Shown here piece by piece: positions 1 through 64,000 of a stretch of DNA of 64,000 nt. Both the position numbers and the translations under genes were made by a program. Where the stretch lies: assembly GCA_937924525.1 (NCBI GenBank), contig CALDSU010000003.1:62001-126000 (forward strand), read 5' to 3'. Origin of the DNA: an uncultured Bryobacteraceae bacterium. Its GTDB lineage: Bacteria > Acidobacteriota > Terriglobia > Bryobacterales > Bryobacteraceae. The notes beneath the pieces were generated by a model, which was given only the letters and a program-made list of their open reading frames with translations, was not told where the DNA came from and searched no databases. The first letter of the stretch is position 1. Every line of letters begins with the position of its first letter.

Positions 1-2026
1 GCAGCGACGGCGGCGCGGTGTCGTCTTGCAGAATGTCCCCGAGAGTGCCCGCGATGCGCACTCCGTAAGCCGTCAGCGCTGCCAGCGCGGCGGCGCGTTG
101 GCGCCAGTTCGCCAGCAGAGTCAACAGCGCGGGCAGATACACGCGGTTCTTCAGTTTACCCGCCGCGGCGCACGCCGCCTCCAGCACGCGCGGGTGGCTG
201 TCCTCGAGCAGCCGCCGGAGCAACTCGGTCCCCTGGTCGCCCCGGATCCCAAGGGCGAACGCAGCCAGCCGGCGCTTGCCGGGATCGGGCGCGCCCGCCA
301 GCGCCGTGAGCCACTCGACCGTGATCAAATCCTGCGCCAGTTCCGGAGTTTCCCCCAACCCTTCCAGCGCGCCCTCCACCGCCAGTGGGTTTGGATGCCG
401 CAGCCAGCGCGCGCCCGCCGCCCGCCGATCCTCCGCGTGAAGGGTCGCGTACCACGCCGCAGCCCGGACCGCCGCCTCTTCGCCGCGCTCCACCTGTTGC
501 TCCGCCTCCCGGACCAGGCTGCCGATTCCCGCCCGATGCGCCACCTCGAATGCCTTCGCCACCACCGGCGGCGGCGCGGATGCGGCCAGCGAACGCAACA
601 GCGGCTCCAGCTCGTAGCCCGGCGACTCGGCCAGCAGCGACAGCGCATAGATCGCTTGCGGCGCCGCCGGACCGCGCGCCGTCTCCTCGAGGAAGCGCAG
701 CGTGGCCGGATCGCTCACCGCCACCCGCGCGTCGATCAGGTCCAGCCTCCGCCTCTCCAACCGCCGCCGGATCGTCCGCGCGTACTCGCGGTGCGCGAGG
801 CGCGCCAGCACGACCCACACGGCGCACAACGCCGCCACCACCAGGGGCAACTGTTTCGGGCCCACCCCCAGCCAGGTCAAACCGACCAGCGCCATCCCGC
901 CTATTCCCCGGCCCGCCCGATCGAAGGCGATATCCACAAACGCTTTCGTGCGGTTGCGCAGTTCGGTGGGCAGCGGCAGATACAGCAACTCCATCCCCGC
1001 CCGGTTGAACGAGTAGCGGCTGGAAGCTTCCACCATGCGCACCAGCGCCGCCGCGTAAATGCCGGACAGAAACAGCGCCCCTAAGGAGGCCAGCCCGATC
1101 GACACCGGCATCACCAGCAGCGTTCCGCCCACCCCGAACGCCCGCACCATCACGCTTGTCAGAAACAGTTGCAGGAAGAAGGTCGCCAGGTTCTGCCAGA
1201 GAAAGTATCCGCCCATGAAACGGGTAATGCCGCTCGCGTCATCCCCGTATTCGATCTTCGCCGCCGCCTGGAGCTGATACTCCACCATCACGTCCACCAG
1301 GAACGTGATCAGCACGATCAGGATGATCACTTGCAGATGGCGCGTGTGGACGATGTCCCGCACCATGCCGCGCGCCGTGAAGGATTCTGCTTCCCCGCCG
1401 GAGGCCTCGGCTCGCACCCCAGCCAGCGAGACGCCCTTTTGCGCAATCGCGATCCGGAACGCCCCGTACGCCAGCAGCATCAGCGTCGCGCAAACCAGCA
1501 GCAAGGTCGCCGGCGCCAGGTGCTTCACCATAAACGCCGTGAAGCCGCTCCCTGCCCAGGCGCCCACCACCGCGCCCAGTCCCACCAGCCCGTACAATCG
1601 CTTGGCGGCGCGCGCGTCGAACACGTTCGCCGCCACCAACCACCCCTGCGCCACCGTCACCACGCCAAACAGGCTCGCCCAGATGTTGAACACGTACAAC
1701 ATCCAGGGAATCTTCATTTGCAGAATCCACCAGAACAAGATCAGGCAGCCGATCGCCGCCGCTGTCGTCCAGGTGACCGCCGCCCGCAGAGACCACTTCG
1801 CCGCGGCCTTGCTGTAGTAAGTGGCGAAAATACCGCCCACCAGCGCGATCAGAATGTGCAGGTACGGCACGCGGTCAATATCAAACCGCGCCAGAAACAG
1901 CGCGCGCGAAACCGGCTTGAGAATGTAGTAAGCGAACAGGACCAGCAGCAGATAAGCTGCCATCGAGAACGCGCGGCCCGCCTCCCCCGTCCGGATATCA
2001 AACACCTGCCGCCAGTATTTCGTCAT
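1..2026 (-). CDS. ATP/ADP-antiporter-like membrane protein with HEAT-like C-terminal region (partial)
   Basis: The reading frame starts at the ATG whose complement ends at 2026 and stays open to the window edge, giving at least 675 residues. The first ~410 residues are hydrophobic helices typical of a 12-helix carrier; the N-terminus (MTKYWRQVFDIRTGEAGRAF, then a helix with KPVSRALFLARF) resembles bacterial members of the nucleotide exchange (AAA, ATP:ADP antiporter) family within the MFS fold. From about residue 420 the chain becomes soluble, rich in Ala, Leu, Arg and Glu, with repeated short helical pairs as in HEAT repeats. The family is best known from intracellular parasites, but free-living bacteria have longer versions with HEAT tails whose substrate is not established. 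The C-terminus lies outside the window. Function is inferred from family resemblance only. Confidence 0.75.
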   Translation of the reverse strand, partial: MTKYWRQVFDIRTGEAGRAFSMAAYLLLVLFAYYILKPVSRALFLARFDIDRVPYLHILIALVGGIFATYYSKAAAKWSLRAAVTWTTAAAIGCLILFWWILQMKIPWMLYVFNIWASLFGVVTVAQGWLVAANVFDARAAKRLYGLVGLGAVVGAWAGSGFTAFMVKHLAPATLLLVCATLMLLAYGAFRIAIAQKGVSLAGVRAEASGGEAESFTARGMVRDIVHTRHLQVIILIVLITFLVDVMVEYQLQAAAKIEYGDDASGITRFMGGYFLWQNLATFFLQLFLTSVMVRAFGVGGTLLVMPVSIGLASLGALFLSGIYAAALVRMVEASSRYSFNRAGMELLYLPLPTELRNRTKAFVDIAFDRAGRGIGGMALVGLTWLGVGPKQLPLVVAALCAVWVVLARLAHREYARTIRRRLERRRLDLIDARVAVSDPATLRFLEETARGPAAPQAIYALSLLAESPGYELEPLLRSLAASAPPPVVAKAFEVAHRAGIGSLVREAEQQVERGEEAAVRAAAWYATLHAEDRRAAGARWLRHPNPLAVEGALEGLGETPELAQDLITVEWLTALAGAPDPGKRRLAAFALGIRGDQGTELLRRLLEDSHPRVLEAACAAAGKLKNRVYLPALLTLLANWRQRAAALAALTAYGVRIAGTLGDILQDDTAPPSL

Positions 2027-2357
2027 GGGTTAGTTGGGCTGCCTTCGCGGACTGGTCCTTGCAGAGCTGCGAGGCAAAAAAGACGTTCCCTCCCCGACGC
2101 AGCCCGCGCCACCCGGGCGGATGGAGCGCCGCGAACAGAAGGCGCCCGGCGCGCCGTCCTTCAGCCTAGCATACCCCTCGCCGCGCACCTTCCCGCCATG
2201 CTGATTGTGAAGACCCGCGGCGCGGTCCCCTCATCCCTCGTGGTACACTCGCTTTTGTCGGCGAACGTGCGATCTGGAAAGCCCCTGGCCGACTTGGCGT
2301 CGCGCTTCTTGCATCAGGGCCGGTTTCGACGGTCTCCGCTCGCCCGCGAGTTTCTTT
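2027..2357. other. Intergenic region upstream of tRNA-Val
   Basis: This 331-base stretch separates the divergent membrane-protein gene from tRNA-Val. No reading frame in it looks coding, and I see no confident promoter or hairpin. It should hold the promoters of both flanking genes. Confidence 0.5.
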
Positions 2358-2434
2358 GGGCTCGTAGCTCAGTTGGTTAGAGCGCCTGCTTGACACGCAG
2401 GAGGTCTGCAGTTCGAGTCTGCACGAGCCCACCA
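2358..2434 (+). tRNA. tRNA-Val (anticodon GAC)
   Basis: A full cloverleaf can be read. The acceptor arm GGGCTCG (2358-2364) pairs with CGAGCCC (2424-2430), followed by discriminator A and an encoded CCA (2432-2434). The D-arm contains AGCTCAGTTGGTTAGAGC, the anticodon stem CCTGC/GCAGG encloses loop TTGACAC with anticodon GAC, and the T-arm carries GTTCGAGTC. It reads valine codons GTC and GTT. No integrase or duplicated 3' end nearby suggests use as an attachment site. Confidence 0.97.
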
Positions 2435-2604
2435 CCTGACCCCACTCCGCGCTTTGCTCCCCAAGGCGGGTGCGCCGCTGCTGCCCCGAACGTTCATCCC
2501 TGCCGGAAGGCTCCGGCGGCGCGCGGGGAAGCGATCTGCCCGGAGTCAGGAGAAGCCGGGGGCGTGCAAGCCCGAACTTGGTTTTGATCGAGTCATCGTC
2601 CGCG

Positions 2605-3802
2605 ATGCACGGGCTTGACCGAAGGACCGCTCTCCGCAGACTGGCGGGCATGTTCGGCGCCGCGCCGCTCGTCTGGGCGCAGCAGGACGAAGACCGGCAC
2701 GATCCGGACGATCCGCTTTATGGACCGGCCAACGTGTTCGATTTCATGCCGCTGGCCCGCGCCAAATTGGACCCCATCGCGTGGGACTACTTGGAAGGCG
2801 GCGCGGAGGACGAAGTCTCGCTCCGCGACAGCAGGGAAAAATTCAACGACATCATCCTGCGACCGCGGGCGCTCGTGGATGTGCACAAGATCGACCTCTC
2901 GCTCGAGCTTTGGGGGATCCGGCTGGACTATCCCATCCTGCTCGATCCGGCGGGCGGCAAGAACTGCTTCTATCCGGACGGCGAGAACGTAGTAGCGGAA
3001 GCCGCGGCGCGCGCCCGGGCGCTTCACATCGCCAATGGCGGTATCCCGAAGACGATCGCGGCGGGGAAGGCTCCCGTTCTTCCAGGTGACCACCGGAGGC
3101 GAACTGCGCAATGCGCAATCCATGAAGGCGTTCGTCCGCCGCCTCGAGGACCAAGGCTGTTCCGGCATCTGCTTTACCCCCGACATTAGGTACGTCTCGC
3201 ACCGCGAGCGGAACATTCACAACCGGTTCGAGCGCAGGTGGTGCGAAGTGGGCATTCCCCGGCGTGACGCGCAAGGGAACCTCCCGAAACCGAAGAGCCC
3301 CAAGCGGGCGGGCATCTACCCGTCGCGGCCGTTTCCCACGCCGACCTGGGATACCGTGGCCGAACTCTGCGCGCTGACCAAGATGCCGGTGGTGCTGAAG
3401 GGCATCCTGATCCGGGAGGATGCGGAAAGGGCGGTGCAGGCGGGCGCGGCGGGCATCATCGTCTCCAGCCACGGCGCGCGCCAGCTCGATCACGTGGGCG
3501 CCACGGTGGAAGCCCTGCCCGAGGTGGTGGAAGGCGCGCAGGGGCGGATACCCGTGCTGGTCGACGGGGGGATCCGGCGCGGGACGGATATCCTGAAATG
3601 TCTCGCGCTGGGCGCCAAGGCGGTGTGCATCGCGCGGCCTTATCTGTATGGGTTGACCGCCGTCGGCGGCCGCGGCGTCGAACGCGTCCTGCAGCTGATG
3701 AAGACCGAACTGGCGCTGGACCTGGCGTTGGCCGGCGTGCCGAACCTGGCCGCGATCGACCGGTCGCTGGTGCGCATCCGGGGCGAACAGCGGAGGAGCT
3801 GA
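2605..3802 (+). pseudogene. Frameshifted FMN-dependent alpha-hydroxy-acid dehydrogenase (lactate/glycolate oxidase family)
   Basis: The ATG at 2605 opens a frame with a twin-arginine-like leader (RRTALRRLAGMFGAAP) and the first third of an FMN-dependent hydroxy-acid dehydrogenase, up to the segment AAGKAP. The frame then breaks at about 3076: one extra G after CCC moves the continuation (FFQVTTGGELRNAQSM) into the +1 frame, which runs to the TGA at 3800-3802. The second part keeps the family landmarks: the Lys of VVLKGILI, the catalytic His and Arg of SSHGARQLD, and the phosphate-binding DGGIRRGTDILK. Both halves together match the usual length of about 400 residues, so one base change explains the damage. 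It overlaps the next damaged gene by TGATG, suggesting a former operon. A sequencing error is possible, but the neighbouring decay favours a true pseudogene. Confidence 0.8.
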
Positions 3803-4258
3803 TGCGGCGCGTCGCGGCGGTCGCCTGTCTGTTGTTACCGGCGGTCTTGACGTCGGCAGAAGACCCGGGACCGCGTTTTTTCCGGCCTCTGGACAAGACT
3901 GCTGTGCCGGCCGGACCGTTGTCGATCGTCGCGCGCGGCGGAGCAGCGCATTGAGTTCTTTGCCACGAGCGCCGGCGCGCCCCCCGCCCCGGCGGGCTTC
4001 GCCGCGTTCCGCGCGCATCCTCCCGCGGCTGCTTGCGATGTCTGCCATGTGGCGAACCAGGACAGGTGGGGATTCAAGGGGCCGGCGCTGAGCGAGTCCT
4101 GTCATGGCTGTCATGAAGCGTCCCGGTTCCCCGAGTTCCACCAGCATACGCCCGACACCCTGCCCGATTGCCACTTGTGCCATCAGCCGCACGGCGCGGC
4201 GGCAGCCAAACTGCTGAAGTTCGGTAAGGACGTGGCCTGCAAGCAGTGCCCTGGATAG
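3802..4258 (+). pseudogene. Truncated, frameshifted multihaem c-type cytochrome (CXXCH repeats)
   Basis: A start at 3802 gives a good Sec signal peptide (MRRVAAVACLLLPAVLTSAE) and a short mature segment (FFRPLDKTAVPAGPLSIVARGG), then stops at 3954. A second frame, open from about 3940, resumes with IEFFATSAG and carries haem motifs CDVCH, CHGCH and CHLCH plus a fourth, CKQC, which lacks its His and is followed at once by a stop at 4258. In relatives I recall, the two parts are joined by a longer segment, so an internal deletion with a net frame change is likely. As read, no single polypeptide is made. The haem motifs and the overlap with the preceding dehydrogenase relic suggest the pair once linked substrate oxidation to periplasmic electron transfer. 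Confidence 0.7.
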
Positions 4259-4350
4259 CGGCCGCCCACGCGGCGGTGGTCCAGGAACTGGCGGCAGCCT
4301 ACGAGGCGTGGGCCCGCCGCGCCAACGGAATCCCCAAGCCCTCGGCTTGA
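4252..4350 (+). pseudogene. Short relic resembling a sulfatase C-terminus
   Basis: Just where the cytochrome relic ends, another frame reads about 30 residues to the TGA at 4348-4350, including VVQELAAAYEAWARRANGIP. This matches the pattern I know from arylsulfatase C-termini: an Ala-rich lead-in, then L-x-x-x-(Y/W)-x-x-W-A-x-R-x-x-V/I-x-P. Nothing upstream in the same frame looks like the rest of a sulfatase. I read it as the last fragment of a deleted sulfatase gene, joined to the cytochrome remnant by the same deletion. The match is short, so the identity is tentative. Confidence 0.4.
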
Positions 4351-4417
4351 GGCAGCCACCGTTCCAAGCCGGGGGGCTGCCGCTCCCCGCCCCCGCGCAG
4401 CGCGGTACCTTGGGGGC

Positions 4418-5254
4418 ATGCCGGACGCGGTCGGGGGAATGTTGGGCAAGGTGTTGGGCTGGGTCCTGACCGCGGCTGTCCTTTACGCGCTGCTCGCGTT
4501 TCTGGCGCGTCGCAGCGTGTTCTACCCGATGAAGTATCCGAGGGGCTTCTGGGAATCGCGGGAGCGATTCGGCGCGGAGGACGTGTGGCTGACCGCGAGC
4601 GACGGCGTCCGGCTGCATGCCTGGTGGGTGCGCCGGGAGGGCAGCCGGATCGCGACGCTGTTTCTGCACGGCAATGCGGGCAACGTCACGCACCGTGTGC
4701 ACGCGCTCGAGGCGATTCCCGCCGCGGGGTCGTCACTGCTGCTGCTGGACTACCGCGGCTACGGGCGCAGCGAAGGCTCTCCCGCCGAGCAAGGCGTATA
4801 TCGCGACGCGGAAGCCGGCTACGCATGGCTCCTGGCGCGCGGCTACGCCCCGGAGCAGATCGTGCTGCACGGCGAATCGCTCGGGACCGCCGTGGCGGTC
4901 GAATTAGCCAGCCGCCGCCCGTGCCGCGGACTGGTGTTGGAGGCGCCCTTCTCTTCCGCCCGCGCGGTGGCCGGACGCGTGCTGCCCTTGTTGGGTCCCA
5001 CCTTGATTTCCGGGTTCGATTCGGCCCGGCGCATCCGGGAGGTGCACGCCCCCGTTTTCATCCTGCACGGCGATCGCGACGACATCATCGACATCGCGCT
5101 GGGCCGCGAACTGTTCGCCGCCGCCAACGAGCCGAAGACTTTCTGGGAAGTGCCGGGAGCGGGCCACAACGACCTGCCGGCGGCGGCGGGTCTCCAGTAC
5201 GAGCAGCGTCTCGCGGCGTTCTACGCCGCCTGGCGCCAGGAGAATGGACGATAA
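4418..5254 (+). CDS. Alpha/beta hydrolase (BEM46/ABHD13-like), membrane-anchored
   Basis: The 278-residue protein has one N-terminal hydrophobic helix (residues ~8-30), so it is probably anchored in the inner membrane. The hydrolase fold follows: oxyanion segment HGNAGN, nucleophile elbow HGESLG (Ser154), acid in HGDRDD (Asp221) and catalytic His250 in GAGHND. This is a complete Ser-Asp-His triad. The family contains esterases and thioesterases of unknown natural substrate, so no substrate is assigned. It stands alone, downstream of a decay zone and upstream of dnaB. Confidence 0.88.
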   Translation: MPDAVGGMLGKVLGWVLTAAVLYALLAFLARRSVFYPMKYPRGFWESRERFGAEDVWLTASDGVRLHAWWVRREGSRIATLFLHGNAGNVTHRVHALEAIPAAGSSLLLLDYRGYGRSEGSPAEQGVYRDAEAGYAWLLARGYAPEQIVLHGESLGTAVAVELASRRPCRGLVLEAPFSSARAVAGRVLPLLGPTLISGFDSARRIREVHAPVFILHGDRDDIIDIALGRELFAAANEPKTFWEVPGAGHNDLPAAAGLQYEQRLAAFYAAWRQENGR

Positions 5255-5610
5255 GCGGACGCCGGGGCGCAATGCCCGGCCGGCGGACCGGCGCCGCCGC
5301 CCACGGGGGCTTCCGGTTCGCGGCGTGGGTTTCAGCGGAAAACTCTTGGCCGCCGGGACGCTTCGCGCTACAAACAGAAGAAGGAGGTTTTGTGCTGGTC
5401 CCGACGCGCCGCCTGTGGATTGTTTGCGGAAAAACCATCACCGCCGGCCGCCCGGGGGACGGGAAGCGTTGTCCCGCAGAACGTTAACCCTTCGCTGGTC
5501 CCGGACGCGGACGACGCCAATTGTGCACAGGACAAGGCGATGGTTGCAAAGAAGTTAATTTTCCCATTCCCGGCGGCCCGTCCGGTTGTAGAACGTTAGA
5601 TGGATTTACG
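5255..5610 (+). other. Intergenic region upstream of dnaB
   Basis: This 356-base stretch separates the hydrolase from dnaB. The only notable content is a perfect AAGGAGG (5381-5387) followed by a 31-codon frame, listed separately. I see no convincing terminator; the dnaB promoter should lie here but I cannot place it. Confidence 0.5.
5392..5487 (+). CDS. Possible small protein (31 aa) with a perfect Shine-Dalgarno
   Basis: A GTG at 5392 lies four bases after a perfect AAGGAGG and opens a 31-codon frame ending at TAA (5485-5487), beginning MLVPTRRLWIVCGKTIT. The product would be small and basic, without a membrane segment or known motif. The strong ribosome-binding site is the only support; the spacing is slightly short and conservation is unknown. 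It may be chance in GC-rich DNA. Confidence 0.25.
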   Translation: MLVPTRRLWIVCGKTITAGRPGDGKRCPAER

Positions 5611-6975
5611 ATGGCCACCCCCAGTCTTGCGCTTGAAAAAGGTCTGCCAGCCAATCTCGACGCGGAACGGTACGTGCTGGGAGCGATCCTCCTCGACGAT
5701 ACCTACTTCGTCCAGGTCGCCGGAATCCTGGAAGCGGAAGACTTCAGCATTGAGAAGCACCAGCGGATCTTCGCCCGCATGGCGGAACTGCACGAACGCG
5801 ATGAGCGGATCGATCGCGTCACCGTGGCCAACGAACTCCTCCGGCACAACCAACTGGAGGCCTGCGACGGCCTGGCCTACCTCGTTTCCCTCGACGACGG
5901 CCTGCCGCAGATCCTGAACATCGAAAGCTACGTCCGGATTGTCAAGGACAAAGCCATCCTGCGCCGGATGATTTTCACGGCGCAGAACCTGATGAACCGG
6001 TGCATCAACGGCACCGAGTCACCCCACGAGATCCTGGCCACCACGGAGGACGCCCTCATCAAACTGGGCGAGGCGCAGGTCCGCACTGCGTTCGCGACGC
6101 CGGCCAAGATCGTCGAGGAGTACGAGGGCGGCCTGAACGCGTTCCTGGATCCTTCCAAGCGGATCAAGGGCGTCTCCACCGGTTTCACCAAGCTGGACGA
6201 AATGACCAGCGGGCTGCACGGCGGAGAACTGGTGATTCTGGCCGCGCGGCCTTCCATGGGCAAGACCGCGCTGGCGCTGAACATGGCGCAGCACGTCGCG
6301 GTGCGGCTGAACCTGCCGGTGGCGGTTTTCTCGCTGGAAATGTCGAAGGAGTCCCTGCTGACGCGCCTGCTGTGCGCCACGGCCCGGGTGGACAGCCACC
6401 GTTACCGCACCGGGTATCTCAACGCCGAGGAGCGGCGCCGGCTCCAGGCCGCGCTGGTGCAGCTTACGGAAGCGCCGCTGTTCATCGACGACAGCGCCGG
6501 CGTCAATGTGATGGACATGCACGCCAAGTTGCGCCGCCTGCAAGCGGAGCACAAGCTCGGTCTGGTGGTGGTGGACTACCTGCAACTGATGAGTTCCCCC
6601 CGCCGCGTGGAAAACCGCGTCCAGGAAGTCAGCGCCATCTCGCGCGGCCTGAAGCTGCTCGCCAAAGAACTGGATGTCCCCATGCTGGTGCTCTCTCAGC
6701 TCAGCCGCGCGCCCGAAACGCGCCAGGGCGACCACCGGCCCCAGTTGAGCGATCTGCGCGAATCGGGGTCCATCGAGCAGGACGCCGACGTGGTGATGTT
6801 CATCTTCCGCGAGGAGGTTTACAAGCGCGACCGCGAGGATTTGCGTGGGCTCGCCGAGTTGCTGCTGGCCAAGCAACGGAACGGTCCGATTGGTAAGATT
6901 GATCTGGTTTTTCTTCATCACCTGACCAAATTCGAGAACCGCGCCGAAGACCTGGGCGAACTGGCCGAAGAATAA
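5611..6975 (+). CDS. dnaB: Replicative DNA helicase DnaB
   Basis: This 454-residue protein is the hexameric helicase that unwinds DNA at the replication fork and recruits primase. The N-terminal helical domain (residues ~10-115, starting NLDAERYVLGAILLD) is followed by a linker and the RecA-like motor. The motor shows Walker A ARPSMGKTA, Walker B VVVDYLQL, a glutamine-bearing LSQLSRAPE motif and the conserved DLRESGSIEQDAD. The length is normal and no intein is present. I chose the ATG at 5611 because the homologous N-terminus begins there; the frame stays open 90 bases upstream without family similarity. It is followed after 34 bases by a DUF3052-like gene and is probably transcribed with it. 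Confidence 0.97.
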   Translation: MATPSLALEKGLPANLDAERYVLGAILLDDTYFVQVAGILEAEDFSIEKHQRIFARMAELHERDERIDRVTVANELLRHNQLEACDGLAYLVSLDDGLPQILNIESYVRIVKDKAILRRMIFTAQNLMNRCINGTESPHEILATTEDALIKLGEAQVRTAFATPAKIVEEYEGGLNAFLDPSKRIKGVSTGFTKLDEMTSGLHGGELVILAARPSMGKTALALNMAQHVAVRLNLPVAVFSLEMSKESLLTRLLCATARVDSHRYRTGYLNAEERRRLQAALVQLTEAPLFIDDSAGVNVMDMHAKLRRLQAEHKLGLVVVDYLQLMSSPRRVENRVQEVSAISRGLKLLAKELDVPMLVLSQLSRAPETRQGDHRPQLSDLRESGSIEQDADVVMFIFREEVYKRDREDLRGLAELLLAKQRNGPIGKIDLVFLHHLTKFENRAEDLGELAEE

Positions 6976-7009
6976 CCGCCCCGCCCGGCGTGCGTCGCGG
7001 GGAGGACCG

Positions 7010-7624
7010 ATGGGATGGGAAGCGAAGTGTACGGCCCGCGTCGGGCGGGAGTCCGGCGCCGGCAAGGCGCAGTTGGAGACGGCGGCCCTGCTGTTCCGCG
7101 GGCCGTTCCGGCTGGACATTCCGCTCGCTGAGATCCAAAGCCTCTCTGTGCAGGACGGCGTGTTGGAAGTCCGTTTCGGCCGCAAGGTGGCGCGCTTCGA
7201 TCTTGGCGCGGCAGCGGCGAAGTGGGCGGACCGGATCCGGAATCCCAGATCGCTGCTGGACAAGCTGGGTGTAAAGCCGGAATCCCGGGTTTCGGTGCTG
7301 GGTTTGCGGGATCCAGCCTTCCTGGCCGAACTGGTGGCGCGGGGCGCCCGCGTCGCCCGCGGCCGCCTGCTGCGGAACTCCGACCTGATTTTTCTGGCGA
7401 TCCGGTCGCCGTCCGATCTCAACCGGTTTCCGGTCCTCCGGGCCAGCCTCCAGCCCGCCGGCGCAATCTGGGCGGTGTGGCCGAAAGGCAAGGACCAGCT
7501 GGTGGGGCAGCTCGAAGTGATGGTGGCTTGCCGCCTCGCCCGCCTGGTAGACACCCAGGTGGTGAGCTTCTCCGACACCCACACGGCCTTGAAGATGGTG
7601 ATCCCGCTCGAAGAGAGGAAGTGA
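7010..7624 (+). CDS. DUF3052-like conserved protein of unknown function
   Basis: The 204-residue cytoplasmic protein has two parts. Residues ~1-75 form a small beta-rich domain (CTARVGRESGAGKAQLETA). Residues ~80-200 resemble DUF3052: LLDKLGVKPESRVSVLGL, a Rossmann-like strand in the same place as methyltransferase-fold proteins, and the typical AGAIWAVWPKGKD followed by VDTQVVSFSDTHTALKMV. No catalytic residues can be named and the biochemical role is unknown. It lies 34 bases after dnaB on the same strand and converges on the SDR gene, from which it is separated by 12 bases. Confidence 0.8.
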   Translation: MGWEAKCTARVGRESGAGKAQLETAALLFRGPFRLDIPLAEIQSLSVQDGVLEVRFGRKVARFDLGAAAAKWADRIRNPRSLLDKLGVKPESRVSVLGLRDPAFLAELVARGARVARGRLLRNSDLIFLAIRSPSDLNRFPVLRASLQPAGAIWAVWPKGKDQLVGQLEVMVACRLARLVDTQVVSFSDTHTALKMVIPLEERK

Positions 7625-7636
7625 GCGCCCGGCGCA

Positions 7637-8404
7637 CTACTTGCCCGAGATCAGCAGCCCGCCGTCCACCACGAGGGTGGTTCCGGTGATCCAGGATGCG
7701 GCGTCGGAGATCAGAAACAGCACCGCCTCGGCGATGTCGCGCGGCGTGCCGATGCGCCCGAGCGGATGCCAGCGCAGCACCTCCTTCATGGTCGCCTCGG
7801 GGTCCGCTTCCCCGGCCAGCCATTTGTCAAGCAGGGGCGTCTGGATGTAGCCGGGGCAGATTGCGTTGACGCGGATGCGGTCGCGCCCGTGATCGAGCGC
7901 CATCGTCCGCGTCAAACCGAGCATGCCGTTCTTCGACACGTCGTACGCGAGCGCGCCGGCGTAAGAGGCAAACGCATGCACCGACGCAATGTTGACGATC
8001 GCTCCGCCGCCCGCCGCCCGCAGGTGCGGCACGGCAAACTTGGATACGAAGAAGGCTCCGCGCAAATTGACCGCCAGTTGCCGTTCCCAGCCCTCCGTGG
8101 TCAGCTCTTCCGCGGTTCCGTAAACCGCGATGCCGGCGTTGTTGACGGCCGCGTCCAGCCGGCCAAAGTGCGCGGCGGCGACATCCACCGCGGCGCGGGT
8201 TTGTTCCTCGTCCACCAGGTCAGCGGGCAGCGCCAGCACGGCGCCGTCTCCGCCCGCCAGTTCGGCGTGCTTCGCGCCCAGCGCCTCCCGGTCCACGTCC
8301 AGCAGCGCCACCCGCGCGCCCGCCTCCACCAGGCGCCCGGCGATTCCCGCGCCGATCCCTTTGGCCGCGCCGGTGACCAGTACCACTTTCCCGTCGATTC
8401 GCAT
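7637..8404 (-). CDS. Short-chain dehydrogenase/reductase (SDR family)
   Basis: This 255-residue classical SDR has the cofactor motif TGAAKGIGAGIAG near residue 12, the NNAGIA motif, a catalytic Ser in NIASVHAF, the Tyr-x-x-x-Lys pair in YDVSKNG and the C-terminal VDGG. An acidic residue after the second beta strand (LLDVDRE) favours NAD(H). The substrate is not evident; relatives oxidise sugars, polyols or hydroxy acids. I start it at the ATG complementary to 8402-8404; the longer open frame upstream lacks family similarity. It stands alone, convergent with the DUF3052 gene. Confidence 0.92.
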   Translation of the reverse strand: MRIDGKVVLVTGAAKGIGAGIAGRLVEAGARVALLDVDREALGAKHAELAGGDGAVLALPADLVDEEQTRAAVDVAAAHFGRLDAAVNNAGIAVYGTAEELTTEGWERQLAVNLRGAFFVSKFAVPHLRAAGGGAIVNIASVHAFASYAGALAYDVSKNGMLGLTRTMALDHGRDRIRVNAICPGYIQTPLLDKWLAGEADPEATMKEVLRWHPLGRIGTPRDIAEAVLFLISDAASWITGTTLVVDGGLLISGK

Positions 8405-8477
8405 GTCTGGACACCAAAATAGCCGATCGGACCGGCGCGGCGGAAATGCCCCCAGGGCGCCGGACGCACCCCGCGGT

Positions 8478-9284
8478 TTACTCCTGGGTGGCCGCCTGGT
8501 CGAGGAAGGTCTCGTTAGAAACCATGGTCTCCTTGCCGTCGGCATCCAGCACCAGGTGAGTCGCGGTGATCGCCCGCAACACCCCCCGCCGCCCGGCCAC
8601 CTCCAAGGGCCTGCCGACCACCAGCAGCTTGCGCGCGTAGAACCCGGCGGCGATATTGCGGACCACGCCGCGGGTTCCCAGACCGAACGACAACCCGAAG
8701 GCCAGCGCCGCACCGCCCAGCAGGAAGCTGGTCACAATGCGCACGATGTCCGTGTCGATCTTCAGTTGCGCGATGGCCATCATCGCGCACACGAACAGGA
8801 TCAACCCCGACACCAGCTTGCCCAAGGCCGGAGCAAACTCGATGCCGGAAGTTTCCGCCGATTGCGCCACCGTCTGCCCCGCGAACTGGCCTACCGTGCT
8901 CCCCAGAATCAGCAGCAGCAGCGCCGCCACGATATTCGGCAAATACCCGAAGAACGCGCCGATGGCGTCGGAAATCGCGGTCAGTCCCAGCGCGTCGACC
9001 GCGGTTTTCGCCAGCAGCAGCAGCACGAGGAAATAGACGAGCCGCGGAATGAGCAGCGCCAGTTGCTGGCGGATGCCCAGGCGCTGGAGCGCCCGGTCGA
9101 TGCCGACCTTGCCTACCAGGGCGTCGAAGCGCAGCTTGGTCAGCGCGTAACGCAGCAACGTCTCCATGATGCGGGCCGCCAGCAGCGCGGCGATAACCAG
9201 CACCAGGCCCAGCGCCACCTTGGGAACCGCCGCGATGACGGAGTCGGCCAGATTGCGGAAAGCCAGGACGAGTTTCTCTTTCAT
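8478..9284 (-). CDS. MscS-like mechanosensitive channel family protein
   Basis: The 268-residue protein has five or so hydrophobic helices (around residues 15-40, 75-100, 110-135, 150-175 and 185-210) and a short beta-type tail. The region LGLSFGLGTRGVVRNIAAGFYAR resembles the pore-lining helix of MscS. The tail resembles the MscS beta domain (V-G-R-P-L-E-V-A-G-R-R-G-V-L, then DGKETMVSNETF) but is abbreviated. Such proteins release small solutes on hypo-osmotic stress. It is the last gene of a three-gene unit: its start overlaps the stop of the 84-residue gene by ATGA, so expression probably depends on the sigma-factor promoter. Confidence 0.85.
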   Translation of the reverse strand: MKEKLVLAFRNLADSVIAAVPKVALGLVLVIAALLAARIMETLLRYALTKLRFDALVGKVGIDRALQRLGIRQQLALLIPRLVYFLVLLLLAKTAVDALGLTAISDAIGAFFGYLPNIVAALLLLILGSTVGQFAGQTVAQSAETSGIEFAPALGKLVSGLILFVCAMMAIAQLKIDTDIVRIVTSFLLGGAALAFGLSFGLGTRGVVRNIAAGFYARKLLVVGRPLEVAGRRGVLRAITATHLVLDADGKETMVSNETFLDQAATQE

Positions 9285-9535
9285 AACTGCGATCCCCTTC
9301 TACCGCCGAGGGCGGTGAACAGGTCCCTCAATATTTCCCCCATCTCCCGCAGGACAAGCTTGGGTATGTGCCAGGAGAACGACGCCAGTTGGCCCGCCGC
9401 CGTCCGCCGGTGAATCCTCCGGCGGACCCTGGCGGCGAAGCCGGGCGCGGGCTCCCGTTCCTGTTCGAGCAGCAGGCGAATCGGTTCGGAGGTCTCTGGT
9501 TCGCCGCCGGCCGGCCCCGGCCCGTCCGGACTCAT
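9281..9535 (-). CDS. Small hypothetical protein between ECF sigma factor and MscS-like channel
   Basis: This 84-residue protein is hydrophilic and basic, with an acidic N-terminus (SEPIRLLLEQEREPAPGF) and a helical, amphipathic C-terminal half (SFSWHIPKLVLREMGEIL). It has no transmembrane segment. Both junctions are four-base ATGA overlaps, with the sigma factor before it and the MscS-like gene after it, so all three are translationally coupled. Its place right after a sigma factor is where anti-sigma factors often lie, but I see neither a zinc-binding anti-sigma motif nor a membrane anchor. The role is unknown; a link to the channel or sigma factor is inference from context. Confidence 0.75.
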   Translation of the reverse strand: MSPDGPGPAGGEPETSEPIRLLLEQEREPAPGFAARVRRRIHRRTAAGQLASFSWHIPKLVLREMGEILRDLFTALGGRRGSQL

Positions 9536-10131
9536 CGCGCGGCCCCTCCCTCCCGCGCGCCGCCGGCCTCGTAAAGCCGCCGGAACTGCTCGCGCGCCCG
9601 TTTCACCCGCATCTTCGCCGCCGAGAGGCCGATGCCCAACTCCGCCGCGATCTCCTCGTAGGTCAGTTCATCCATGTCGCGCATCACCAGTGGCACGCGG
9701 AGCAGCGCCGGCATGGCCCGCAGCACGCTCGAGATCCTTTCCTGCCGGCCGCGCGTTTCCAGGTTCCGTTCTGCGGCCGGGGGCGTCTGCAATTGCTCGA
9801 ACATCTCTCCGGCCTCCTCGTCGAGCGCCAGGGCTTCTTTGCCCTCGCGTTTTTTCAGGTGGTTCAGACAGTGGTGGACCTTAATGCGCTGGAGCCAGTG
9901 GCGGAACGAGGAGCGGCCTTCGAATTTCGCCAGGCCGAAATAAGCCTTGACGAAGACTTCCTGCGCAAGGTCCTCCGCGCCGGCCGGGTCGCGCGTCATG
10001 AACTCGCAGTCCGCCAGAATCCTCCGCTGGTGCGCTTCCAGCAGCCGTTCGAACGCCCGCAAGTCTCCCTCGGGCGCCGCTTGCGCCTCACGCACCAGCG
10101 CTTCATCCGGATCCGGGAGTGGGTAAGCCAT
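9532..10131 (-). CDS. ECF-type RNA polymerase sigma factor (sigma-70 family)
   Basis: The 199-residue protein has region 2 at about residues 25-95 (FERLLEAHQRRILADCEFM, then GAEDLAQEVFVKAYFGLAKF and SFRHWLQRI) and region 4 at about residues 140-195 (LTYEEIAAELGIGLSAAKMRVKRA), the usual ECF architecture without region 3. It would direct polymerase to a dedicated stress or envelope regulon. I use the ATG complementary to 10129-10131; upstream codons in the same frame are not sigma-like and overlap an inverted repeat. The gene heads an ATGA-coupled operon with an 84-residue protein and an MscS-like channel and is divergent from a DUF481 outer-membrane gene, pointing to envelope or osmotic control. 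Confidence 0.93.
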   Translation of the reverse strand: MAYPLPDPDEALVREAQAAPEGDLRAFERLLEAHQRRILADCEFMTRDPAGAEDLAQEVFVKAYFGLAKFEGRSSFRHWLQRIKVHHCLNHLKKREGKEALALDEEAGEMFEQLQTPPAAERNLETRGRQERISSVLRAMPALLRVPLVMRDMDELTYEEIAAELGIGLSAAKMRVKRAREQFRRLYEAGGAREGGAAR

Positions 10132-10175
10132 CGAAATCCAGAGGATCGCATAACCAGGGACCGCGCGCATCCCGC

Positions 10176-10226
10176 CCGAGTCACACGACCCGGGGGGGAC
10201 GATTTTCCGTCCGGCATGTGACTCGG
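10176..10226. repeat. 10-bp perfect inverted repeat between divergent sigma-factor and DUF481 genes
   Basis: CCGAGTCACA (10176-10185) is repeated in inverted form as TGTGACTCGG (10217-10226). Nested inside is a second hairpin, GGACG (10197-10201) with CGTCC (10208-10212). The element lies 45 bases upstream of the sigma-factor start and about 130 bases upstream of the DUF481 start. It could be an operator for a dimeric regulator or an RNA hairpin in one leader. No regulator is identified. Confidence 0.6.
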
Positions 10227-10357
10227 CAGGAATCCCGGTTGTCCTAGACTTTGAAGGGCTCCAGCGGTCCGCGGAGGAGCGCGGCGTCCCCGGCCTGGAA
10301 CGGGCCGGAACGCCGCGCGGACCGCGGGATTGCGGGAAGCCGGAACGGGGAACCAAT

Positions 10358-11455
10358 ATGACCGATCGCTATCCTCCACGAAGTCTCTCCTCGCGCCGTC
10401 CGCTCGGGACGGCGGTCGCGTTGTTGCTGGCTTTTTTTTCCGTACCCGCCGTTCGCGCGGACCAGATCCTGCTCAAGGACGGCGACCGGATTACCGGCCG
10501 CATCGTGAAAAAAGACGGCCCCACCTTGACGGTCAACAGTAAGAACTTCGGCGTGGTGACGCTGGCGTGGGACGCCGTGGCTTCCGTGAGCGCCGACCCG
10601 CTCCACGTCGTGCTCCCTGGAGACCAGACCGTGAAGGCCGCCCTCCAGAGCCGGGAGGGTCGCCTGGAGTTGACAGGCCCGGGCGCCCCTCCCCAGGTGG
10701 ACCCCGCCGAGGTCCTGGCCTTGCGCAATGACGCCGAACAGAAGATCTATGAACGCTACCTCCGGCCCGGCTTGTTCGATCTGTGGACGATCACGGGAAG
10801 TTTGAACATCGCCGGCGCCACCGGCAACGCGAAGACATCAACCTTCACCACGCCGGTCCAGTTCCTGCGGGCGTCGCGCACCAGCCGCACCACCGCGTAT
10901 TTCAACTCGATCCGGTCGACGGCGACGGTGGGCGGGGTCAGCGCGGCGACCGCCAAGGCGGTGCGCGGCGGGTGGGGTTATAGCCGGACGCTGAGTGGAA
11001 AGCTGCTGGCGAACGCATTCAACGATTACGAGTACGACCAGTTCCAGTCTCTGGACTTGCGCGTGGTGCTGGGCGGCGGTTTGGGCTACCAGGTTTGGGC
11101 GAGGGAATCCGGACGCCTGGCCGCGGTGGCGGGCGTCGCCTGGAACCGCGAGACCTTCAGCCCGGCGCAACTGGCTTCCTTTACCCGGAACTCGGCGGAA
11201 GGATACTGGGGCAACGACTTCAACTACCAGCTGAGCGCCCGCACCAGCCTCTCGCAATCGTTCCGGATGTTCAACAACCTCACCACCACCGGCGAGTACC
11301 GCGTCAACTTTGACGCTGGCGCGGCGACGCAGTTGACCAGGTGGCTGAACTGGAACGTCTCGCTCAGCAACCGCTACCTGAGCAACCCTGTTCCCGGGAG
11401 GAAAAACAACGATTTGCTCTACACCACCGGCCTGGGCTTCACGTTCGCCAGGTGA
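10358..11455 (+). CDS. DUF481 outer-membrane beta-barrel protein
   Basis: The 365-residue protein has a long N-terminal region with a hydrophobic core (TAVALLLAFFSVPAVRA), read as a Sec signal. A small soluble domain (ILLKDGDRITGRIVKK to about residue 110) resembles SH3-like modules often found before such barrels. From residue ~140 come alternating amphipathic beta strands ending in an aromatic C-terminus (LLYTTGLGFTFAR), as in the DUF481 family of salt-induced outer-membrane proteins. The function of DUF481 is not established. It is transcribed divergently from the ECF sigma operon across an inverted repeat, and an HU-like gene follows after 32 bases. Confidence 0.85.
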   Translation: MTDRYPPRSLSSRRPLGTAVALLLAFFSVPAVRADQILLKDGDRITGRIVKKDGPTLTVNSKNFGVVTLAWDAVASVSADPLHVVLPGDQTVKAALQSREGRLELTGPGAPPQVDPAEVLALRNDAEQKIYERYLRPGLFDLWTITGSLNIAGATGNAKTSTFTTPVQFLRASRTSRTTAYFNSIRSTATVGGVSAATAKAVRGGWGYSRTLSGKLLANAFNDYEYDQFQSLDLRVVLGGGLGYQVWARESGRLAAVAGVAWNRETFSPAQLASFTRNSAEGYWGNDFNYQLSARTSLSQSFRMFNNLTTTGEYRVNFDAGAATQLTRWLNWNVSLSNRYLSNPVPGRKNNDLLYTTGLGFTFAR

Positions 11456-11487
11456 GGCCTGGGCGCGATTCGCGAGGAAAAGCGCAG

Positions 11488-11811
11488 ATGATCATCAGAC
11501 GGATCGAATTGACAGAAGAACTGGCCGGCGCACTGGACACGTCGCGGCAGGAGGCGCGCCTGCTGCTCGAAGCCATCCTCGAGGCCATGACGCGCGCGTT
11601 GAAAACCGGGGAATCGGTCAAGATCCGGGGATTCGGCACGTTCAGCGTGCGCCGGCGCGCGGCGCGGCAAGGCCGAAACCCGAGGACCGGCGCGGTCGTG
11701 GCGGTTCCCGAACGGCTGGCGTTCAGCTTTCGGCCGGGCAAGGAGTTGAAACAGTTGTTATCCGAGCCGGCTGGCGGCGGGCACGACCCGGGCGGAGCGC
11801 CCGCGGGCTGA
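11488..11811 (+). CDS. HU/IHF family DNA-binding protein
   Basis: This 107-residue protein has the HU/IHF fold: an N-terminal helical pair (residues ~5-40, RQEARLLLEAILEAMTRALK), the signature VKIRGFGTFSVRRRAAR, and the DNA-binding arm with RNPRTGAVV followed by PERLAFSFRPGKELKQLL. It would bend DNA as a dimer. The ~15 extra C-terminal residues (GGGHDPGGAPAG) are a disordered tail. I start at the ATG at 11488, preceded by a purine-rich site (GCGAGGAAAAGCG); the open frame upstream overlaps the DUF481 gene. Bases 11817-11827 separate it from the cupin gene. Confidence 0.93.
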   Translation: MIIRRIELTEELAGALDTSRQEARLLLEAILEAMTRALKTGESVKIRGFGTFSVRRRAARQGRNPRTGAVVAVPERLAFSFRPGKELKQLLSEPAGGGHDPGGAPAG

Positions 11812-11827
11812 AGAGTACACTGTCTTT

Positions 11828-12196
11828 ATGGCCGAGCCCCTTGCATCCAAAGCCTGCCTGGTCCGCCACGAGGGGGCGGCGCCGCGCGAGCGCTCCACTT
11901 GCGGCTGGCGGGATCTGTTGATCAGCCGCTGCGACGCGGACGTGGCCGCCTGGGCTCACGCGGTCGATATTGACGGCGCCCGCCCGCACTATCACAAGCT
12001 CGCCACCGAGTTGTATTACGTGCTCGAGGGCGAAGGCGTCATCGTACTCAATGGTGAGGAACACGGGATCAGGAAGGGCTCCGTCGTGCATATCCCGCCG
12101 GGCGTGGTGCACGGCGCCAAGGGGCGGATGCGCGTCCTGGTGGTCGGCATCCCGAACATGGCCGAGGACGACCTGTTTTTTCCGGAAGGCGCCTAG
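11828..12196 (+). CDS. Cupin domain protein
   Basis: The 122-residue protein is a single small cupin barrel. Motif 1 appears as RPHYHKLATELYYVLEGEG and motif 2 as PPGVVHGAKG, giving the usual His/Glu/His metal site. Small cupins of this type act as sugar or amino-acid modifying enzymes or sensors, and the substrate cannot be read from the sequence. It converges on the Gfo/Idh/MocA oxidoreductase gene, 28 bases away. Confidence 0.88.
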   Translation: MAEPLASKACLVRHEGAAPRERSTCGWRDLLISRCDADVAAWAHAVDIDGARPHYHKLATELYYVLEGEGVIVLNGEEHGIRKGSVVHIPPGVVHGAKGRMRVLVVGIPNMAEDDLFFPEGA

Positions 12197-12224
12197 CGCG
12201 CCGCCCGGATCTTTCGCCAGAAGC

Positions 12225-13373
12225 CTACAACCGCGGCACCTCGACTTCCGCGCCCTTGCGCGAAGCCGAAACGTAGCCGGCGTAGATGGCCAGGGTGATG
12301 TCGATCGCCAGCTCCAGGTCGCACTCCGGCTGCCGCCCCTCCCGAAAGGCGTGCACGAAGTCGCGCATCTCGTAATACTGGCCGTTGCTCCAGCCGTATT
12401 CCGGGTAGACGGGGATCCAGCCTTCGTTGGAGCTGATCTTCTCCATCAGGTCCAGGTCCGCAAATTCCCGGTGGCTGGGACTGTAAAGATCGACTACCTT
12501 CACCGGCTGGATATGGCAGCGGGTGCGATGATTGTTGGCGAAGACCTCGACGAAGTCGTACACTCCGCCAAGCACCAGTTCGGAAGTCATGACATCGGCG
12601 ACCATGCCGTCTTCGAAGATCACGTGGATCAAGGCGTAGTCTTCGGTGTCCTGGTAGTCGGTGCGCAGGTATCCCCGGTCCTCGAACAGCGGGTTCCTGG
12701 TGATGGAGTGGGTCCGGCAGGAGACGGCCGCGGGGCGAATCGGGCTGCCCCGCCGGGCGAGGCCCTCCTTGCGCTTCAGGTACAGCACGCCGCCGAGCGG
12801 ATGGCAGCCCTTGCCGATCAGCGATCCGCCGCCCTGCTCGGCCCAGATGCCGTAAAACGGCGAGTGCGAGCCGCGATGGGATTCCTCGGCAGTCATGCGA
12901 AGAATCTGCGCCTTGGTGGCCTCCAGGAGCTGGCGTTCGCGCTGGATGGATGGAGCGTAGATATAGTTCTCGGCGTAGCCCAGCAGAATCCCGCTTTCGG
13001 CCACGGTCCGGCGGAGGGCGCGCAACTCGTCCCCGACCGCGGCCAGCATTTCTTCTTTGGAGTACGTTTCCGGCGAACCGAAGAAGCCGTGAAACGGTTT
13101 CTCCACGATGACGTGCTTGCCGGCCTGAGCCGCGGCGCGGATGTAGGGGGCGTGGGACGAGGGCGGGGTGCAGATGTCCAGCACGTCGATATGGGGCAGC
13201 ATTTCCTCCACCGAGGCGTAGGCGGCGACGCCGAATTCGCGCGCGAACGCCTCCCGGCTCTCCGGGCGGAGCGAGGTGACCGCCGTCGTGGCGGCGGGCA
13301 GGCTGCGGAGATTCTGATGATGGAAGCGGGCGGCGAAACCGGATCCCGCGATGCCGATGCGCAGGGGCGTCAT
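12225..13373 (-). CDS. Gfo/Idh/MocA family oxidoreductase
   Basis: The 382-residue protein has an N-terminal Rossmann fold (RIGIAGSGFAARFHHQNL), the family motif VEKPFHG in place of the usual EKP, and the C-terminal beta-sheet domain. It is cytoplasmic, without a signal. Family members oxidise or reduce sugars and inositols with NAD(P); the substrate is unknown. I start at the ATG complementary to 13371-13373, directly before the Rossmann strand; the longer open frame upstream is not protein-like. It stands alone between the cupin and a DUF2238 gene. Confidence 0.9.
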   Translation of the reverse strand: MTPLRIGIAGSGFAARFHHQNLRSLPAATTAVTSLRPESREAFAREFGVAAYASVEEMLPHIDVLDICTPPSSHAPYIRAAAQAGKHVIVEKPFHGFFGSPETYSKEEMLAAVGDELRALRRTVAESGILLGYAENYIYAPSIQRERQLLEATKAQILRMTAEESHRGSHSPFYGIWAEQGGGSLIGKGCHPLGGVLYLKRKEGLARRGSPIRPAAVSCRTHSITRNPLFEDRGYLRTDYQDTEDYALIHVIFEDGMVADVMTSELVLGGVYDFVEVFANNHRTRCHIQPVKVVDLYSPSHREFADLDLMEKISSNEGWIPVYPEYGWSNGQYYEMRDFVHAFREGRQPECDLELAIDITLAIYAGYVSASRKGAEVEVPRL

Positions 13374-13463
13374 GCTTCTTTTGTTACCACGAGCCGGGCC
13401 GCGACGAACTCCCCCGGACGCCACCCGCTCAAGCCGCGCGCGAACGGGTCGATAAGCCTGCGT

Positions 13464-13634
13464 ATGGCGGCGCCGCGAGTAGTGATCCGGATACGGCTCG
13501 GCCGGTGGGGGTACGGGCGTTGCTGGGAACGGCTGACGGGTGAAGCGGCATTTGCCGCCTGGTTCCTGTTTGGCCTTTCCGCCGTCGTCGGCCTGGTGCT
13601 GGCGGCGATGCCCCGCTGGTTGTGGTGGCGATGA
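13464..13634 (+). CDS. Possible small membrane protein (56 aa)
   Basis: The ATG at 13464 opens a 56-codon frame whose product has a basic N-terminal half and one hydrophobic segment (residues ~29-50, AAFAAWFLFGLSAVVGLVLA) ending in WLWWR. That layout suits a single-pass small membrane protein. It has no clear ribosome-binding site and no recognised family. Apart from it, bases 13374-13761 contain nothing I can support. Confidence 0.3.
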   Translation: MAAPRVVIRIRLGRWGYGRCWERLTGEAAFAAWFLFGLSAVVGLVLAAMPRWLWWR

Positions 13635-13761
13635 CCACGCCGGCGCCACTACGAAACTACCGTCGCGCGCGGTTTTCCGCACGCCGGTGGCGCGGCGGCG
13701 CCACCGGGAAGCCGGACGATGAGGCTCTCTCTGACCCACCCGGACCCCGCGCGCTAGCCCC

Positions 13762-14379
13762 TCAGCGCCAGATTCCCAGGCGCACCAGGGCGCGGTCGTG
13801 CGCCCGGCGCAGCGAGAGCTGGGCCGTCACCGCGCCGATGCCCGCCACCGCCATGTCCTTCTGCGTGTCCCACGGGTCCCCTTGCGTGCCGAGGAAATCG
13901 GCCGCGGCGTCCCCGGTGAGTTCCGCCGCGAGCCACTCGCTGACTTCGTAGACTGCGCTGATCGCCAGGCAGACGCACACCACCAGAAAGAACAGCATGC
14001 GGCCGCGTTTCAACGGCGTGGTCCGCAGCAGAATCTCGCGCGCGAGCATCGCCGGCACGAAGCCCTGCGCGAAATGGCCCACGCGGTCGTAATGATTGCG
14101 TTCGAGTCCGAACGCGTCGCGTACCCAGTCGAACCACGGCACCCGGGCATACGTGTAGTGGCCGCCGACCAGCAGGATGAGGGCGTGCGCCGCGATCAGC
14201 ACATAGAGGATCGTGGTCAGCCGAAAACGGAAGTACGTGACGCCCAGCAGCGGCAGAGCGATCAGCACCGGCGCCACCTCCAGAAACCAGACGTACCGGT
14301 CGTAGGGTCCGATGCCGGACCACACCAGCGCCAGGAGCACCGCGGCCAGCAGTGCGCCGTGAACGTGAAACGGAGGCAT
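13762..14379 (-). CDS. DUF2238 integral membrane protein (YjdF-like)
   Basis: The 205-residue protein is almost entirely hydrophobic, with about six helices. It shows the DUF2238 landmarks: HYTYARVPWFDWVRDAFG, then RNHYDRVGHFAQGFVPA, and near the end GDPWDTQKDMAVAGIGA. The conserved His, Asp and Arg residues lie in or near membrane segments and suggest an enzyme or cofactor site, but the function of the family is unknown. It is divergent from the enolase-superfamily gene, with 47 bases between the starts. Confidence 0.92.
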   Translation of the reverse strand: MPPFHVHGALLAAVLLALVWSGIGPYDRYVWFLEVAPVLIALPLLGVTYFRFRLTTILYVLIAAHALILLVGGHYTYARVPWFDWVRDAFGLERNHYDRVGHFAQGFVPAMLAREILLRTTPLKRGRMLFFLVVCVCLAISAVYEVSEWLAAELTGDAAADFLGTQGDPWDTQKDMAVAGIGAVTAQLSLRRAHDRALVRLGIWR

Positions 14380-14426
14380 GCCCGCCGCCCATCATACCGC
14401 GACCCCCTTGTTATGCTGGATGGTTT

Positions 14427-15674
14427 ATGCGACTTACCCGTTTGTCCACGGCGGTGCTCGAAGCGAATTTCGACTGGGTCTTTGTGCGCATCGACACCGA
14501 TGTCGGCGTCACCGGATACGGCGAGGCTTTTCTCGGCCCCGGCGTCACCGCCGTGATTCGCCAATACCAGCAGGTGCTGGAGGGCGAAGAGATCACCTCG
14601 CTCGACCGGGTGCTGCGGCGGTTGCGCAGCGTCTGTGTCCACGCCTCGCCCGGCCTGTGCTATCACGCCATCAGCGGGATTGAAGCGGCCATCCTGGACG
14701 CGTTGGGCAAAAAGTGGGGCCTGCCGGTGTGGCAGATCCTGGGCGGCAAGTATCGCGATTCCATCCGCATCTACGCCGACTGCCACGGCGGCGAGGCATT
14801 GGAAAGCATCACCCCCCTGCTGGTGCCGCGTACGCCGCAGTGGATGCGTACGCCGGGCGAGCCCGAGCGCAAGGGCAAGGTCAGCCTGAAACACCATGGC
14901 TGGGACGCCTCAGAAGACGATCCCACCAGCCCGCACGCCTATCAGGAACGGGCGAAGGCGATGGTGGCGCGCGGCTTTCACATCCTGAAATTCGACGTGG
15001 ACGTGCCCACGCCCTACGAAACGGACGAGTACAACCGGCACCTGTCGGCGCCGGAGATCGAGCACATGGCGTCCCTGGTGAAGGCGACGCGCGACGCGGT
15101 GGGTCCGGAGATCGGCCTGGCGATCGACTGCCACTGGAACTACAACGTGCAATCGGCAATCGAGATGGCCCGCGCGGTGGAGCCGTATCGCCTGATGTGG
15201 CTGGAGGATCCGATTCCGCCCGAGAACATCCCCGCCATCGGGCAGGTGCAGGCGAACACGCGCACGCCCATCGCCACCGGCGAGAACCACTACCACCGTT
15301 TGGATTTCGAGCGGCTGATCACGGAGGCGCGCCTGCGCGTGCTCGCGCCGGACGTGCAAAAGATGGGGCTGTGGGAAGGGCGTAAACTCGCCGACATGGC
15401 CGAGATGCACTACGTCAACCTGACCCTGCACAATATCGCAGGACCGCTGGGAACCATGGCCGGCGTGCACCTGTCGGCGGCGATTCCCAACCTGATCGCC
15501 CTCGAATGGCACGCCGCCAGCGTGCCCTTCTTCGACAAACTGGTGAAAGACGCCGAAGGTCCGATGATCCGGGACGGGCTCATCGCGGTGCCGGACCGGC
15601 CGGGTTTCGGGATCGACCTGGACCTCGACGAAATGTACAAGTACCGGAAACCGGGCGAGCCGTTCTTTGAGTAA
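14427..15674 (+). CDS. Mandelate racemase/muconate-lactonizing enzyme family protein (sugar-acid dehydratase-like)
   Basis: The 415-residue protein belongs to the enolase superfamily. An N-terminal capping domain (RIDTDVGVTGYGEAF) is followed by a beta/alpha barrel with metal ligands at Asp234 (LAIDCHWNY), Glu260 (WLEDPIPPEN) and Glu286 (TGENHYH). Lys188 (HILKFDVD) sits where the barrel base usually lies, and a His in LTLHNIAGPL could be a second base. Such enzymes abstract the alpha proton of a carboxylate, most often dehydrating sugar acids. The start at 14427 is chosen because the frame upstream runs into the divergent gene. A transporter gene follows 41 bases later and may share the transcript. 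Confidence 0.9.
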   Translation: MRLTRLSTAVLEANFDWVFVRIDTDVGVTGYGEAFLGPGVTAVIRQYQQVLEGEEITSLDRVLRRLRSVCVHASPGLCYHAISGIEAAILDALGKKWGLPVWQILGGKYRDSIRIYADCHGGEALESITPLLVPRTPQWMRTPGEPERKGKVSLKHHGWDASEDDPTSPHAYQERAKAMVARGFHILKFDVDVPTPYETDEYNRHLSAPEIEHMASLVKATRDAVGPEIGLAIDCHWNYNVQSAIEMARAVEPYRLMWLEDPIPPENIPAIGQVQANTRTPIATGENHYHRLDFERLITEARLRVLAPDVQKMGLWEGRKLADMAEMHYVNLTLHNIAGPLGTMAGVHLSAAIPNLIALEWHAASVPFFDKLVKDAEGPMIRDGLIAVPDRPGFGIDLDLDEMYKYRKPGEPFFE

Positions 15675-15715
15675 GCGGCGATGCGGGGTGGGGTTTTGCA
15701 AGGAGAGAGCGGACG

Positions 15716-16990
15716 GTGACCGGGACAACGGCGAAGCGGTGGTGGCAGGAAGAGGACTGGCTGGCGGTGATCCTCGGGTTCGCTCTGATTGCGGCCACGC
15801 TGGCGGGAGCCCGCTGGCTGGCGCCGCGGTTCAGCTGGTCGGGCTGGACCGATGCGGGCGCGCTCGTCTCCGGGCAAAACCTGGCCGTGTCGCTGCAATT
15901 GGGCGCCATTCTGCTGCTCGCGTCGCTGCCGGGAGTACGGGCGTTGGGCGGCGACCAGCGGCGTTACGCCGCGGCCTTTCCCGTGGTGTTCGGCCTGGCC
16001 TGGTTGGCGCAGGCGCTGTCCGGACACCGGACGATGGCGTTCTGGGGCATCGAGTACATCATTCCCGCGCTGCTGCTGGGGCTGCTGGTCAGCAATGTGC
16101 TGGGGCTCCCCGCGTGGCTGCGGGAGGCGGTCCGCACCGAGTATTTCATTAAGACCGGCATCGTCATCATGGGCGCCACCATGCTCTTCTCCGACCTGCT
16201 GGAGGCCGGCGCGCTGGGCATGCTGCAAGCGGTGCTGGTGGTGGCGGTAGTGTGGGCCGCGGCCTTCCGGCTGAGCAAGCGCCTGCGGCTGGACGACGAG
16301 TTCGCGGCCATGATTTCCACGGCGGTGGCCATTTGCGGCGTCTCGGCGGCCATCGCCGCCTGTGGCGCGATTCAAGGCGACCGGCGCAAGCTGAGCTACG
16401 TCGCCTCGGTGGTGCTGATCGTGGCGATTCCGATGATCGTCCTGCAACCGTGGCTGATCCGCGTCCTGGGTCTGCCGGATGCGGTGGGAGGCGCCTGGCT
16501 GGGCGGCACGCTCGACACGACGGCGTCCGTGGTGGCCGCGGGCGCGTTGGTCAGCGAGCAGGCCATGAAGATCGGCGCGATCGTGAAGTTTGCGCAGAAT
16601 CTGCTGATCGGCGTGGCGGCGTTCGCGCTCGCCGTATGGTGGACCATGCGGGAGAACCCGGGCGGCGAGCGGCCGTCGGCGCGGGTGATCTGGGAGCGCT
16701 TCCCGAAGTTCGTGCTGGGCTTCCTGGCGGCTTCGCTGTTCTGCTCGATCTGGGTGACGCCGGAAGCCGCCGCGGACGCCAAGAGCACGTTGTATGGCCT
16801 GCGGACGGCCTGGTTCGCGCTGGCCTTTACCTGCATTGGCCTGGAAACGCGGTTCGCGGACTTGCTGACCATGGAGGAAGGGAGGCCGCTGGCGGCGTTC
16901 GTAGGCGCGCAGGCGGTGAACGTCGTCTGGACGCTGATTCTCGCCCTGCTGATTTTCGGCGGCTGGTTCTGGGCGGCGCCGCAGATCTGA
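15716..16990 (+). CDS. Putative sulfate exporter family transporter (YeiH-like)
   Basis: The 424-residue protein has about eleven transmembrane helices and typical YeiH-family segments: GIEYIIPALLLGLLVSN, FIKTGIVIMGATMLF, and AICGVSAAIAACGAI with GGTLDTTASVVAAGAL. The family is annotated as putative sulfate exporters on thin evidence, so the substrate is uncertain. The start is the GTG at 15716, supported by AAGGAGAG at 15700-15707. It follows an enolase-superfamily gene in the same direction and converges on the FAD oxidoreductase with a six-base gap. Confidence 0.85.
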   Translation: MTGTTAKRWWQEEDWLAVILGFALIAATLAGARWLAPRFSWSGWTDAGALVSGQNLAVSLQLGAILLLASLPGVRALGGDQRRYAAAFPVVFGLAWLAQALSGHRTMAFWGIEYIIPALLLGLLVSNVLGLPAWLREAVRTEYFIKTGIVIMGATMLFSDLLEAGALGMLQAVLVVAVVWAAAFRLSKRLRLDDEFAAMISTAVAICGVSAAIAACGAIQGDRRKLSYVASVVLIVAIPMIVLQPWLIRVLGLPDAVGGAWLGGTLDTTASVVAAGALVSEQAMKIGAIVKFAQNLLIGVAAFALAVWWTMRENPGGERPSARVIWERFPKFVLGFLAASLFCSIWVTPEAAADAKSTLYGLRTAWFALAFTCIGLETRFADLLTMEEGRPLAAFVGAQAVNVVWTLILALLIFGGWFWAAPQI

Positions 16991-16996
16991 CCGCCG

Positions 16997-18583
16997 CTAC
17001 CCGCGCAGGCGGAGCATCTGGCGCGCGCAGTTGTAGCCGGGCGCGCCCATGACGCCGCCGCCAGGGTGCGCGCCCGAACCGCACAAGTATAAGTCTTCGA
17101 CCGGCGTGCGATAGCGCGCGTAGCCCGCCACCGGGCGCAGGACGAACATCTGGTCGAAGCTCATCTCCCCGTGAAAGATGTTGCCGCCGGTGAGCGCGAA
17201 GCGCCGCTCGAGGTCGAGCGGCGTCAGTACCTGGCGATGCTCGATCAGAGACCGAAAGCCGGGCGCGTATTCTTCGATCAGGTCGAACACGCGCTCGGCG
17301 AAGGGCTCCCGCAGCTCGTCCCAGTTCCCTTCCCGCAACGTGTAGGGCGCGTATTGCAGGAAAATGCCGAGGATGTGTTTGCCCGGCGGCGCCAGCGACG
17401 GGTCGTAGAGGGTGGGGCAGGTCAGCTCGAGCAGCGGCCGCGCGGAAGGCCGGCCGTACTTGGCGTCGTCCCAGGCCCGTTCCACGTACTCAATTGACGG
17501 ACAAATATGCATCGTGGCGCGGTGCTGCGGCGCCGGCGCGCCGGGCAGCGCACGAAAGTCCGGCAACCCGCGCACGGCCAGATTGATCTTGAGCGAGGTG
17601 CCCTCGCACCGGAAGCGGCGGATGGCGGCGACGAAGTCCGGCTCGAGATGGGCCTCCCCGACTAGGCGCAGAAACGTCACGTGCGGGTCCGCGTTGGACG
17701 CCACGGCGCGCGCGGCAATTTCCTCGCCGCTTTCGAGCACGACCCCGGTGGCCCGTCCGCCCTGGATGCGAATCCGCGCCACGGGCGCGTCCACGCGGAT
17801 CTCCACGCCGCGGGCGCGCGCCGCGGCCGCCAGGGCCTCCGCCACCGCGCCCATGCCGCCGCGCACAAATCCCCACAAGCCCCGCTTGCCGCCCACGCTG
17901 CCCATGCAGTGGTGCAGGAGAATGTAGGCCGTGCCGGGCGAACGAGGCCCGCCGTTGGCGCCGATCACCCCGTCGGTGACCAGCGTGACTTTCAATTCGG
18001 GCGATTCAAACCACTCATCCAGGTAGTCGGCGGCGCTCTGCGTGAAGATCTTGACCAGCGCCGTGAGGTCCCGGCGGCCCAGGCCCCGGGCGCGCGCGGC
18101 GATCTTCAGGTAGTCGAGCAGGTCGCCGGGGCCGCGCGGCGGAAACTCCGGCGGAGCCGTCAGCAGCAGCGATTCGACGAACTGCGCCAGCCGCTCGAGC
18201 TCCTCTTCATAGCGGGGAAAGGTCTCCGCGTCGCGGCGGGAGAACTTGGCGATCTCCTCCAGCGTCTTCCGGCCGTCCTGCCACATGAACAGATACCGGC
18301 CGTCGGGAAAGGGCGAAAAGAACGCGGGATCTTTCGCGTCGACGTGATAGCCGTAGCGTGCGAGCTCCAGGTCCCGGATGATCCGCTCCTGGAGCAGGCT
18401 GGAGAGATAGGAGGCGGTCGAGACACGATAACCCGGCCAGATCTCTTCGGTGACCGCGCATCCCCCGATCAGGGAACGGCGCTCCAGCACCAGCACCCGG
18501 CGGCCTGCGCGCGCCAGATACGCCGCGGCGACCAGGCCATTGTGGCCGCCGCCCACCATCACCACATCGTAGGCGCCCGCCAT
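16997..18583 (-). CDS. FAD-dependent oxidoreductase (phytoene-desaturase/PYROXD2-like)
   Basis: The 528-residue protein begins with a dinucleotide-binding fold, VVMVGGGHNGLVAAAYLARA, and an acidic residue after the second strand (VLERRSLIGG) that binds the ADP ribose. The C-terminus has the second FAD motif (YLCGSGAHPGGGVMGAPGYN) seen in carotenoid-desaturase-like and PYROXD2-like enzymes. These oxidise or isomerise polyenes or unknown substrates; no carotenoid genes lie nearby, so the reaction is undefined. It follows glgB on the same strand with a four-base gap and is probably cotranscribed. Confidence 0.88.
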   Translation of the reverse strand: MAGAYDVVMVGGGHNGLVAAAYLARAGRRVLVLERRSLIGGCAVTEEIWPGYRVSTASYLSSLLQERIIRDLELARYGYHVDAKDPAFFSPFPDGRYLFMWQDGRKTLEEIAKFSRRDAETFPRYEEELERLAQFVESLLLTAPPEFPPRGPGDLLDYLKIAARARGLGRRDLTALVKIFTQSAADYLDEWFESPELKVTLVTDGVIGANGGPRSPGTAYILLHHCMGSVGGKRGLWGFVRGGMGAVAEALAAAARARGVEIRVDAPVARIRIQGGRATGVVLESGEEIAARAVASNADPHVTFLRLVGEAHLEPDFVAAIRRFRCEGTSLKINLAVRGLPDFRALPGAPAPQHRATMHICPSIEYVERAWDDAKYGRPSARPLLELTCPTLYDPSLAPPGKHILGIFLQYAPYTLREGNWDELREPFAERVFDLIEEYAPGFRSLIEHRQVLTPLDLERRFALTGGNIFHGEMSFDQMFVLRPVAGYARYRTPVEDLYLCGSGAHPGGGVMGAPGYNCARQMLRLRG

Positions 18584-18587
18584 CGCG

Positions 18588-20771
18588 CTACCCCCGCTGC
18601 TTGCGCAGCACCAGCACCGCCAGCGGCGGCAAGGTGAGCCGCAGGCTGTACGGACGGCCGTGGCGCGGTTCCGGCCGCGCCAGCACCCCGCCGCCGTTGC
18701 CCAGGTTGCTGCCGCCGAAATACTCGGAGTCCGAATTCAGCAGTTCCTGATAAAATCCCTCCTCGGGGACGCCGATTTCGTAGCGGAACCGGGGGACTGG
18801 CGTGAAGTTGCACGCCACCAGCAGGAAATCTTCCGGGTTTTCCGCCCGGCGGAGGAACGAAATCACCGAGTTGTCGGCGTCGTGGAAATCCACCCATTCA
18901 AAACCGGACCAGTGATAGTCGACTTCCGACAGCGCGGGCTGCTGCCGGTAGAGCCGGTTCAGTTCCCGCACGTAGGCTTGCAGTTTCCGGTGGTAGTCGT
19001 ATTGCAACAGATCCCAGCGGACGCTGGCGTCGTTGTTCCACTCCTCGTACTGGCCAAGCTCCGAGCCCATGAACAACAGCTTCTTGCCCGGGTGCGTGAA
19101 CATATAGCCGAGAAACGCCCGCACGTTGGCGAAACGCCGCCATTCGTCGCCGGGCATCTTGCCGATCAGCGAACCCTTCCCGTGGACCACTTCGTCGTGG
19201 GAGACCGGCAGGACGAAGTTTTCGGTAAACGCGTACAACAGGCTGAAGGTGATGTGGTTGTGGTGGAACTTACGGTAAATGGGGTCCTGCTGGAAGTACG
19301 CGAACATGTCGTGCATCCAGCCCATGTTCCACTTCATGGTGAAGCCCAGTCCGTTCAGATAAACGGGCCGGGAGACGCCCGCGAAGGCGGTGGATTCCTC
19401 GGCGATGGTCACCGCGCCGGGCACGGTGTGAGCCAGCTCATTGAAGCGGCGCAGAAAGTCGATGGCCTCCAGGTTCTCGTTGCCGCCGTACTGATTGGGG
19501 ACCCACTCGCCCGGCTGGCGCGAATAGTCCAGGTAGAGCATCGACGCCACCGCGTCCACCCGCAGGCCGTCGATGTGATACTTCTTCAGCCAGAACAGCG
19601 CGTTGGAAATCAAAAATTGGCGGACTTCATTGCGGCCGAAGTTGAAGATGAGCGTGCCCCAGTCGCGATGCTCCCCCTTGCGGGGATCCATGTGCTCGTA
19701 GAGCGCCGTGCCGTCGAACCAGGCCAGGCCGTGCGCGTCTTTGGGAAAGTGGGCGGGGACCCAATCCATAATCACGCCGATCCCGTGCTGGTGGCAGCAG
19801 TCGATGAAGTACATGAAGTCTTCCGGCACTCCGAAGCGGGAGGTGGGGGCGTAATAGTTGGTGATCTGATAACCCCACGAGCCGGAGAAGGGGAACTCCA
19901 TCACGGGCATCAGCTCGATGTGGGTGAAGCCCATCGCGCGGACATACTGCACCACGGACTCGGCCATCTCGCGATAGGACAGCGAGGTGAAGTCCGGCTT
20001 GCGCAGCCAGGACTCCAGGTGCATTTCGTAAATCGACACCGGCCGCTTCAGCCAGTCGGTGGCCGCGCGGCGCTCCATCCAGGCGTGGTCCTGCCATTGG
20101 TGCTTGTCGAGATTCCAGAGGATGGAACCCGTGCGCGGCGGGGTTTCGCAAAAGAACGCGTAGGGGTCGGTCTTCTCCTGCCGGTACCCGTGGTAGCGGG
20201 AGCGGACGTGAAACTTGTAGAGGGCGCCCTCGGTCAGATGCGGGATGAAAAGCTCCCAGACGCCGCCGGTGCGAAGGCGCATTGGATGACGCCGGATGTC
20301 CCAGTCATTGAAAGACCCCATGACGGAGACGACTTCCGCGTTCGGCGCCCATACCGCAAAGCGCGCGCCGGGTACGCCTTCCGACTCGGTGAGGTGGGCG
20401 CCCATCTTGCTGTAGGTTTCAAAGTGAGTGCCTTCACCGTGGAGGTAGAGGTCGAAATCAGACAGTTGCGGCGGAAAGCGGTAGGCGTCCTCGAACTCTT
20501 CCACGGCGCCGTGCCAGCGCTCGATGCGCAAGCGGTAGGGCTGCGGGCTGCCGTCCAACTCGGCCAGGAAGAAACCCTGGTCGTGCAGGCGCTGCATCGG
20601 CAGGACGTCGGCGCCAAGAACAACAAACGCGTGACGCGCCTGGGGCAGAAACGCGCGCACCTCCCAGGAAGGCTTGCCGCGCACCTTGCGGACGCGGTGG
20701 GGGCCCAGAATACGGAACGGGTCGCCGTGATACCCTCCGACGATGGCTTCTAAACCGGAAACAGAGATCAT
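18588..20771 (-). CDS. glgB: 1,4-alpha-glucan branching enzyme GlgB
   Basis: This 727-residue enzyme makes alpha-1,6 branches in glycogen. An N-terminal domain (residues ~5-100) and a CBM48 domain (~115-210, [20 protein letters not shown]) precede the GH13 barrel. The barrel shows [10 protein letters not shown], the nucleophile Asp in [15 protein letters not shown], the acid/base Glu in TIAEESTAF and the third carboxylate in [13 protein letters not shown]. The length and order are normal for the long bacterial form. Its start lies only 16 bases from the divergent start of the deaminase gene, so its promoter must overlap that coding region or its transcript must be nearly leaderless. Confidence 0.97.
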
Positions 20772-20787
20772 GAGAAAGAGCCGCTAA

Positions 20788-21702
20788 ATGATTAGTGTAG
20801 CGGACCTGCCCAAGGCCGAACTCCATGTCCACCTGGAAGGCGCGGTGGAGCCGGACCTGCTGGGGGAACTGGCGCCGGGGCTGACGCCTGCGGAAATCGA
20901 CGCCCGCTACCGGTACGCGGATTTCGCAGGCTTTATCGAAAGTTTCAAATGGGTGACTTCGTTCCTGCGCACGCCGGAGGACTACGCGCGGGTGGCCCGG
21001 CGGCTAGGCCAGCGGCTGCGGGAACAGAACGTTTCGTACGCCGAAGTAATCCTGTCGGCGGGGGTGATTCTGTGGAAGAAGCAGGACCTGCCAGCCGTGT
21101 TCCGGGCGGCGCGAGAGGCGATGGGGGAAAGCGGAGTCGAAGTGTGCTGGATCTTCGATGCCGTCCGCCAGTTTGGCGCGGGACCGGCGCGGGAAGCTTT
21201 CGAGATGGCGGCGGCGCTGAAACAAGAGGGCGTGGTGGGGATCGGCCTCGGCGGAGACGAGTCGCGCGGACCGGCGCAATGGTTCCGGGAAGAGTTCGCC
21301 TGGGCCCGCGCCCAGGGCCTGCGCCTGAGCGCGCACGCCGGCGAAACGACGACGGCGGGTTCGGTGTGGGAAGCCCTGGACATCGGCGCGGAGCGGATCG
21401 GCCATGGGATCCGCGCCGTGCACGACCCGCGTTTGCTGGCGCACTTGCGCGACCGCGACCTCCCCCTGGAGATCTCCATCAGCAGCAACGTGGCGACCGG
21501 CGCGGTCCGCTCGCTGGCCGCGCACCCGGTCCGGGCGCTGTTCGACGCCGGCGTGCCGCTCATCCTCAACACCGACGACCCCGCGATGTTCCACACGACG
21601 TTGAACGGCGAATACGAACTGGCGCGGCGTCACTTCGGCTTTTCCGACGGCGAACTGCGGCAGTTGGCGGAGAACTCGTTCCGCTACCGGTTCACGCGTT
21701 GA
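20788..21702 (+). CDS. Adenosine deaminase family protein
   Basis: The 304-residue TIM barrel has all the zinc and catalytic residues of adenosine deaminases: His13 and His15 (HVHLEG), His183 with Glu186 (SAHAGE), His206 (GHGIRA) and Asp263-Asp264 (NTDDPAMF). It would hydrolyse the 6-amino group of adenosine or a modified adenosine. At about 300 residues it is shorter than animal adenosine deaminase; related bacterial enzymes act in purine salvage or as aminodeoxyfutalosine deaminase in menaquinone synthesis, and I cannot choose between these. The 3' end overlaps the convergent cysE gene by 19 bases. Confidence 0.92.
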
Positions 21703-22334
21703 GCGGCTTGCTGCAAGGCGCGCAACTGCGCTTCCACTTGTTCCACGCGCCGGGTCAATTCCTCGATGGCCTGCCCTTCGGGATCGGGGAGTTTGCCATG
21801 TTCGAGCACGCCGGTCTCGGCTCGGGCGCGGACGACCCGCCCGGGAATGCCCACCACCGTGGAATGGTCCGGCACGGGGTGGATCACCACCGAGCCCGCA
21901 CCGATACGCACGTCGTTGCCGATGCGAATATTGCCGAGCACCTTGGCCCCGGCGCCGACGACGACCCGGTCGCCCAGGGTGGGGTGGCGCTTGCCCTTCT
22001 CCTTGCCCGTGCCGCCGAGCGTGACGCCCTGATACAGGAGGCAGTTGTCGCCGATCTCGGTGGTCTCGCCGATCACCACACCCGTGCCATGATCAATGAA
22101 GAAGTTCCGGCCGATGCGGGCGCCCGGGTGGATTTCGATGCCGGTGAGGAAGCGGCTGAGCTGCGACAGGAAGCGGGGCAACAGCGGGACGCCCGCCCGA
22201 TAGAGTCGGTGGGCCAGCCGGTGGAGCAGGATGGCGTGAAAGCCCGGATAGCAGAGCACGATCTCCAGCACGCTCTTGGCGGCCGGATCTTCCTGAAAGA
22301 TCGTGTCCAGTTGCTCGCGAATCGCGCGGAACAT
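21684..22334 (-). CDS. cysE: Serine O-acetyltransferase CysE
   Basis: The 216-residue enzyme transfers acetyl from acetyl-CoA to serine, the first step of cysteine synthesis. A helical N-terminal part ([20 protein letters not shown]) leads into a left-handed hexapeptide-repeat helix with [20 protein letters not shown], the glycine-rich [20 protein letters not shown] and [11 protein letters not shown]. The Asp-His dyad of the family sits in FIDHGTG. The C-terminus has a short coiled coil (residues ~190-212). I start at the ATG complementary to 22332-22334, matching family length; upstream codons are not homologous. The 3' end overlaps the deaminase gene. Confidence 0.95.
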
Positions 22335-22435
22335 AATCAAGGACCGGGCGCCGGACTTCCCCCGTGCGCCGGAACTAGAGTTATGGTGAGCAGGGGCGGG
22401 GAGCTTTGTCAACAGTGAGAGCGGCGGGGAGCGCG

Positions 22436-23089
22436 ATGCGGAGCGCGGCGGGCGTGCTGGCGGCCAGCGGGGGACTGGTCTGGTGGGCGGGCCTGAACGC
22501 ACTCGACCCCCTGGTGCTGGTTCCCTTTGCGTGCCTCTCGGTCGTGTGGGTTGCGTCGTGGGCGGCGACGCCGCTCGCCGGGCCGGAAGCCAGGCGGATG
22601 CTGGCGGAAAGCGGCAGGGAGCCGGCTGCTTTGCCGGCTTCCGTGGCGCTGCCGGCCGCGGGCGCAGGTTGCCTCATCGGTCTGTTGCTCACCGCGTCCG
22701 CGGTGGGCCTGGTCAACGTGACCAACTGGCACGGCCACTGGCTGCTGCCGTCTCCCTTCACGGCGGCGGCGGCGGGCCTGGCCAGCCTTTCGGCTTCGCT
22801 GCTGGTGGCCTGGTGGAGCATGTTGGTGGCCATGGACAGCCCGGACGCCCACGGGGCGCGTGTGGCGATGCGGGTGCGGTTCGCCATCGGCTTGGGCGTG
22901 TGGGTCGCGGCGCGCGAGTACGCGCCCGTCGAGTGGACCGAGTGGCTGGCGCGGCAGGCGACGACGCACGGCATCGCCCGGCTCACGCTGCTGGGCGCGT
23001 TGGCGGCGCTGGTGGTCTCGTGGTGGCTGTCCAAAGTGGCGGCCCGCCGGGTGGTCGGCTGGGCGGCCGGGCCCGGCGGCGGTTCGTGA
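22436..23089 (+). CDS. Hypothetical multi-pass membrane protein
   Basis: The 217-residue protein has about five hydrophobic segments (around residues 5-25, 28-48, 75-98, 108-135 and 150-170, with another near 190-205), so it is an inner-membrane protein. It has no recognised motif. I start at the ATG at 22436, preceded by a GGGGAG site; a TTG at 22406 is possible. It is divergent from cysE and convergent with the aminotransferase gene, from which it is separated by three bases. Function unknown. Confidence 0.7.
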
Positions 23090-23092
23090 TGC

Positions 23093-24217
23093 TCAACTCG
23101 CCGGCAGCGCCTCGACGACGGTAGCGGCTTCTTCCGGGCTCAGGTAAAAATGCGGCGACAGGCGGACCCAGCCATGCCGTTCGGCCGCCAGCATCCGGCG
23201 CGCGCGCAGCGCCGCGACCACCTGCTTGCTATCCAGACCCGGCTTGCGAATAGACACAATGCCGGAGCGCCCGCGGCCGGTGACGGGTCCCAGCACTTCG
23301 TAACCCTTCTGTTGTGCACCCTCGGCAAGCATGCCGGCGAGGCGCAGGACCACCTCACTGACCGCATCGATCCCCGCCTCCAGCAGCAAATCGACCGACG
23401 CCCGCAATCCGAAACAGCCGATGGTGTTCAAGGTGCCGCACTCGTAACGGCCGGCGTCGGGCCGCAGCGGCGCATCCCGCACTTCGTAGTCCCAATAGCG
23501 CGCCACGTTGGTCCAGCCAAACTCTACCGGCGCAATCTCGTCCTGAACCTCGCGCGCGATGTACAGAATGCCGCACCCTTCCGGACCGAGCAGCCACTTG
23601 TGGCCATCCGCCGCCAGCGCGTGAATGCCGGCGCGCCGGACATCTACCGGAAATACGCCCAGTCCCTGAATCGCGTCCACGAAAAACAAACAGCCGTGGC
23701 GCAAGCAGATCTCACCGATCGCCTCCAGGTCCGTCCGCCATCCGCTCAAGTATTGGACGAAACTGACCGCGAGCAGACGCGCGCCCCGCGCCGCGGCGTC
23801 TACCTTCTCCAGCGGATCGGCCGCCGAGAGCCAGTCGATCCGGACGCCTTGGGATTCCAGCCGTTTCCAGGGCAGGATGTTCGCCGGGAACTCCTCGCGA
23901 AAACAGATGATCCGGTCTCCGGCCCTCCAGCGGATGCCCAGCGCCACGGTCGCGATTCCTTCCGAGGTGTTTTTGACGATCGCAATCTCCCGTGGCGAAG
24001 CGCCGAGCAGGCGGGCCGCCGACACGCGCAGCCCCTCGTAAGTCGCGAGCCAGCGGTCATAATGCAGGCTGCCATAAGCAGCCACCTCCTCCGCCAGACT
24101 GGCCATCGCCTCAGCCGCGGGACGGCACAAGGGGGCGACCGCCGCATGATTAAGATAAATCAGGTTTTGCGTGACGGGGAAAGCCGGCCGGTAGCGCCGC
24201 CAGAGCGATTCTGTCAT
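23093..24217 (-). CDS. Class V aminotransferase / cysteine desulfurase-like PLP enzyme
   Basis: The 374-residue PLP enzyme begins YLNHAAVAPLCRPAAEAM, typical of the class V fold. It has the cofactor-contacting IVKNTSEGIATVALG, the Asp of FFVDAIQGLG and the Schiff-base Lys in LAADGHKWLLGPEG. The family includes isopenicillin epimerase-like and cysteine-desulfurase-like enzymes; no active-site Cys loop of a true desulfurase is visible, so an aminotransferase or epimerase is more likely. The ATG complementary to 24215-24217 fits the family start. It is divergent from the ilv leader, 80 bases away. Confidence 0.88.
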   Translation of the reverse strand: MTESLWRRYRPAFPVTQNLIYLNHAAVAPLCRPAAEAMASLAEEVAAYGSLHYDRWLATYEGLRVSAARLLGASPREIAIVKNTSEGIATVALGIRWRAGDRIICFREEFPANILPWKRLESQGVRIDWLSAADPLEKVDAAARGARLLAVSFVQYLSGWRTDLEAIGEICLRHGCLFFVDAIQGLGVFPVDVRRAGIHALAADGHKWLLGPEGCGILYIAREVQDEIAPVEFGWTNVARYWDYEVRDAPLRPDAGRYECGTLNTIGCFGLRASVDLLLEAGIDAVSEVVLRLAGMLAEGAQQKGYEVLGPVTGRGRSGIVSIRKPGLDSKQVVAALRARRMLAAERHGWVRLSPHFYLSPEEAATVVEALPAS

Positions 24218-24253
24218 AATGCCAGCATAAACACTTTTTATGAATGTTGGCTC

Positions 24254-24282
24254 TTGCATTTGACATTCTTTCAGGATACACT
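24254..24282 (+). promoter_or_regulatory. Possible promoter of the ilv operon
   Basis: TTGCAT (24254-24259) and TACACT (24277-24282) are spaced 17 bases and could be -35 and -10 elements; a perfect TTGACA (24260-24265) overlaps but has no good -10 partner at normal spacing. Initiation would fall a few bases before the leader-peptide ATG at 24298, so the leader would be almost leaderless. Confidence 0.35.
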
Positions 24283-24297
24283 TTCGACTATACGGCA

Positions 24298-24408
24298 ATG
24301 AGATCCGCGAATACAGTTCGGCCCTTCGGATTCGGCGCCGTTACGTCTGAACTCCTTGTAGACATCGTAAGCATTACGGTAGTGGTCATCGTAGCCGGCC
24401 CCGCGTGA
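24298..24408 (+). CDS. ilv operon leader peptide (attenuator peptide)
   Basis: A 36-codon frame starts at the ATG at 24298 and ends at the TGA at 24406-24408. Codons 19-32 contain eleven branched-chain residues out of fourteen: two Leu, three Ile and six Val, ending VVVIV. Just downstream lie an intrinsic terminator and ilvB. This is the classic layout of ribosome-mediated attenuation: when charged Ile-, Val- or Leu-tRNA is scarce the ribosome stalls and the terminator fails to form. No good Shine-Dalgarno precedes the start; an in-frame ATG at 24244 is an alternative start. The peptide itself probably has no function. Confidence 0.82.
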   Translation: MRSANTVRPFGFGAVTSELLVDIVSITVVVIVAGPA

Positions 24409-24431
24409 GGCCAAGCGGCGAGAGGTTCCGA

Positions 24432-24473
24432 GGCCACCAGCGGGGTTAACCGATCCGGCTGGTGGCCTTTTTT
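24432..24473 (+). terminator. Intrinsic terminator of the ilv attenuator
   Basis: GGCCACCAGC (24432-24441) pairs perfectly with GCTGGTGGCC (24458-24467), followed by six T residues (24468-24473). It lies 23 bases after the leader-peptide stop and 55 bases before ilvB. An upstream GTGAGGCC near the leader stop can pair with GGCCAC of the 5' arm with a small bulge, a possible antiterminator. Confidence 0.88.
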
Positions 24474-24528
24474 ATTGTTTCAGACGAATTTTCAAAACTT
24501 GGACGGACCAACAGAAGACGGAAAGCAT

Positions 24529-26256
24529 ATGTCGACCCAGTTGATGAACGGCGCAACGATGTTGTTGGAGTGCCTGGTGCGGGAAGGCGTGGAGTGCATC
24601 TTCGGCTATCCTGGCGGCGTGACGCTCCCCTTTTATGACGCTCTGTACGATCATCCGATCCGGCACGTGCTGGTGCGGCATGAAGAGAACGCGGCGTTCG
24701 CGGCGGAGGGGTACGCGCGGGCGACCGGGAAGGTAGGAGTCTGCTGCGCGACGTCCGGTCCGGGCGCGACGAACCTGGTGACGGGCCTGGTGGACGCGAT
24801 GATGGATTCGATTCCGATCGTGGCGCTCACCGGGCAGGTCTCGACCAAGCTCATCGGCAGCGACGCGTTCCAGGAGGCGGATACGTTCGGCATCACCCGT
24901 TCGTGCACCAAGCACAACTATCTGGTGAAGAAGCTGGAGGACCTGCCCGCGGTGGTCCACGAGGCGTTCTATGTGGCGGCGTCGGGGCGGCCGGGGCCGG
25001 TGCTGGTGGATATCCCCAAAGATGTGTTCCAGGGCAAAGGCCACTACCAGCCGGTCGGCGCGATTCATCTGCCGGGGTACAAGGTGTTCACCGAAGGACA
25101 CGCCGGCCAGATCCGGCGCGCGGCGCAGATGATCTGGGAGTCGAAAAAGCCGATGGTGTACGCCGGCGGCGGCATCATCGCGGCGAACGCCTCGGAAGAG
25201 TTGCGCGAGTTCGTGGAGCTGACCGATTTCCCCGCGGTGAACACGCTGATGGGCCTGGGCGCGCTGCCGGCGGAGCATCCGAATTTCATCAGCATGCCGG
25301 GCATGCACGGCAGCTACGCCGCCAACATGGGGATGTACAACGCCGACCTGCTGATCGCACTGGGGGTGCGGTTCGACGACCGGGTGACCGGGCGCCTGGC
25401 GGCGTTCGCGCCGCACGCCAAGATCATTCACGTGGACATCGACCCGGCCGAGATCGGCAAGATCCGCCAGCCGGACCTGCCGATCGTGGGAGATGTGAAG
25501 CGGGTGCTCCAGAAGCTGAACAAGCTGCTGGCCGAACTGAAGCCGGAGCTGGAGCCGATGTACGCGGCGGCCCGGCGCGAGTGGCGGAACGAAATTCAGA
25601 GTTGGAAGGAGCAGTACCCGCTGGCCCCGGTCTACTCGGATACGGAGATCAAGCCGCAGCACTTGGTGGCGGAAATCGACCGGCTGTCCGGCGGCCGGGC
25701 GATTGTGTGCGCCGACGTCGGCCAGCATCAGATGTGGGCCGCCCAATTGGTGCGCTTCAACGAACCGAGGCTGTGGATCAACTCCGGGGGGCTGGGCGCG
25801 ATGGGCTTTGGCCTGCCGTCGGCCATCGGCGCGCAGTTCGCGCGCCCCGACAAGCTCGTGTTCGCGCTGGTGGGCGACGGCGGCTTCCAAATGTCGATTC
25901 CGGAATTGGCCACCATTGCCGCTTACGGACTGCCCGTGAAGATCGTCGTACTAAACAACGGCTACCTGGGGATGGTCCGCCAATGGCAGGAGTTGTTCTA
26001 CAACAACCGGCTCTCCTCGGTCACCTTGGACTGCTTCCCCGAAGCCGAAAAGCTGGCCGGGGCGTATGGCTTCAAGGGGCGGACAGTGGAAAAGCCCCAC
26101 GAGTTGCGCGCGGCGATGGAAGAGTGCGTGAACGAGCCGGGACCGTACCTGTTGAACGTCAAGGTTTCGCCGTACGAGAACGTCTATCCCATGGTGCCGG
26201 CCGGGGGCGCGATCAACGAAATGGTGATGGGCCCGCCGCAACCGGTGAGCGCGTAG
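24529..26256 (+). CDS. ilvB: Acetolactate synthase large (catalytic) subunit
   Basis: This 575-residue ThDP enzyme condenses pyruvate with pyruvate or 2-oxobutyrate, the first common step of valine, leucine and isoleucine synthesis. The N-terminal PYR domain shows GYPGGVTLPFYDAL and the catalytic Glu in VRHEENAAFAAEGYAR. The central FAD-binding domain (residues ~190-340) includes GVRFDDRVTGR, and the C-terminal PP domain has GDGGFQMSIPELATIAAYGL with LNNGYLGMVRQWQ. The start at 24529 follows GACGGAAAG; the frame upstream to 24475 lies in the terminator. ilvN follows after 18 bases, and the leader attenuator controls the operon. Confidence 0.97.
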   Translation: MSTQLMNGATMLLECLVREGVECIFGYPGGVTLPFYDALYDHPIRHVLVRHEENAAFAAEGYARATGKVGVCCATSGPGATNLVTGLVDAMMDSIPIVALTGQVSTKLIGSDAFQEADTFGITRSCTKHNYLVKKLEDLPAVVHEAFYVAASGRPGPVLVDIPKDVFQGKGHYQPVGAIHLPGYKVFTEGHAGQIRRAAQMIWESKKPMVYAGGGIIAANASEELREFVELTDFPAVNTLMGLGALPAEHPNFISMPGMHGSYAANMGMYNADLLIALGVRFDDRVTGRLAAFAPHAKIIHVDIDPAEIGKIRQPDLPIVGDVKRVLQKLNKLLAELKPELEPMYAAARREWRNEIQSWKEQYPLAPVYSDTEIKPQHLVAEIDRLSGGRAIVCADVGQHQMWAAQLVRFNEPRLWINSGGLGAMGFGLPSAIGAQFARPDKLVFALVGDGGFQMSIPELATIAAYGLPVKIVVLNNGYLGMVRQWQELFYNNRLSSVTLDCFPEAEKLAGAYGFKGRTVEKPHELRAAMEECVNEPGPYLLNVKVSPYENVYPMVPAGGAINEMVMGPPQPVSA

Positions 26257-26274
26257 GCCGAGGGGAGTTCCCAC

Positions 26275-26805
26275 ATGCTGCAGACCATTGCTTTACTCAT
26301 GGAGAACAAGCCGGGCGCGTTGCTGCGGGTGACCGGCCTGCTCAGCGCCCGCGGATACAATATCGAAAGCCTGACCGTGGCGCGGACCATCGATCCGCAG
26401 CTTTCGCGGATGACCATCGTGGTCGATGTGGACGCGACCTTGCGAGCCCAGGTGATTAAGCAGATGAACAAGCTGATCAACGTGCTCCAGGCCACGGACG
26501 TGACGGATGCGCCTTCCATTTGCCGCGAGTTGTTGCTGCTGCGGGTGCGGGCCCAGCAGGAATCGCGGACGGCGATTCTGAAAGAGGCCGAGATTTTCGG
26601 AGGCCGCGTGGTGGACTCGTCCACCGAAGGTTTCGTCATCGAGGTGACCGGGGAGGGCGAAAAGCTGGACGAGTTTGTCGACGTGATGCGCAGTTACGGC
26701 GACATTGAAGTGGTTCGCTCCGGCGCCACGGCCATGCCGCTCGGCTCGAAAAAACTCAAGCTTCAACCGCCCGTGCCAACCCGGGCGGAACTGGCCCGCG
26801 TTTGA
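26275..26805 (+). CDS. ilvN: Acetolactate synthase small (regulatory) subunit
   Basis: The 176-residue subunit binds valine and stimulates the catalytic subunit. An N-terminal ACT domain (LLMENKPGALLRVTGLLSAR, then NIESLTVARTIDP) is followed by the C-terminal domain with LLRVRAQQESRTAILKEAE and FGGRVVDSSTEGFVIEVTG. It begins 18 bases after ilvB, with GAGGGGAG as ribosome-binding site, and a perfect 8-bp hairpin follows its stop. Confidence 0.96.
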   Translation: MLQTIALLMENKPGALLRVTGLLSARGYNIESLTVARTIDPQLSRMTIVVDVDATLRAQVIKQMNKLINVLQATDVTDAPSICRELLLLRVRAQQESRTAILKEAEIFGGRVVDSSTEGFVIEVTGEGEKLDEFVDVMRSYGDIEVVRSGATAMPLGSKKLKLQPPVPTRAELARV

Positions 26806-26814
26806 TTTCTCGCC

Positions 26815-26836
26815 CGCCCGCCACTGCCGGCGGGCG
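26815..26836 (+). repeat. GC hairpin between ilvN and ilvC
   Basis: CGCCCGCC (26815-26822) pairs perfectly with GGCGGGCG (26829-26836) around a six-base loop. No run of T follows, so it is more likely an mRNA-stability element than a full terminator. Confidence 0.6.
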
Positions 26837-26871
26837 TGATGATTTGTACGGAACGGAGACAGAGATTTAAG

Positions 26872-27915
26872 ATGCCCAGACGCTTTTATGAGAAAGACGG
26901 CTCGCTGAAACCGTTGGAAGGCAAGACGGTGGCGATCATCGGCTACGGGAGTCAGGGTCACGCCCATGCATTGAACCTGCGCGATTCCGGGGTCGAGGTG
27001 GTGGTGGGCCTTCCGGCGAGCAGCCGGTCGATTGGCAAGGCGCAGTCCGCCGGGTTGCGGGTGCTGTCCCCCGCCGAGGCTACGGCGGCGGCGGACTTCC
27101 TCATGATCCTGGTGCCGGACCACGTGCAGGCCGATCTCTACAATCAGGAACTGGCGCCCGCCATGACGCCGGGCAAGACGCTGATGTTCGCCCACGGGTT
27201 CAACATCCACTTCGGCGAAATCAAACCGCCCGCGGGCGTGGACGTGTCCATGGTGGCGCCGAAGGCCCCCGGCCATCGCGTCCGCGAACTGTTCACCGAG
27301 GGCGTGGGGGTGCCGGCCCTGGTGGCGATTCACCAGGACGCGACCGGCCGCGCGCTGGAGAACGCCCTGGCCTACTCGATGGCGCTCGGCTGCCTCAAAG
27401 CCGGCGTGATCGAGACCACCTTCAAGGAAGAAACCGAGAGCGACCTGTTTGGCGAACAGACGGTGCTCTGCGGCGGCGTCAGCGAACTGATCCGCGCGGG
27501 GTTTGAGACGCTCACCGAGGCGGGCTACGCGCCGGAGATCGCTTACTTCGAGTGCCTGCACGAGCTCAAGCTGATCGTCGATTTGATTTACGAGGGCGGC
27601 TTGAGCTACATGCGGTACTCGGTCTCCGACACCGCCGAGTACGGCGACTACACGCGCGGACCGCGCCTGATCAACGATCAGACCCGCGCCGAGATGAAAA
27701 AAATCCTGGCCGAGGTGCAGTCCGGTGAATTCGCCCGCCAGTGGATGAACGAGAACCGTACTGGCCGGAAGAACTTCCTGGCCATGCGCGAAGCGCAGCG
27801 GCGCCAGCCGATTGAAGAAGTGGGCCGCGAACTGCGCGAGATGATGACGTTCTTGAAGCGCAAGAAAAAAGAAGCGGGCGTGCCCGAGGATCAACCCGCG
27901 GCCGCGGGCAACTAA
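26872..27915 (+). CDS. ilvC: Ketol-acid reductoisomerase
   Basis: This 347-residue enzyme converts acetolactate or acetohydroxybutyrate to the dihydroxy acid with Mg2+ and NADPH. The N-terminal Rossmann domain starts [20 protein letters not shown] with [17 protein letters not shown]; the loop ASSRSIGK contains the Ser/Arg residues that favour NADPH. The knotted C-terminal domain has the metal-binding [12 protein letters not shown] and [12 protein letters not shown]. It is the short class I form with a slightly extended charged tail. The start at 26872 follows GGAACGGAGAC. It is the third enzyme gene of the ilv operon. Confidence 0.97.
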
Positions 27916-27922
27916 GCGAATT

Positions 27923-27960
27923 GCGCCGCGGGGACGGGATTTCCTCCCGCCCCGCGGCGC
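27923..27960 (+). repeat. Long GC hairpin between ilvC and cimA
   Basis: GCGCCGCGGGG (27923-27933) pairs with CCCCGCGGCGC (27950-27960), and inside it GGGA can pair with TCCC. The stem is about 15 pairs with a short loop. A purine-rich stretch, not T, follows, so termination would be partial at best; it may protect the upstream mRNA or lower cimA expression. Confidence 0.7.
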
Positions 27961-27985
27961 GAGGAAGGCAGGGACAGGGACAGGT

Positions 27986-29593
27986 ATGAAGATCTTTACG
28001 CTGGATACGACACTGCGGGATGGCACCCAAGGCGAAGCCGTCTCCTTCTCGGTGGACGACAAGCTGGTCATCGCGCAGAAACTCGATGAACTCGGGATCG
28101 ATTACATCGAGGGCGGCTGGCCCGGCTCCAATCCGAAGGACGAAGAGTTCTTCCGCCGCGCCCGCGACCTGCGGCTGAAGCACGCGCGCCTGACCGCGTT
28201 CGGTTCCACGCGCTTCGCCCGGAATCCCGTGCACGAAGACCGGAATGTCGCCAAACTGATTGAGGCCCAGACCCCGGCGATCGCGGTGTTCGGCAAGAGC
28301 TGGGACCTTCATACCAGCCGCGCCTTGGGGGTGACGGAGGAACAGAACCTCGAACTGGTCACGGACACCGTGGCCTACCTGAAGCAGCACGGCCGCGAAG
28401 TGATTTTCGACGCGGAACATTTCTTTGACGGGTATCTGCACAATCCCGATTTTGCCCTGCGCGTGCTGGAGGCCGCGAAACGGGCCGGCGCCGACGTGCT
28501 GGTGCTGTGCGACACCAACGGCGGCACGCTCCCGGCGCGCCTCAGCGAAATTTGCGCGGAAGTCCGCAAACGCTTCGACGGCGTGCTGGGCATCCACGCG
28601 CACAACGATTCCGACGTCGCCGTGGCCAATACCCTGGCCGCGGTCGAGCAGGGCTTCACGCACGTGCATGGCTGCATGAACGGCTACGGCGAACGGTGCG
28701 GGAACGCGAACCTATGTTCCGTGCTGGCCAACCTGGAATTGAAGTTGGGCCATACCACGATCGGCGCGGAAAAGCTTCAGTCGCTGGCTGCGGTGGCGCG
28801 TTTTGTCGCCGAACTGGCCAACCTGCCGCTGCGCCGCGATCAACCCTACGTCGGCCAAAGCGCTTTCGCGCACAAGGGCGGGATTCACGTTTCGGCGGTG
28901 TTGAAGGACTCGGCCACGTACGAGCACGTTTCCCCGGAAGCGGTGGGCAACCGCCAGCGGGTGCTGGTCAGCGACCTTTCCGGCCGCAGCAACATCGTTT
29001 ACAAACTGCAGCAGCACGGCCTGGCGGACCGGCTGACGGAGGACGCCCGCCGCATTCTGCTCGAGCGGATCAAGCAGATGGAGTACGAGGGCTACGAACT
29101 CGAAGCGGCCGAAGGCACTTTTGAACTACTGGTCCGCGAGGCGCTGAACCCGGGCGTGCATTTCTTTGACGTGGAAAGCTACGAGGTCACCACGCGGATG
29201 CAGGCGCCGGGGTCGCGCTCCAGCGCCTCGGTCACCATCCGGGCGCAGGACGGCATTCATACGGCGACGGGCACCGGCCACGGCCCCGTGCACGCCCTGG
29301 ACGTATGCTTGCGCAAGTGTCTTTCCAAGCTCTACCCGCGCATCGCGGAGGTGCGGCTGACCGACTACAAGGTCCGCGTGCTGGACTCGAAGAAGGGCAC
29401 CGCGGCGCGCGTGCGCGTGCTGGTCGAGTGGTCCGACCACCGGAAGAGCTGGTCGACCGTGGGGGTCTCCGAGAACGTGATCGAAGCAAGCTGGAGCGCC
29501 CTGGTGGACGCCATCCGGTTGGAACTGATGCGGCTGACCGAGCAGGACGATTCCATCGAGAAAGCGGTGGAAGACTACTGCTGGGGAGTTTAG
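27986..29593 (+). CDS. cimA: (R)-citramalate synthase CimA
   Basis: This 535-residue enzyme condenses pyruvate and acetyl-CoA to (R)-citramalate, opening a threonine-independent isoleucine route. The catalytic barrel begins LDTTLRDGTQGEAVSFSV and contains DYIEGGWPGSNPKD, typical of CimA rather than of 2-isopropylmalate synthase, and the metal-binding HAHNDSDVAVAN. A linker and a C-terminal regulatory LeuA-dimer domain (~residues 395-530) follow. It is last in the ilv operon, 70 bases after ilvC, past a strong hairpin. A homocitrate- or isopropylmalate-type activity is the alternative, but context and motifs favour citramalate. Confidence 0.92.
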   Translation: MKIFTLDTTLRDGTQGEAVSFSVDDKLVIAQKLDELGIDYIEGGWPGSNPKDEEFFRRARDLRLKHARLTAFGSTRFARNPVHEDRNVAKLIEAQTPAIAVFGKSWDLHTSRALGVTEEQNLELVTDTVAYLKQHGREVIFDAEHFFDGYLHNPDFALRVLEAAKRAGADVLVLCDTNGGTLPARLSEICAEVRKRFDGVLGIHAHNDSDVAVANTLAAVEQGFTHVHGCMNGYGERCGNANLCSVLANLELKLGHTTIGAEKLQSLAAVARFVAELANLPLRRDQPYVGQSAFAHKGGIHVSAVLKDSATYEHVSPEAVGNRQRVLVSDLSGRSNIVYKLQQHGLADRLTEDARRILLERIKQMEYEGYELEAAEGTFELLVREALNPGVHFFDVESYEVTTRMQAPGSRSSASVTIRAQDGIHTATGTGHGPVHALDVCLRKCLSKLYPRIAEVRLTDYKVRVLDSKKGTAARVRVLVEWSDHRKSWSTVGVSENVIEASWSALVDAIRLELMRLTEQDDSIEKAVEDYCWGV

Positions 29594-29788
29594 GCTACGG
29601 CGGAGCCATCGAACGCACGCCCCTCCACGGCGCCCGTGTTTGGCAGCCGGACCAATCCCGTGGCGGCCTGGCCGGCGCAGGCGGATACCGCGCTGTCGAC
29701 GACGGCCTTGGCGCCAGTCATCCTCGCCGCGCCGTTCCTTTCGGACCCGGCGGGTAGTCTTCGCGGCTAGTGCTGGTGCTTGGGGGCG

Positions 29789-30934
29789 TCAAACGGCCAC
29801 TCGCCGCGCCCCCGAACCTTTTCCCAGACCTTGCAGCACGGCGGTTTCGGCCACGCGCACCTGCGTGATGCTGCCCTGCCACTCATCGACCCGCACCTCC
29901 AGCAGCGCCTGGAACCCCTCTTCGGCGCGTCCAAACTGCGCCTCCGTTGCTGCCAGCAGGGCGGCCATGCCGCTCTCCACCGTCAGCGCCTGCCCGGCTC
30001 CCTCGATCGCGGCGCCATGATTGGCGCCGATGAGCAGGATGATGCTGCCAGTGGTGGGATTGCGGAAGCGGGTCAGCACTGCCCAGCAGCGGAGGAGGTC
30101 TTTAGAAGGGCCCGCCAACCGCTGGTCGCACAGGCTGCGCGGCCCGGGCAGCGCCACCGACGTTGCCGTTACCTGCATGGGCAGCCCCTGTTGGAGCTGA
30201 TCCAGCAGCGGATTCGTGCGCGGGCTGCCAAGCAGGATGACATGGTTGTGAGGCAGTTCCCCCTCCGCCAAATGCCGCAGATTCCGGAAATCCGCAGGAA
30301 CACGTAGTTCCGCCAAGTACCTGCTCAGGGAGAGCAGACACCGCACTTCGCCCGCGGAGAGGTAATGATAGGTAGGTTCGAGAGCAAGGCCAGCCAGCGC
30401 TGGCGCGCGGGTAGTCAGATCCCGGAGGCCGCCCGGGGCCCTGTTCACCTGCCAGTGCCGCACATAGCAGCCCTGACGGTCAGTAAAAAACAGTGGCTCC
30501 GTGTACACGATCAGGGTGCTGGCTGCATCGCCCCGGAACCCATTCCAAAAAGTTTGCAAGGGGCCGTCACCAGCGCTAGCCCGACTGGTAGATCGCTTGA
30601 CCCGCACCTCATAGCGTCCCCGAATGATCTCCAAACGGTAGTTCAAGTGCGCCCCCTCGCTGCGGAAAAAAGACTCCAGCCGCCTCCGGATCTGGCTAAT
30701 GGTCACCCGCACGACGGGGTTCGTGGCGGGGTCGAAGGACGCCGGGCGCCGCATCGCCGCGACGGCGATTTCGTATTCCTTCGGAGGACGGCCTCCGGGT
30801 TGCCAAGAACGTTCGCAAAGATACGCGAGCACGCGCTTGAGCACGCCCGCGTGTGCGAAGTGCCGGCTGGCCAAAACATGATTCAAAAGCTCCTGCCGCA
30901 CGGAGCAGGGCAGTTCCTCGAACACTCTCACCAA
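29789..30934 (-). CDS. Hypothetical protein with N-terminal helical DNA-binding-like domain
   Basis: Residues ~1-110 resemble a domain common in acidobacterial regulators: SRHFAHAGVLKRVLAYLCER, PPKEYEIAVAAMRRPASFDP and NPVVRVTISQIRRRLESFF, ending RLEIIRGRYEVRV. It looks like a winged-helix or response-regulator-type fold. The rest, to residue 381, has no motif I recognise; it does not have clear transmembrane helices. It lies 40 bases downstream of the large TonB-dependent receptor on the same strand. A regulatory role for that receptor's locus is plausible but not shown. This gene and the receptor have visibly more A/T at third codon positions than their neighbours. Confidence 0.75.
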   Translation of the reverse strand: MVRVFEELPCSVRQELLNHVLASRHFAHAGVLKRVLAYLCERSWQPGGRPPKEYEIAVAAMRRPASFDPATNPVVRVTISQIRRRLESFFRSEGAHLNYRLEIIRGRYEVRVKRSTSRASAGDGPLQTFWNGFRGDAASTLIVYTEPLFFTDRQGCYVRHWQVNRAPGGLRDLTTRAPALAGLALEPTYHYLSAGEVRCLLSLSRYLAELRVPADFRNLRHLAEGELPHNHVILLGSPRTNPLLDQLQQGLPMQVTATSVALPGPRSLCDQRLAGPSKDLLRCWAVLTRFRNPTTGSIILLIGANHGAAIEGAGQALTVESGMAALLAATEAQFGRAEEGFQALLEVRVDEWQGSITQVRVAETAVLQGLGKGSGARRVAV

Positions 30935-30974
30935 GAGTTTAGCATCGGCCCGTCACAAACCGATGACGGGCGAA

Positions 30975-33900
30975 TCAGAAGTCGACGCGCGCCGCCAAGC
31001 GCGTGGTGCGCGCCCCAGCGGTGTCGATGAACTGTGTGGAGGTGATGCGTCCAGCCGTATTGGGGTTGGCTAGGTTCGTCGCCGGCTGGCCGAAGTTCGG
31101 GGTGTTGGTCACGTTCGTGAAGGTCGCTTCCAGCCGAAGCCGGAGGCGCTCGCGCAGGGGGAAGCTGCGAAACAACCCAGCATTCCACAGCTTGGTGCCC
31201 GGACCCTCGAGGATATGAATTCCGGAATTGCCAAACCGGCCGCTCGGCGGCGGCGCAAAGGCTGTCAGATCGAACCACATGTTGATGGTCGGATTTTCCA
31301 GCGCGCCGTTGCGTAGGCGGTCGGGGCGGCTGCCGGTGATGCCCACATTCGCCGGATCGATGCCCGCAATGGTGGGCGTGAACCACGGTCCGGTCTGAAA
31401 CACGAGGGCGGAAGCGATCGTCCAGTCGCGCGCCGTCCAGCGCAGCCAGGCAGGAGCCCCCCTAGGAGAGGGAATCTCGTACTGGATGTTTCCGGTGAAC
31501 CGATGACGCCGGTTAGTGCCGTATTCCGCCCAGTCGGCGCGGCGGTTCCGGATGTCCTGCAGGCGCCCGCCATCGTCGGTTTCAAAGTGCGCGTCGGTGA
31601 GGTTGCGCGACCAAGTGTGGCCAAGCTGGAACACCAGTCCGTTGGCTAGCCGTCGCTCCGCCACCAGCAACAGCCCGTTGTAGTAGGCGTTACCCATGTT
31701 TTCGCGATAGTTCGTTACGCCGAGCGTGGGGTACGGACGCCGGGCGGGCGTAAACGGAATCGTGGACGGGGGAGGCTGGTTCAAGTTGCGGAAGATCTGC
31801 AACCCGTGCGCCTTCATGGCCAGATAGGTAGCGCGGAACACGATGCCGAACTGCTGCCGCTCCAGCGTGGCGTTCCACTGTTGCAGCATCGGGTTGCGGT
31901 GGTTGGGATCGATGCCGCCAATCGTGGCCGTTGGTCCCAACGCCAGGTTGGAGGGAAACAGGTCGGGAAGCTGCCAAGCTGGCGCGCCGTTTACAATTTG
32001 GTTGGGCGGCGAACTTTCCGTGCCGGTGAAGGGTCCACGCGCCAGCGCGTTCCACATCTGCGCCGTGTAGAGGTGATAAAAGATGCCGTAGCTGCCGCGG
32101 AAGACAGTGCGGCCGTCCTCGGTCAACCGGTAGGCGAAGCCGAAACGCGGGCTGACATTGTTCCAGTCGGGGCGCACCAGTGTCCGCTCGGGCAAACCGG
32201 CTTCCCGCGCTAACTGCAGCGCCACCGCGCCGCTCGCGACAAACGCTTGATTTAAATAGCGAATGCTGTTTTCGTTTGGCAACACCAACCGATTGGTGAA
32301 CGGGTTCCAATTGTAGATGCGGTCCTGGGCTTCGGCATAAGGGGGGTTCGCGCTGTAGCGCATTCCGGCGGAGACCGTCAGGCGCGGGGAGACTTTCCAG
32401 TCGTCCTGCGCGAAGAAATTCCAATCCACGTTATGGCGCCGACTGCGCCACAGTCCCGCGGCGCCCCGCGACGCTTGCCGCGGAATGCCGGTCAGGAAAT
32501 CCGCATAGGGATTCCCGGTGTAGCTACCATTGAACAGGATGTTTCCATAGGCGGCCGAAGGCGCGGTGGGATGGTCGGCGCTCAGGTTGCGCCAAACATC
32601 TACTCCCGCTTTCACCGTATGCCGCCCGTGATACCAGGTCAAGTTGTTCTGGATCTGGGTGATCTGGTCACTGGTTTCGCGAAACTCCACCATGCTGATG
32701 GGCGTGAAGCCCGAGATATTGAAGGTGGGGATGGCGGGCACGTTGGGCGTGCCGGGCGCCAAGCCGGTGAGTCCCAGCTCGCGCACAATGTCAAAGCCTA
32801 AGATTGGTCCGCGCGAGGGTAGGTTTTGGAAGCTCAGCCCGGTGCGGAATTCGTTGATGAGCGAAGAATGGAAAATGTGCGTATCACTTACGACCGCATT
32901 CCAAGTACGTCGGACCACGTCCCGGGACCCAACGGTGGGGAGAGAGGAAGCCAGCCGCTCATCCGGATTGCGGCTATAGGAGCCCCGCAACCACAACATG
33001 TTCATGCGGCTGAAGTGGTGATCCAGGCGGAAATCGATTGTCTGCCGTCCCTGGCGCTGTTTGATATAGTCGCGGTAATTGCCGGCTAGCAGGCTGGCAT
33101 CGCCGAAATTCGGCTCCGGGAAAAAGCGGTTTTGTGCACGCAATGCCACTGGGTTGAGGCGCGAGGAAGGAATGATATTACCGGGAAAGGGCTGCCCGAT
33201 GAGCGGGTCGCGCACTACGCCCGGCAGCGCCGAGAAGTTCCCCTGCCGCAGGTTCACACTAGGCACATTCAGGTTCAGGTTCGCCGCCGTGCGATCCTCA
33301 AAATACTCGTATGCTCCGAGGAAGAACGTCTTTTCACGAACCACCGGACCCGAGACGCTCCCGCCCGCGTTTTGCAGCAGCGCGAAGGGATTTGGCGGAG
33401 AAAAATACGGGCGAGCGTTTAGCCCGGCGGTGCTGTAGTACCAATAGCCGCTGCCGTGAAATTCGTTCGTCCCCCCGCGCGACACGACGGTCACCTGCGC
33501 TGGAAAACTGTACTCCGCCGAGTTGCCCGAAATGTTGGTGCGCACTTCCTGAATGCTTTCCATGCTCGGAAAGGCTGGCCCGTTGACGTTGCCGAACGTG
33601 ACGCTCCGCGAACTGATGCCGTCCACCGTGAAGTTGTTGTGCGCGCCGCGGGTACCGGAAAACATCAGGTTGAACTGCGAGGTGGACGGTTGCGCCCCTG
33701 GCACGAACGACATGAAGCTAAACAGGAAACTGTCCCGGCTGCCGCGGGTGTTGATGGGGGTATTCAGATACTGCTGCTGCGTACTGACGCTGGTGACACT
33801 GCCCGTTTCCTCGGAAACCGTGGTGGCTTCCGCGGCCACCGTGACAGTCGAGGCCACGTCCCCCACCGTAAGGCGCACGTTGTAAATCGTCACGCCGGAG

Positions 33901-34184
33901 GCTTCGAGCCGGATTCCGGTGGCTTGAAACCGCTGAAAACCCGCCTTTTCCGCCGCGATTTGGTAGATGCCGGCTTGCAGGTAGCCGATCTCCCAGACGC
34001 CCTCCTTCGTGCTCGTCGTCTCTCGGGTGATGCCGGTCTGCTCGTTGCGCACGGTTACGAGCGCCTCGGGAATCGTGGCGCCTTGCGGGTCAAGCACAAA
34101 TCCCCGGAGGACGCCAAACGTCGACTGGGCCGTAGCCGGAATCACACACAAAAGTAATAAAAGCGCCACAAATGTGAGAGGCAT
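30975..34184 (-). CDS. Large TonB-dependent receptor with carboxypeptidase-regulatory domain (Oar-like)
   Basis: The 1069-residue protein has a signal peptide (residues 1-~20, LLLLLCVIPATAQ), an N-terminal Ig-like carboxypeptidase-regulatory domain (~25-105, LRGFVLDPQGATIPEALVTV), a plug-like region (~110-240 with NFTVDGISSRSV) and a long beta-barrel ending in an aromatic F at the C-terminus (RTTRLAARVDF). This is the architecture of the Oar/SusC-like outer-membrane proteins expanded in Solibacter. The substrate is unknown; such proteins import oligosaccharides, peptides or act in adhesion. No SusD-like partner is adjacent. It shares its direction with the hypothetical protein downstream. Confidence 0.9.
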   Translation of the reverse strand: MPLTFVALLLLLCVIPATAQSTFGVLRGFVLDPQGATIPEALVTVRNEQTGITRETTSTKEGVWEIGYLQAGIYQIAAEKAGFQRFQATGIRLEASGVTIYNVRLTVGDVASTVTVAAEATTVSEETGSVTSVSTQQQYLNTPINTRGSRDSFLFSFMSFVPGAQPSTSQFNLMFSGTRGAHNNFTVDGISSRSVTFGNVNGPAFPSMESIQEVRTNISGNSAEYSFPAQVTVVSRGGTNEFHGSGYWYYSTAGLNARPYFSPPNPFALLQNAGGSVSGPVVREKTFFLGAYEYFEDRTAANLNLNVPSVNLRQGNFSALPGVVRDPLIGQPFPGNIIPSSRLNPVALRAQNRFFPEPNFGDASLLAGNYRDYIKQRQGRQTIDFRLDHHFSRMNMLWLRGSYSRNPDERLASSLPTVGSRDVVRRTWNAVVSDTHIFHSSLINEFRTGLSFQNLPSRGPILGFDIVRELGLTGLAPGTPNVPAIPTFNISGFTPISMVEFRETSDQITQIQNNLTWYHGRHTVKAGVDVWRNLSADHPTAPSAAYGNILFNGSYTGNPYADFLTGIPRQASRGAAGLWRSRRHNVDWNFFAQDDWKVSPRLTVSAGMRYSANPPYAEAQDRIYNWNPFTNRLVLPNENSIRYLNQAFVASGAVALQLAREAGLPERTLVRPDWNNVSPRFGFAYRLTEDGRTVFRGSYGIFYHLYTAQMWNALARGPFTGTESSPPNQIVNGAPAWQLPDLFPSNLALGPTATIGGIDPNHRNPMLQQWNATLERQQFGIVFRATYLAMKAHGLQIFRNLNQPPPSTIPFTPARRPYPTLGVTNYRENMGNAYYNGLLLVAERRLANGLVFQLGHTWSRNLTDAHFETDDGGRLQDIRNRRADWAEYGTNRRHRFTGNIQYEIPSPRGAPAWLRWTARDWTIASALVFQTGPWFTPTIAGIDPANVGITGSRPDRLRNGALENPTINMWFDLTAFAPPPSGRFGNSGIHILEGPGTKLWNAGLFRSFPLRERLRLRLEATFTNVTNTPNFGQPATNLANPNTAGRITSTQFIDTAGARTTRLAARVDF

Positions 34185-34914
34185 AAGATTTAGGTTTGGA
34201 CTCTATTCTCTTGTTAAGCCCGCACGGGGCCTGCGGTCAATCTTTTTACGGTAAACCGCTGCGAACTGGTACGGATTACTCGGACGGCGCTTCCTCGCCC
34301 GCTCGTCGGGATGAGCGCGCGGATTACCGGCTTTTGCGTCGAAAGAGGACCCGCGGCGGCACAAACATGTGTAGCAGCGCATGTTCCGGGCGATGGTGCG
34401 CTTCGGCCCCTCCGGTTGGGCAATGGCGGCCACCGACATTGCCTGCTGGGACCTGTAAGCCCGAGCGGAAGGAGTTTTTGTTTACGAGCTGCTGTTCTTC
34501 CGTACGCAGAACCGCGTACGCTGCTCCGCGAGCCGCCTGTGCGCGCTCGAAGACCTGGACGAACTGGCGCGGGGCTTAGTGGCGGAGGGCTTCACCACGC
34601 TGAAGCAGCGCTTCGGTCTCGGTCCGGCCGATGGCCCGGAGCCAGTCGAGCCCGACCAGGGCGGCGCAGGTGTGCGCCGGGCGGCTGAAGATCACCGCCA
34701 AGTTGTGCCACGCCCTGCTGGAAAGTCTTTGGGGGGATCCCCAAGGTAGAGAATGGCCATCTACGGCCTTCGGGCGCGCCGGGGTTGGTTATTTCGGTGG
34801 TGGAGGAAGGGGCGGCGCGGCGGGCGGCCCCCGCCGCCGCACCGCCTTTGGGTTGAAATGCCCGGCTCCGGCAGGTCCTCCCCGAGTCTCGACCATCAGT
34901 CGGAGCCCAAGACG
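34185..34914. other. Intergenic region containing an enolase-superfamily relic
   Basis: This 730-base stretch between the two giant receptors contains the pseudogene described at 34375-34749. The stretch 34269-34340 also reads VRITRTALPRPLVG, possibly part of the same relic's N-terminus. Elsewhere I see no gene. It must contain the promoter of the 30975-34184 receptor gene. Confidence 0.5.
34375..34749 (+). pseudogene. Relic of a mandelate racemase/enolase-superfamily gene
   Basis: One frame, broken only by a TAA at about 34456, reads MVRFGPSGWAMAATDIACWDL, stop, ARAEGVFVYELL and then LDELARGLVAEGFTTLKQRF. This matches the capping-domain end and first barrel strand of mandelate racemase-type enzymes (…ALDIALWDLKGKALGVPVY…, then …LVAEGFTALKLK…). 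Roughly 110 of the usual ~380 residues remain, with no metal ligands, and the 3' side runs into unrelated sequence ending at 34749. It is a fragment of a deleted gene, not an expressed protein. An intact enolase-superfamily gene lies at 14427-15674. Confidence 0.65.
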
Positions 34915-37900
34915 TTAATAGTACAGCTTGAGCGCGAACTGGATCTGCCGCGGCGGAAAGTTGGCTGTCACTTGGCCGAAGCTTCCGGACGAAACGTTCG
35001 AGTTCGGTTCCCGGAAATTGGTCCGGTTGAGCAGGTTGAAAAATTCGCTGCGGAACTCCAGGCGCGATCCTTCCCGCCAGAGCGGAAACTGCTTGTAGAG
35101 CCCGAAATCGGCTTGCGCAAAACCCCGGGTCCGCGCGATGTTCCGGCCGGCATTGCCGAACGGGAAACGCACGTCCGTCGGTTGGCTGATATTGGCGCGG
35201 ATGAAGTGTTGGCCGATGTTGCGGTCTTCGGTCTCGACGGGACCGGAGATATTGGGCCGGGGACTGCCATTGAAGACTTGAAACGCGGCGGGCGGCGAGT
35301 AAATCAGGTTTACGGGGATGCCGCTGCGCAGGTTGTTGATCAGCGTCGTGCGCCATCCGCCCAGCAGGCCGTTGAGGACCGGCGGGAGTCCCCTGCCCCA
35401 GCGCCGTCCGCGCCCGTAGGGCAGGTCCCAGATCACCGCGCTGACGTTGTTCAGCCGCAGATCGTAGCTGGACAATCCGCGCTCGCTCGCCAGGTTCTGC
35501 AAATTCACTCGCGAATTATCGCCGTTGTAAGTTTCCAGGTGGCCGGGGGCGTTGTCCATCGCCTTCGACCAGGTGAACGAGTTCAACAGGAAGAAGCCCT
35601 GCGCATAACGCTTTTCGATCTTCGCTTGAAAGGAATGATACGAGGACTCGCCGATATTCGTCGAGATCTGAATCTCCGAGAAGCCCGGGATGGGACGGCG
35701 CTGGTTGATCCCCAGGCTTTGGCCGAGCTCGTTTGGCCGGGCCTGGTTAAAGTCGCCGAGGATCATCAGGTTTTGTCCGCGATTGCCCACGTACGCCAAG
35801 TCTAAGGCCAAGTCCGAGGCTAATTGGCGCTGGATGGTGACGTGCCAGCTTTGGACGGAGCCCGTGGGAAGCTCGCGCGGCGTATAGTTGACGCGGGACC
35901 GGCTGGGGTCGTACTTCGACTTATCCAGAAAGTCGGCGGGGAAACCATCCTGCGTCCGGACGAAACAGTTGCGCGTCTGGCCGCCGGCGCACAGCGGCTG
36001 GCCGCCGCTGGCCACGCCCGGCGCGATTTGCGGTTGAGTGACCCGAATGACAAACGGACCGGTGAACCCGAGGATATTCTCGCCGCCCATGCGGTTGAAG
36101 TGGATGTAACTGACGCCGAAACCGCCCCGCACCACGGTCCTGGAAGAGAGCTGGTAGGCGCCGCCCACACGAGGGCCAAAGTTGTTGAAATCGGGATCGA
36201 CCAGCGCACGGTCGAAAAGCGAGCCGTCCTTTGCGAAGATCAGGCGCGGGCCGGCTGGATCGAAGTTGCCCAGACGATTCTGCGCGTCCCACTGCGGCGT
36301 GGCGAATTCGTAGCGCAGCCCAAGATTCAACGTCAACTTGGGGAGGACCTTCCAGTCGTCCTGGAGGTAGAGGAAGTGCATGCGCTGGCGATAATCCAGG
36401 ACCTCGAACGAGGAGAGCTGCAGTTGGCTCTGGGCGCCCACCAGGAAGTCCGCCAGGTTGTAAAGTTCGGTGGCCGCCGCACCGGGCGCGCGGCTGAACT
36501 GTCCGGCATAGTTGCTCTGGCCCAACACCGGGCCGAGATCATTGATCTCGGTGGCGATGCGCTGGTGCTCGTAACCGAACTTCAGGGTATGCGCCCGCAC
36601 AATGGTGGACAGATTGACCCGCGGATTGATGACGTCGGGGTTTTGAAACTGAGGATTGGAGGACTGCCGGCCGAACTGCGAGTAACCCGTGACTGCGTGG
36701 GTATTCAAGCCGCCGCCCACCCGCGGGTCGCGCGGCACGCCGCGAATCCCGTAAGTCTCTTCGAGCGGCGGGGCGCCGGCGTTCACCGGGCTCTTGCCTC
36801 CGTCCGTCTGCGTAACGCCCAAGCGGAACTCGGCCAGGGTGGACGGAGTCAGCGAGTAAGTGGCGCCCGCCGCAAACGCCCGGTTTCGCACAAATACATT
36901 CCCATTGCTGTTCCCGCCGGAAGGCCCAGGAATGTTCGGCGGCTCAAACTGGTTCAGCTCCCTTTGGCTATAGCGGAAGAAACTGGTCAAGCGCGACGAG
37001 AAATAATGATCGACCTTGAAGTTGCCCTTGTCGTCGGGGACCCGCTTGGCGGGAAGCGACTCAAAGTTGCTGCCGATCCCGAGACGTCCCACTCCCGGAC
37101 GGTTAGGCTGCGGCAGGTCGTCGAGCACGCGCCGGGCAAACGGCGTCACCTGGCTGGCCGGCACCCTTCCGCCCGGTACAGGCGCGCCACTGTAGGGATC
37201 CACCAGGGCGACGCCGCTGAAAATTCCCTGTCTCATCTCGGCGGTCGGCAGGTCGGCGAATACCAGCGATTTCTCCACCCGCCGCAGCCCTTCGTAGTCG
37301 GCGAAGAAGAAGGTCTTGTTCCGGACGATGGGTCCGCCGGCCGCTGCGCCAAATTGATTCTGAATCAAGCTGGGTTTGCCGAACTGCGGCTTGAAAAAAC
37401 CCACCGCATTCAGTTTCGTGTTCCGCAAGAACTGCCAAAGCGTGAAATGCAGATCATTGGTGCCGCTGCGCAGGCTGGCGACAATCACCGCGCCGCCCGC
37501 GCGCCCGTATTCCGCGCTGAAGTTGTTGGTCGTGACCTTGAACTCGCCCACCGCGTCGGGGGAGAGCTGCACTACCTGGTTCGAAAAGCCTTGGTTCGAA
37601 GTGCCGTACGCATTGTTCTCCACGCCGTCCAGCGTGAAATTGTTGTAGGAGCTGCGGAGACCGTTGACGTGATACGAGGCGTCCCGCCCGTCGCGGAGAC
37701 CGCGCTGGGCCTGCGACGTACCCGGGGTGAGCAACGTCAAATCGGCATACGCGCGGCCATTCAACGGGAGGTCCTCAATCTGTTTGCGGCCGATGACGGT
37801 GCCGCGCGCACTGGTGTCGGTCTCCAGCAGCGCGGCTGCTTCCGTGACCGTCACGCTCTCGGCAACGTCGCCCACCTCCAAGCGCAAATCAACCCGCTGG

Positions 37901-38199
37901 CGCGCGCTCACCGCGACGGCGAACGTTTCCGATGCCGCGGTCTTGAATCCGTCCCGTGCGGCCTGCAACCGATAACGGCCGATCCGCACATTGAAAAATT
38001 GGTAGTTGCCATCCCCGTCCGTCAGCGTCCGAACGCTCACGCCGGTATCGACGCCCTCCAGCGTGACCGAGCAGGAAGGCACCGGCGAACCCGTCGCGTC
38101 GCGGACGGTGCCTAATACCGTGGCGGTTTCAAATTGGGCCCTCGCGAGCGACCAGCCCCACGCGCCGACTAGGCACGCGAAAACAAGGAAGCGAGACAC
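34915..38199 (-). CDS. Large TonB-dependent receptor with carboxypeptidase-regulatory domain (Oar-like)
   Basis: The 1094-residue protein has a signal peptide (residues 1-~21, ending ARAQ), a carboxypeptidase-regulatory domain (~27-108, VLGTVRDATGSPVPSCSVTL), a plug domain (~115-250 with LPLNGRAYADLTLLTPGTSQ and FTLDGVENNAYG) and a C-terminal barrel of about 800 residues ending in an aromatic LKLYY. It is a second Oar-like outer-membrane protein, not a close copy of its neighbour. The motif LPLNGR is characteristic of the acidobacterial group. The cargo is unknown. It is divergent from the BtuB-like receptor and they may be coregulated. Confidence 0.92.
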   Translation of the reverse strand: MSRFLVFACLVGAWGWSLARAQFETATVLGTVRDATGSPVPSCSVTLEGVDTGVSVRTLTDGDGNYQFFNVRIGRYRLQAARDGFKTAASETFAVAVSARQRVDLRLEVGDVAESVTVTEAAALLETDTSARGTVIGRKQIEDLPLNGRAYADLTLLTPGTSQAQRGLRDGRDASYHVNGLRSSYNNFTLDGVENNAYGTSNQGFSNQVVQLSPDAVGEFKVTTNNFSAEYGRAGGAVIVASLRSGTNDLHFTLWQFLRNTKLNAVGFFKPQFGKPSLIQNQFGAAAGGPIVRNKTFFFADYEGLRRVEKSLVFADLPTAEMRQGIFSGVALVDPYSGAPVPGGRVPASQVTPFARRVLDDLPQPNRPGVGRLGIGSNFESLPAKRVPDDKGNFKVDHYFSSRLTSFFRYSQRELNQFEPPNIPGPSGGNSNGNVFVRNRAFAAGATYSLTPSTLAEFRLGVTQTDGGKSPVNAGAPPLEETYGIRGVPRDPRVGGGLNTHAVTGYSQFGRQSSNPQFQNPDVINPRVNLSTIVRAHTLKFGYEHQRIATEINDLGPVLGQSNYAGQFSRAPGAAATELYNLADFLVGAQSQLQLSSFEVLDYRQRMHFLYLQDDWKVLPKLTLNLGLRYEFATPQWDAQNRLGNFDPAGPRLIFAKDGSLFDRALVDPDFNNFGPRVGGAYQLSSRTVVRGGFGVSYIHFNRMGGENILGFTGPFVIRVTQPQIAPGVASGGQPLCAGGQTRNCFVRTQDGFPADFLDKSKYDPSRSRVNYTPRELPTGSVQSWHVTIQRQLASDLALDLAYVGNRGQNLMILGDFNQARPNELGQSLGINQRRPIPGFSEIQISTNIGESSYHSFQAKIEKRYAQGFFLLNSFTWSKAMDNAPGHLETYNGDNSRVNLQNLASERGLSSYDLRLNNVSAVIWDLPYGRGRRWGRGLPPVLNGLLGGWRTTLINNLRSGIPVNLIYSPPAAFQVFNGSPRPNISGPVETEDRNIGQHFIRANISQPTDVRFPFGNAGRNIARTRGFAQADFGLYKQFPLWREGSRLEFRSEFFNLLNRTNFREPNSNVSSGSFGQVTANFPPRQIQFALKLYY

Positions 38200-38327
38200 G
38201 CTTTACTCCTCTGACTTGATTTAAGACGAGACATTGCTGAAACGTACCAAACGCGTGTGAATTCCTGATGACAGGATTCGGGCGGCGCCACGGAGGCCGA
38301 ACCTTGGCCCCGCGTGCAGCTCGCTTT

Positions 38328-40130
38328 ATGATGAAAAGGATGTCTTTGCGGGGATGGATGGTTTGGTTGTGGGTCAGTTATGCGGCTTTTGGTCAGGTTG
38401 CTGAACCGCGGCGCGAGTCCGTGGTGGTGACCGGCACGTTCGAACCGTTGGATCTCGAAGAGATGGACCGGGCGGTGCGCCGATTCGAGGTCCAGGACTG
38501 GGCGCTGGTCGCCAACACTCCCATCGATTTCCTAAAGCTTGATCCTTCGCTCGATCTCCGCCAGCGCTCGCCCAACGGGATCCAGGCGGACCTGTCGATT
38601 CGCGGCGGCACGTTCGGCCAGACGCTCGTGCTGATCGACGGCCAGCGCGTCAACGACGCCCAATCCGGGCACCACCATCTCAACGTGCCGCTGCCGCTCG
38701 CCTCAATCGAGCGCATCGAGGTGCTGAAAGGCTCCGGCTCCACGCTGTACGGCGCGGACGCCGTCGGGGGCGCGGTCAACTTCATCACCCGGCGCGGCGA
38801 GCGGAGCGAAATCCGGTCCCGCGCCTCGGCCGGGAATTTCGGCGTCAACCAGCAGCGCGTGACACTGGACTACCTGCGCGGCAGGCTTTCGCAAAGCCTG
38901 GCGGCGGACCGGGATTTCTCTTCCGGCTTCCAGCCGAACCGCGACTACCGCAATCTCTCGCTGCTGTCGCGCACCAACCTGACCAGCGGCTGGGGCGCCA
39001 GCGACCTGACGCTGGCCTACACCGACCGACCCTTCGGCGCGGACCAGTTTTATGGCAATTTCAATTCCTGGGAGCGGACCCGCGCGCAGTTGGTTTCGGC
39101 GCGGCAGGCCCTGGGGACGCGCACGCAAGCGGGATTCACCTGGCGGCGACACACGGATCTGTTCGTGCTGTACCGGGACCGGCCGCAGGTGTTCACCAAC
39201 CGCCACGCGGCCGAGAGCTACGTCGGTTCCGTGCGGCGGACGGAAACGCTCGGGGTGAACGCCAAGCTGTTCTACGGCGCGGAAGGCATCCGCGAATCGA
39301 TTGTCAGCAACAACCTGGGGACGCACGCGCGGGCGCGCGGTGCGGCGTACGCCTCGTTGGACGTGCGGGCGCTGCGGCGCTTTTCGTTTTCCGCCGGCGC
39401 GCGCGAGGAAAGCTACGGCGCGGGCAAGCGGCAGTTTAACCCCTCGGCGAGCGCGGGCGCCTGGCTGGGCCCGCGGCTCAAGCTGCGGGGCGGAGTCAGC
39501 CGGGCGTTTCGGGTGCCCACCTACACCGACCTGTTCTATCACGATCCGGCCAACCGGGGGTCCCCGGATTTGCGCCCGGAGACCGCGTGGAACTACGAGG
39601 GCGGCGCGGACTGGAACGCGGGAGGGCGCTGGCGAGCCACCGCGACCGTCTTCCACCGCCGGGAGCAGGACGGCATTGACTATGTACGGGCCCACCCCGC
39701 CGACCTGTGGCGGGCCTCGAACATTCAGCGGTTGCGGTTTACGGGTCTCGAGACGGGGTTGACCTTGCGGGCGCGCCGGACCCATCAGGTGGACCTGCAC
39801 TACACGGGTTTGCGGGGCGCGCAAACGGCCCTCGGCGACCTGCAATCGAAGTACGTGTTCAACTACCCGGTCCACACCGGCATCGCCTCCTGGATGGCCG
39901 CCTTGCCGGGGCAATTTTGGTTTCGCACCCGCCTCGGCGCTACGGAACGGCTCCGGCGCTCGCCTTACGCCGTGTGGGACGTCTACGCGGCGCGCGCCGG
40001 CAAGCGGCTGCGGCCGTTCCTTCAGTTCAGCAATCTGAACGATGCCCGCTACCAGGAGATTCCGGGCGTGGCCATGCCGGGACGCTCGGTGGTGGGCGGC
40101 ATCGAGTGGGTCCTGTTCTCCGCGCAATAG
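38328..40130 (+). CDS. TonB-dependent receptor (BtuB/cobalamin-siderophore type)
   Basis: The ~600-residue protein has a signal peptide (MMKRMSLRGWMVWLWVSYAAFGQ), a plug with SIRGGTFGQTLVLIDGQRVN and IERIEVLKGSGSTLYGADAVGG, and a shorter 22-strand-like barrel ending near GRSVVGGIEWVLF. It lacks the regulatory domain of the giant receptors and is closer to importers of vitamin B12 or iron chelates. I chose the ATG at 38328 to cover the signal; 38340 is possible, and neither has a good ribosome-binding site. It is followed convergently by a beta-propeller gene 17 bases on. Confidence 0.9.
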   Translation: MMKRMSLRGWMVWLWVSYAAFGQVAEPRRESVVVTGTFEPLDLEEMDRAVRRFEVQDWALVANTPIDFLKLDPSLDLRQRSPNGIQADLSIRGGTFGQTLVLIDGQRVNDAQSGHHHLNVPLPLASIERIEVLKGSGSTLYGADAVGGAVNFITRRGERSEIRSRASAGNFGVNQQRVTLDYLRGRLSQSLAADRDFSSGFQPNRDYRNLSLLSRTNLTSGWGASDLTLAYTDRPFGADQFYGNFNSWERTRAQLVSARQALGTRTQAGFTWRRHTDLFVLYRDRPQVFTNRHAAESYVGSVRRTETLGVNAKLFYGAEGIRESIVSNNLGTHARARGAAYASLDVRALRRFSFSAGAREESYGAGKRQFNPSASAGAWLGPRLKLRGGVSRAFRVPTYTDLFYHDPANRGSPDLRPETAWNYEGGADWNAGGRWRATATVFHRREQDGIDYVRAHPADLWRASNIQRLRFTGLETGLTLRARRTHQVDLHYTGLRGAQTALGDLQSKYVFNYPVHTGIASWMAALPGQFWFRTRLGATERLRRSPYAVWDVYAARAGKRLRPFLQFSNLNDARYQEIPGVAMPGRSVVGGIEWVLFSAQ

Positions 40131-40147
40131 CGCTGCCGGAGATTCGC

Positions 40148-41176
40148 TCAGGCGAGCACTTTGATCGCGGCGCTGACCGGTTGAGCGCCCACGGGGATCA
40201 TGGTGAACAGCGGGGGAGGCGCGGGGCGTACTCGGCGGTTGCGCAGCGCCTCCAGCAGCAATACCGCCACGTCGCCGCTCTGGCGGTTGAGGACCAGCGC
40301 GTAGCGGTCGTCCGGAGTCACGGCGATGCAGGCGGGCTCCTGGCCCACGGCAACCGCCGCAATCACCTTGGAAGTGATCACATCCACCACCGTCACGTCG
40401 CCGGACTCGGGGTTGGCGACGAACAGCAAGGGCTCGGCGCCGCCCGAAATCGCCATGGCCCCCGGCGCACGCCCCGCCAGAAACGTTTCCGCCACCACGC
40501 CGCGATACGGGAAAACGCTGACGACGGCGTCCCGTCCCGCGCCCGTCACGTACAGAATGCCTCCGTCGGCCTTGAAGCAGAACTGTTCGGGTTCAATCAC
40601 CAGGGGTAACCGGGTCACGGTACGTCCTGACTCGACATCGGCGATCAGCAGCGTTTTCTGGCCGGTTAAGCCCGCCAGGGCCTGCCGCCCGTCGGAACGA
40701 AAACGCACGACGCGCGGCGTCCCGCCCGCCTCCGCCAGGTGCAACCGCCTGCCCGAGTCGAGGTTCCAGTAACCGAGAAGGCCGGCTTCCGGGAAAGCGA
40801 TTGCTGCTACCCCCTCGCGCGACAGGTCGAAATCTTCGGGAGTTGCCGGCAGCGAGATCCGACGTCCCAGCCGCCAGGTGTTCAGATTCCACTCGAGCAG
40901 CCGGCGGTCGTCCCGGGCCAGCGCCCACAAGGCCTTTCCATCCGCCGCCATCCTCACCGAGTGCAGCGAACCGGCCAGCCGATGCCGGCGGTTCACAGAG
41001 AGACTGGGAATGGCCAGCTCATAAATCGCGCCCGAGTGCGGCGTCAGCACGTAACCGGCGTCGCGCGCGGGATGCGTAACCACGGCGCTGGGAGCATCCG
41101 CCAAGGTGACGTGGCGTCTCACGCTGAGGGTGCCCAGGTGAATCGCGGCGACCGATCTTCCTCCCTGGTTGGCCAC
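40148..41176 (-). CDS. YncE-like beta-propeller protein, N-terminus uncertain
   Basis: The protein is a seven-bladed propeller made of repeats such as LLFVANPESGDVTVVDVITS and ALVLNRQSGDVAVLLLEAL, as in YncE-like surface or periplasmic proteins. The first legal start is a GTG at 41176, already inside the first blade. The frame stays open upstream and encodes SGLPGYALVANQGGRSV preceded by LAAVLGWVGC, a likely lipoprotein signal, but contains no ATG, GTG or TTG before the divergent gene. The true start may be a rare codon, or a frameshift may have removed it. It converges on the BtuB-like receptor. Confidence 0.75.
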   Translation of the reverse strand: MANQGGRSVAAIHLGTLSVRRHVTLADAPSAVVTHPARDAGYVLTPHSGAIYELAIPSLSVNRRHRLAGSLHSVRMAADGKALWALARDDRRLLEWNLNTWRLGRRISLPATPEDFDLSREGVAAIAFPEAGLLGYWNLDSGRRLHLAEAGGTPRVVRFRSDGRQALAGLTGQKTLLIADVESGRTVTRLPLVIEPEQFCFKADGGILYVTGAGRDAVVSVFPYRGVVAETFLAGRAPGAMAISGGAEPLLFVANPESGDVTVVDVITSKVIAAVAVGQEPACIAVTPDDRYALVLNRQSGDVAVLLLEALRNRRVRPAPPPLFTMIPVGAQPVSAAIKVLA

Positions 41177-41306
41177 CAGCGCATAGCCCGGAAGACCGCT
41201 CGCGCTGCGGCGGCGGCACCCTACCCACCCGAGGACCGCCGCCAGCCAGACCCGGCGAGCTACACCGCAGGGCGCGGCGGCGGCCCGGTAAGATGAAGAA
41301 TACGGA

Positions 41307-42185
41307 ATGAGGCTGCTCCTGAGCGCTTATTTTACTCTGGCGGCATTCGCGCCAGCCGCGGACGGCTCGCTGGAACAGTGGCGGCGGGAAATCGAGGCGT
41401 CGGGCGTCAAGCTCGCGGTGGTGCGCGTCGCGACCGACCCCGCCCGGCGGGAGATGCGGCTGCTAGGCGATCCGCCTCACCGGCCCATCATCGTTTCTTA
41501 CCTGATGAACGATCGCTTCCGGGCGGAACTGCTTGGCGCTCACGCTCTCACCGTCACGCACCGGGCGGGAGAGCGGACCTACTCGTTCGTCGTGCTCAAC
41601 CTGGCGCGCGAGGCCGAATGGCGGCGCTACGCATCCGGCCTGATGGCCCACGAGCTGGGGCACGTTTGGCTGGAAAGCCAGGGGTACCCAGGCCTGCCGT
41701 TTTCCGGGGCGGAAGACGCCTGCGTGGCCGTACACGCCAACGACATGGTGCAGCACATTCTGATCCGCGCCGAAACCCGGCGGCGGCAAATCGACGCCGT
41801 CGACTACTGGCTGGCGAAGCTCATGCCCCTGATCCAGGATCTGGAGGAAGACAGGCCGCGGACACCGCTGCCGGCGTGCGCCGAGCTGGCTTTGCTCAGC
41901 CATTGGCTCGACGCGCGGCTGGGGGTCGCCGCGGAGGACTGGCTCGCGTTACATCCCGTCGCCGCGCGGTTCGCTTCCCGGTATCCGGACCTGGCCGAAG
42001 TGGCGGAACAATTGGAGACCGTTTTACGGCCGGCGAACCTGACGGACCGGGACGCCTACCGGGCCGCGCTCCACGCCACGTACGAGCACGTGCAAGCCCT
42101 GTACCGGCGGCTGGCGGCAAGGTCCGCCACAGCGCAGGCCACGCCCGAATCGGGTGCGCGGCCCGATTCGCCGTCCAGCCCGTAA
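41307..42185 (+). CDS. Secreted putative zinc metallopeptidase (HELGH protein)
   Basis: The 292-residue protein has a signal peptide (residues 1-~17, LLLSAYFTLAAFAPA) and the zincin motif HELGH at residues 115-119 on a helix (LMAHELGHVWLESQG). A third zinc ligand may be Glu136 or a nearby His/Asp in SGAEDACVAVHAND. No known peptidase family is evident, so the activity is inferred from the motif. The C-terminal tail is low-complexity and Ala/Ser/Pro rich. It is divergent from the propeller gene. Confidence 0.65.
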   Translation: MRLLLSAYFTLAAFAPAADGSLEQWRREIEASGVKLAVVRVATDPARREMRLLGDPPHRPIIVSYLMNDRFRAELLGAHALTVTHRAGERTYSFVVLNLAREAEWRRYASGLMAHELGHVWLESQGYPGLPFSGAEDACVAVHANDMVQHILIRAETRRRQIDAVDYWLAKLMPLIQDLEEDRPRTPLPACAELALLSHWLDARLGVAAEDWLALHPVAARFASRYPDLAEVAEQLETVLRPANLTDRDAYRAALHATYEHVQALYRRLAARSATAQATPESGARPDSPSSP

Positions 42186-42194
42186 TCCGGAAAA

Positions 42195-42216
42195 CCGCGG
42201 CAGGCTCACGCCGCGG
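42195..42216. repeat. Hairpin at the convergent ends of the zincin and Kef-type genes
   Basis: CCGCGGC (42195-42201) pairs with GCCGCGG (42210-42216) around an eight-base loop, next to the stop codons of the two convergent genes. It lacks a T run on either strand, so any role in termination is weak. Confidence 0.4.
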
Positions 42217-43858
42217 GCTCCGGCTGCGCGGGCGCGCTCAGGCGCCGTAATACTTGCCGGGCCATCTCCGTGCCCATGATGACTTCTTCGTCGATGGTTT
42301 CCGCCGCTCCGGCGCTTTTCAGCATGGCCGCGTACTGGTGATAGCGGGCCCGGGCGATCACGGGCACGTGCGGCGCGATGCGCCCCACTTGTTCGATGAT
42401 GACGCGGGCGGCGGCGGGGTCCGGGATGGTGATGACCACGCCGCGGCTTTGTCCCACCCCCACGTGATGGAGGATCTCAGGCTGCGTGGCGTCGCCCAGC
42501 TCGATGGGAAGGCTCGCGCTGAAGGCGGACACCGTGTGTGGATTGAACTCCAGCACCAGGAAGGGCGTTCCCTCTGACTGGAGCGCCTCCACCACGCGCT
42601 GCCCCGCGGGCCCGTAGCCGACCACGATCACGCGGTCCCACCGCTTCTCCTTCGTCTTGGCCTCCAGCCCGCGCCGCTGCCGCGCCGGCACCTTCCGCAC
42701 CAGCAGCGCCGAGAGCCGTGGCGCTACGCCAATCATGTACGGGGTGGCGATGAGGGTGATGAGCGACACCGCCACCAGGAACTCCAGGTCGGCGGCGCTC
42801 ACCAGCCCGCGACGGTTTCCGTTGTCGGCCAGGACAAAAGTGAATTCGCCCACCTGCGAGAGGGCGAGTCCGGTCGCCAGGGCGACGCGCACGGACCGCT
42901 GGAACGCCCAAACGACCACCGCGGCGATGACCGTCTTCAAGAACAACACGGCCGCCGCGGCCAGCAAGACGCTGCCGGCCTCCATCCCCCCCGGCAGGTG
43001 GACAATGGCCCCGATCGAGGCAAAAAACGTCGCGACGAAAACCGCCGAGAGCGGCGTCAGGTCGGCGCGGATTTGCGTCGCAAAGGGAGACTCGGCCAGC
43101 ACCACGCCCGCGCCGAAGGCGCCGATCGCGGGCGACAGCCCCACGGCGTGCGCGCCGACCGCCGCGCCCAGGCTGGCGCAGGCCGCCACCAGCACCGGCA
43201 ATTCCCGGGTGCCGGAGCGGAGCGCCCGGGCGAACAGCGCCGGCGCGGCGAACTTCATCGCCACCCACATCAGCCCGCCCGCCACCGCAAAGCCAGCCAG
43301 CTTGAGGCCGAATCGGGAGAGGGCCTGCGGACCGCTGAGATCTTCCGCCAGGGCGTCGGTGGCGAGCAGCATGGGAACCACCGCGACATCCTGCGCCAGC
43401 AGGATGCCGACCGCCGTCCTCCCGTGCCGGCTGTCCAGCTCGGCATTGTCCATCAGGACGCGCAAGACCACGGCCGTGCTGCTCATCGCCAGCGCCGCGC
43501 CCACCACGGCGGACTCCGCCAGGGGGACGCCGGCCACCTGGAGAATTCCCGCTACTACCAGCAGCGTCACGGTAATTTGCGCCAGTCCCCCGAAGACCGC
43601 CACCCGGCCGATCTCGCGCAGGCGGGCGAAGGAGAACTCGAGGCCGATCGAGAACAGGAGCAGCGCCACCCCGATTTCGCTGACGTCGCGCAAGTGCTGG
43701 CCGCTGCCGATGAACCCGAAGCCGGTCGGGCCCAGCAGCACCCCCGCGAGCAGATACCCGACCACCGGATTCTGGCCAAAACGCCGGACCAGCACGCCCA
43801 GCGCCGCCGCGGCGCCAAGCAGGAGGACCACCCGAGTCAATGCGTGCCAATTGTCCAT
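42206..43858 (-). CDS. Monovalent cation:proton antiporter (CPA2, Kef-like) with TrkA-N domain
   Basis: The 550-residue protein has 12-13 membrane helices of the CPA2 fold (GYLLAGVLLGPTGFGF, AMSSTAVVLRVLMDN, AQDVAVVPMLLATD). A C-terminal RCK/TrkA-N domain (residues ~400-530, VIVVGYGPAGQRVVEAL) binds NAD(H) or a nucleotide to gate it. Family members exchange K+ or Na+ for H+. The 30-residue linker (RRGLEAKTKEKRWDR) is short. It is convergent with the zincin gene and alone on its strand. Confidence 0.9.
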   Translation of the reverse strand: MDNWHALTRVVLLLGAAAALGVLVRRFGQNPVVGYLLAGVLLGPTGFGFIGSGQHLRDVSEIGVALLLFSIGLEFSFARLREIGRVAVFGGLAQITVTLLVVAGILQVAGVPLAESAVVGAALAMSSTAVVLRVLMDNAELDSRHGRTAVGILLAQDVAVVPMLLATDALAEDLSGPQALSRFGLKLAGFAVAGGLMWVAMKFAAPALFARALRSGTRELPVLVAACASLGAAVGAHAVGLSPAIGAFGAGVVLAESPFATQIRADLTPLSAVFVATFFASIGAIVHLPGGMEAGSVLLAAAAVLFLKTVIAAVVVWAFQRSVRVALATGLALSQVGEFTFVLADNGNRRGLVSAADLEFLVAVSLITLIATPYMIGVAPRLSALLVRKVPARQRRGLEAKTKEKRWDRVIVVGYGPAGQRVVEALQSEGTPFLVLEFNPHTVSAFSASLPIELGDATQPEILHHVGVGQSRGVVITIPDPAAARVIIEQVGRIAPHVPVIARARYHQYAAMLKSAGAAETIDEEVIMGTEMARQVLRRLSAPAQPEPAA

Positions 43859-43975
43859 GAGGATGCCGCCGCCGGTCCGCGCGCCCTGCGGCCCGCCCGG
43901 TTAATCTCCCAGGTTACAGCCTTTCGGCTGGGCTTTCGCGGCGGCAGGGGCGGCGCGTCGCGCGCATCCGCCGAA

Positions 43976-45475
43976 CTAACGGCTGGCGCCCGCAGCGCGT
44001 TCGCGGGCTTCGCCCGCCCACCGGATCGCGTTGATCACCAGTTGCTGGTAATGCGGATGCCGGTGCGCCTCGCTGCCGTGGCCAAGCTGGATCACCACCA
44101 CGCGCGATTTGCGGTACGGACTAATCCAGACCAGCGGACCATCGCTGGTAGCCTCGTCCGTCGTCATCAGCACCTGGTTGTCCGGCGAGAACCACATGCC
44201 TTTGTATGTCTCGTCCAGGATGTACATGGGCGGAATGCCCTTCACCACCGGATGATCGGCCACCGGCCGGGCGGTCAGCGCGACGTCATGTTGGTAGGTA
44301 GATGCCGGCATGCCGCCGGCCGGCTTCAGCAGGTACCGGACGCCGGTGACTTGCTTCCACCAATCCCAATCGTTGAACGTCGCGACGGCGTGATGGAGAA
44401 CCACGATGCCCTTCCCGCTTTCGGCGAAGCGCACCAGGTTTTGCTTCTGCTCCTCCGGCGCGGACTGCGCCATGTCGTAAAACACCAGCACGTCGCAGCG
44501 TTTCGCCAGGTCGCCGCGGAACGCCACCGGGTGCGGATTGATCATCACCCGCACGTCCCGCCGTCCTTCGAACATCGCCGGAAAGGAAGGCGCATAGTCA
44601 TGTCCGCCCGTGACCACCATGACGCGAACGGCGCCCGGCTCGGGCTGGTCCAGGGAGATCGCCGGCGGCAGGGAGACCTGGCCGGTGGCCGCCCACTCCA
44701 CGGCGCGCGCGAACGAGACCTGGTAGCCCGGCGCCTGCATGGCCGCCACGTCGTGGCCCAGCGCCGAGAACACCGCGCGGCCTTTGCCGTAGGAGACGGT
44801 CCAGACGATGGGCTCGTCCTTGCCGGTGCCCTTCTGCGCCGGGTCGTCATACGCGGTCGCAATGACGCGGATACCGGGTTGGGTGCGCAGGTTGTGATAC
44901 AACTCATCGCTGATGAGAAACGACTCGTCCAGTCCCGCGGCGATGGGATGCGCGCGGTCGGTCCATTTCACGCGAAAGACGTGACGCCGTCCGTGACCGC
45001 TGGGCGGCGGGTCTGTCTCCCACGCCCCGCCGATCATCCTGGCGAACTCGGTCCAGGGCGGCTCCGTCAACCCGAGGCTGACATGCCGGTCGCCCAGCAC
45101 CGGCATGCGGCCGAAGCCGTAGATTGCGGCGTGCAGTCCCACCATCCCTTTGCCGGCGCGCACGAACTCTTCCACCGCGCGCTCGGTGGCCGGGCTCCAG
45201 CGCGGCCCGTTGTAGTCGAGCACCAGCACGTGATATGGCTGGAGCGCGGCTGCATCCAGGCCCGCCGGTTCCTCGTTCACCCGCACCGCGAACCGTCCGG
45301 TGGATTCCAGAATCTGGCGCAGGTACGGCGTGGTGGTCCGCCAGTCGTGATTGTTGCGTCCGGAGAGAATCAACACCCGGAGCAGCCCGGGCGGAAACAG
45401 CTTATCCACCACCTGCCCGCACGCGAACGGCGTCAGCAGGAGCAGGAACCACGCCGCGCTAGCTCCGCGCCGCAT
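43976..45475 (-). CDS. ThuA-domain protein with two tandem glutamine-amidotransferase-like domains
   Basis: The 499-residue secreted protein starts with a signal (MRRGASAAWFLLLLTPFACG). Two ThuA-type domains follow: the first (~30-240) has LILSGRNNHDWRTTTPYLRQ and GLHAAIYGF; the second (~260-490) has VMVVTGGHDYAPSFPAMFEG and VLHHAVATFNDW. Each resembles the class I amidotransferase fold without a clear catalytic Cys. ThuA domains occur in trehalose or glycan utilisation operons, their activity unknown. The gene overlaps the sugar isomerase-like gene upstream by 17 bases, within a three-gene operon. Confidence 0.85.
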   Translation of the reverse strand: MRRGASAAWFLLLLTPFACGQVVDKLFPPGLLRVLILSGRNNHDWRTTTPYLRQILESTGRFAVRVNEEPAGLDAAALQPYHVLVLDYNGPRWSPATERAVEEFVRAGKGMVGLHAAIYGFGRMPVLGDRHVSLGLTEPPWTEFARMIGGAWETDPPPSGHGRRHVFRVKWTDRAHPIAAGLDESFLISDELYHNLRTQPGIRVIATAYDDPAQKGTGKDEPIVWTVSYGKGRAVFSALGHDVAAMQAPGYQVSFARAVEWAATGQVSLPPAISLDQPEPGAVRVMVVTGGHDYAPSFPAMFEGRRDVRVMINPHPVAFRGDLAKRCDVLVFYDMAQSAPEEQKQNLVRFAESGKGIVVLHHAVATFNDWDWWKQVTGVRYLLKPAGGMPASTYQHDVALTARPVADHPVVKGIPPMYILDETYKGMWFSPDNQVLMTTDEATSDGPLVWISPYRKSRVVVIQLGHGSEAHRHPHYQQLVINAIRWAGEARERAAGASR

Positions 45476-46316
45476 GTTCGACCTCGGCGGGCGTCGCCAG
45501 CAGGCTTTGGAGATGACGGAGGCTGCGCGCGGCCTGCTCCGGCGTGCCGCACTCCACAGATAAGACCCCCTCGTAGCCGGCCTCACGCAGAATCGCGATG
45601 ACGCGCGCCCAGTCGATGACGCCGTCGCCGCAGGCGCAACCTACCGGCGTGCCGGTCACCTGTCCCCGTTCGGACTCCGACTGAACCATCGAGATGTCCT
45701 TGGCGTGGACGTGCACCAGCAGGTGCGAGACCGCCTTCAGTCCTGCGTACGGGTCTTCGCCTCCCAGGTAGGCGTTGCCGGTGTCGTAGTTGACCCGCAG
45801 CCAGGGCGATTCGACCAGCGTCGCGATCTGGAGCAGACCTTGCGTGGTCTTGGACAGGCTCTGGTGCGGTTCGATGCCGATGTAAATGCCGTAGCGTTCG
45901 GCCACGCGCAACGCCTGCGTCAGCGTGTACGTCATCAGGACCAGCGCGTCTTCCAGGTCCATCCCGGCGGGGTAGATGCCCTCGTCGGTGTTGACCACCG
46001 GCGCGCCGACGCCATGCGCGAACCGAATGGCGCGCTGCAAATACGGCACGCTGATCTCCGGACGCATCAACGGGCAGTGCGCGCTGAGACCGGAGGCCTT
46101 CAGCCCGTTCTGTTCCAGCAGTTCCCTGATCTCCAGCGGCTCTTCGTCCATGGAAACCGAATGGAAGTAGCCCGCTTCGCTCAGCAGTTCGCGGCCGTTA
46201 TGCACCATCGGCTCCACGTAGCGGTAGCCGATTTCGGCGGCGCGGCGGACGCCCGCGGCGAACGGCCTGTCCTGCGAGCGGATGAACTCCAGGTTGACTC
46301 CGACCGCAATACTCAT
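45459..46316 (-). CDS. Sugar phosphate isomerase/epimerase-like TIM barrel
   Basis: The 285-residue protein is a xylose-isomerase-type barrel with metal-ligand candidates in GIEPHQSLSKT, VNYDTGNAYLGGEDPY, VHVHAKDIS and SVECGTPEQA (Glu, Asp, His and Glu). Such proteins isomerise or epimerise ketoses or act on inosose. The start at 46316 gives a normal length and overlaps the stop of the upstream oxidoreductase by ATGA. It sits between a Tat-exported Gfo/Idh/MocA enzyme and a ThuA protein, the usual set in glycan-degrading acidobacteria. Confidence 0.9.
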   Translation of the reverse strand: MSIAVGVNLEFIRSQDRPFAAGVRRAAEIGYRYVEPMVHNGRELLSEAGYFHSVSMDEEPLEIRELLEQNGLKASGLSAHCPLMRPEISVPYLQRAIRFAHGVGAPVVNTDEGIYPAGMDLEDALVLMTYTLTQALRVAERYGIYIGIEPHQSLSKTTQGLLQIATLVESPWLRVNYDTGNAYLGGEDPYAGLKAVSHLLVHVHAKDISMVQSESERGQVTGTPVGCACGDGVIDWARVIAILREAGYEGVLSVECGTPEQAARSLRHLQSLLATPAEVEHAARS

Positions 46317-47503
46317 AGATCCCATTCCTTTCTCCAGGTCACCCTGGCTTTGTCCAGATAAGCTTGGTTGCCGATGTGGCAAGCCATGGCGGCATAGTGG
46401 CCATCCACCGCGTTCGCGTTCGGCGTGCGGCGCGAGCGCATGCACTCCAGCCAGTTCGCCATGTGCGCGGTCTCGGACGAAGGGCCGGCGGTGATTTCCT
46501 CGGCGCCTTTCGCCCCGGCGGGCAGGAAGCGATAGCCGTAGCGGAAGATGTTCAGCCGGCCGCCGGAACCGAAGAACACGATCTCGGCGGACTCCTTGGG
46601 AATCAGATCCGTGATCGTGGCCTCAAACGTGACGTTGAGTTTCTCCGGGTAGTCGAGGATCAAGTTGACGTTGTCCGGCGTGTCCCGCCCGTCGTGGTGC
46701 TGGTAGATTCCGCCCAGGGCCACGGCCGATACCGGCTTGCTGATCCCCAGATACCAGTGGACGACGTCGACCATGTGGACAAACAGGCCGCCGGTCTGCC
46801 CGCCCGTGGCGAAATCCCAATAGGCGAAACGGTTGAAGTATCGCTTGGGATCCCAGGGAATTTTGGGCAGCCAGCCCAGGCAGGCGTCCCAATCCAGCCC
46901 CTCGGGCTTTTTCTCCATGCCGGGCGGGACGGGCGTCAGGTAGCCGCTGTTGGCGTTCCAGACCGTCCGCACCATGTGGACCCGGCCGATGAGGCCGGAA
47001 TCGAAGAAGCGCTGTTTGGCCTCGACGAAGTGGGCCAGGCTGCGCTGCTGCACCCCGACTTGCACCAGTTTGCCGGTGTCGCGGGAGGCTTTGACGATCT
47101 CATGGCCTTGCCTGGGCAGCGAAGTCATGGGCTTCTCCACGAAGACGTCTTTGCCGGCGCGCAGCGCGTCGACGGTCATGGCCGAATGCCAGTGGTCCAG
47201 GGTCGCCACGATGACGCCATCAATGTCCTGGCGGTCGAGCAACGCGCGATAGTCGGCGATGCTGGCGACGGGCGCGCCGATGCGGTCCGCGGCTTGCGCC
47301 CGCCGCACGTCCCAGGCGTCGCAGACGGCGGCGAACTCGGCGCCGCCGGCCTGTTGCACCATGCGCATCAGGTGCGACCCACGGCCGCCGCAGCCAATCA
47401 ATCCCAGCCGGATGCGGTCGTTCGCCCCAAGCACCCGGGCAGAGGAAACCGCCGTGGCGGAACCGGCGAGGAAGGCTCGCCGGCTGACGGAAGAGTGCAT
47501 CAC
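46313..47503 (-). CDS. Gfo/Idh/MocA family oxidoreductase with Tat signal
   Basis: The 396-residue protein begins with a Tat-like signal (SSVSRRAFLAGSATAVSSARV), so it is probably exported folded with bound cofactor. The Rossmann fold shows IRLGLIGCGGRGSHLMRM and the family motif VEKPMTSLPRQG; the C-terminal domain includes TGGLFVHMVDVVHWYLG. The reaction is probably redox chemistry on a sugar or its lactone. It is the first gene of a three-gene operon with the TIM barrel and ThuA protein. An alternative Met is the second residue. Confidence 0.9.
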   Translation of the reverse strand: MMHSSVSRRAFLAGSATAVSSARVLGANDRIRLGLIGCGGRGSHLMRMVQQAGGAEFAAVCDAWDVRRAQAADRIGAPVASIADYRALLDRQDIDGVIVATLDHWHSAMTVDALRAGKDVFVEKPMTSLPRQGHEIVKASRDTGKLVQVGVQQRSLAHFVEAKQRFFDSGLIGRVHMVRTVWNANSGYLTPVPPGMEKKPEGLDWDACLGWLPKIPWDPKRYFNRFAYWDFATGGQTGGLFVHMVDVVHWYLGISKPVSAVALGGIYQHHDGRDTPDNVNLILDYPEKLNVTFEATITDLIPKESAEIVFFGSGGRLNIFRYGYRFLPAGAKGAEEITAGPSSETAHMANWLECMRSRRTPNANAVDGHYAAMACHIGNQAYLDKARVTWRKEWDL

Positions 47504-47682
47504 ACGTTCTCCACGGACGGCCGGATCACCTTCCGGCCATTCCGTCTGAAGTATAGTGCCCCGCGTGGCGGGGAGGAAGCCCGCTCCCGATTTGACACGC
47601 GCGGCCGGTTCTGCCTTAGAATCGATCCCATCCGGAGGGCTCGCCGCGAGCGGGCCTCGAACACCCCCAAGGAGACCTGACC

Positions 47683-48342
47683 ATGTCGCTGCGCATTAAC
47701 GACGAAGCGCCCAACTTCACGGCGGAAACCACGCACGGAACCATCAACTTCCATGAGTGGATCGGCGACAGTTGGGCCATTCTGTTTTCGCACCCCAAGG
47801 ACTTCACGCCGGTGTGCACCACGGAACTCGGTTACATGGCGGGGCTGGAACAACAGTTCGCCGCCCGCAACTGCAAAGTGATCGGCCTCAGCGTCGACCC
47901 GGTGAGCGATCACGCCCGGTGGGCCGCCGATATCGAAGAAACGCAGGGCCACAAAGTGAACTATCCGATGATCGGCGATCCGGAACTGAAGGTGGCCAAG
48001 CTCTACAATATGCTGCCGGCGGACGCGGGAGATTCTTCCGAGGGCCGCACGGCCGCCGCGAACGCGACGGTCCGCACCGTGTTCATCATCGGTCCGGACA
48101 AGAAGATCAAGCTGATGCTCAGCTATCCTATGAGCACGGGCCGCAACTTCGACGAGATCCTCCGCGTGCTGGACTCGATGCAGCTTACCGCCCAACACAA
48201 AGTGGCGACCCCGGTGAACTGGAAGCCGGGCGGCGATGTCATCATCCTGCCCGCCGTCAGCGACGAAGAGGCCAAACAGCGCTTCCCGGAGGGTTGGAAG
48301 GCGCCCAAGCCCTATTTGCGCATCGTGCCGCAGCCGAAGTAG
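47683..48342 (+). CDS. 1-Cys peroxiredoxin (Prx6-type)
   Basis: The 219-residue enzyme reduces peroxides. The peroxidatic Cys is Cys45 in SHPKDFTPVCTTELG, with Thr42 and a conserved Arg in TVRTVFIIGP completing the site. The C-terminal domain has SYPMSTGRNFDEILRVLD, typical of Prx6-type enzymes; there is no resolving Cys. A strong AAGGAGA precedes the ATG at 47683. It is a single gene, divergent from the Gfo/Idh operon. Confidence 0.95.
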   Translation: MSLRINDEAPNFTAETTHGTINFHEWIGDSWAILFSHPKDFTPVCTTELGYMAGLEQQFAARNCKVIGLSVDPVSDHARWAADIEETQGHKVNYPMIGDPELKVAKLYNMLPADAGDSSEGRTAAANATVRTVFIIGPDKKIKLMLSYPMSTGRNFDEILRVLDSMQLTAQHKVATPVNWKPGGDVIILPAVSDEEAKQRFPEGWKAPKPYLRIVPQPK

Positions 48343-48816
48343 CGGCGCGTGAGCCAGAAAATGTCCGCTTCCGTGAAAATCAACGCTGAGGGTTGGGGAT
48401 GGGGCCCGCCATTCCCTCCTGGTCACGGCTGTTTGTTTCCGTGGCCGAACTGACGGCGAGCCTCGCGCGGCTGCCAATGACGAGCCAGCCGGCGCCGCTA
48501 TCGCTGGACCGCGCCATAGCGCTTCAGGATCTTTACCGTCCGGCCAACGGGCAGCGCTTCGAGGCGGCGGCCGAGGTAGCCGGTCATGGAAACGGCTTGA
48601 AACAGGGAGTTGTACACCGCTTCTTCGACGGCCTCGATCGCCGCGAGAAACAGGGGCGACCTCGCGTCGTGGCCCAGCAGTTCGAGTTGCCGGCGGGACG
48701 CGCTGTGCCGGCCAGCGGCGGGGTTTCGGGCGCCGGGCGCGGGCGCCCACCCGCTTCTGGCCGCCCCCTCAGCAACTTGGTATACCAAAAGAATACGGCG
48801 TAACCACGGTGAAACG
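48343..48816. other. Intergenic region with a P1-peptidase relic
   Basis: This 474-base stretch between the peroxiredoxin and the PSD1 gene contains a minus-strand pseudogene fragment (48498-48695) described separately. The rest contains no gene I can support. It also holds the promoter of the PSD1 operon. Confidence 0.5.
48498..48695 (-). pseudogene. C-terminal relic of a DmpA/P1-family peptidase
   Basis: The last ~65 codons of a minus-strand frame read LELLGHDARSPLFLAAIEAV, EEAVYNSLFQAVSMTG and LEALPVGRTVKILKRYG. This matches the end of P1-family (S58, DmpA-type) aminopeptidases, where …SPLFxAxVEATEEAIYNSLFxATTxTG…ALP…VxxIL… is conserved. The remaining ~300 residues of a normal protein are absent; upstream in-frame sequence is not similar. 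It is a deletion remnant unlikely to be expressed. Confidence 0.6.
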
Positions 48817-51396
48817 ATGCAACGCGAGATTCTGACCGTCGCGCCAGCGTTGGCGCTGGCCCTGCTTGGCGCGGCCGCGGAGCTGCCGCCCCCGGCGCCC
48901 CGGCCGGTCGACTTTGCCAAGGAAGTAGGTCCGCTGTTGCGGAGCCGCTGCCAGGGATGCCATGGTGCGGCGCAACAGTTGAGCGGTCTGCGCCTGGACT
49001 CGCGCGCGGGCGTGCTCCAAGGCGGATACGCGGGACCGGCGATCGTGCCCGGCAAGAGCGAGCAGAGCCGCCTGATCCACCTGGTGGCGGAGCTGAAACC
49101 CGGCGTGGTCATGCCGCCGGCCGGCCCGCGTTTGACCGCTGAACAGATCGGCGTCTTGCGGGCGTGGATCGATCAGGGGGCGCAAATGCCCGAGCGGCCC
49201 GCGGCCCGCGCCGCCCAACCCGCGCCTCCGCCAAGCCACTGGTCGTTTGCGCCGCCCCGCAAGCCCACGCCGCCGCAGCCTCGCCAGGCCGCGTGGGTGC
49301 GGAACCCGATCGACGCGTTTGTGCTGGCCCGGCTGGAGGCGGAAGGGCTCACGCCGTCGCCGGAAGCTGAGCGCGCCACGCTCATCCGCCGTGTGAGTTT
49401 CGACCTGACCGGTCTGCCGCCCACGCCGCGCGAGGTGGCGGACTTTCTCGCCGACCCGCGGCCGGACGCATACGAGCGTCTGGTGGACCGCTTGCTGCAA
49501 TCCCCGCACTACGGCGAGCGCTGGGCCCGCCATTGGCTGGACCTAGGCCGTTACGCCGATAGCGACGGCTACGAGAAAGACCAGCCTCGTCCCCATGCCT
49601 GGCGCTACCGGCACTGGCTGATCGAGGCGTTGAATCGCGATCTGCCCTTCGATGAATTCACCATCCAAACCATGGCGGGCGATCTTTTGCCGCAGGCGGC
49701 GGCCGGCCCGCAGATCGCCACCGGCTTCCACCGCAACACGCTGACCAACCGGGAAGGCGGCACGAATCCCGAGCAGTTCCGCTTCGAGCAAACGGTGGAC
49801 CGCGCCGCCACGGTCGGCACCGTCTGGCTGGGATTGACGATGGGTTGCGCGCAGTGCCACGACCACAAATACGATCCCATCTCACAGCGCGACTTTTACC
49901 AGCTTTTCGCGTTCTTCAACACCGCCGACGAGACCTATTTGGACGCGCCGCTGCCGGGCGAGGAGGGGCCCTACTTCCGCGCGCTGCCCGAGTACCGCAG
50001 GCAGCGCGAAGCCCTCTTTCGCGAGTACCGCGTGCGTGAATTGCAGGCCGAGTGGGAGGCGGGACTCCGCGAGGCGATCGCCAACCCCGGCAAGTCGCAC
50101 GAGTGGGATTTCGCGCTCAACGTGGCGCGCGTGATGGGGGACTACGCCGACCGCCGGATCCTGGCGGGTCCCGAGCGCCGCACGCCGCGTGAGAACGAGG
50201 AGATGACGCGGCTTTTCATCCAATATTACGGAGGCGCCATCGTCACCAAGGAGCGCCTGAAGGAACTGCGCTGGGAAGAGTTCAAGGAGAAGTTCAAGAA
50301 GCTGGACGAGACGCTGCCCTGGTACAGCCAGGCGCCGGTGCTGTACCCGAGCCCGGAGGCGCGGAAGACCCATATTGCGATTCGTGGCGACTGGCGGGAG
50401 CCCGGCATTGAGGTGCAGCCCGCGACCCCCGCCTCCCTGCCGCCGCTGCAAGCCGCCGGTACGCCGACCCGGCTGGACTTGGCGCGCTGGCTGGTTTCCC
50501 GCGAGAATCCGCTGACGGCCCGCGTGACCGTGAACCGTTTCTGGGGCGAGTTCTTTGGGCGTGCGCTGGTGCGCACCACCGAGGACTTTGGCAGACAGGG
50601 CGAGCCGCCTTCCCATCCGGAACTGCTGGACTGGCTGGCCACCGAGTTCATGGACCAGGGCTGGAGCATGAAAGCCATGCACCGCCTGATGGTGACGTCA
50701 GCCACGTACCGGCAGTCCTCGGCGGTGCGGCCGGAAGTGCAGGCCAAGGACCCGGCGAACGTGCTGCTCGCGCGGCAGGCGCGTCTGCGCTTGCCCGCCG
50801 AATCCCTGCGAGACGCGGCGCTGGCGGCCAGCGGCTTGTTGAACCCGGCCATTGGCGGCAAGAGTATCCGGCCGCCCCAGCCGGCTGGCGTCACCGCCCT
50901 GGGGTACTCCGAACAGGGCAAGTGGGTGGAGACGGAAGGGCCGGAACGCTATCGCCGCGGTCTTTACATCCAATTTTTGCGCACCACCCCCTATCCCATG
51001 CTGATGAATTTCGACGCGCCGGATTCCAACGTGGCTTGCACGCGCCGCCAGCGGTCGAACACGCCGCTCCAGGCGCTCAACCTGCTGAACGACCCGGTGT
51101 TTTTTGAAGCCGCCCAGGGACTGGCCAACCGCCTGCTCCGGCAAGTGCGGGGACCGGTGACCGAGCGGATCAATTATGGCTTCCAGCTTGCCGTCGGCCG
51201 CGAGGCGACCGCGAGCGAGAAGGATAAGCTGGCGGGCTTCTTCGCCAAACAGAAGCAGGTATTCGCGCGCGACGCCGAAGCCGCGCGGCAGGTGTACCCG
51301 CTCGAGCGGGAGGACGCGGACCCCGCCGAAGCGGCGACCTGGGTGGCGTTGTCCCGCGCGCTGCTGAATCTCGATGAGTTCATGACCAGGGAGTAA
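48817..51396 (+). CDS. PSD1-type protein: cytochrome-c-like N-terminus with DUF1549 and DUF1553
   Basis: The 859-residue secreted protein has a signal peptide (residues 1-~22) and a small cytochrome-like domain with one haem motif (Cys45, Cys48, His49 in SRCQGCHG). DUF1549 follows (~165-375, DRLLQSPHYGERWARHWLDLGRY) and DUF1553 (~560-830, RVTVNRFWGEFFGRALVRTTEDFG). The architecture was first described in planctomycetes and is common in Solibacter, probably linked to carbohydrate or sulfate-ester breakdown; the function is unknown. I start at the ATG at 48817 with its clear signal. It overlaps the DUF1501 gene by one base (TAATG). Confidence 0.92.
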   Translation: MQREILTVAPALALALLGAAAELPPPAPRPVDFAKEVGPLLRSRCQGCHGAAQQLSGLRLDSRAGVLQGGYAGPAIVPGKSEQSRLIHLVAELKPGVVMPPAGPRLTAEQIGVLRAWIDQGAQMPERPAARAAQPAPPPSHWSFAPPRKPTPPQPRQAAWVRNPIDAFVLARLEAEGLTPSPEAERATLIRRVSFDLTGLPPTPREVADFLADPRPDAYERLVDRLLQSPHYGERWARHWLDLGRYADSDGYEKDQPRPHAWRYRHWLIEALNRDLPFDEFTIQTMAGDLLPQAAAGPQIATGFHRNTLTNREGGTNPEQFRFEQTVDRAATVGTVWLGLTMGCAQCHDHKYDPISQRDFYQLFAFFNTADETYLDAPLPGEEGPYFRALPEYRRQREALFREYRVRELQAEWEAGLREAIANPGKSHEWDFALNVARVMGDYADRRILAGPERRTPRENEEMTRLFIQYYGGAIVTKERLKELRWEEFKEKFKKLDETLPWYSQAPVLYPSPEARKTHIAIRGDWREPGIEVQPATPASLPPLQAAGTPTRLDLARWLVSRENPLTARVTVNRFWGEFFGRALVRTTEDFGRQGEPPSHPELLDWLATEFMDQGWSMKAMHRLMVTSATYRQSSAVRPEVQAKDPANVLLARQARLRLPAESLRDAALAASGLLNPAIGGKSIRPPQPAGVTALGYSEQGKWVETEGPERYRRGLYIQFLRTTPYPMLMNFDAPDSNVACTRRQRSNTPLQALNLLNDPVFFEAAQGLANRLLRQVRGPVTERINYGFQLAVGREATASEKDKLAGFFAKQKQVFARDAEAARQVYPLEREDADPAEAATWVALSRALLNLDEFMTRE

Positions 51397-52835
51397 TGGC
51401 GATGGAACTGCGCGAATTTTTGCGAATCCAATCGAGGCGCGATTTCTTCCGCCAGTCCACGGGACTGGGGACGATGGCGCTGGCGCACCTGTTGGCGTTG
51501 GAGGGTCGCACGGCCGACATGCCACGCACCGACCCGCTGGCCCCCAAACCGGCGCATTTTCCCGGCAAGGCGAAAGCCGTCATTTTGCTGTTTATGGAGG
51601 GCGCGCCGAGCCAGGTGGACCTGTTCGACCCCAAGCCGGGATTGCAGAAGTGGCACGGCACCGCGCTACCCGAGTCGATGACGAAGGATCTGAAACTGGC
51701 GTTCATCAAACCCACCGCCAAAGTGATGGCCAGCCCGCGGGTGTTCACGCGGCATGGCCAGTGCGGGATGGAACTCTCCGATTTTCTGCCGCACCTGGGC
51801 ACGGTGGCCGACGAGATCTGCCTGGTGCGGTCCATGGTGACGGATGCGTTCAACCATCACCCCGCGCAGTTGATGCTGATGAGCGGAACGATGCAGTTTG
51901 GCCGTCCGAGCATGGGCGCGTGGGTCACCTACGGCCTGGGCAGCGAATCGCAGAGCCTGCCCGGATTTGTCGTACTCAGTTCCGGCAAAGGCACCAGCGG
52001 AGGAGCGACGAACTTCACCAGCGGATTCTTGCCCTCCACCTACCAAGGCGTGCCGTTCCGCTCGAGCGGCGATCCGGTGCTGTACCTGTCCAGTCCCCCG
52101 GGCATCACGGCGGAAACCCAACGCAACACGCTGGACGTGCTCGGCCAGCTCAACGAAGAGCACCGCCTGCGCACGGGCGACTACGAAATCGCCAGCCGCC
52201 TGGCGGCGTACGAACTGGCGTTCCGCATGCAAGCGGCCGCGCCGGAACTGCTCGATTTCTCGAAAGAGTCGCCGCGCACGCTGGAGATGTATGGCATCCA
52301 CGACGAGAATAAAAAGGCGTTCGCCACCAATTGCCTGCTGGCGCGGCGCATGGTGGAACGCGGCGTGCGCTTTGTCCAACTGATGCACGCCAGTTGGGAC
52401 GATCACACGCAGCTCAATAAGAACCTGAAGAAGAACTGCGACATCACCGACCAGCCGGTGGCGGCGCTGATCAGAGACTTGAAACAGCGGGGTCTGCTCG
52501 ATTCCACCCTGGTGATCTGGGGCGGCGAGTTCGGCCGCACGCCCATGGTGGAGATCCGCAACACGAACGAAGAGGGCAATGAAGGGCGCGATCACCATCC
52601 GCTGGCGTTCACCATGTGGCTGGCCGGCGGCGGCATCAAGCCGGGCACGGTGGTGGGCAAGACCGACGACTTGGGCTTCCACGTCATTGAGGACAAGGTC
52701 CACGTCAACGATTTGCAGGCCACCATTCTGCATTGCCTGGGCTTTGACCATACCCGACTGACTTTCCGCCATCAGGGGCGCGATTTCCGCCTGACGGACA
52801 TCCACGGGCACGTGGTCAAGAAGATGCTCGCATAA
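51396..52835 (+). CDS. DUF1501 protein, sulfatase-fold-like, Tat-type leader
   Basis: The 479-residue protein begins SRRDFFRQSTGLGTMALAHL, a Tat-like leader, then shows the DUF1501 core: GAPSQVDLFDPKP, DAFNHHPAQLMLMSG, and near the end IWGGEFGRTPMVE with GRDHHPLAFTMWLAGGGI. DUF1501 shares the alkaline-phosphatase/sulfatase fold but no reaction is established. It is translated right after the PSD1 gene and is the usual partner of PSD1 proteins. A DHDPS-like gene follows after 13 bases. The second Met at 51402 is an alternative start. Confidence 0.93.
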   Translation: MAMELREFLRIQSRRDFFRQSTGLGTMALAHLLALEGRTADMPRTDPLAPKPAHFPGKAKAVILLFMEGAPSQVDLFDPKPGLQKWHGTALPESMTKDLKLAFIKPTAKVMASPRVFTRHGQCGMELSDFLPHLGTVADEICLVRSMVTDAFNHHPAQLMLMSGTMQFGRPSMGAWVTYGLGSESQSLPGFVVLSSGKGTSGGATNFTSGFLPSTYQGVPFRSSGDPVLYLSSPPGITAETQRNTLDVLGQLNEEHRLRTGDYEIASRLAAYELAFRMQAAAPELLDFSKESPRTLEMYGIHDENKKAFATNCLLARRMVERGVRFVQLMHASWDDHTQLNKNLKKNCDITDQPVAALIRDLKQRGLLDSTLVIWGGEFGRTPMVEIRNTNEEGNEGRDHHPLAFTMWLAGGGIKPGTVVGKTDDLGFHVIEDKVHVNDLQATILHCLGFDHTRLTFRHQGRDFRLTDIHGHVVKKMLA

Positions 52836-52848
52836 GAATCGAGGACCT

Positions 52849-53748
52849 GTGTTTCGAGGCGTCATCCCTATTCTGCACACCCCGTTCCGGGAAGACGGCG
52901 AGCTGGATTTGGAATCGCTTGCTCGGGAGGTGGACTTCGCCTGCGCGGCAGGGGTGGAAGCGATGGCGTTTCCTGGTTTCGCCAGTGAGTGGTGGAAACT
53001 GTCGGAGGAGGAGATCGACCGGGCGGCGGCCGTGATTCGCGAGCGCAGCCGCGGGCGGGCGAGGGTGATTTTCAACGTGACCGCGCAGGCCACCGTGCGC
53101 GCGGCGGCGCAGGCCCGCCGTTTCACGGAAATGGGGGCGGACGGGCTGATGTGTCTGCCGCCGTTCATCGTACCCGCCGGCCAGGCCGCGTTGCGCGCGC
53201 ATCTCCGCGCGGTGATGGGCGCATCCTCGTTGCCCCACATCTTGCAGTACTCGGCTTCGCTGACCGGCATCCGGATGAGCTCGGCGGAGATTCAGGACCT
53301 GCACCGCGAGTTTCCGCACTTCGTCTGCGTGAAGATCGACTACATTCCGCCCGGACCGATGGTGACGCAACTGGTGAACGATCTGGGGACCGCCGAGTTC
53401 ACCTACTTGATTGGCTACTCCGGCTTGCAATTGGCCGATGCGCTGCGGCGCGGCGCGCACGGGCTGATGGGCGGCGTAGGACACCTCGCCGAAGACCTCC
53501 ACGTGTTCCGCGCGCTGCGGCGGGACCCCTCCGGCGGGCTGGAATGGTTCCACCGCCTGCTTCCCGTGCTCAACTTCGAAATGCAAACCGTGGACACCAC
53601 GGTGGCGGTGCACAAGCAGTTGCTGTTTGAGCAGGGCGTGTTCGCCAGCCCGCACGTCCGGCAGCCGGGGTGGATGCTGGACGCGGCGGGCATTGAGTAC
53701 CTGCGGGAGTTGATGGCGGTGGCGCGGACCGTGCGAGAGGCGCCGTAG
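52849..53748 (+). CDS. Dihydrodipicolinate synthase family aldolase
   Basis: The 299-residue TIM barrel belongs to the DHDPS/N-acetylneuraminate lyase family. The Schiff-base Lys is Lys162 (VCVKIDYIPPGP), and Tyr134 (ILQYSASLTG) takes the place of the conserved Tyr. The carboxylate-binding GTTGE is replaced by PGFASEWW, so dihydrodipicolinate synthesis is unlikely; an aldol cleavage of a sugar acid or similar is more probable. The GTG start at 52849 is supported by GAGGA at 52841-52845. It ends the PSD1/DUF1501 operon. Confidence 0.88.
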   Translation: MFRGVIPILHTPFREDGELDLESLAREVDFACAAGVEAMAFPGFASEWWKLSEEEIDRAAAVIRERSRGRARVIFNVTAQATVRAAAQARRFTEMGADGLMCLPPFIVPAGQAALRAHLRAVMGASSLPHILQYSASLTGIRMSSAEIQDLHREFPHFVCVKIDYIPPGPMVTQLVNDLGTAEFTYLIGYSGLQLADALRRGAHGLMGGVGHLAEDLHVFRALRRDPSGGLEWFHRLLPVLNFEMQTVDTTVAVHKQLLFEQGVFASPHVRQPGWMLDAAGIEYLRELMAVARTVREAP

Positions 53749-53850
53749 CCGCGTCGGGGCCTGGGCCCGTCGGAGCCTTGCCCCACGATTCTCGAGACCT
53801 GGAGACGGGTCGCCCTGCGGCACGCAAGCGTGCCTGCGCCATAGGAGGGC

Positions 53851-54666
53851 TCAGGGCCGGAGAAACATGGCGCTGTAGATGTGATCCCAGTCGGCTTCGG
53901 GTTGGGCCGTGGGCAGGTCGTCGACCAGCAGGCCGCCATCGGCCAGGGTCGGCCCGACCGCCGCGGGCGCCAACAAGCCCTGCAAACGTTCGAGTTCGGA
54001 CTGAAACCAGGCGGCGACTTCGGGTCCGTGCAGCAGGTGGCGTAAGTCGAGCTTGCCTTCCGGCCGGATGCGCAACAGCCAACCCTGCTCGCGCGAGCCG
54101 GTTTCCTCCACACGTCCGGCGATGGGAGCCAGGACGCGGGCGACGGCGCCTTCCCGCTGGACCTGCCACGCGATGGAGTGCGTGTCCAGCACCGCGCCCG
54201 GCGGCGGCAGTTCCACCGTGGCGGCGGGTCCGGCCAGGCGCTCGGCCAGCTCGTCCATGCCGACCAGCACCGTCCCGTCCGCTTGCGGCTCCACCCAGGC
54301 ATGGCCGCGGTGGTAGAAACGGTCCGGCGAATGATCGATGCCGTTCGGAACGGCGACCAACCCCTGCGCCTCGCGCGCGGCAAAGGCAGGGTGCTCGGCG
54401 CAGGTCCGGCAGTCGAACCCTCGCTCGCACAGCCGCCCGGGCGCGGTCCCGGTCAGCGCATGGCGGCACAGGCGTTCGGCCGGCGGGAGTTCTTCGAACT
54501 CCGCGTGCCAACGGATCGCGGCGGCGCGGCGTTCCCGCCAGGCCCGAAGATAGCGGATAGCCGCCGCCGTCAGGCTGGCGAGAATCACGACCAAAACCGT
54601 AAAGAAAGCGCCGAGAAAAATGACGTGCGCGACACTCCATTCAAAACCACTAACGCCCGGAAACAT
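53851..54666 (-). CDS. Membrane-anchored glycine-cleavage-H-like protein lacking the lipoyl lysine
   Basis: The 271-residue protein has one membrane helix (residues ~12-38), a four-Cys cluster at Cys67, Cys80, Cys86 and Cys89 (CRHALTG, then CERGFDCRTCAEH) and a GcvH-like hammerhead domain (~118-240, FYHRGHAWVEPQADG to LAPIAGRVEETG). The lipoyl Lys site aligns to Gly173-Ala174 in WQVQREGAVARV, so it should not carry lipoate. Similar Cys motifs occur, as I recall, in H-like proteins of anaerobic redox clusters. It is the last gene of the respiratory operon, overlapping the NrfD-like gene by 17 bases. A structural or cluster-binding role is inferred. Confidence 0.78.
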   Translation of the reverse strand: MFPGVSGFEWSVAHVIFLGAFFTVLVVILASLTAAAIRYLRAWRERRAAAIRWHAEFEELPPAERLCRHALTGTAPGRLCERGFDCRTCAEHPAFAAREAQGLVAVPNGIDHSPDRFYHRGHAWVEPQADGTVLVGMDELAERLAGPAATVELPPPGAVLDTHSIAWQVQREGAVARVLAPIAGRVEETGSREQGWLLRIRPEGKLDLRHLLHGPEVAAWFQSELERLQGLLAPAAVGPTLADGGLLVDDLPTAQPEADWDHIYSAMFLRP

Positions 54667-55969
54667 GGATCTCCTCCTGTTGCGGCCCTCTTGCGGTGGC
54701 GCGGGCCAGTTCTTTCTCCTGGGGGAATAACGTCAAATAGCGGAAGGAAAGCGAGTACACGATCACCGCGTACGCCACCACGCCCAGGAACGTGGCTACT
54801 TCCACCCAATTGGGAAGGTACGTCCGAAATTCGTCAAACGGCAAGGTGGGCAGCGCCAGCGTCTGGATCGTGAACACCAGGCGGTTGACCACGATGCCCG
54901 CGCAGGCCAGCGCCGCTCCGCACAGCAGCCAGCGGCGCGGCCCCTCCTCGCTGGCGCGGAGCAGGATCAAGGCCGGCAGCAAGCCCAGCACCACGATCTC
55001 CAGGAACAACACCCACGAGCCGAACGGGGCCCAGGCATAGAATTCCCACGGACGGAAGCCCGCCTGCTGCGAGGTCGAGTTCAGCCAGATCACCGTGTCC
55101 ACGCACTTGAAGAACACGTACGCGGTCAGCAGCACGCCGGAAGTGCGGGCCATCAACCGGTAGACCGAGCCCCGAACCAGGCGGTGACCGGAGATCTTCT
55201 CCGTCAGCCAGGTGGTCAGCATCAGAAAGGCGGGCCCGGCAGCGATCGCCGAAAGGATGAACAGGAAGAACGTGGCCGGCCAGATGCCGAAACCTTCCCG
55301 GTAGGCGAACGGGCGGCCATACATCACGCCGAACAGCCCGCCGAGCGAACCCTGGTGGAAGAACGACAGAAACGTGCCCACGCCCGCCAGCACCGGCATC
55401 ACCTTGTGAAGCTGGAATTCGAACACCAGGAACGACGGGATCTGCGACAGCTTCCTGTTCTTCAGGACCAGCGGCAGGTACTCGATGGACAGCACGATCA
55501 GGTAACAGGTGATGCAGAAAGTCACCTCGGCCAGCATCGAGTGGGTGTTGGGATGCCAGAAGGTGAACCAGGCGCGCAGCGGCTGGCCCACGTCCACCAT
55601 CAGCACCACCACCGCGCCGCTGTAGCAGAGGAAGCCCAGCACGACGGCGCTGCGGATGACGGCGCCCATCTCGTGCCAGCGCAGGATATAGAAAAGGAAG
55701 CCGCTGAAAAAGGCGCCCGCGCCCAGCGCGATGATGGCAAGGTCCAGGAAGATCCACAGCCCGAACACGAACCGGTGGTCCATGTTGGTGTGGTAAAGAC
55801 CGTCGCGCAGGCACATCCATCCGGCGTACAAGCCGAGGAGCAGCAGCGCCACCCAGGGTGAAAGCCAGCCCAGGAACTGCGCCGTCGAACAGCGCGAGAC
55901 GCCGCGCGGGATCCAGCCCTTGTCCAGAACGGCAGGCTCGGGGAAACGGGAGACGGCCATGTCAGCCAC
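54650..55969 (-). CDS. NrfD/PsrC-like quinone-interacting membrane subunit
   Basis: The 439-residue protein has about ten membrane helices and belongs to the NrfD/PsrC family (GAGAFFSGFLFYILRWHEMG, SFLVFEFQLHKVMPVLAGVG, FFHQGSLGGLFGVMYGRPFA). In Qrc, alternative complex III and polysulfide reductase this subunit binds the quinone and may take part in proton or charge transfer. It overlaps the ferredoxin-like gene by 8 bases and the H-like gene by 17, consistent with a tight complex. Confidence 0.9.
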   Translation of the reverse strand: MADMAVSRFPEPAVLDKGWIPRGVSRCSTAQFLGWLSPWVALLLLGLYAGWMCLRDGLYHTNMDHRFVFGLWIFLDLAIIALGAGAFFSGFLFYILRWHEMGAVIRSAVVLGFLCYSGAVVVLMVDVGQPLRAWFTFWHPNTHSMLAEVTFCITCYLIVLSIEYLPLVLKNRKLSQIPSFLVFEFQLHKVMPVLAGVGTFLSFFHQGSLGGLFGVMYGRPFAYREGFGIWPATFFLFILSAIAAGPAFLMLTTWLTEKISGHRLVRGSVYRLMARTSGVLLTAYVFFKCVDTVIWLNSTSQQAGFRPWEFYAWAPFGSWVLFLEIVVLGLLPALILLRASEEGPRRWLLCGAALACAGIVVNRLVFTIQTLALPTLPFDEFRTYLPNWVEVATFLGVVAYAVIVYSLSFRYLTLFPQEKELARATARGPQQEEIHVSGR

Positions 55970-56753
55970 GGGTCACCTCCTGATTGGGGGCCGCGCCGCC
56001 CTGGCGGGCCAGATCGCGCACCCAGCGGCGCCGGGTGCGGTAGTACACTTTGGGTCCGGTGCCCAGGCGTTCAAGCCAGCGGAACGACTCCGGCTGGGCG
56101 GCCAAGCGGCTGACCTCGCTGGCCTTGTCGGCCAGATCTCCGAACACGATCGCCTGCGTGGGGCAGGCCTCGACGCACGCCGGCACGTACTCGCCCGGAT
56201 TCAGGTCGCGGCGGCCCTCCGCCGCTGCCCGGTCTTCGGCGGCGTGCAGCCGGGAATGGCACAGGTCGCACTTTTCGACGACGCCGCGCATGCGCGGCGC
56301 GACGCCTGGATTCAGCGTAGTTTCCATCCCCGCCGGCCAGGCCGGGTCCCACCAGTTGAAGGTCCGGGCCTGATAGGGGCAGGCGGCCATGCAATAGCGG
56401 CAGCCCAGGCAGCGTTGCGGCATCTGCTCGACGATGCCCGTGAGCGGATCCACTTCCACCGCCTGCTGCGGGCAGACCGTTTCGCACGGCGTGCGGTCGC
56501 CGCACTGCATGCACAGGATGGGGATGAAGGCCGTGCGCCGCGAGTTCCGTTCCCGCACCGTAAAGACGCGCATCAGGTTGATCCCCTTGCGCTCGTCGGC
56601 TTCCGGAGGTCCCGAGGGCACGTTGTTTTCCACGGCGCACGCGGTCATGCACGCGCCGCAGCCCGTGCAGCGGTCCAGGTCGATGACCATGCCATAGCGC
56701 CGCTGCTTTTGGGGAGGCGGAGTCGGGATCTTCGCTTGGGCTGCCATGTTCAT
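55962..56753 (-). CDS. 16-Cys ferredoxin-like electron-transfer subunit
   Basis: The 263-residue protein has four [4Fe-4S]-type Cys sets: Cys29/32/35/39, Cys81/84/90/94, Cys115/118/121/125 and Cys162/165/193/197. The layout is that of DMSO-reductase-type FeS subunits and of QrcC. It has no signal; it could be carried out by the Tat partner. The start ATG is complementary to 56751-56753 and overlaps the stop of the molybdopterin-family gene by ATGA, the operon's normal junction. It passes electrons between the NrfD-like and molybdopterin-family subunits. Confidence 0.92.
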   Translation of the reverse strand: MNMAAQAKIPTPPPQKQRRYGMVIDLDRCTGCGACMTACAVENNVPSGPPEADERKGINLMRVFTVRERNSRRTAFIPILCMQCGDRTPCETVCPQQAVEVDPLTGIVEQMPQRCLGCRYCMAACPYQARTFNWWDPAWPAGMETTLNPGVAPRMRGVVEKCDLCHSRLHAAEDRAAAEGRRDLNPGEYVPACVEACPTQAIVFGDLADKASEVSRLAAQPESFRWLERLGTGPKVYYRTRRRWVRDLARQGGAAPNQEVTRG

Positions 56754-58759
56754 GCTCTCCTCAGTTGGGCCGGCGACCAGCGCCACGCGCCGTCCCTGCT
56801 TACCGGAAACAGCGCCAACGTCTCGGCGCCGCGATCGCCTTCGATCGCCACCTCGACGAAACCGTCCGCCATGCCGGGGTCCGTGCGGACCACCACCGCC
56901 GTTTCACCTTTGGGAGTGGCCAGCACGGCGCGTCCGCGATGTTTCAGACCCAGCGACTCGGCCGTGCGCGGGTGCACGCGAACTTCACCCGCGGCGGGCT
57001 CCAGATGCGACTCGCGCGTCAACTTGCTGGCCAAGGGCGGAGAAGGCATCGAGCCGGCGCCCCCGCGGCTTCCCGCCGGCGTCGCCAGCAGCGGGAATTG
57101 CGCCGTCGACGCAACCTGGGGAAGGTCCGGCAGGTCGGGGATGGCGGCGCGTAAGGGACGCGGGGCTGGTTCAGGATCATCGACCCAAACGGCGCCCTCC
57201 GTGAGCTGGTCCCAAAGGCCCTCGCCCACGGGGGAGGATTCGTCGGGCTCGGCCAGCGGTCGCACCACTCCTCGTCCCGCCTTCTCGATCGCCGCAGCCT
57301 TGGCTTGCAGCAGCGCATCCAGCGTTTGGTCTTCTGGCAAGCCGAAACGGTGCAGTACCGCCTCTGGGGAAATCGCCCCTTCCGGCATCGGGAACAGCGG
57401 CTTCGCCAGCGACCAGGAAGCCAAGCGGGAACCGGGCGTCTCGGGAATCTCTTCCCACGCCTCGAAAGGCGCCGGAACCGGCAGCGTCCAGGTGGCTTGG
57501 GCGGTCCAGGCGGTGCGGAACGCCGACAGGTGGATCGTGACGGCGTCCGGAGCCAGTTTGTCCTGGATCAGTTCGAGCGGCCAGGCGCACCCGGAGGAAG
57601 CCGAATCTACGATCAGCACGTCGATCGAACGGGCTGGCGCCCGGGCGAGCGTGGTCTCGGCAGGCAGACCGGGCGGGAGCGTGGGTTGCGGGACCGGGCG
57701 GCGCTCGACGATGCCGCCGGGCGTGCCCAGCGCGCCGAGCAGTGCGTTGAGCACGGACAGCGCCTGTTCCGTCGCCGCAGGAAGGGGACCGGCAACCGGA
57801 TCGCCGCCGCCGACTGCCACGGCCGGCCGGGCCGTGGCCAGCTCCCGGGCAAGCTCCTGAATCTGGGCGAGGGGTACGCCAGTCCGCGCGGCGGCTTCTT
57901 CCGGAGGGAACGCACTGAGGCTGGCGGGCAGCGCCAGCCCGGCGCCCGCGCCGTGCTCGCGGATGAGAATCGAAATCAACCCGCGCACCAGCGCGTGTTC
58001 CGAGTCCGGGCGAATGGCCATCCACCGGTCGGACAGCGCGGCGGTCCGGGAGTTGCCGGACGCGGCGTGCCAGAAGCGAATCTTCCGTTCCGGAGCGCCC
58101 CACAGGCGCAGCAGCCGTCCGGGCGCTCCCCAATGATCCAGTAGCGGCGCGCCGACGCTGAAGATCGTCCGGGAGCGTTCGAAATCGTAGCCGAGGGAAC
58201 GGGGCGGGCGGCCCGTCAGTTCCGCCACGGCGCGCAGGGTGCCCTCTTCGGGCGCCGGCAGCGTCACATACTGCGCGCGCGGAAAACCGGCGAGAAATTG
58301 GCGGTACAGCACGGACACCATGCGTCCAGGCCGCTGGTCCAAAACCGCAACGACGGCGCCGGAACGGCGAGCCCGCTCGACCGCCGCCGCGGCGTCTTCG
58401 AGCGCTTCCGCCAGCGGCGCGGCCTTGCCCCGGTGGAGAGCGGTGCGCAGGCGGCTCTGGTGAAACGGCAGCTGATGCCCGGCGAAACCGCGGGCGCACA
58501 GCGCGCCTCCCGGCGTGCTGGACACCGCGAACGGCGCCTCGTTGACGCGGCGCACCTTCATGCCGCAACCCGCCGGGCAGAGCGGGCACACCGTGTGGGT
58601 GATCGTGATCTCGCCGCGGGGGTGTTTCGGAAGCCACGACCAGTTCTGCGTCCAGATGGAAACGTCGTCCAGCAGTTTCCACGGCACGGGGGTGAACACC
58701 ATCCCCACGCCCGCGCCAGCGGCGGTCATCAACAAGAGATCTCTTCGCGTGGCAGACAT
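56750..58759 (-). CDS. Molybdopterin-oxidoreductase-family subunit (QrcB-like) with Tat signal
   Basis: The 669-residue protein has a Tat leader (SATRRDLLLMTAAGAGVGM) and an N-terminal [4Fe-4S] site at Cys58, Cys61, Cys65 and Cys88 (TVCPLCPAGCGMKV, ALCARGF). A C-terminal MopB dinucleotide-binding-like domain ends VRTDPGMADGFVEVAIEGD. Its length matches QrcB, which keeps the fold but not the molybdenum cofactor, and the sequence is divergent. I start at the ATG complementary to 58757-58759 after AGGAAG. It lies between the cytochrome and FeS genes, as in Qrc. Confidence 0.85.
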   Translation of the reverse strand: MSATRRDLLLMTAAGAGVGMVFTPVPWKLLDDVSIWTQNWSWLPKHPRGEITITHTVCPLCPAGCGMKVRRVNEAPFAVSSTPGGALCARGFAGHQLPFHQSRLRTALHRGKAAPLAEALEDAAAAVERARRSGAVVAVLDQRPGRMVSVLYRQFLAGFPRAQYVTLPAPEEGTLRAVAELTGRPPRSLGYDFERSRTIFSVGAPLLDHWGAPGRLLRLWGAPERKIRFWHAASGNSRTAALSDRWMAIRPDSEHALVRGLISILIREHGAGAGLALPASLSAFPPEEAAARTGVPLAQIQELARELATARPAVAVGGGDPVAGPLPAATEQALSVLNALLGALGTPGGIVERRPVPQPTLPPGLPAETTLARAPARSIDVLIVDSASSGCAWPLELIQDKLAPDAVTIHLSAFRTAWTAQATWTLPVPAPFEAWEEIPETPGSRLASWSLAKPLFPMPEGAISPEAVLHRFGLPEDQTLDALLQAKAAAIEKAGRGVVRPLAEPDESSPVGEGLWDQLTEGAVWVDDPEPAPRPLRAAIPDLPDLPQVASTAQFPLLATPAGSRGGAGSMPSPPLASKLTRESHLEPAAGEVRVHPRTAESLGLKHRGRAVLATPKGETAVVVRTDPGMADGFVEVAIEGDRGAETLALFPVSRDGAWRWSPAQLRRA

Positions 58760-58773
58760 GGTTCTTCCTCGGT

Positions 58774-59358
58774 TCACTTATGGCAGCCCAGGCAGCCCGC
58801 CACCACCGAGCGCTGGCGGTGACAATCTTCGCAGTCGCTCATCTTCATGCCTTCGCCGGGTTTCCAGCCGATCCGCAACATGCGGGGGCCCCAGATATCC
58901 CGGCTGTAGCCGCTGATCCGGTTCCGCTGGAAATCCTTCAGCCGTGCGCTCTCGCCCACCGCCCCGTGGCAATCCTCGCAGGCCATCTCGCCCACCTTAA
59001 CGTGGCGGGCGTGCGAGAAACGCACGTTGTCCGGCTGGCGGGAATAGACCAGCCAGGGCACCTCCCGATGGGGCGTCACGAACGCTTCGATGAAGTGTTT
59101 CTCCTGGGGAGTCTCCCCTGCCGGTTCGGTATGACAGGGCAGACAGGTCTCCAGGCGGGGAATGCCGGCGAAAGACCCGTCGTCGCGAAACGCGTGACAA
59201 TCGGAGCAACTCATGCCGGCTTCGCCGGTATGTACTTGGTGACTGAATTGCGCCGGTTGGGGAATCCGTTCGTACAACACCGCCGGAAACACCAGCCAGC
59301 CGAGGGCCAGCATTCCCGCCAGCCCCGCGAGAAACGAAAAAACGGATCGCAGGTTCAT
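58774..59358 (-). CDS. Membrane-anchored pentahaem c-type cytochrome
   Basis: The 194-residue protein has an N-terminal anchor helix (residues ~5-30) and five CXXCH motifs at residues 51, 72, 127, 176 and 189 (first Cys of each). His residues in FSHQVHTG and FSHARHVK are probable distal ligands. ActA of alternative complex III is also a pentahaem, QrcA has six haems, so it fits either group. The ATG complementary to 59356-59358 shares a base with the upstream stop; a GTG at 59361 is possible. It would be the electron outlet or inlet of the complex. Confidence 0.9.
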   Translation of the reverse strand: MNLRSVFSFLAGLAGMLALGWLVFPAVLYERIPQPAQFSHQVHTGEAGMSCSDCHAFRDDGSFAGIPRLETCLPCHTEPAGETPQEKHFIEAFVTPHREVPWLVYSRQPDNVRFSHARHVKVGEMACEDCHGAVGESARLKDFQRNRISGYSRDIWGPRMLRIGWKPGEGMKMSDCEDCHRQRSVVAGCLGCHK

Positions 59359-60275
59359 CACTCGTGCATCCAGCCCCGTTGCGGGGAAAAGAATTCGTGA
59401 AGAACTTCCAGGATTTCGTCGCGGGACAGCGCGCTGGCGAATCCCGGCGCGAGCGAACCTCCGTCGCCCGCTAGTGCAAACACTCCCGCGTGGCGCGTTC
59501 CCGCCAGCCGGTGCACGCGTTCATTCAACCGCTGCACTTCGGCGCGCATCCAGGCGGCGGCGCGCGCGCCGCGCATCAGGCCGGCATCCCGTCCGTTGTC
59601 CGCGGGCAACTCCCAGCCTTCGAAAAGCCACCCGGTGCGATAGCAATCCCGCAACAGCCGCCCGGGATCCGCGCGCAAATACAGGTTCGGCCGCTCCAAC
59701 AGAACAGTCTTGGGAAACGTAACCGGCCAGTCGACTCCGTGGGCCGAGATCACCGCGCTCGGCCGGCACGTGCCCCGTACCGTAATGAAGTGCACCCGGT
59801 CCACCTGGGCCAGGACGCTCGCCAACAAACCGTCCACGCCGATGTGGCACATCCCGTCCTCTTCCACATCGAGCCAGAGGTGATTCGGCGTATAAGACAG
59901 CCTCTCCGGCAGGTCGATTCCATCGATATTCGCGACTGCATCCGGCCGGTCGAGCGAAGGGCGGGCCAGCGACAGGTACATCTCGCAGTAGCGGTGAGCG
60001 CTCGAACCGCAGCGCGTAATCTGCGACTGGCTGAAAGGGATGTACTTCGGCGTCTGGGCCGCGGCGCAATACTGGACGAGAGTCTCATCCAGCAGCGGGC
60101 AACGCCCCGTGGGCGACGGGCTCACGTTCCGCTCCGCCAGCACCGGGCAGGTGGCGTGAGCGGCCGTCAGACATTTGTCGGTAGCTGCGGCCGTCGCCTC
60201 GCAGACAATTCCCCGCCGCGCAGGCATCGCGCGGCAGTTCCTCGTCCGGGTTTCTTTCAAGAAAGGGCAGCCCAT
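59358..60275 (-). CDS. Cys-rich glycine-cleavage-H-like protein with a duplicated four-Cys motif
   Basis: The 305-residue protein has no signal or membrane helix. Residues 3-105 contain two copies of a motif: Cys3-Cys14-Cys35-Cys43 and Cys59-Cys70-Cys89-Cys97, each with CP(F/L)L-x-ET and a later C-x3-AH-x2-C. A GcvH-like domain follows (~128-225, HLWLDVEEDG, ending TGWLFEGW) without Lys at the lipoyl position. The rest (~225-305) is helical. It is second in the operon and has a different N-terminal half from the H-like protein at the other end. Metal binding by the Cys repeats is inferred. Confidence 0.78.
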   Translation of the reverse strand: MGCPFLKETRTRNCRAMPARRGIVCEATAAATDKCLTAAHATCPVLAERNVSPSPTGRCPLLDETLVQYCAAAQTPKYIPFSQSQITRCGSSAHRYCEMYLSLARPSLDRPDAVANIDGIDLPERLSYTPNHLWLDVEEDGMCHIGVDGLLASVLAQVDRVHFITVRGTCRPSAVISAHGVDWPVTFPKTVLLERPNLYLRADPGRLLRDCYRTGWLFEGWELPADNGRDAGLMRGARAAAWMRAEVQRLNERVHRLAGTRHAGVFALAGDGGSLAPGFASALSRDEILEVLHEFFSPQRGWMHE

Positions 60276-60291
60276 GACCAGCCTCGCTCCC

Positions 60292-60594
60292 CTAGCGGGT
60301 CTTGTTTGGCTTGGAAGCCTCGGCGCTGTTCGGCGTGTCGGCCGGCTCGCCGCCGTCGGCCATGGTCAGGCCCAGTTCGGGAACATGCAACGTGTGCGGG
60401 TCACTCCTCCCAAAGAACTGCCCGACTTCGCGGTCGATCTCCATGCCGCGCGCATGCAACTGCCAGCGCCGGCGGATTTCGACCAGGAAGCTACCGCCCA
60501 GCGCGGCCAGGCAGGCCAGCATCACCAACCCTAAGGCGACATTCGTCAGATTCAACCAAATCGTTTGCGGATCGCTCCAATCGATGCCAAACAT
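60292..60594 (-). CDS. Small membrane protein at the head of the respiratory operon
   Basis: The 100-residue protein has one transmembrane helix (residues ~12-38) and a charged tail (IRRRWQLHARGMEIDREVG). The ATG complementary to 60592-60594 follows the strong ribosome-binding site AAAAGGAG. No family is recognised. Its place as first gene and the 16-base gap to the next gene suggest it is a small subunit or assembly factor of the complex. Confidence 0.7.
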   Translation of the reverse strand: MFGIDWSDPQTIWLNLTNVALGLVMLACLAALGGSFLVEIRRRWQLHARGMEIDREVGQFFGRSDPHTLHVPELGLTMADGGEPADTPNSAEASKPNKTR

Positions 60595-61014
60595 GGCGTT
60601 CTCCTTTTCTGGGGGATTTCTTCGTGTGCGGGACAATCCCCAACCTGCCTACAGCACGCGGGTCGCCAATCGGTGAAGACATCTTAAAAGAGGCGCCTAA
60701 AAGATTGATAAAAATGAGTTTCAGATCCGCGCGGAGCGCCGCAGGAGTCGCTCGCCACATGCCGTCCGTCTGAGATTCCCACACGGCTCGTCTGGAAATC
60801 CGGCACGAGCCCCCCCGACGAGGCAGTTCCTGCCTGCGGGGAGGTCGCGCAGGCGATTTGCTCCCGCTCGAAATTGGGCCTGCCGGATCGCGCTTCTACT
60901 GCTGCCGGGCGACCCGAATCGGAGATCTCGGACGAGATTTCGGCACGCGATGACGGGGTACGCTGCGGTTGCGCTCAGCGTTTTCCGTTAGAAAATCCCC
61001 GGCCCCTCAGCGCT
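60595..61014. other. Intergenic region upstream of the respiratory operon
   Basis: This 420-base stretch lies between the TIGR03437-type gene and the respiratory operon, both on the minus strand. It contains hairpin arms GGCTCGT (60784-60790) with ACGAGCC (60804-60810) and AGGCAG-TTC-CTGCCT near 60826-60840, neither followed by a T run. I see no gene. The operon promoter should be here. Confidence 0.45.
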
Positions 61015-64000
61015 TCAGGGAAGCCGGCAGACAAACGACACGCGAACCTCGGGGACGACGGTGTCGGTCCGGTCCCACTCCGTTCGGGTATACGTATCGC
61101 GCTGGCGCTCCGATCCGTCGGCGGCCAGCCAGACGCGGGTAAAGCGGATATTCGAGACGTGGTTGTTCGCCTTTTCCCGGTACGCGCGGAAATCGAAGAT
61201 GGCGCACCCGCCGCCGCCATCCCGAAAGCCGGCGGCTTCCAGGTTATTCACGTTGTACGAGATTTCCGTCCACTGGAGGCCGCTGCGAGTGGTCGTTTTC
61301 GAGCGAAACGTCCCGCTGACAATCTTGGCCAGATCCGGACTGATTTGTCCCTTCATGGAGAACTCGACGGTATCGCCGCCGGAAGTCGGGCACTTTCCGG
61401 AGAAATCGAAGTGGGCGCCGTTCCAGGCGGTCTTCGCAGAGCACGCTCCAAAGCGGAGGGTGGGCGTGCGGAACGAGTTTCCGTCCTCGGTAAAGCGGCG
61501 AGGCTGGGTTCCGCTGGAGACATAATGCTCGCCGATCACGTCCGCCACCACGCCGATCGTCGGATGGATCTGGCCGAGCTTGTCCTGTCCCTCGACGCGA
61601 ACCTCCACGGACCTACGCAACTCCGGCCACCCCGGGCCGGCCGCGCTGCCGCCCAGCAGCAGGTCCCAACGCGTCTGCCCGGCGGCGCGCCCCGTGAGCG
61701 TCACGGTGGCGCCCCGCGTCAACTCAGCCACGCGCGGTTCCGCAATCGCCATGTCGAGACATTCGCCACGGCCGGTCAGATCCGGCCAGAAACGCTGCTC
61801 CAGCCGGCCGCTCACGCCGATCACCCGGAGACCGCTCAGCGACTGTCCCACCCGCAGACTGATCGGCGACTCGGAAACGCCCTGGATTTGAAAGCCCTCG
61901 ATTTCGTTCATGAAATCGTTGGTGACCAGAACCCCCTCCGTGGTTTCCCCGTTGCGTAGCCGGATCCGCAGTTCCTGGATCCCGACGCGGCAGGTGGCCA
62001 CCCATCGCACCACCGGAGAACTGCTGCCCGGGGATCGCTGGAAGCGATCGAGGATGATGTCAAGCCTGCTCTCGTCGCTCTCCACCAGGTAGGTGACATC
62101 CACGGGCAGGTAGAACACTCCGTCCCGCACCTGCCCGCCAACTTTTTGAATGAACGGGATCGCCGGAGAATCGGCGTCGAACGCGATCTCTCCCGCCACC
62201 TGCAGCGAGATGGTTTGATCCAGCACCGCCGGCGCCGTTAGCCGGATTTGCCCGACCGGCGTCCCGTAGCTGAACCGCGCGGGGTCGCCGGCTTCCGGTT
62301 CCACCTCCACCCCGGCCGGATTACTGAACAGAATGGCAGTCCCTTGGTAGAACCGGGGATTCACCTTTACCTTCGCCAGCTCAAGCTGCTCCAGCAACGC
62401 GCGCACTTCGTTGAGGGCGCGAGCCAGTTCCAGGTTGTAGCCCAATTGCTCGAGCGATGCCTGAATCATGTCCGCCTGGCTATCCAGGTGAGGGATCGGC
62501 TCGGTGGCAATCTGTATCAATCCGACGCCGACTTGCTTCCACTTCAGCAGCCCGATCCCGGTGAATCCGTTCTTCCAGGATTCCTTCACCGCCGCAATCC
62601 CGTTGTCGAGCGTATCGTAGATCTGGTAGATATTCGCAACCAAATCGCCGAACACCGGGATCTTGCCGACCGCTCCGAAGTAGATTGCCAAGAGCAGTTT
62701 TTCCTCGTCGACATGCCCCTGCCGGAGCGTCTCGTTGATCAACTGGTTCAACCGTCCGAGGTCGACGACGCCGGCAAAGCGGGCGGAAGCGGAGGCTTTG
62801 GCGACGCCGCCGGTCTCGAAGATCTCCCGATTCAACAGCTCGTCGGGGGTGATGTTCAGGATCTTCCACGCGCCGCCCTCTTTGCGCAGATACGCCAGCA
62901 AGCCGCACGTCAGCGCATGCCGCTCGACGCGCGTGGTTACGGTGTAGCTGACCACCGCGCGCACCACGGCCAGCGTGCCCTTGTCGCCCGGCGCGGTGGC
63001 CAGGTGGGTGAACCGGAAGTCGGAGAAGGTCGCGTTCCGCCGCACGGTCTCGAAGATTTTCGCCGCCGCCTGCTTGCCCGCCTCCGAATAGCCTTCCTGC
63101 GCCGCGTGACCCAGCAACCCCGTCATGTCGCCGCGCGCCTGCGCCTCCAGCGCCGCCCGCACCACCTCTTCCGGCTTGCCGCCCGCCGGCGGCCCCACAT
63201 AAGCGGTCACCGCGCTCTGCGACGCCTGCCCGCCGCACCGGATGACCACCGCGTGCGCCCCTTCGGCCAAACCCGCCGGCGCTTGCAGGTTCACCTGGTA
63301 CAAGCCCATAAACCCCGGCGCCAGCCCCGCGAAGTGCACCACCGCGTCCCGGCCCCCGATCGTCGCCGTCACCGTCTCAGTCACCCGCTGGAGCGCACCC
63401 AGCGCCCCGCCATCGCCCCCCGGACGACCCGCCGTCGCCTCCGGCGTCACCGCCCCCAGCCCCGTCAGGTACAGCACCAGGTACTCGTTCGGCTGCGCCG
63501 GCCGCTCCCGGCTCACCAGCCCGTAGTCCGCCGCGTGCAGCAGGATCGCCTCCCCCTTGCCGTCCTGCGTCCGGGTAAACAGCCGCGGCGCCCGCGCCCG
63601 CACCGGCACGGTCACCGCCTGGCTCACGCCCCCCGCGTTCCGCACCCGCACGCTCACCGACGCCCCTTGCAAGCCGAACGGCAACTGCGCGTTGATCTGT
63701 CCGGCGGAAACAAAAAACAGGGGCGCGGGCAGCGTCCGCCCGCCGTCCACTACCTCCACCGACACACCGTCCAGCGTGGTGGGCAGCGGCGCGCCCGACG
63801 CCTGCCGCGTCGCCCCCGCCAGGTTGCTTCCAAACAGCGAAATCATCGCCCCCGGCGCCAGCGCCGCCGTGTAGTCCGCCGTGTTCACCACCCCGCCGGA
63901 GGCCAGCGTCGGCGCCAGCCCCGTGCTCCCGGGCAGCGAAATCGTGTACCGGATCTCCGCCAGCGTCTGGTTCTTCCACTTGATCAGCACCCGCCAGACG
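61015..64000 (-). CDS. Large protein with a Solibacter-type TIGR03437-like domain (partial, N-terminus outside)
   Basis: The frame enters from the right window edge (…RVLIKWKNQTLAE) and runs ~994 codons to the stop at 61015. Residues ~20-235 of the visible part match the Solibacter C-terminal domain: SISLFGSNLAGA-like core MISLFGSNLAG, PLPTTLDGVSVEV, PLFFVSAGQINAQLPFGL and YLVLYLTGLGAVTPE. After it come about 750 further residues without a family I recognise: a helical part (~320-520), then beta-rich segments with VSGRLEQRF and TLTGRAAGQ. The domain is usually last in its protein, so this position is unusual. Nothing suggests an enzyme; a secreted or surface protein is likely. Confidence 0.8.
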   Translation of the reverse strand, partial: VWRVLIKWKNQTLAEIRYTISLPGSTGLAPTLASGGVVNTADYTAALAPGAMISLFGSNLAGATRQASGAPLPTTLDGVSVEVVDGGRTLPAPLFFVSAGQINAQLPFGLQGASVSVRVRNAGGVSQAVTVPVRARAPRLFTRTQDGKGEAILLHAADYGLVSRERPAQPNEYLVLYLTGLGAVTPEATAGRPGGDGGALGALQRVTETVTATIGGRDAVVHFAGLAPGFMGLYQVNLQAPAGLAEGAHAVVIRCGGQASQSAVTAYVGPPAGGKPEEVVRAALEAQARGDMTGLLGHAAQEGYSEAGKQAAAKIFETVRRNATFSDFRFTHLATAPGDKGTLAVVRAVVSYTVTTRVERHALTCGLLAYLRKEGGAWKILNITPDELLNREIFETGGVAKASASARFAGVVDLGRLNQLINETLRQGHVDEEKLLLAIYFGAVGKIPVFGDLVANIYQIYDTLDNGIAAVKESWKNGFTGIGLLKWKQVGVGLIQIATEPIPHLDSQADMIQASLEQLGYNLELARALNEVRALLEQLELAKVKVNPRFYQGTAILFSNPAGVEVEPEAGDPARFSYGTPVGQIRLTAPAVLDQTISLQVAGEIAFDADSPAIPFIQKVGGQVRDGVFYLPVDVTYLVESDESRLDIILDRFQRSPGSSSPVVRWVATCRVGIQELRIRLRNGETTEGVLVTNDFMNEIEGFQIQGVSESPISLRVGQSLSGLRVIGVSGRLEQRFWPDLTGRGECLDMAIAEPRVAELTRGATVTLTGRAAGQTRWDLLLGGSAAGPGWPELRRSVEVRVEGQDKLGQIHPTIGVVADVIGEHYVSSGTQPRRFTEDGNSFRTPTLRFGACSAKTAWNGAHFDFSGKCPTSGGDTVEFSMKGQISPDLAKIVSGTFRSKTTTRSGLQWTEISYNVNNLEAAGFRDGGGGCAIFDFRAYREKANNHVSNIRFTRVWLAADGSERQRDTYTRTEWDRTDTVVPEVRVSFVCRLP

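What the first reader, a model, noticed from the sequence alone, without database searches (positions are those of the whole stretch)
53851..60594. Qrc/alternative-complex-III-like respiratory operon with two lipoate-less H-protein relatives
Seven tightly packed genes on one strand (overlaps of 1-17 bases, gaps of at most 16) encode a small membrane protein, a Cys-rich GcvH-like protein, a pentahaem cytochrome, a Tat-exported molybdopterin-family protein, a 16-Cys FeS protein, an NrfD-like subunit and a membrane-anchored GcvH-like protein. The four middle genes keep the order of QrcABCD, while the haem number fits ActA. The two H-like proteins are fixed at both ends of the core and lack the lipoyl Lys, which suggests they are dedicated structural or metal-binding subunits. 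This may be an undescribed menaquinone:cytochrome oxidoreductase of soil acidobacteria.
Basis: partly seen in the sequence, partly recalled or inferred. Interest (0 to 1): 0.8.

Follow-up and report, generated by a model that had tools for sequence, protein, structure and literature searches.

The report
Qrc respiratory operon with H-protein-fold companions
A soil bacterium carries a variant of a known respiratory membrane complex (Qrc) whose operon nearly always brings along three extra proteins, two of them shaped like the glycine-cleavage H protein but unable to carry its lipoyl arm; they probably sit on the inner side of the membrane, and their relatives recur beside similar complexes and sensor kinases, pointing to an undescribed way of attaching or controlling such complexes.

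Summary
The seven-gene operon is real. Its core is not a new oxidoreductase type: it belongs with QrcABCD (QrcA above the NCBIfam cut-off, QrcD just below), not alternative complex III. It is a distinct Qrc variant: five haems (62 of 62), FeS cysteines kept in QrcB (67 of 70; the other three lack that stretch), and three extra genes, g1, Hc and Hm. Among 80 relatives from Acidobacteriota and six other lineages, all seven genes are present in 46 of 48 loci with enough flank; Hm in 77 of 77. Hc and Hm models have the H-protein fold and lack the lipoyl lysine. Topology puts both, and the tail of g1, in the cytoplasm, opposite QrcABC. The operon has a conserved sigma-54 promoter (42 of 56). Lipoate-less H-like proteins are a wider family: 71 of 104 hits in the phylum lie within 5 kb of an NrfD gene, often with a c-haem histidine kinase, sigma-54 regulator and archaemetzincin; in ten of ten loci chosen by ORF length the H domain is fused to a receiver domain after NrfC-NrfD-kinase. 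Best reading: H-like proteins are cytoplasmic docking/regulatory subunits of NrfD-type quinone modules. Function is inferred, not shown.

The parts
60653..60668 (-). sigma-54 (-24/-12) promoter-like site TGGCGACCCGCGTGCT, 74 bases upstream of the g1 start
   Evidence: site at -130..-30 with score >=16.5 in 42 of 56 upstream regions against a resampled control mean of 2.0 (max 7 in 200 runs); 23 of 315 other ORFs of the same loci also pass; rpoN present in the genome
60292..60594 (-). g1: 100 aa, one N-terminal TM helix, tail with invariant LGxTMADGG motif, predicted cytoplasmic
   Evidence: motif positions 55-56 of 56; C-side positive in 57 of 57; no Pfam match up to E 0.1
59358..60275 (-). 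Hc: no TM helix, two four-Cys repeats (C3,C14,C35,C43 / C59,C70,C89,C97) followed by a lipoate-less H-protein fold (about 120-245) and a DGG motif
58774..59361 (-). QrcA: pentahaem cytochrome c with N-terminal hydrophobic segment
   Evidence: NCBIfam NF041781 223.4 bits, cut-off 180; five CxxCH in 62 of 62 near-complete homologues
56750..58777 (-). QrcB: molybdopterin-family-like subunit with Tat-like signal, keeps four Fe4S4 Cys (C64,C67,C71,C94)
   Evidence: NF041783 229.8 bits, cut-off 440, not reached; Cys set in 67 of 70 homologues, the other three lacking that stretch
55962..56786 (-). QrcC: FeS subunit with 16 conserved Cys; likely start ATG at 56753
   Evidence: NF041782 317.5 bits, cut-off 400, not reached; Cys 75-76 of 76; starts
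54650..55969 (-). QrcD: NrfD/PsrC-type integral membrane quinone subunit
   Evidence: NF041784 557.8 bits, cut-off 570; key residues conserved 82 of 82, one of them 77 of 82
53851..54666 (-). Hm: N-terminal TM helix, four-Cys motif C-x12-C-x5-C-x2-C, lipoate-less H-protein fold (about 110-229), ADGG motif; H domain predicted cytoplasmic
   Evidence: Cys 78 of 78; 79 of 79

Best explanation
The operon encodes a Qrc-type, electrogenic periplasmic cytochrome c:menaquinone oxidoreductase that carries a dedicated cytoplasmic attachment. QrcA takes electrons from periplasmic cytochromes, QrcC (perhaps with an extra cluster in QrcB) passes them to menaquinone at QrcD, and protons are taken from the cytoplasm. 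g1, Hc and Hm are subunits or tightly bound partners on the cytoplasmic face: Hm and g1 are anchored by one helix each, Hc is soluble and may bind metal or FeS through eight cysteines. The H fold is used here as a protein-docking module, not as a lipoyl carrier. Its likely job is to regulate or tether the NrfD-type subunit, connecting it to a c-haem histidine kinase and sigma-54 regulator that also set transcription of the operon. Shown by sequence: gene content, synteny, absent lipoyl Lys, cysteines, promoter conservation, genetic linkage to signalling genes. Predicted by model: the H fold. From the literature on N. vulgaris Qrc: the reaction and proton uptake. Inferred: cytoplasmic location (positive-inside rule and receiver-domain fusions), physical binding to QrcD, regulatory role, metal binding, that this kinase and regulator act on this promoter.
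For: NCBIfam: QrcA above cut-off, QrcD at 98% of cut-off; in the phylum the other NrfD-family hits (E up to 1e-20) have 176 bits or less against 557-588 for five genomes. QrcD positions matching N. vulgaris D70, Y110, D120, S138, Y150, R358 conserved in 82 of 82 and E413 in 77 of 82 (mapped by numbering offset; residues from PMC13059093 and PMC8076601). Hm in 77 of 77, g1 and Hc each in 47 of 49 loci with enough flank. H fold: Hc Z 16.8, rmsd 1.9, 124 aligned; Hm Z 14.0, rmsd 1.9, 118 aligned. Lys at the lipoyl column in 2 of 54 Hm, 1 of 49 Hc, 0 of 14 rows of A2, two of which are Hm. Topology: K/R excess on the C-side in 79 of 79 Hm and 57 of 57 g1; QrcB Tat-like in 62 of 66. H-like family linked to NrfD: 71 of 104 hits within 5 kb. 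REC-H fusions directly after NrfC-NrfD-HK in 10 of 10 loci chosen by ORF length (Pfam on one). HK, RR and M54 all within the fetched locus in 24 of 46 qrc loci with 6 kb downstream of qrcD; 61 of 74 distinct HKs have a CxxCH, at one place in the sensor in 63 of 64 motifs counted. Sigma-54 promoter 42 of 56, rpoN present. The same genome has a complete H-NrfC-NrfD-HK-RR-M54 cluster on contig C17.
Against: No physical interaction is shown, and complex prediction was not possible. N. vulgaris Qrc works as four subunits without H-like proteins (PMC13059093), so they are not needed for the reaction. 18 of 46 qrc loci with 6 kb downstream have none of HK, RR and M54, and the window has none in its 64 kb. 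In the kinase modules 32 of 39 distinct NrfC proteins have no Tat-like motif, so there FeS and H proteins would share the cytoplasm, whereas in Qrc they would lie on opposite sides: one common contact would have to be on NrfD/QrcD itself. Of 13 regions covering 15 of the 29 H-like hits far from NrfD, six show no recognised partner. QrcB and QrcC of the window miss their NCBIfam cut-offs. The sigma-54 sites were scored with weights of my own.
Confidence: 0.55

Rival explanations
1. Maturation factors: the cytoplasmic H-like proteins are dedicated chaperones or FeS donors that load and proof-read QrcB/QrcC before Tat export, as NarJ/DmsD-type proteins do for related enzymes (recalled; NarJ family seen in a listing only).
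For: Hc and Hm are predicted cytoplasmic and Cys-rich; QrcB has a Tat-like signal and QrcC none of its own; strict linkage to the operon.
Against: H-like proteins also accompany NrfCD modules whose NrfC mostly has no Tat-like motif and exist as receiver-domain fusions, which a chaperone role does not explain; Hm and g1 keep a membrane anchor.
Confidence: 0.25
2. Purely structural or metal-binding subunits of the complex, with no signalling role.
For: Invariant Cys sets and fixed places in the operon; 18 of 46 loci without kinase genes nearby.
Against: Does not explain the REC-H fusions and the recurrent kinase/regulator linkage.
Confidence: 0.2
3. The complex runs mainly in reverse, as a menaquinol:cytochrome c oxidoreductase (ACIII-like function) feeding periplasmic or extracellular acceptors. 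This concerns direction and can hold together with the best explanation of the H-like proteins.
For: dsrA above cut-off in only 2 of 13 qrc-bearing genomes tested, so sulfate reduction is not the usual context; reversibility of Qrc is discussed in PMC6303296 (passages).
Against: Core subunits and residues are Qrc, not Act; direction cannot be read from sequence.
Confidence: 0.3
4. The H-like proteins carry a lipoyl or sulfur group at another residue, as LbpA-type lipoate-binding proteins do in sulfur oxidation (recalled).
For: Same fold; a Lys within two positions of the site in 33 of 54 Hm and 5 of 14 A2 rows.
Against: Lys at the site itself in only 2 of 54 Hm and 1 of 49 Hc; within two positions in only 1 of 49 Hc; window residues G and H.
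Confidence: 0.03

Closest known systems
QrcABCD of Nitratidesulfovibrio (Desulfovibrio) vulgaris and other Desulfobacterota
   Same: Four core subunits in the same order, Mo-family-like QrcB on the periplasmic side, NrfD-type QrcD with the same key residues
   Different: Five haems, not six; QrcB keeps four FeS-type cysteines (N. vulgaris QrcB is described as having no redox cofactor, PMC13059093); three extra genes; sigma-54-type promoter; other phyla
qrcABCD of the acidobacterial MAG CO124 (PMC10564751)
   Same: It is a member: locus L099 has all seven genes
   Different: The main text names only qrcABCD; 'gcvh' and 'h-protein' occur there 0 times (supplements not seen)
Unnamed novel protein family beside qrcABCD in Blakebacterota/Orphanbacterota (PMC9727166)
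   Same: A conserved extra gene next to qrcABCD in bacteria that largely lack DsrABC
   Different: The family is not identified in the section and passages read; it may be g1 or Hc. No H-like proteins, topology, promoter or kinase link seen there
Alternative complex III (ActABCDEF)
   Same: Penta/hexahaem cytochrome, cofactor-less Mo-family-like part, NrfD-type subunit
   Different: No ActB-type fusion, no second NrfD gene and no further Act genes in the operon; Qrc models fit
Glycine cleavage H protein (GcvH)
   Same: Predicted fold (Z 14-17)
   Different: No lipoyl Lys, extra Cys domains, membrane anchor in Hm; far below the NCBIfam GcvH cut-off

Membership tests
QrcABCD | QrcA equivalog model | tested here: met
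   223.4 bits, cut-off 180
QrcABCD | QrcD equivalog model | tested here: inconclusive
   557.8 bits, cut-off 570 for the window; 3 of 5 genomes with QrcD-type hits in the phylum pass, a fourth has 569.7
QrcABCD | QrcB and QrcC equivalog models | tested here: not met
   229.8 of 440 and 317.5 of 400 bits; still the best model for each
QrcABCD | Gene order A-B-C-D | tested here: met
QrcABCD | QrcD residues for menaquinone binding and proton path | tested here: met
   82 of 82 for six positions, 77 of 82 for the seventh, mapped by numbering offset, not by alignment with the N. vulgaris protein
QrcABCD | Six haems c in QrcA | tested here: not met
   Five CxxCH in 62 of 62; PMC6303296 speaks of penta/hexahaem QrcA/ActA, so this feature may not be strict
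QrcABCD | QrcB without redox cofactor | not testable with these tools
   Four FeS-type Cys in 67 of 70, the rest lacking that stretch; cluster content needs protein
QrcABCD | Cytochrome c3:menaquinone activity | not testable with these tools
   Needs enzyme assay
Alternative complex III | Mo-family and FeS parts fused (ActB), plus ActC/ActF and ActD/ActE genes | tested here: not met
   QrcB and QrcC are separate genes; one NrfD gene among the seven
GcvH | Lipoyl lysine | tested here: not met
   G in Hm, H in Hc
GcvH | NCBIfam GcvH cut-off | tested here: not met
   Hm 38.0 and Hc 20.5 bits, cut-off 117
GcvH | H-protein fold | tested here: met
   (predicted models)

The most novel reading that the evidence does not exclude
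Lipoate-less H-fold proteins are a general cytoplasmic adaptor of NrfD-type quinone modules: a c-haem histidine kinase reads periplasmic redox state and phosphorylates a membrane-anchored receiver-H protein (or partners of free H proteins), whose H domain docks on the NrfCD or Qrc module and sets its activity. Respiratory modules would thus be controlled directly, and not only through transcription, by a phosphorelay that uses a retired lipoyl carrier as its output domain. A speculative parallel is pyruvate dehydrogenase kinase, a GHKL kinase that binds lipoyl domains (recalled).
Probability: 0.3. Interest if true: 0.88.

Novelty: new variant of a known kind. Interest (0 to 1): 0.7.

Why it matters
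Qrc is the one NrfD-type complex for which electrogenic, proton-coupled menaquinone reduction is said to have been shown experimentally (PMC13059093, introduction), and it is mostly treated as a feature of Desulfobacterota sulfate reducers. Here a seven-gene form is spread over several other phyla, without dsrA above cut-off in 11 of the 13 genomes tested, which widens where this energy-conserving step is expected. The H-like companions give NrfD-type complexes a cytoplasmic side that I did not find in the papers seen, and the NrfC-NrfD-kinase-receiver-H clusters make it possible to test directly whether respiratory quinone modules are controlled by phosphorelay.

Tried and rejected
ACIII membership was rejected on NCBIfam scores and gene content. 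A lipoyl or sulfur-carrier role was set aside on the missing lysine. Sulfate reduction as the usual context was rejected: dsrA above cut-off in 2 of 13 genomes, not in the window genome (20.4 bits against 392.85). The electron donor in the window genome was not settled: NiFe-hydrogenase-family hits match only in part, and an FDH-like gene with an in-frame TGA stands by an ORF that looks like its FeS subunit. A QrcD tree of 82 rows (81 QrcD, one outgroup) mixes phyla (Acidobacteriota 5 changes, Bacteroidota 10, Ignavibacteriota 10; bootstrap not settled, outgroup branch very long): this may mean transfer, but it says nothing about Desulfobacterota, as none were fetched. PDB sequence search with QrcD gave nothing at 0.001. 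The structure searches reported no match for the Cys domains of Hc and Hm, which were not searched alone; that is no evidence that they are new. I scanned no promoter control beyond those; the own-genome C17 module itself showed no convincing sigma-54 site (best 15.0).

Dropped rows and limits: searches used loci with enough flank (49 upstream, 77 downstream, 48 both, of 80) and near-complete rows in alignments. L063 (QrcB truncated, no QrcA/Hc/g1) and L119 (Myxococcota, no g1/Hc) are the two failures of 48; outside the 49, L123 has g1 but no Hc. The KSB1 locus L049 is cut by its contig. L036/L078, L037/L066 and L039/L105 are the same contigs seen through two tools. One search lists 104 hits of 111 bits or more; I entered 103 and missed one (G031, 115.1 bits, H-domain part only, no NrfD hit); counts here are given out of 104 with it added as a miss. 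The cut is by eye and not sharp: Hc proteins of qrc loci score about 97-109 bits, overlapping with ordinary GcvH. Distances are between first coordinates, and hits on other contigs count as far although the genomes are fragmented.
Full report
OBSERVATION. The seven ORFs lie on the minus strand at 60594-53851 with close to the spacing described. QrcA has five CxxCH, QrcB a Tat-like RR and an Fe4S4 domain, QrcC 16 Fe4S4-type cysteines, QrcD is NrfD family, and two proteins are H-protein-like without the lipoyl Lys. The QrcC start is more likely the ATG at 56753, which gives a 4-base overlap with qrcB.

WHAT THE CORE IS. On NCBIfam the best models are QrcA 223.4 bits (cut-off 180, met), QrcB 229.8 (440), QrcC 317.5 (400) and QrcD 557.8 (570). 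In 297 genomes of the phylum five have QrcD-type hits of 557-588 bits; the other NrfD-family hits listed (E up to 1e-20) have 176 bits or less. Positions that correspond by numbering to the N. vulgaris residues tested in PMC13059093 (introduction and first part of the results read) are conserved: D70, Y110, D120, S138, Y150 and R358 in 82 of 82, E413 in 77 of 82. The mapping uses a constant offset, not an alignment with the N. vulgaris protein. The complex is therefore Qrc-like and should be able to carry out the Qrc reaction. It differs from the described complex by five haems in 62 of 62 QrcA against six in the table of PMC8076601 (passages), and by four Fe4S4-type cysteines in QrcB in 67 of 70 sequences, the other three lacking that stretch, where N. 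vulgaris QrcB is described as having no redox cofactor (PMC13059093).

DISTRIBUTION AND SYNTENY. A scan of GTDB species genomes with QrcD gave 121 relatives, of which the best 80 were kept: by record title Acidobacteriota, Bacteroidota, Ignavibacteriota, Kryptoniota, KSB1, Eisenbacteria and Myxococcota. The short patterns used may favour this clade; no Desulfobacterota appear among the 80, and the other 41 were not shown. With profiles built here, Hm follows qrcD in 77 of 77 loci with 700 bases downstream; g1 and Hc precede qrcA in 47 of 49 loci with 5.6 kb upstream; all seven genes are present in 46 of 48 loci with both flanks. The failures are L063, which looks truncated or rearranged, and L119 (Myxococcota). 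Outside that set L123 has g1 but no Hc. L099 is MAG CO124, in which qrcABCD was reported to be transcribed without oxygen (PMC10564751, passages). A dsrA gene above cut-off is found in 2 of 13 qrc genomes tested, CO124 and a Kryptoniota genome.

THE EXTRA PROTEINS. Hc has eight near-invariant cysteines in two repeats of four (54-57 of 57); Hm has four (78 of 78) with spacing C-x12-C-x5-C-x2-C; g1 ends in a nearly invariant LGxTMADGG stretch, and ADGG or DGG recurs in Hm and Hc. Predicted structures are confident (mean pLDDT 90.9 for Hm; 89.0 for Hc) and match H proteins: Hc Z 16.8, rmsd 1.9, 124 aligned, residues 120-245; Hm Z 14.0, rmsd 1.9, 118 aligned, residues 110-229. Lys is at the lipoyl column in 2 of 54 Hm and 1 of 49 Hc. 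g1 and Hm have one N-terminal helix with the positive charges after it in 57 of 57 and 79 of 79; Hc has no such helix in 54; QrcB has a Tat-like motif in 62 of 66, QrcC no signal of its own in 75. By the positive-inside rule the H domains face the cytoplasm, opposite QrcABC.

REGULATION. Upstream of g1 a -24/-12 site scores at or above my threshold between -130 and -30 in 42 of 56 regions; resampled sequences give 2.0 on average and at most 7 in 200 runs; other ORFs of the same loci pass in 23 of 315. The window site is at 60668-60653. rpoN is present in the genome (408.7 bits, cut-off 277.35). Of 46 qrc loci with 6 kb downstream of qrcD, 24 hold all three of a histidine kinase, a sigma-54 response regulator and an archaemetzincin somewhere in the fetched stretch; 18 hold none, and the 64-kb window has none. 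Of 76 such kinases from all loci fetched, 74 are distinct and 61 of these have a CxxCH; 63 of the 64 motifs lie at one place in the periplasmic sensor.

A WIDER FAMILY. H-like proteins without lipoyl Lys also stand next to HybB-like NrfCD genes (0 of 14 rows of alignment A2 have the Lys; two of the 14 are Hm of qrc), in the window genome too: H-NrfC-NrfD-HK-RR-M54 on contig C17. A profile of A2 over 297 genomes of the phylum gives 104 hits of 111 bits or more in 77 genomes; 71 lie within 5 kb and 75 within 10 kb of an NrfD hit, and 69 of the 77 genomes have such an NrfD hit (which held 103 of the 104; the one missed counts as far). The cut at 111 bits was chosen by eye and is not sharp. Of 13 regions covering 15 of the 29 far hits, four have NrfC or NrfD of a weaker-scoring type beside them, three have HK/RR genes without NrfCD, six have no recognised partner. 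In ten of ten loci chosen because of their ORF length or earlier view (L047, L048, L201-L208) the order is NrfC-NrfD-HK-[TM-receiver-H]; Pfam confirms receiver plus GCV_H in the one tested. A receiver domain is cytoplasmic, which supports the topology. Of 39 distinct NrfC proteins of such modules 32 have no Tat-like motif.

MECHANISM. I commit to a Qrc complex with a cytoplasmic H-fold attachment that tethers or regulates the quinone module; 0.55 for this as a whole, with the Qrc identity of the core near certain and the regulatory role at about 0.35-0.4. Maturation factors are the strongest rival.

NOVELTY. Searches of the held library: GcvH/NrfD/menaquinone (15 of 44 listed), glycine cleavage with NrfD and cytochrome (2 of 2 listed; passages of one read), qrcA/qrcD/Ignavibacteri (6 of 6), glycine cleavage H/response regulator/NrfD (15 of 30 listed), archaemetzincin with histidine kinase and cytochrome (none), Qrc terms (33 of 33 listed), archaemetzincin/NrfD/sigma-54/two-component (15 of 323 listed), GcvH-like with quinone and cytochrome (none). 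In what was listed or read I saw no description of the H-like/NrfD association; long lists were seen only in part, and most subscription papers are not held. The nearest prior observation is an unnamed novel family beside qrcABCD in Blakebacterota and Orphanbacterota that largely lack DsrABC (PMC9727166, section 7 and passages), so extra genes beside qrc, and qrc outside sulfate reducers, are not wholly new.

Noticed in passing
G000 contig C17, about 10556-16816 (L040): Complete H-like/NrfC/NrfD/c-haem histidine kinase/sigma-54 regulator/archaemetzincin cluster in the window's own genome.
   Followed up: yes
L047, L048, L201-L208: Four-gene clusters NrfC-NrfD-histidine kinase-[TM-receiver-H domain]; about 27 of the 104 H-like hits look like this form by their matched range and ORF length, ten were checked.
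   Followed up: partly
L109 and L120: Two Hm-like genes in tandem after qrcD.
   Followed up: no
L159, L160: H-like genes without NrfCD or kinase, near ORFs that look, by eye from their first residues, like CoA-transferase and 2-oxoacid:ferredoxin oxidoreductase genes.
   Followed up: no
window 48610-52835, + strand: PSCyt1/DUF1549/DUF1553 gene followed by a DUF1501 gene, overlapping by one base.
   Followed up: no
window 61015-63990, - strand: 991 aa protein upstream of the operon without a Pfam match at 1e-5.
   Followed up: no
G000 contig C12, about 85646-87280 (L183, L185): Molybdopterin-family gene, formate-dehydrogenase-like by eye, with one in-frame TGA, followed by an ORF that looks like an FeS subunit: a possible selenoprotein.
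   Followed up: no
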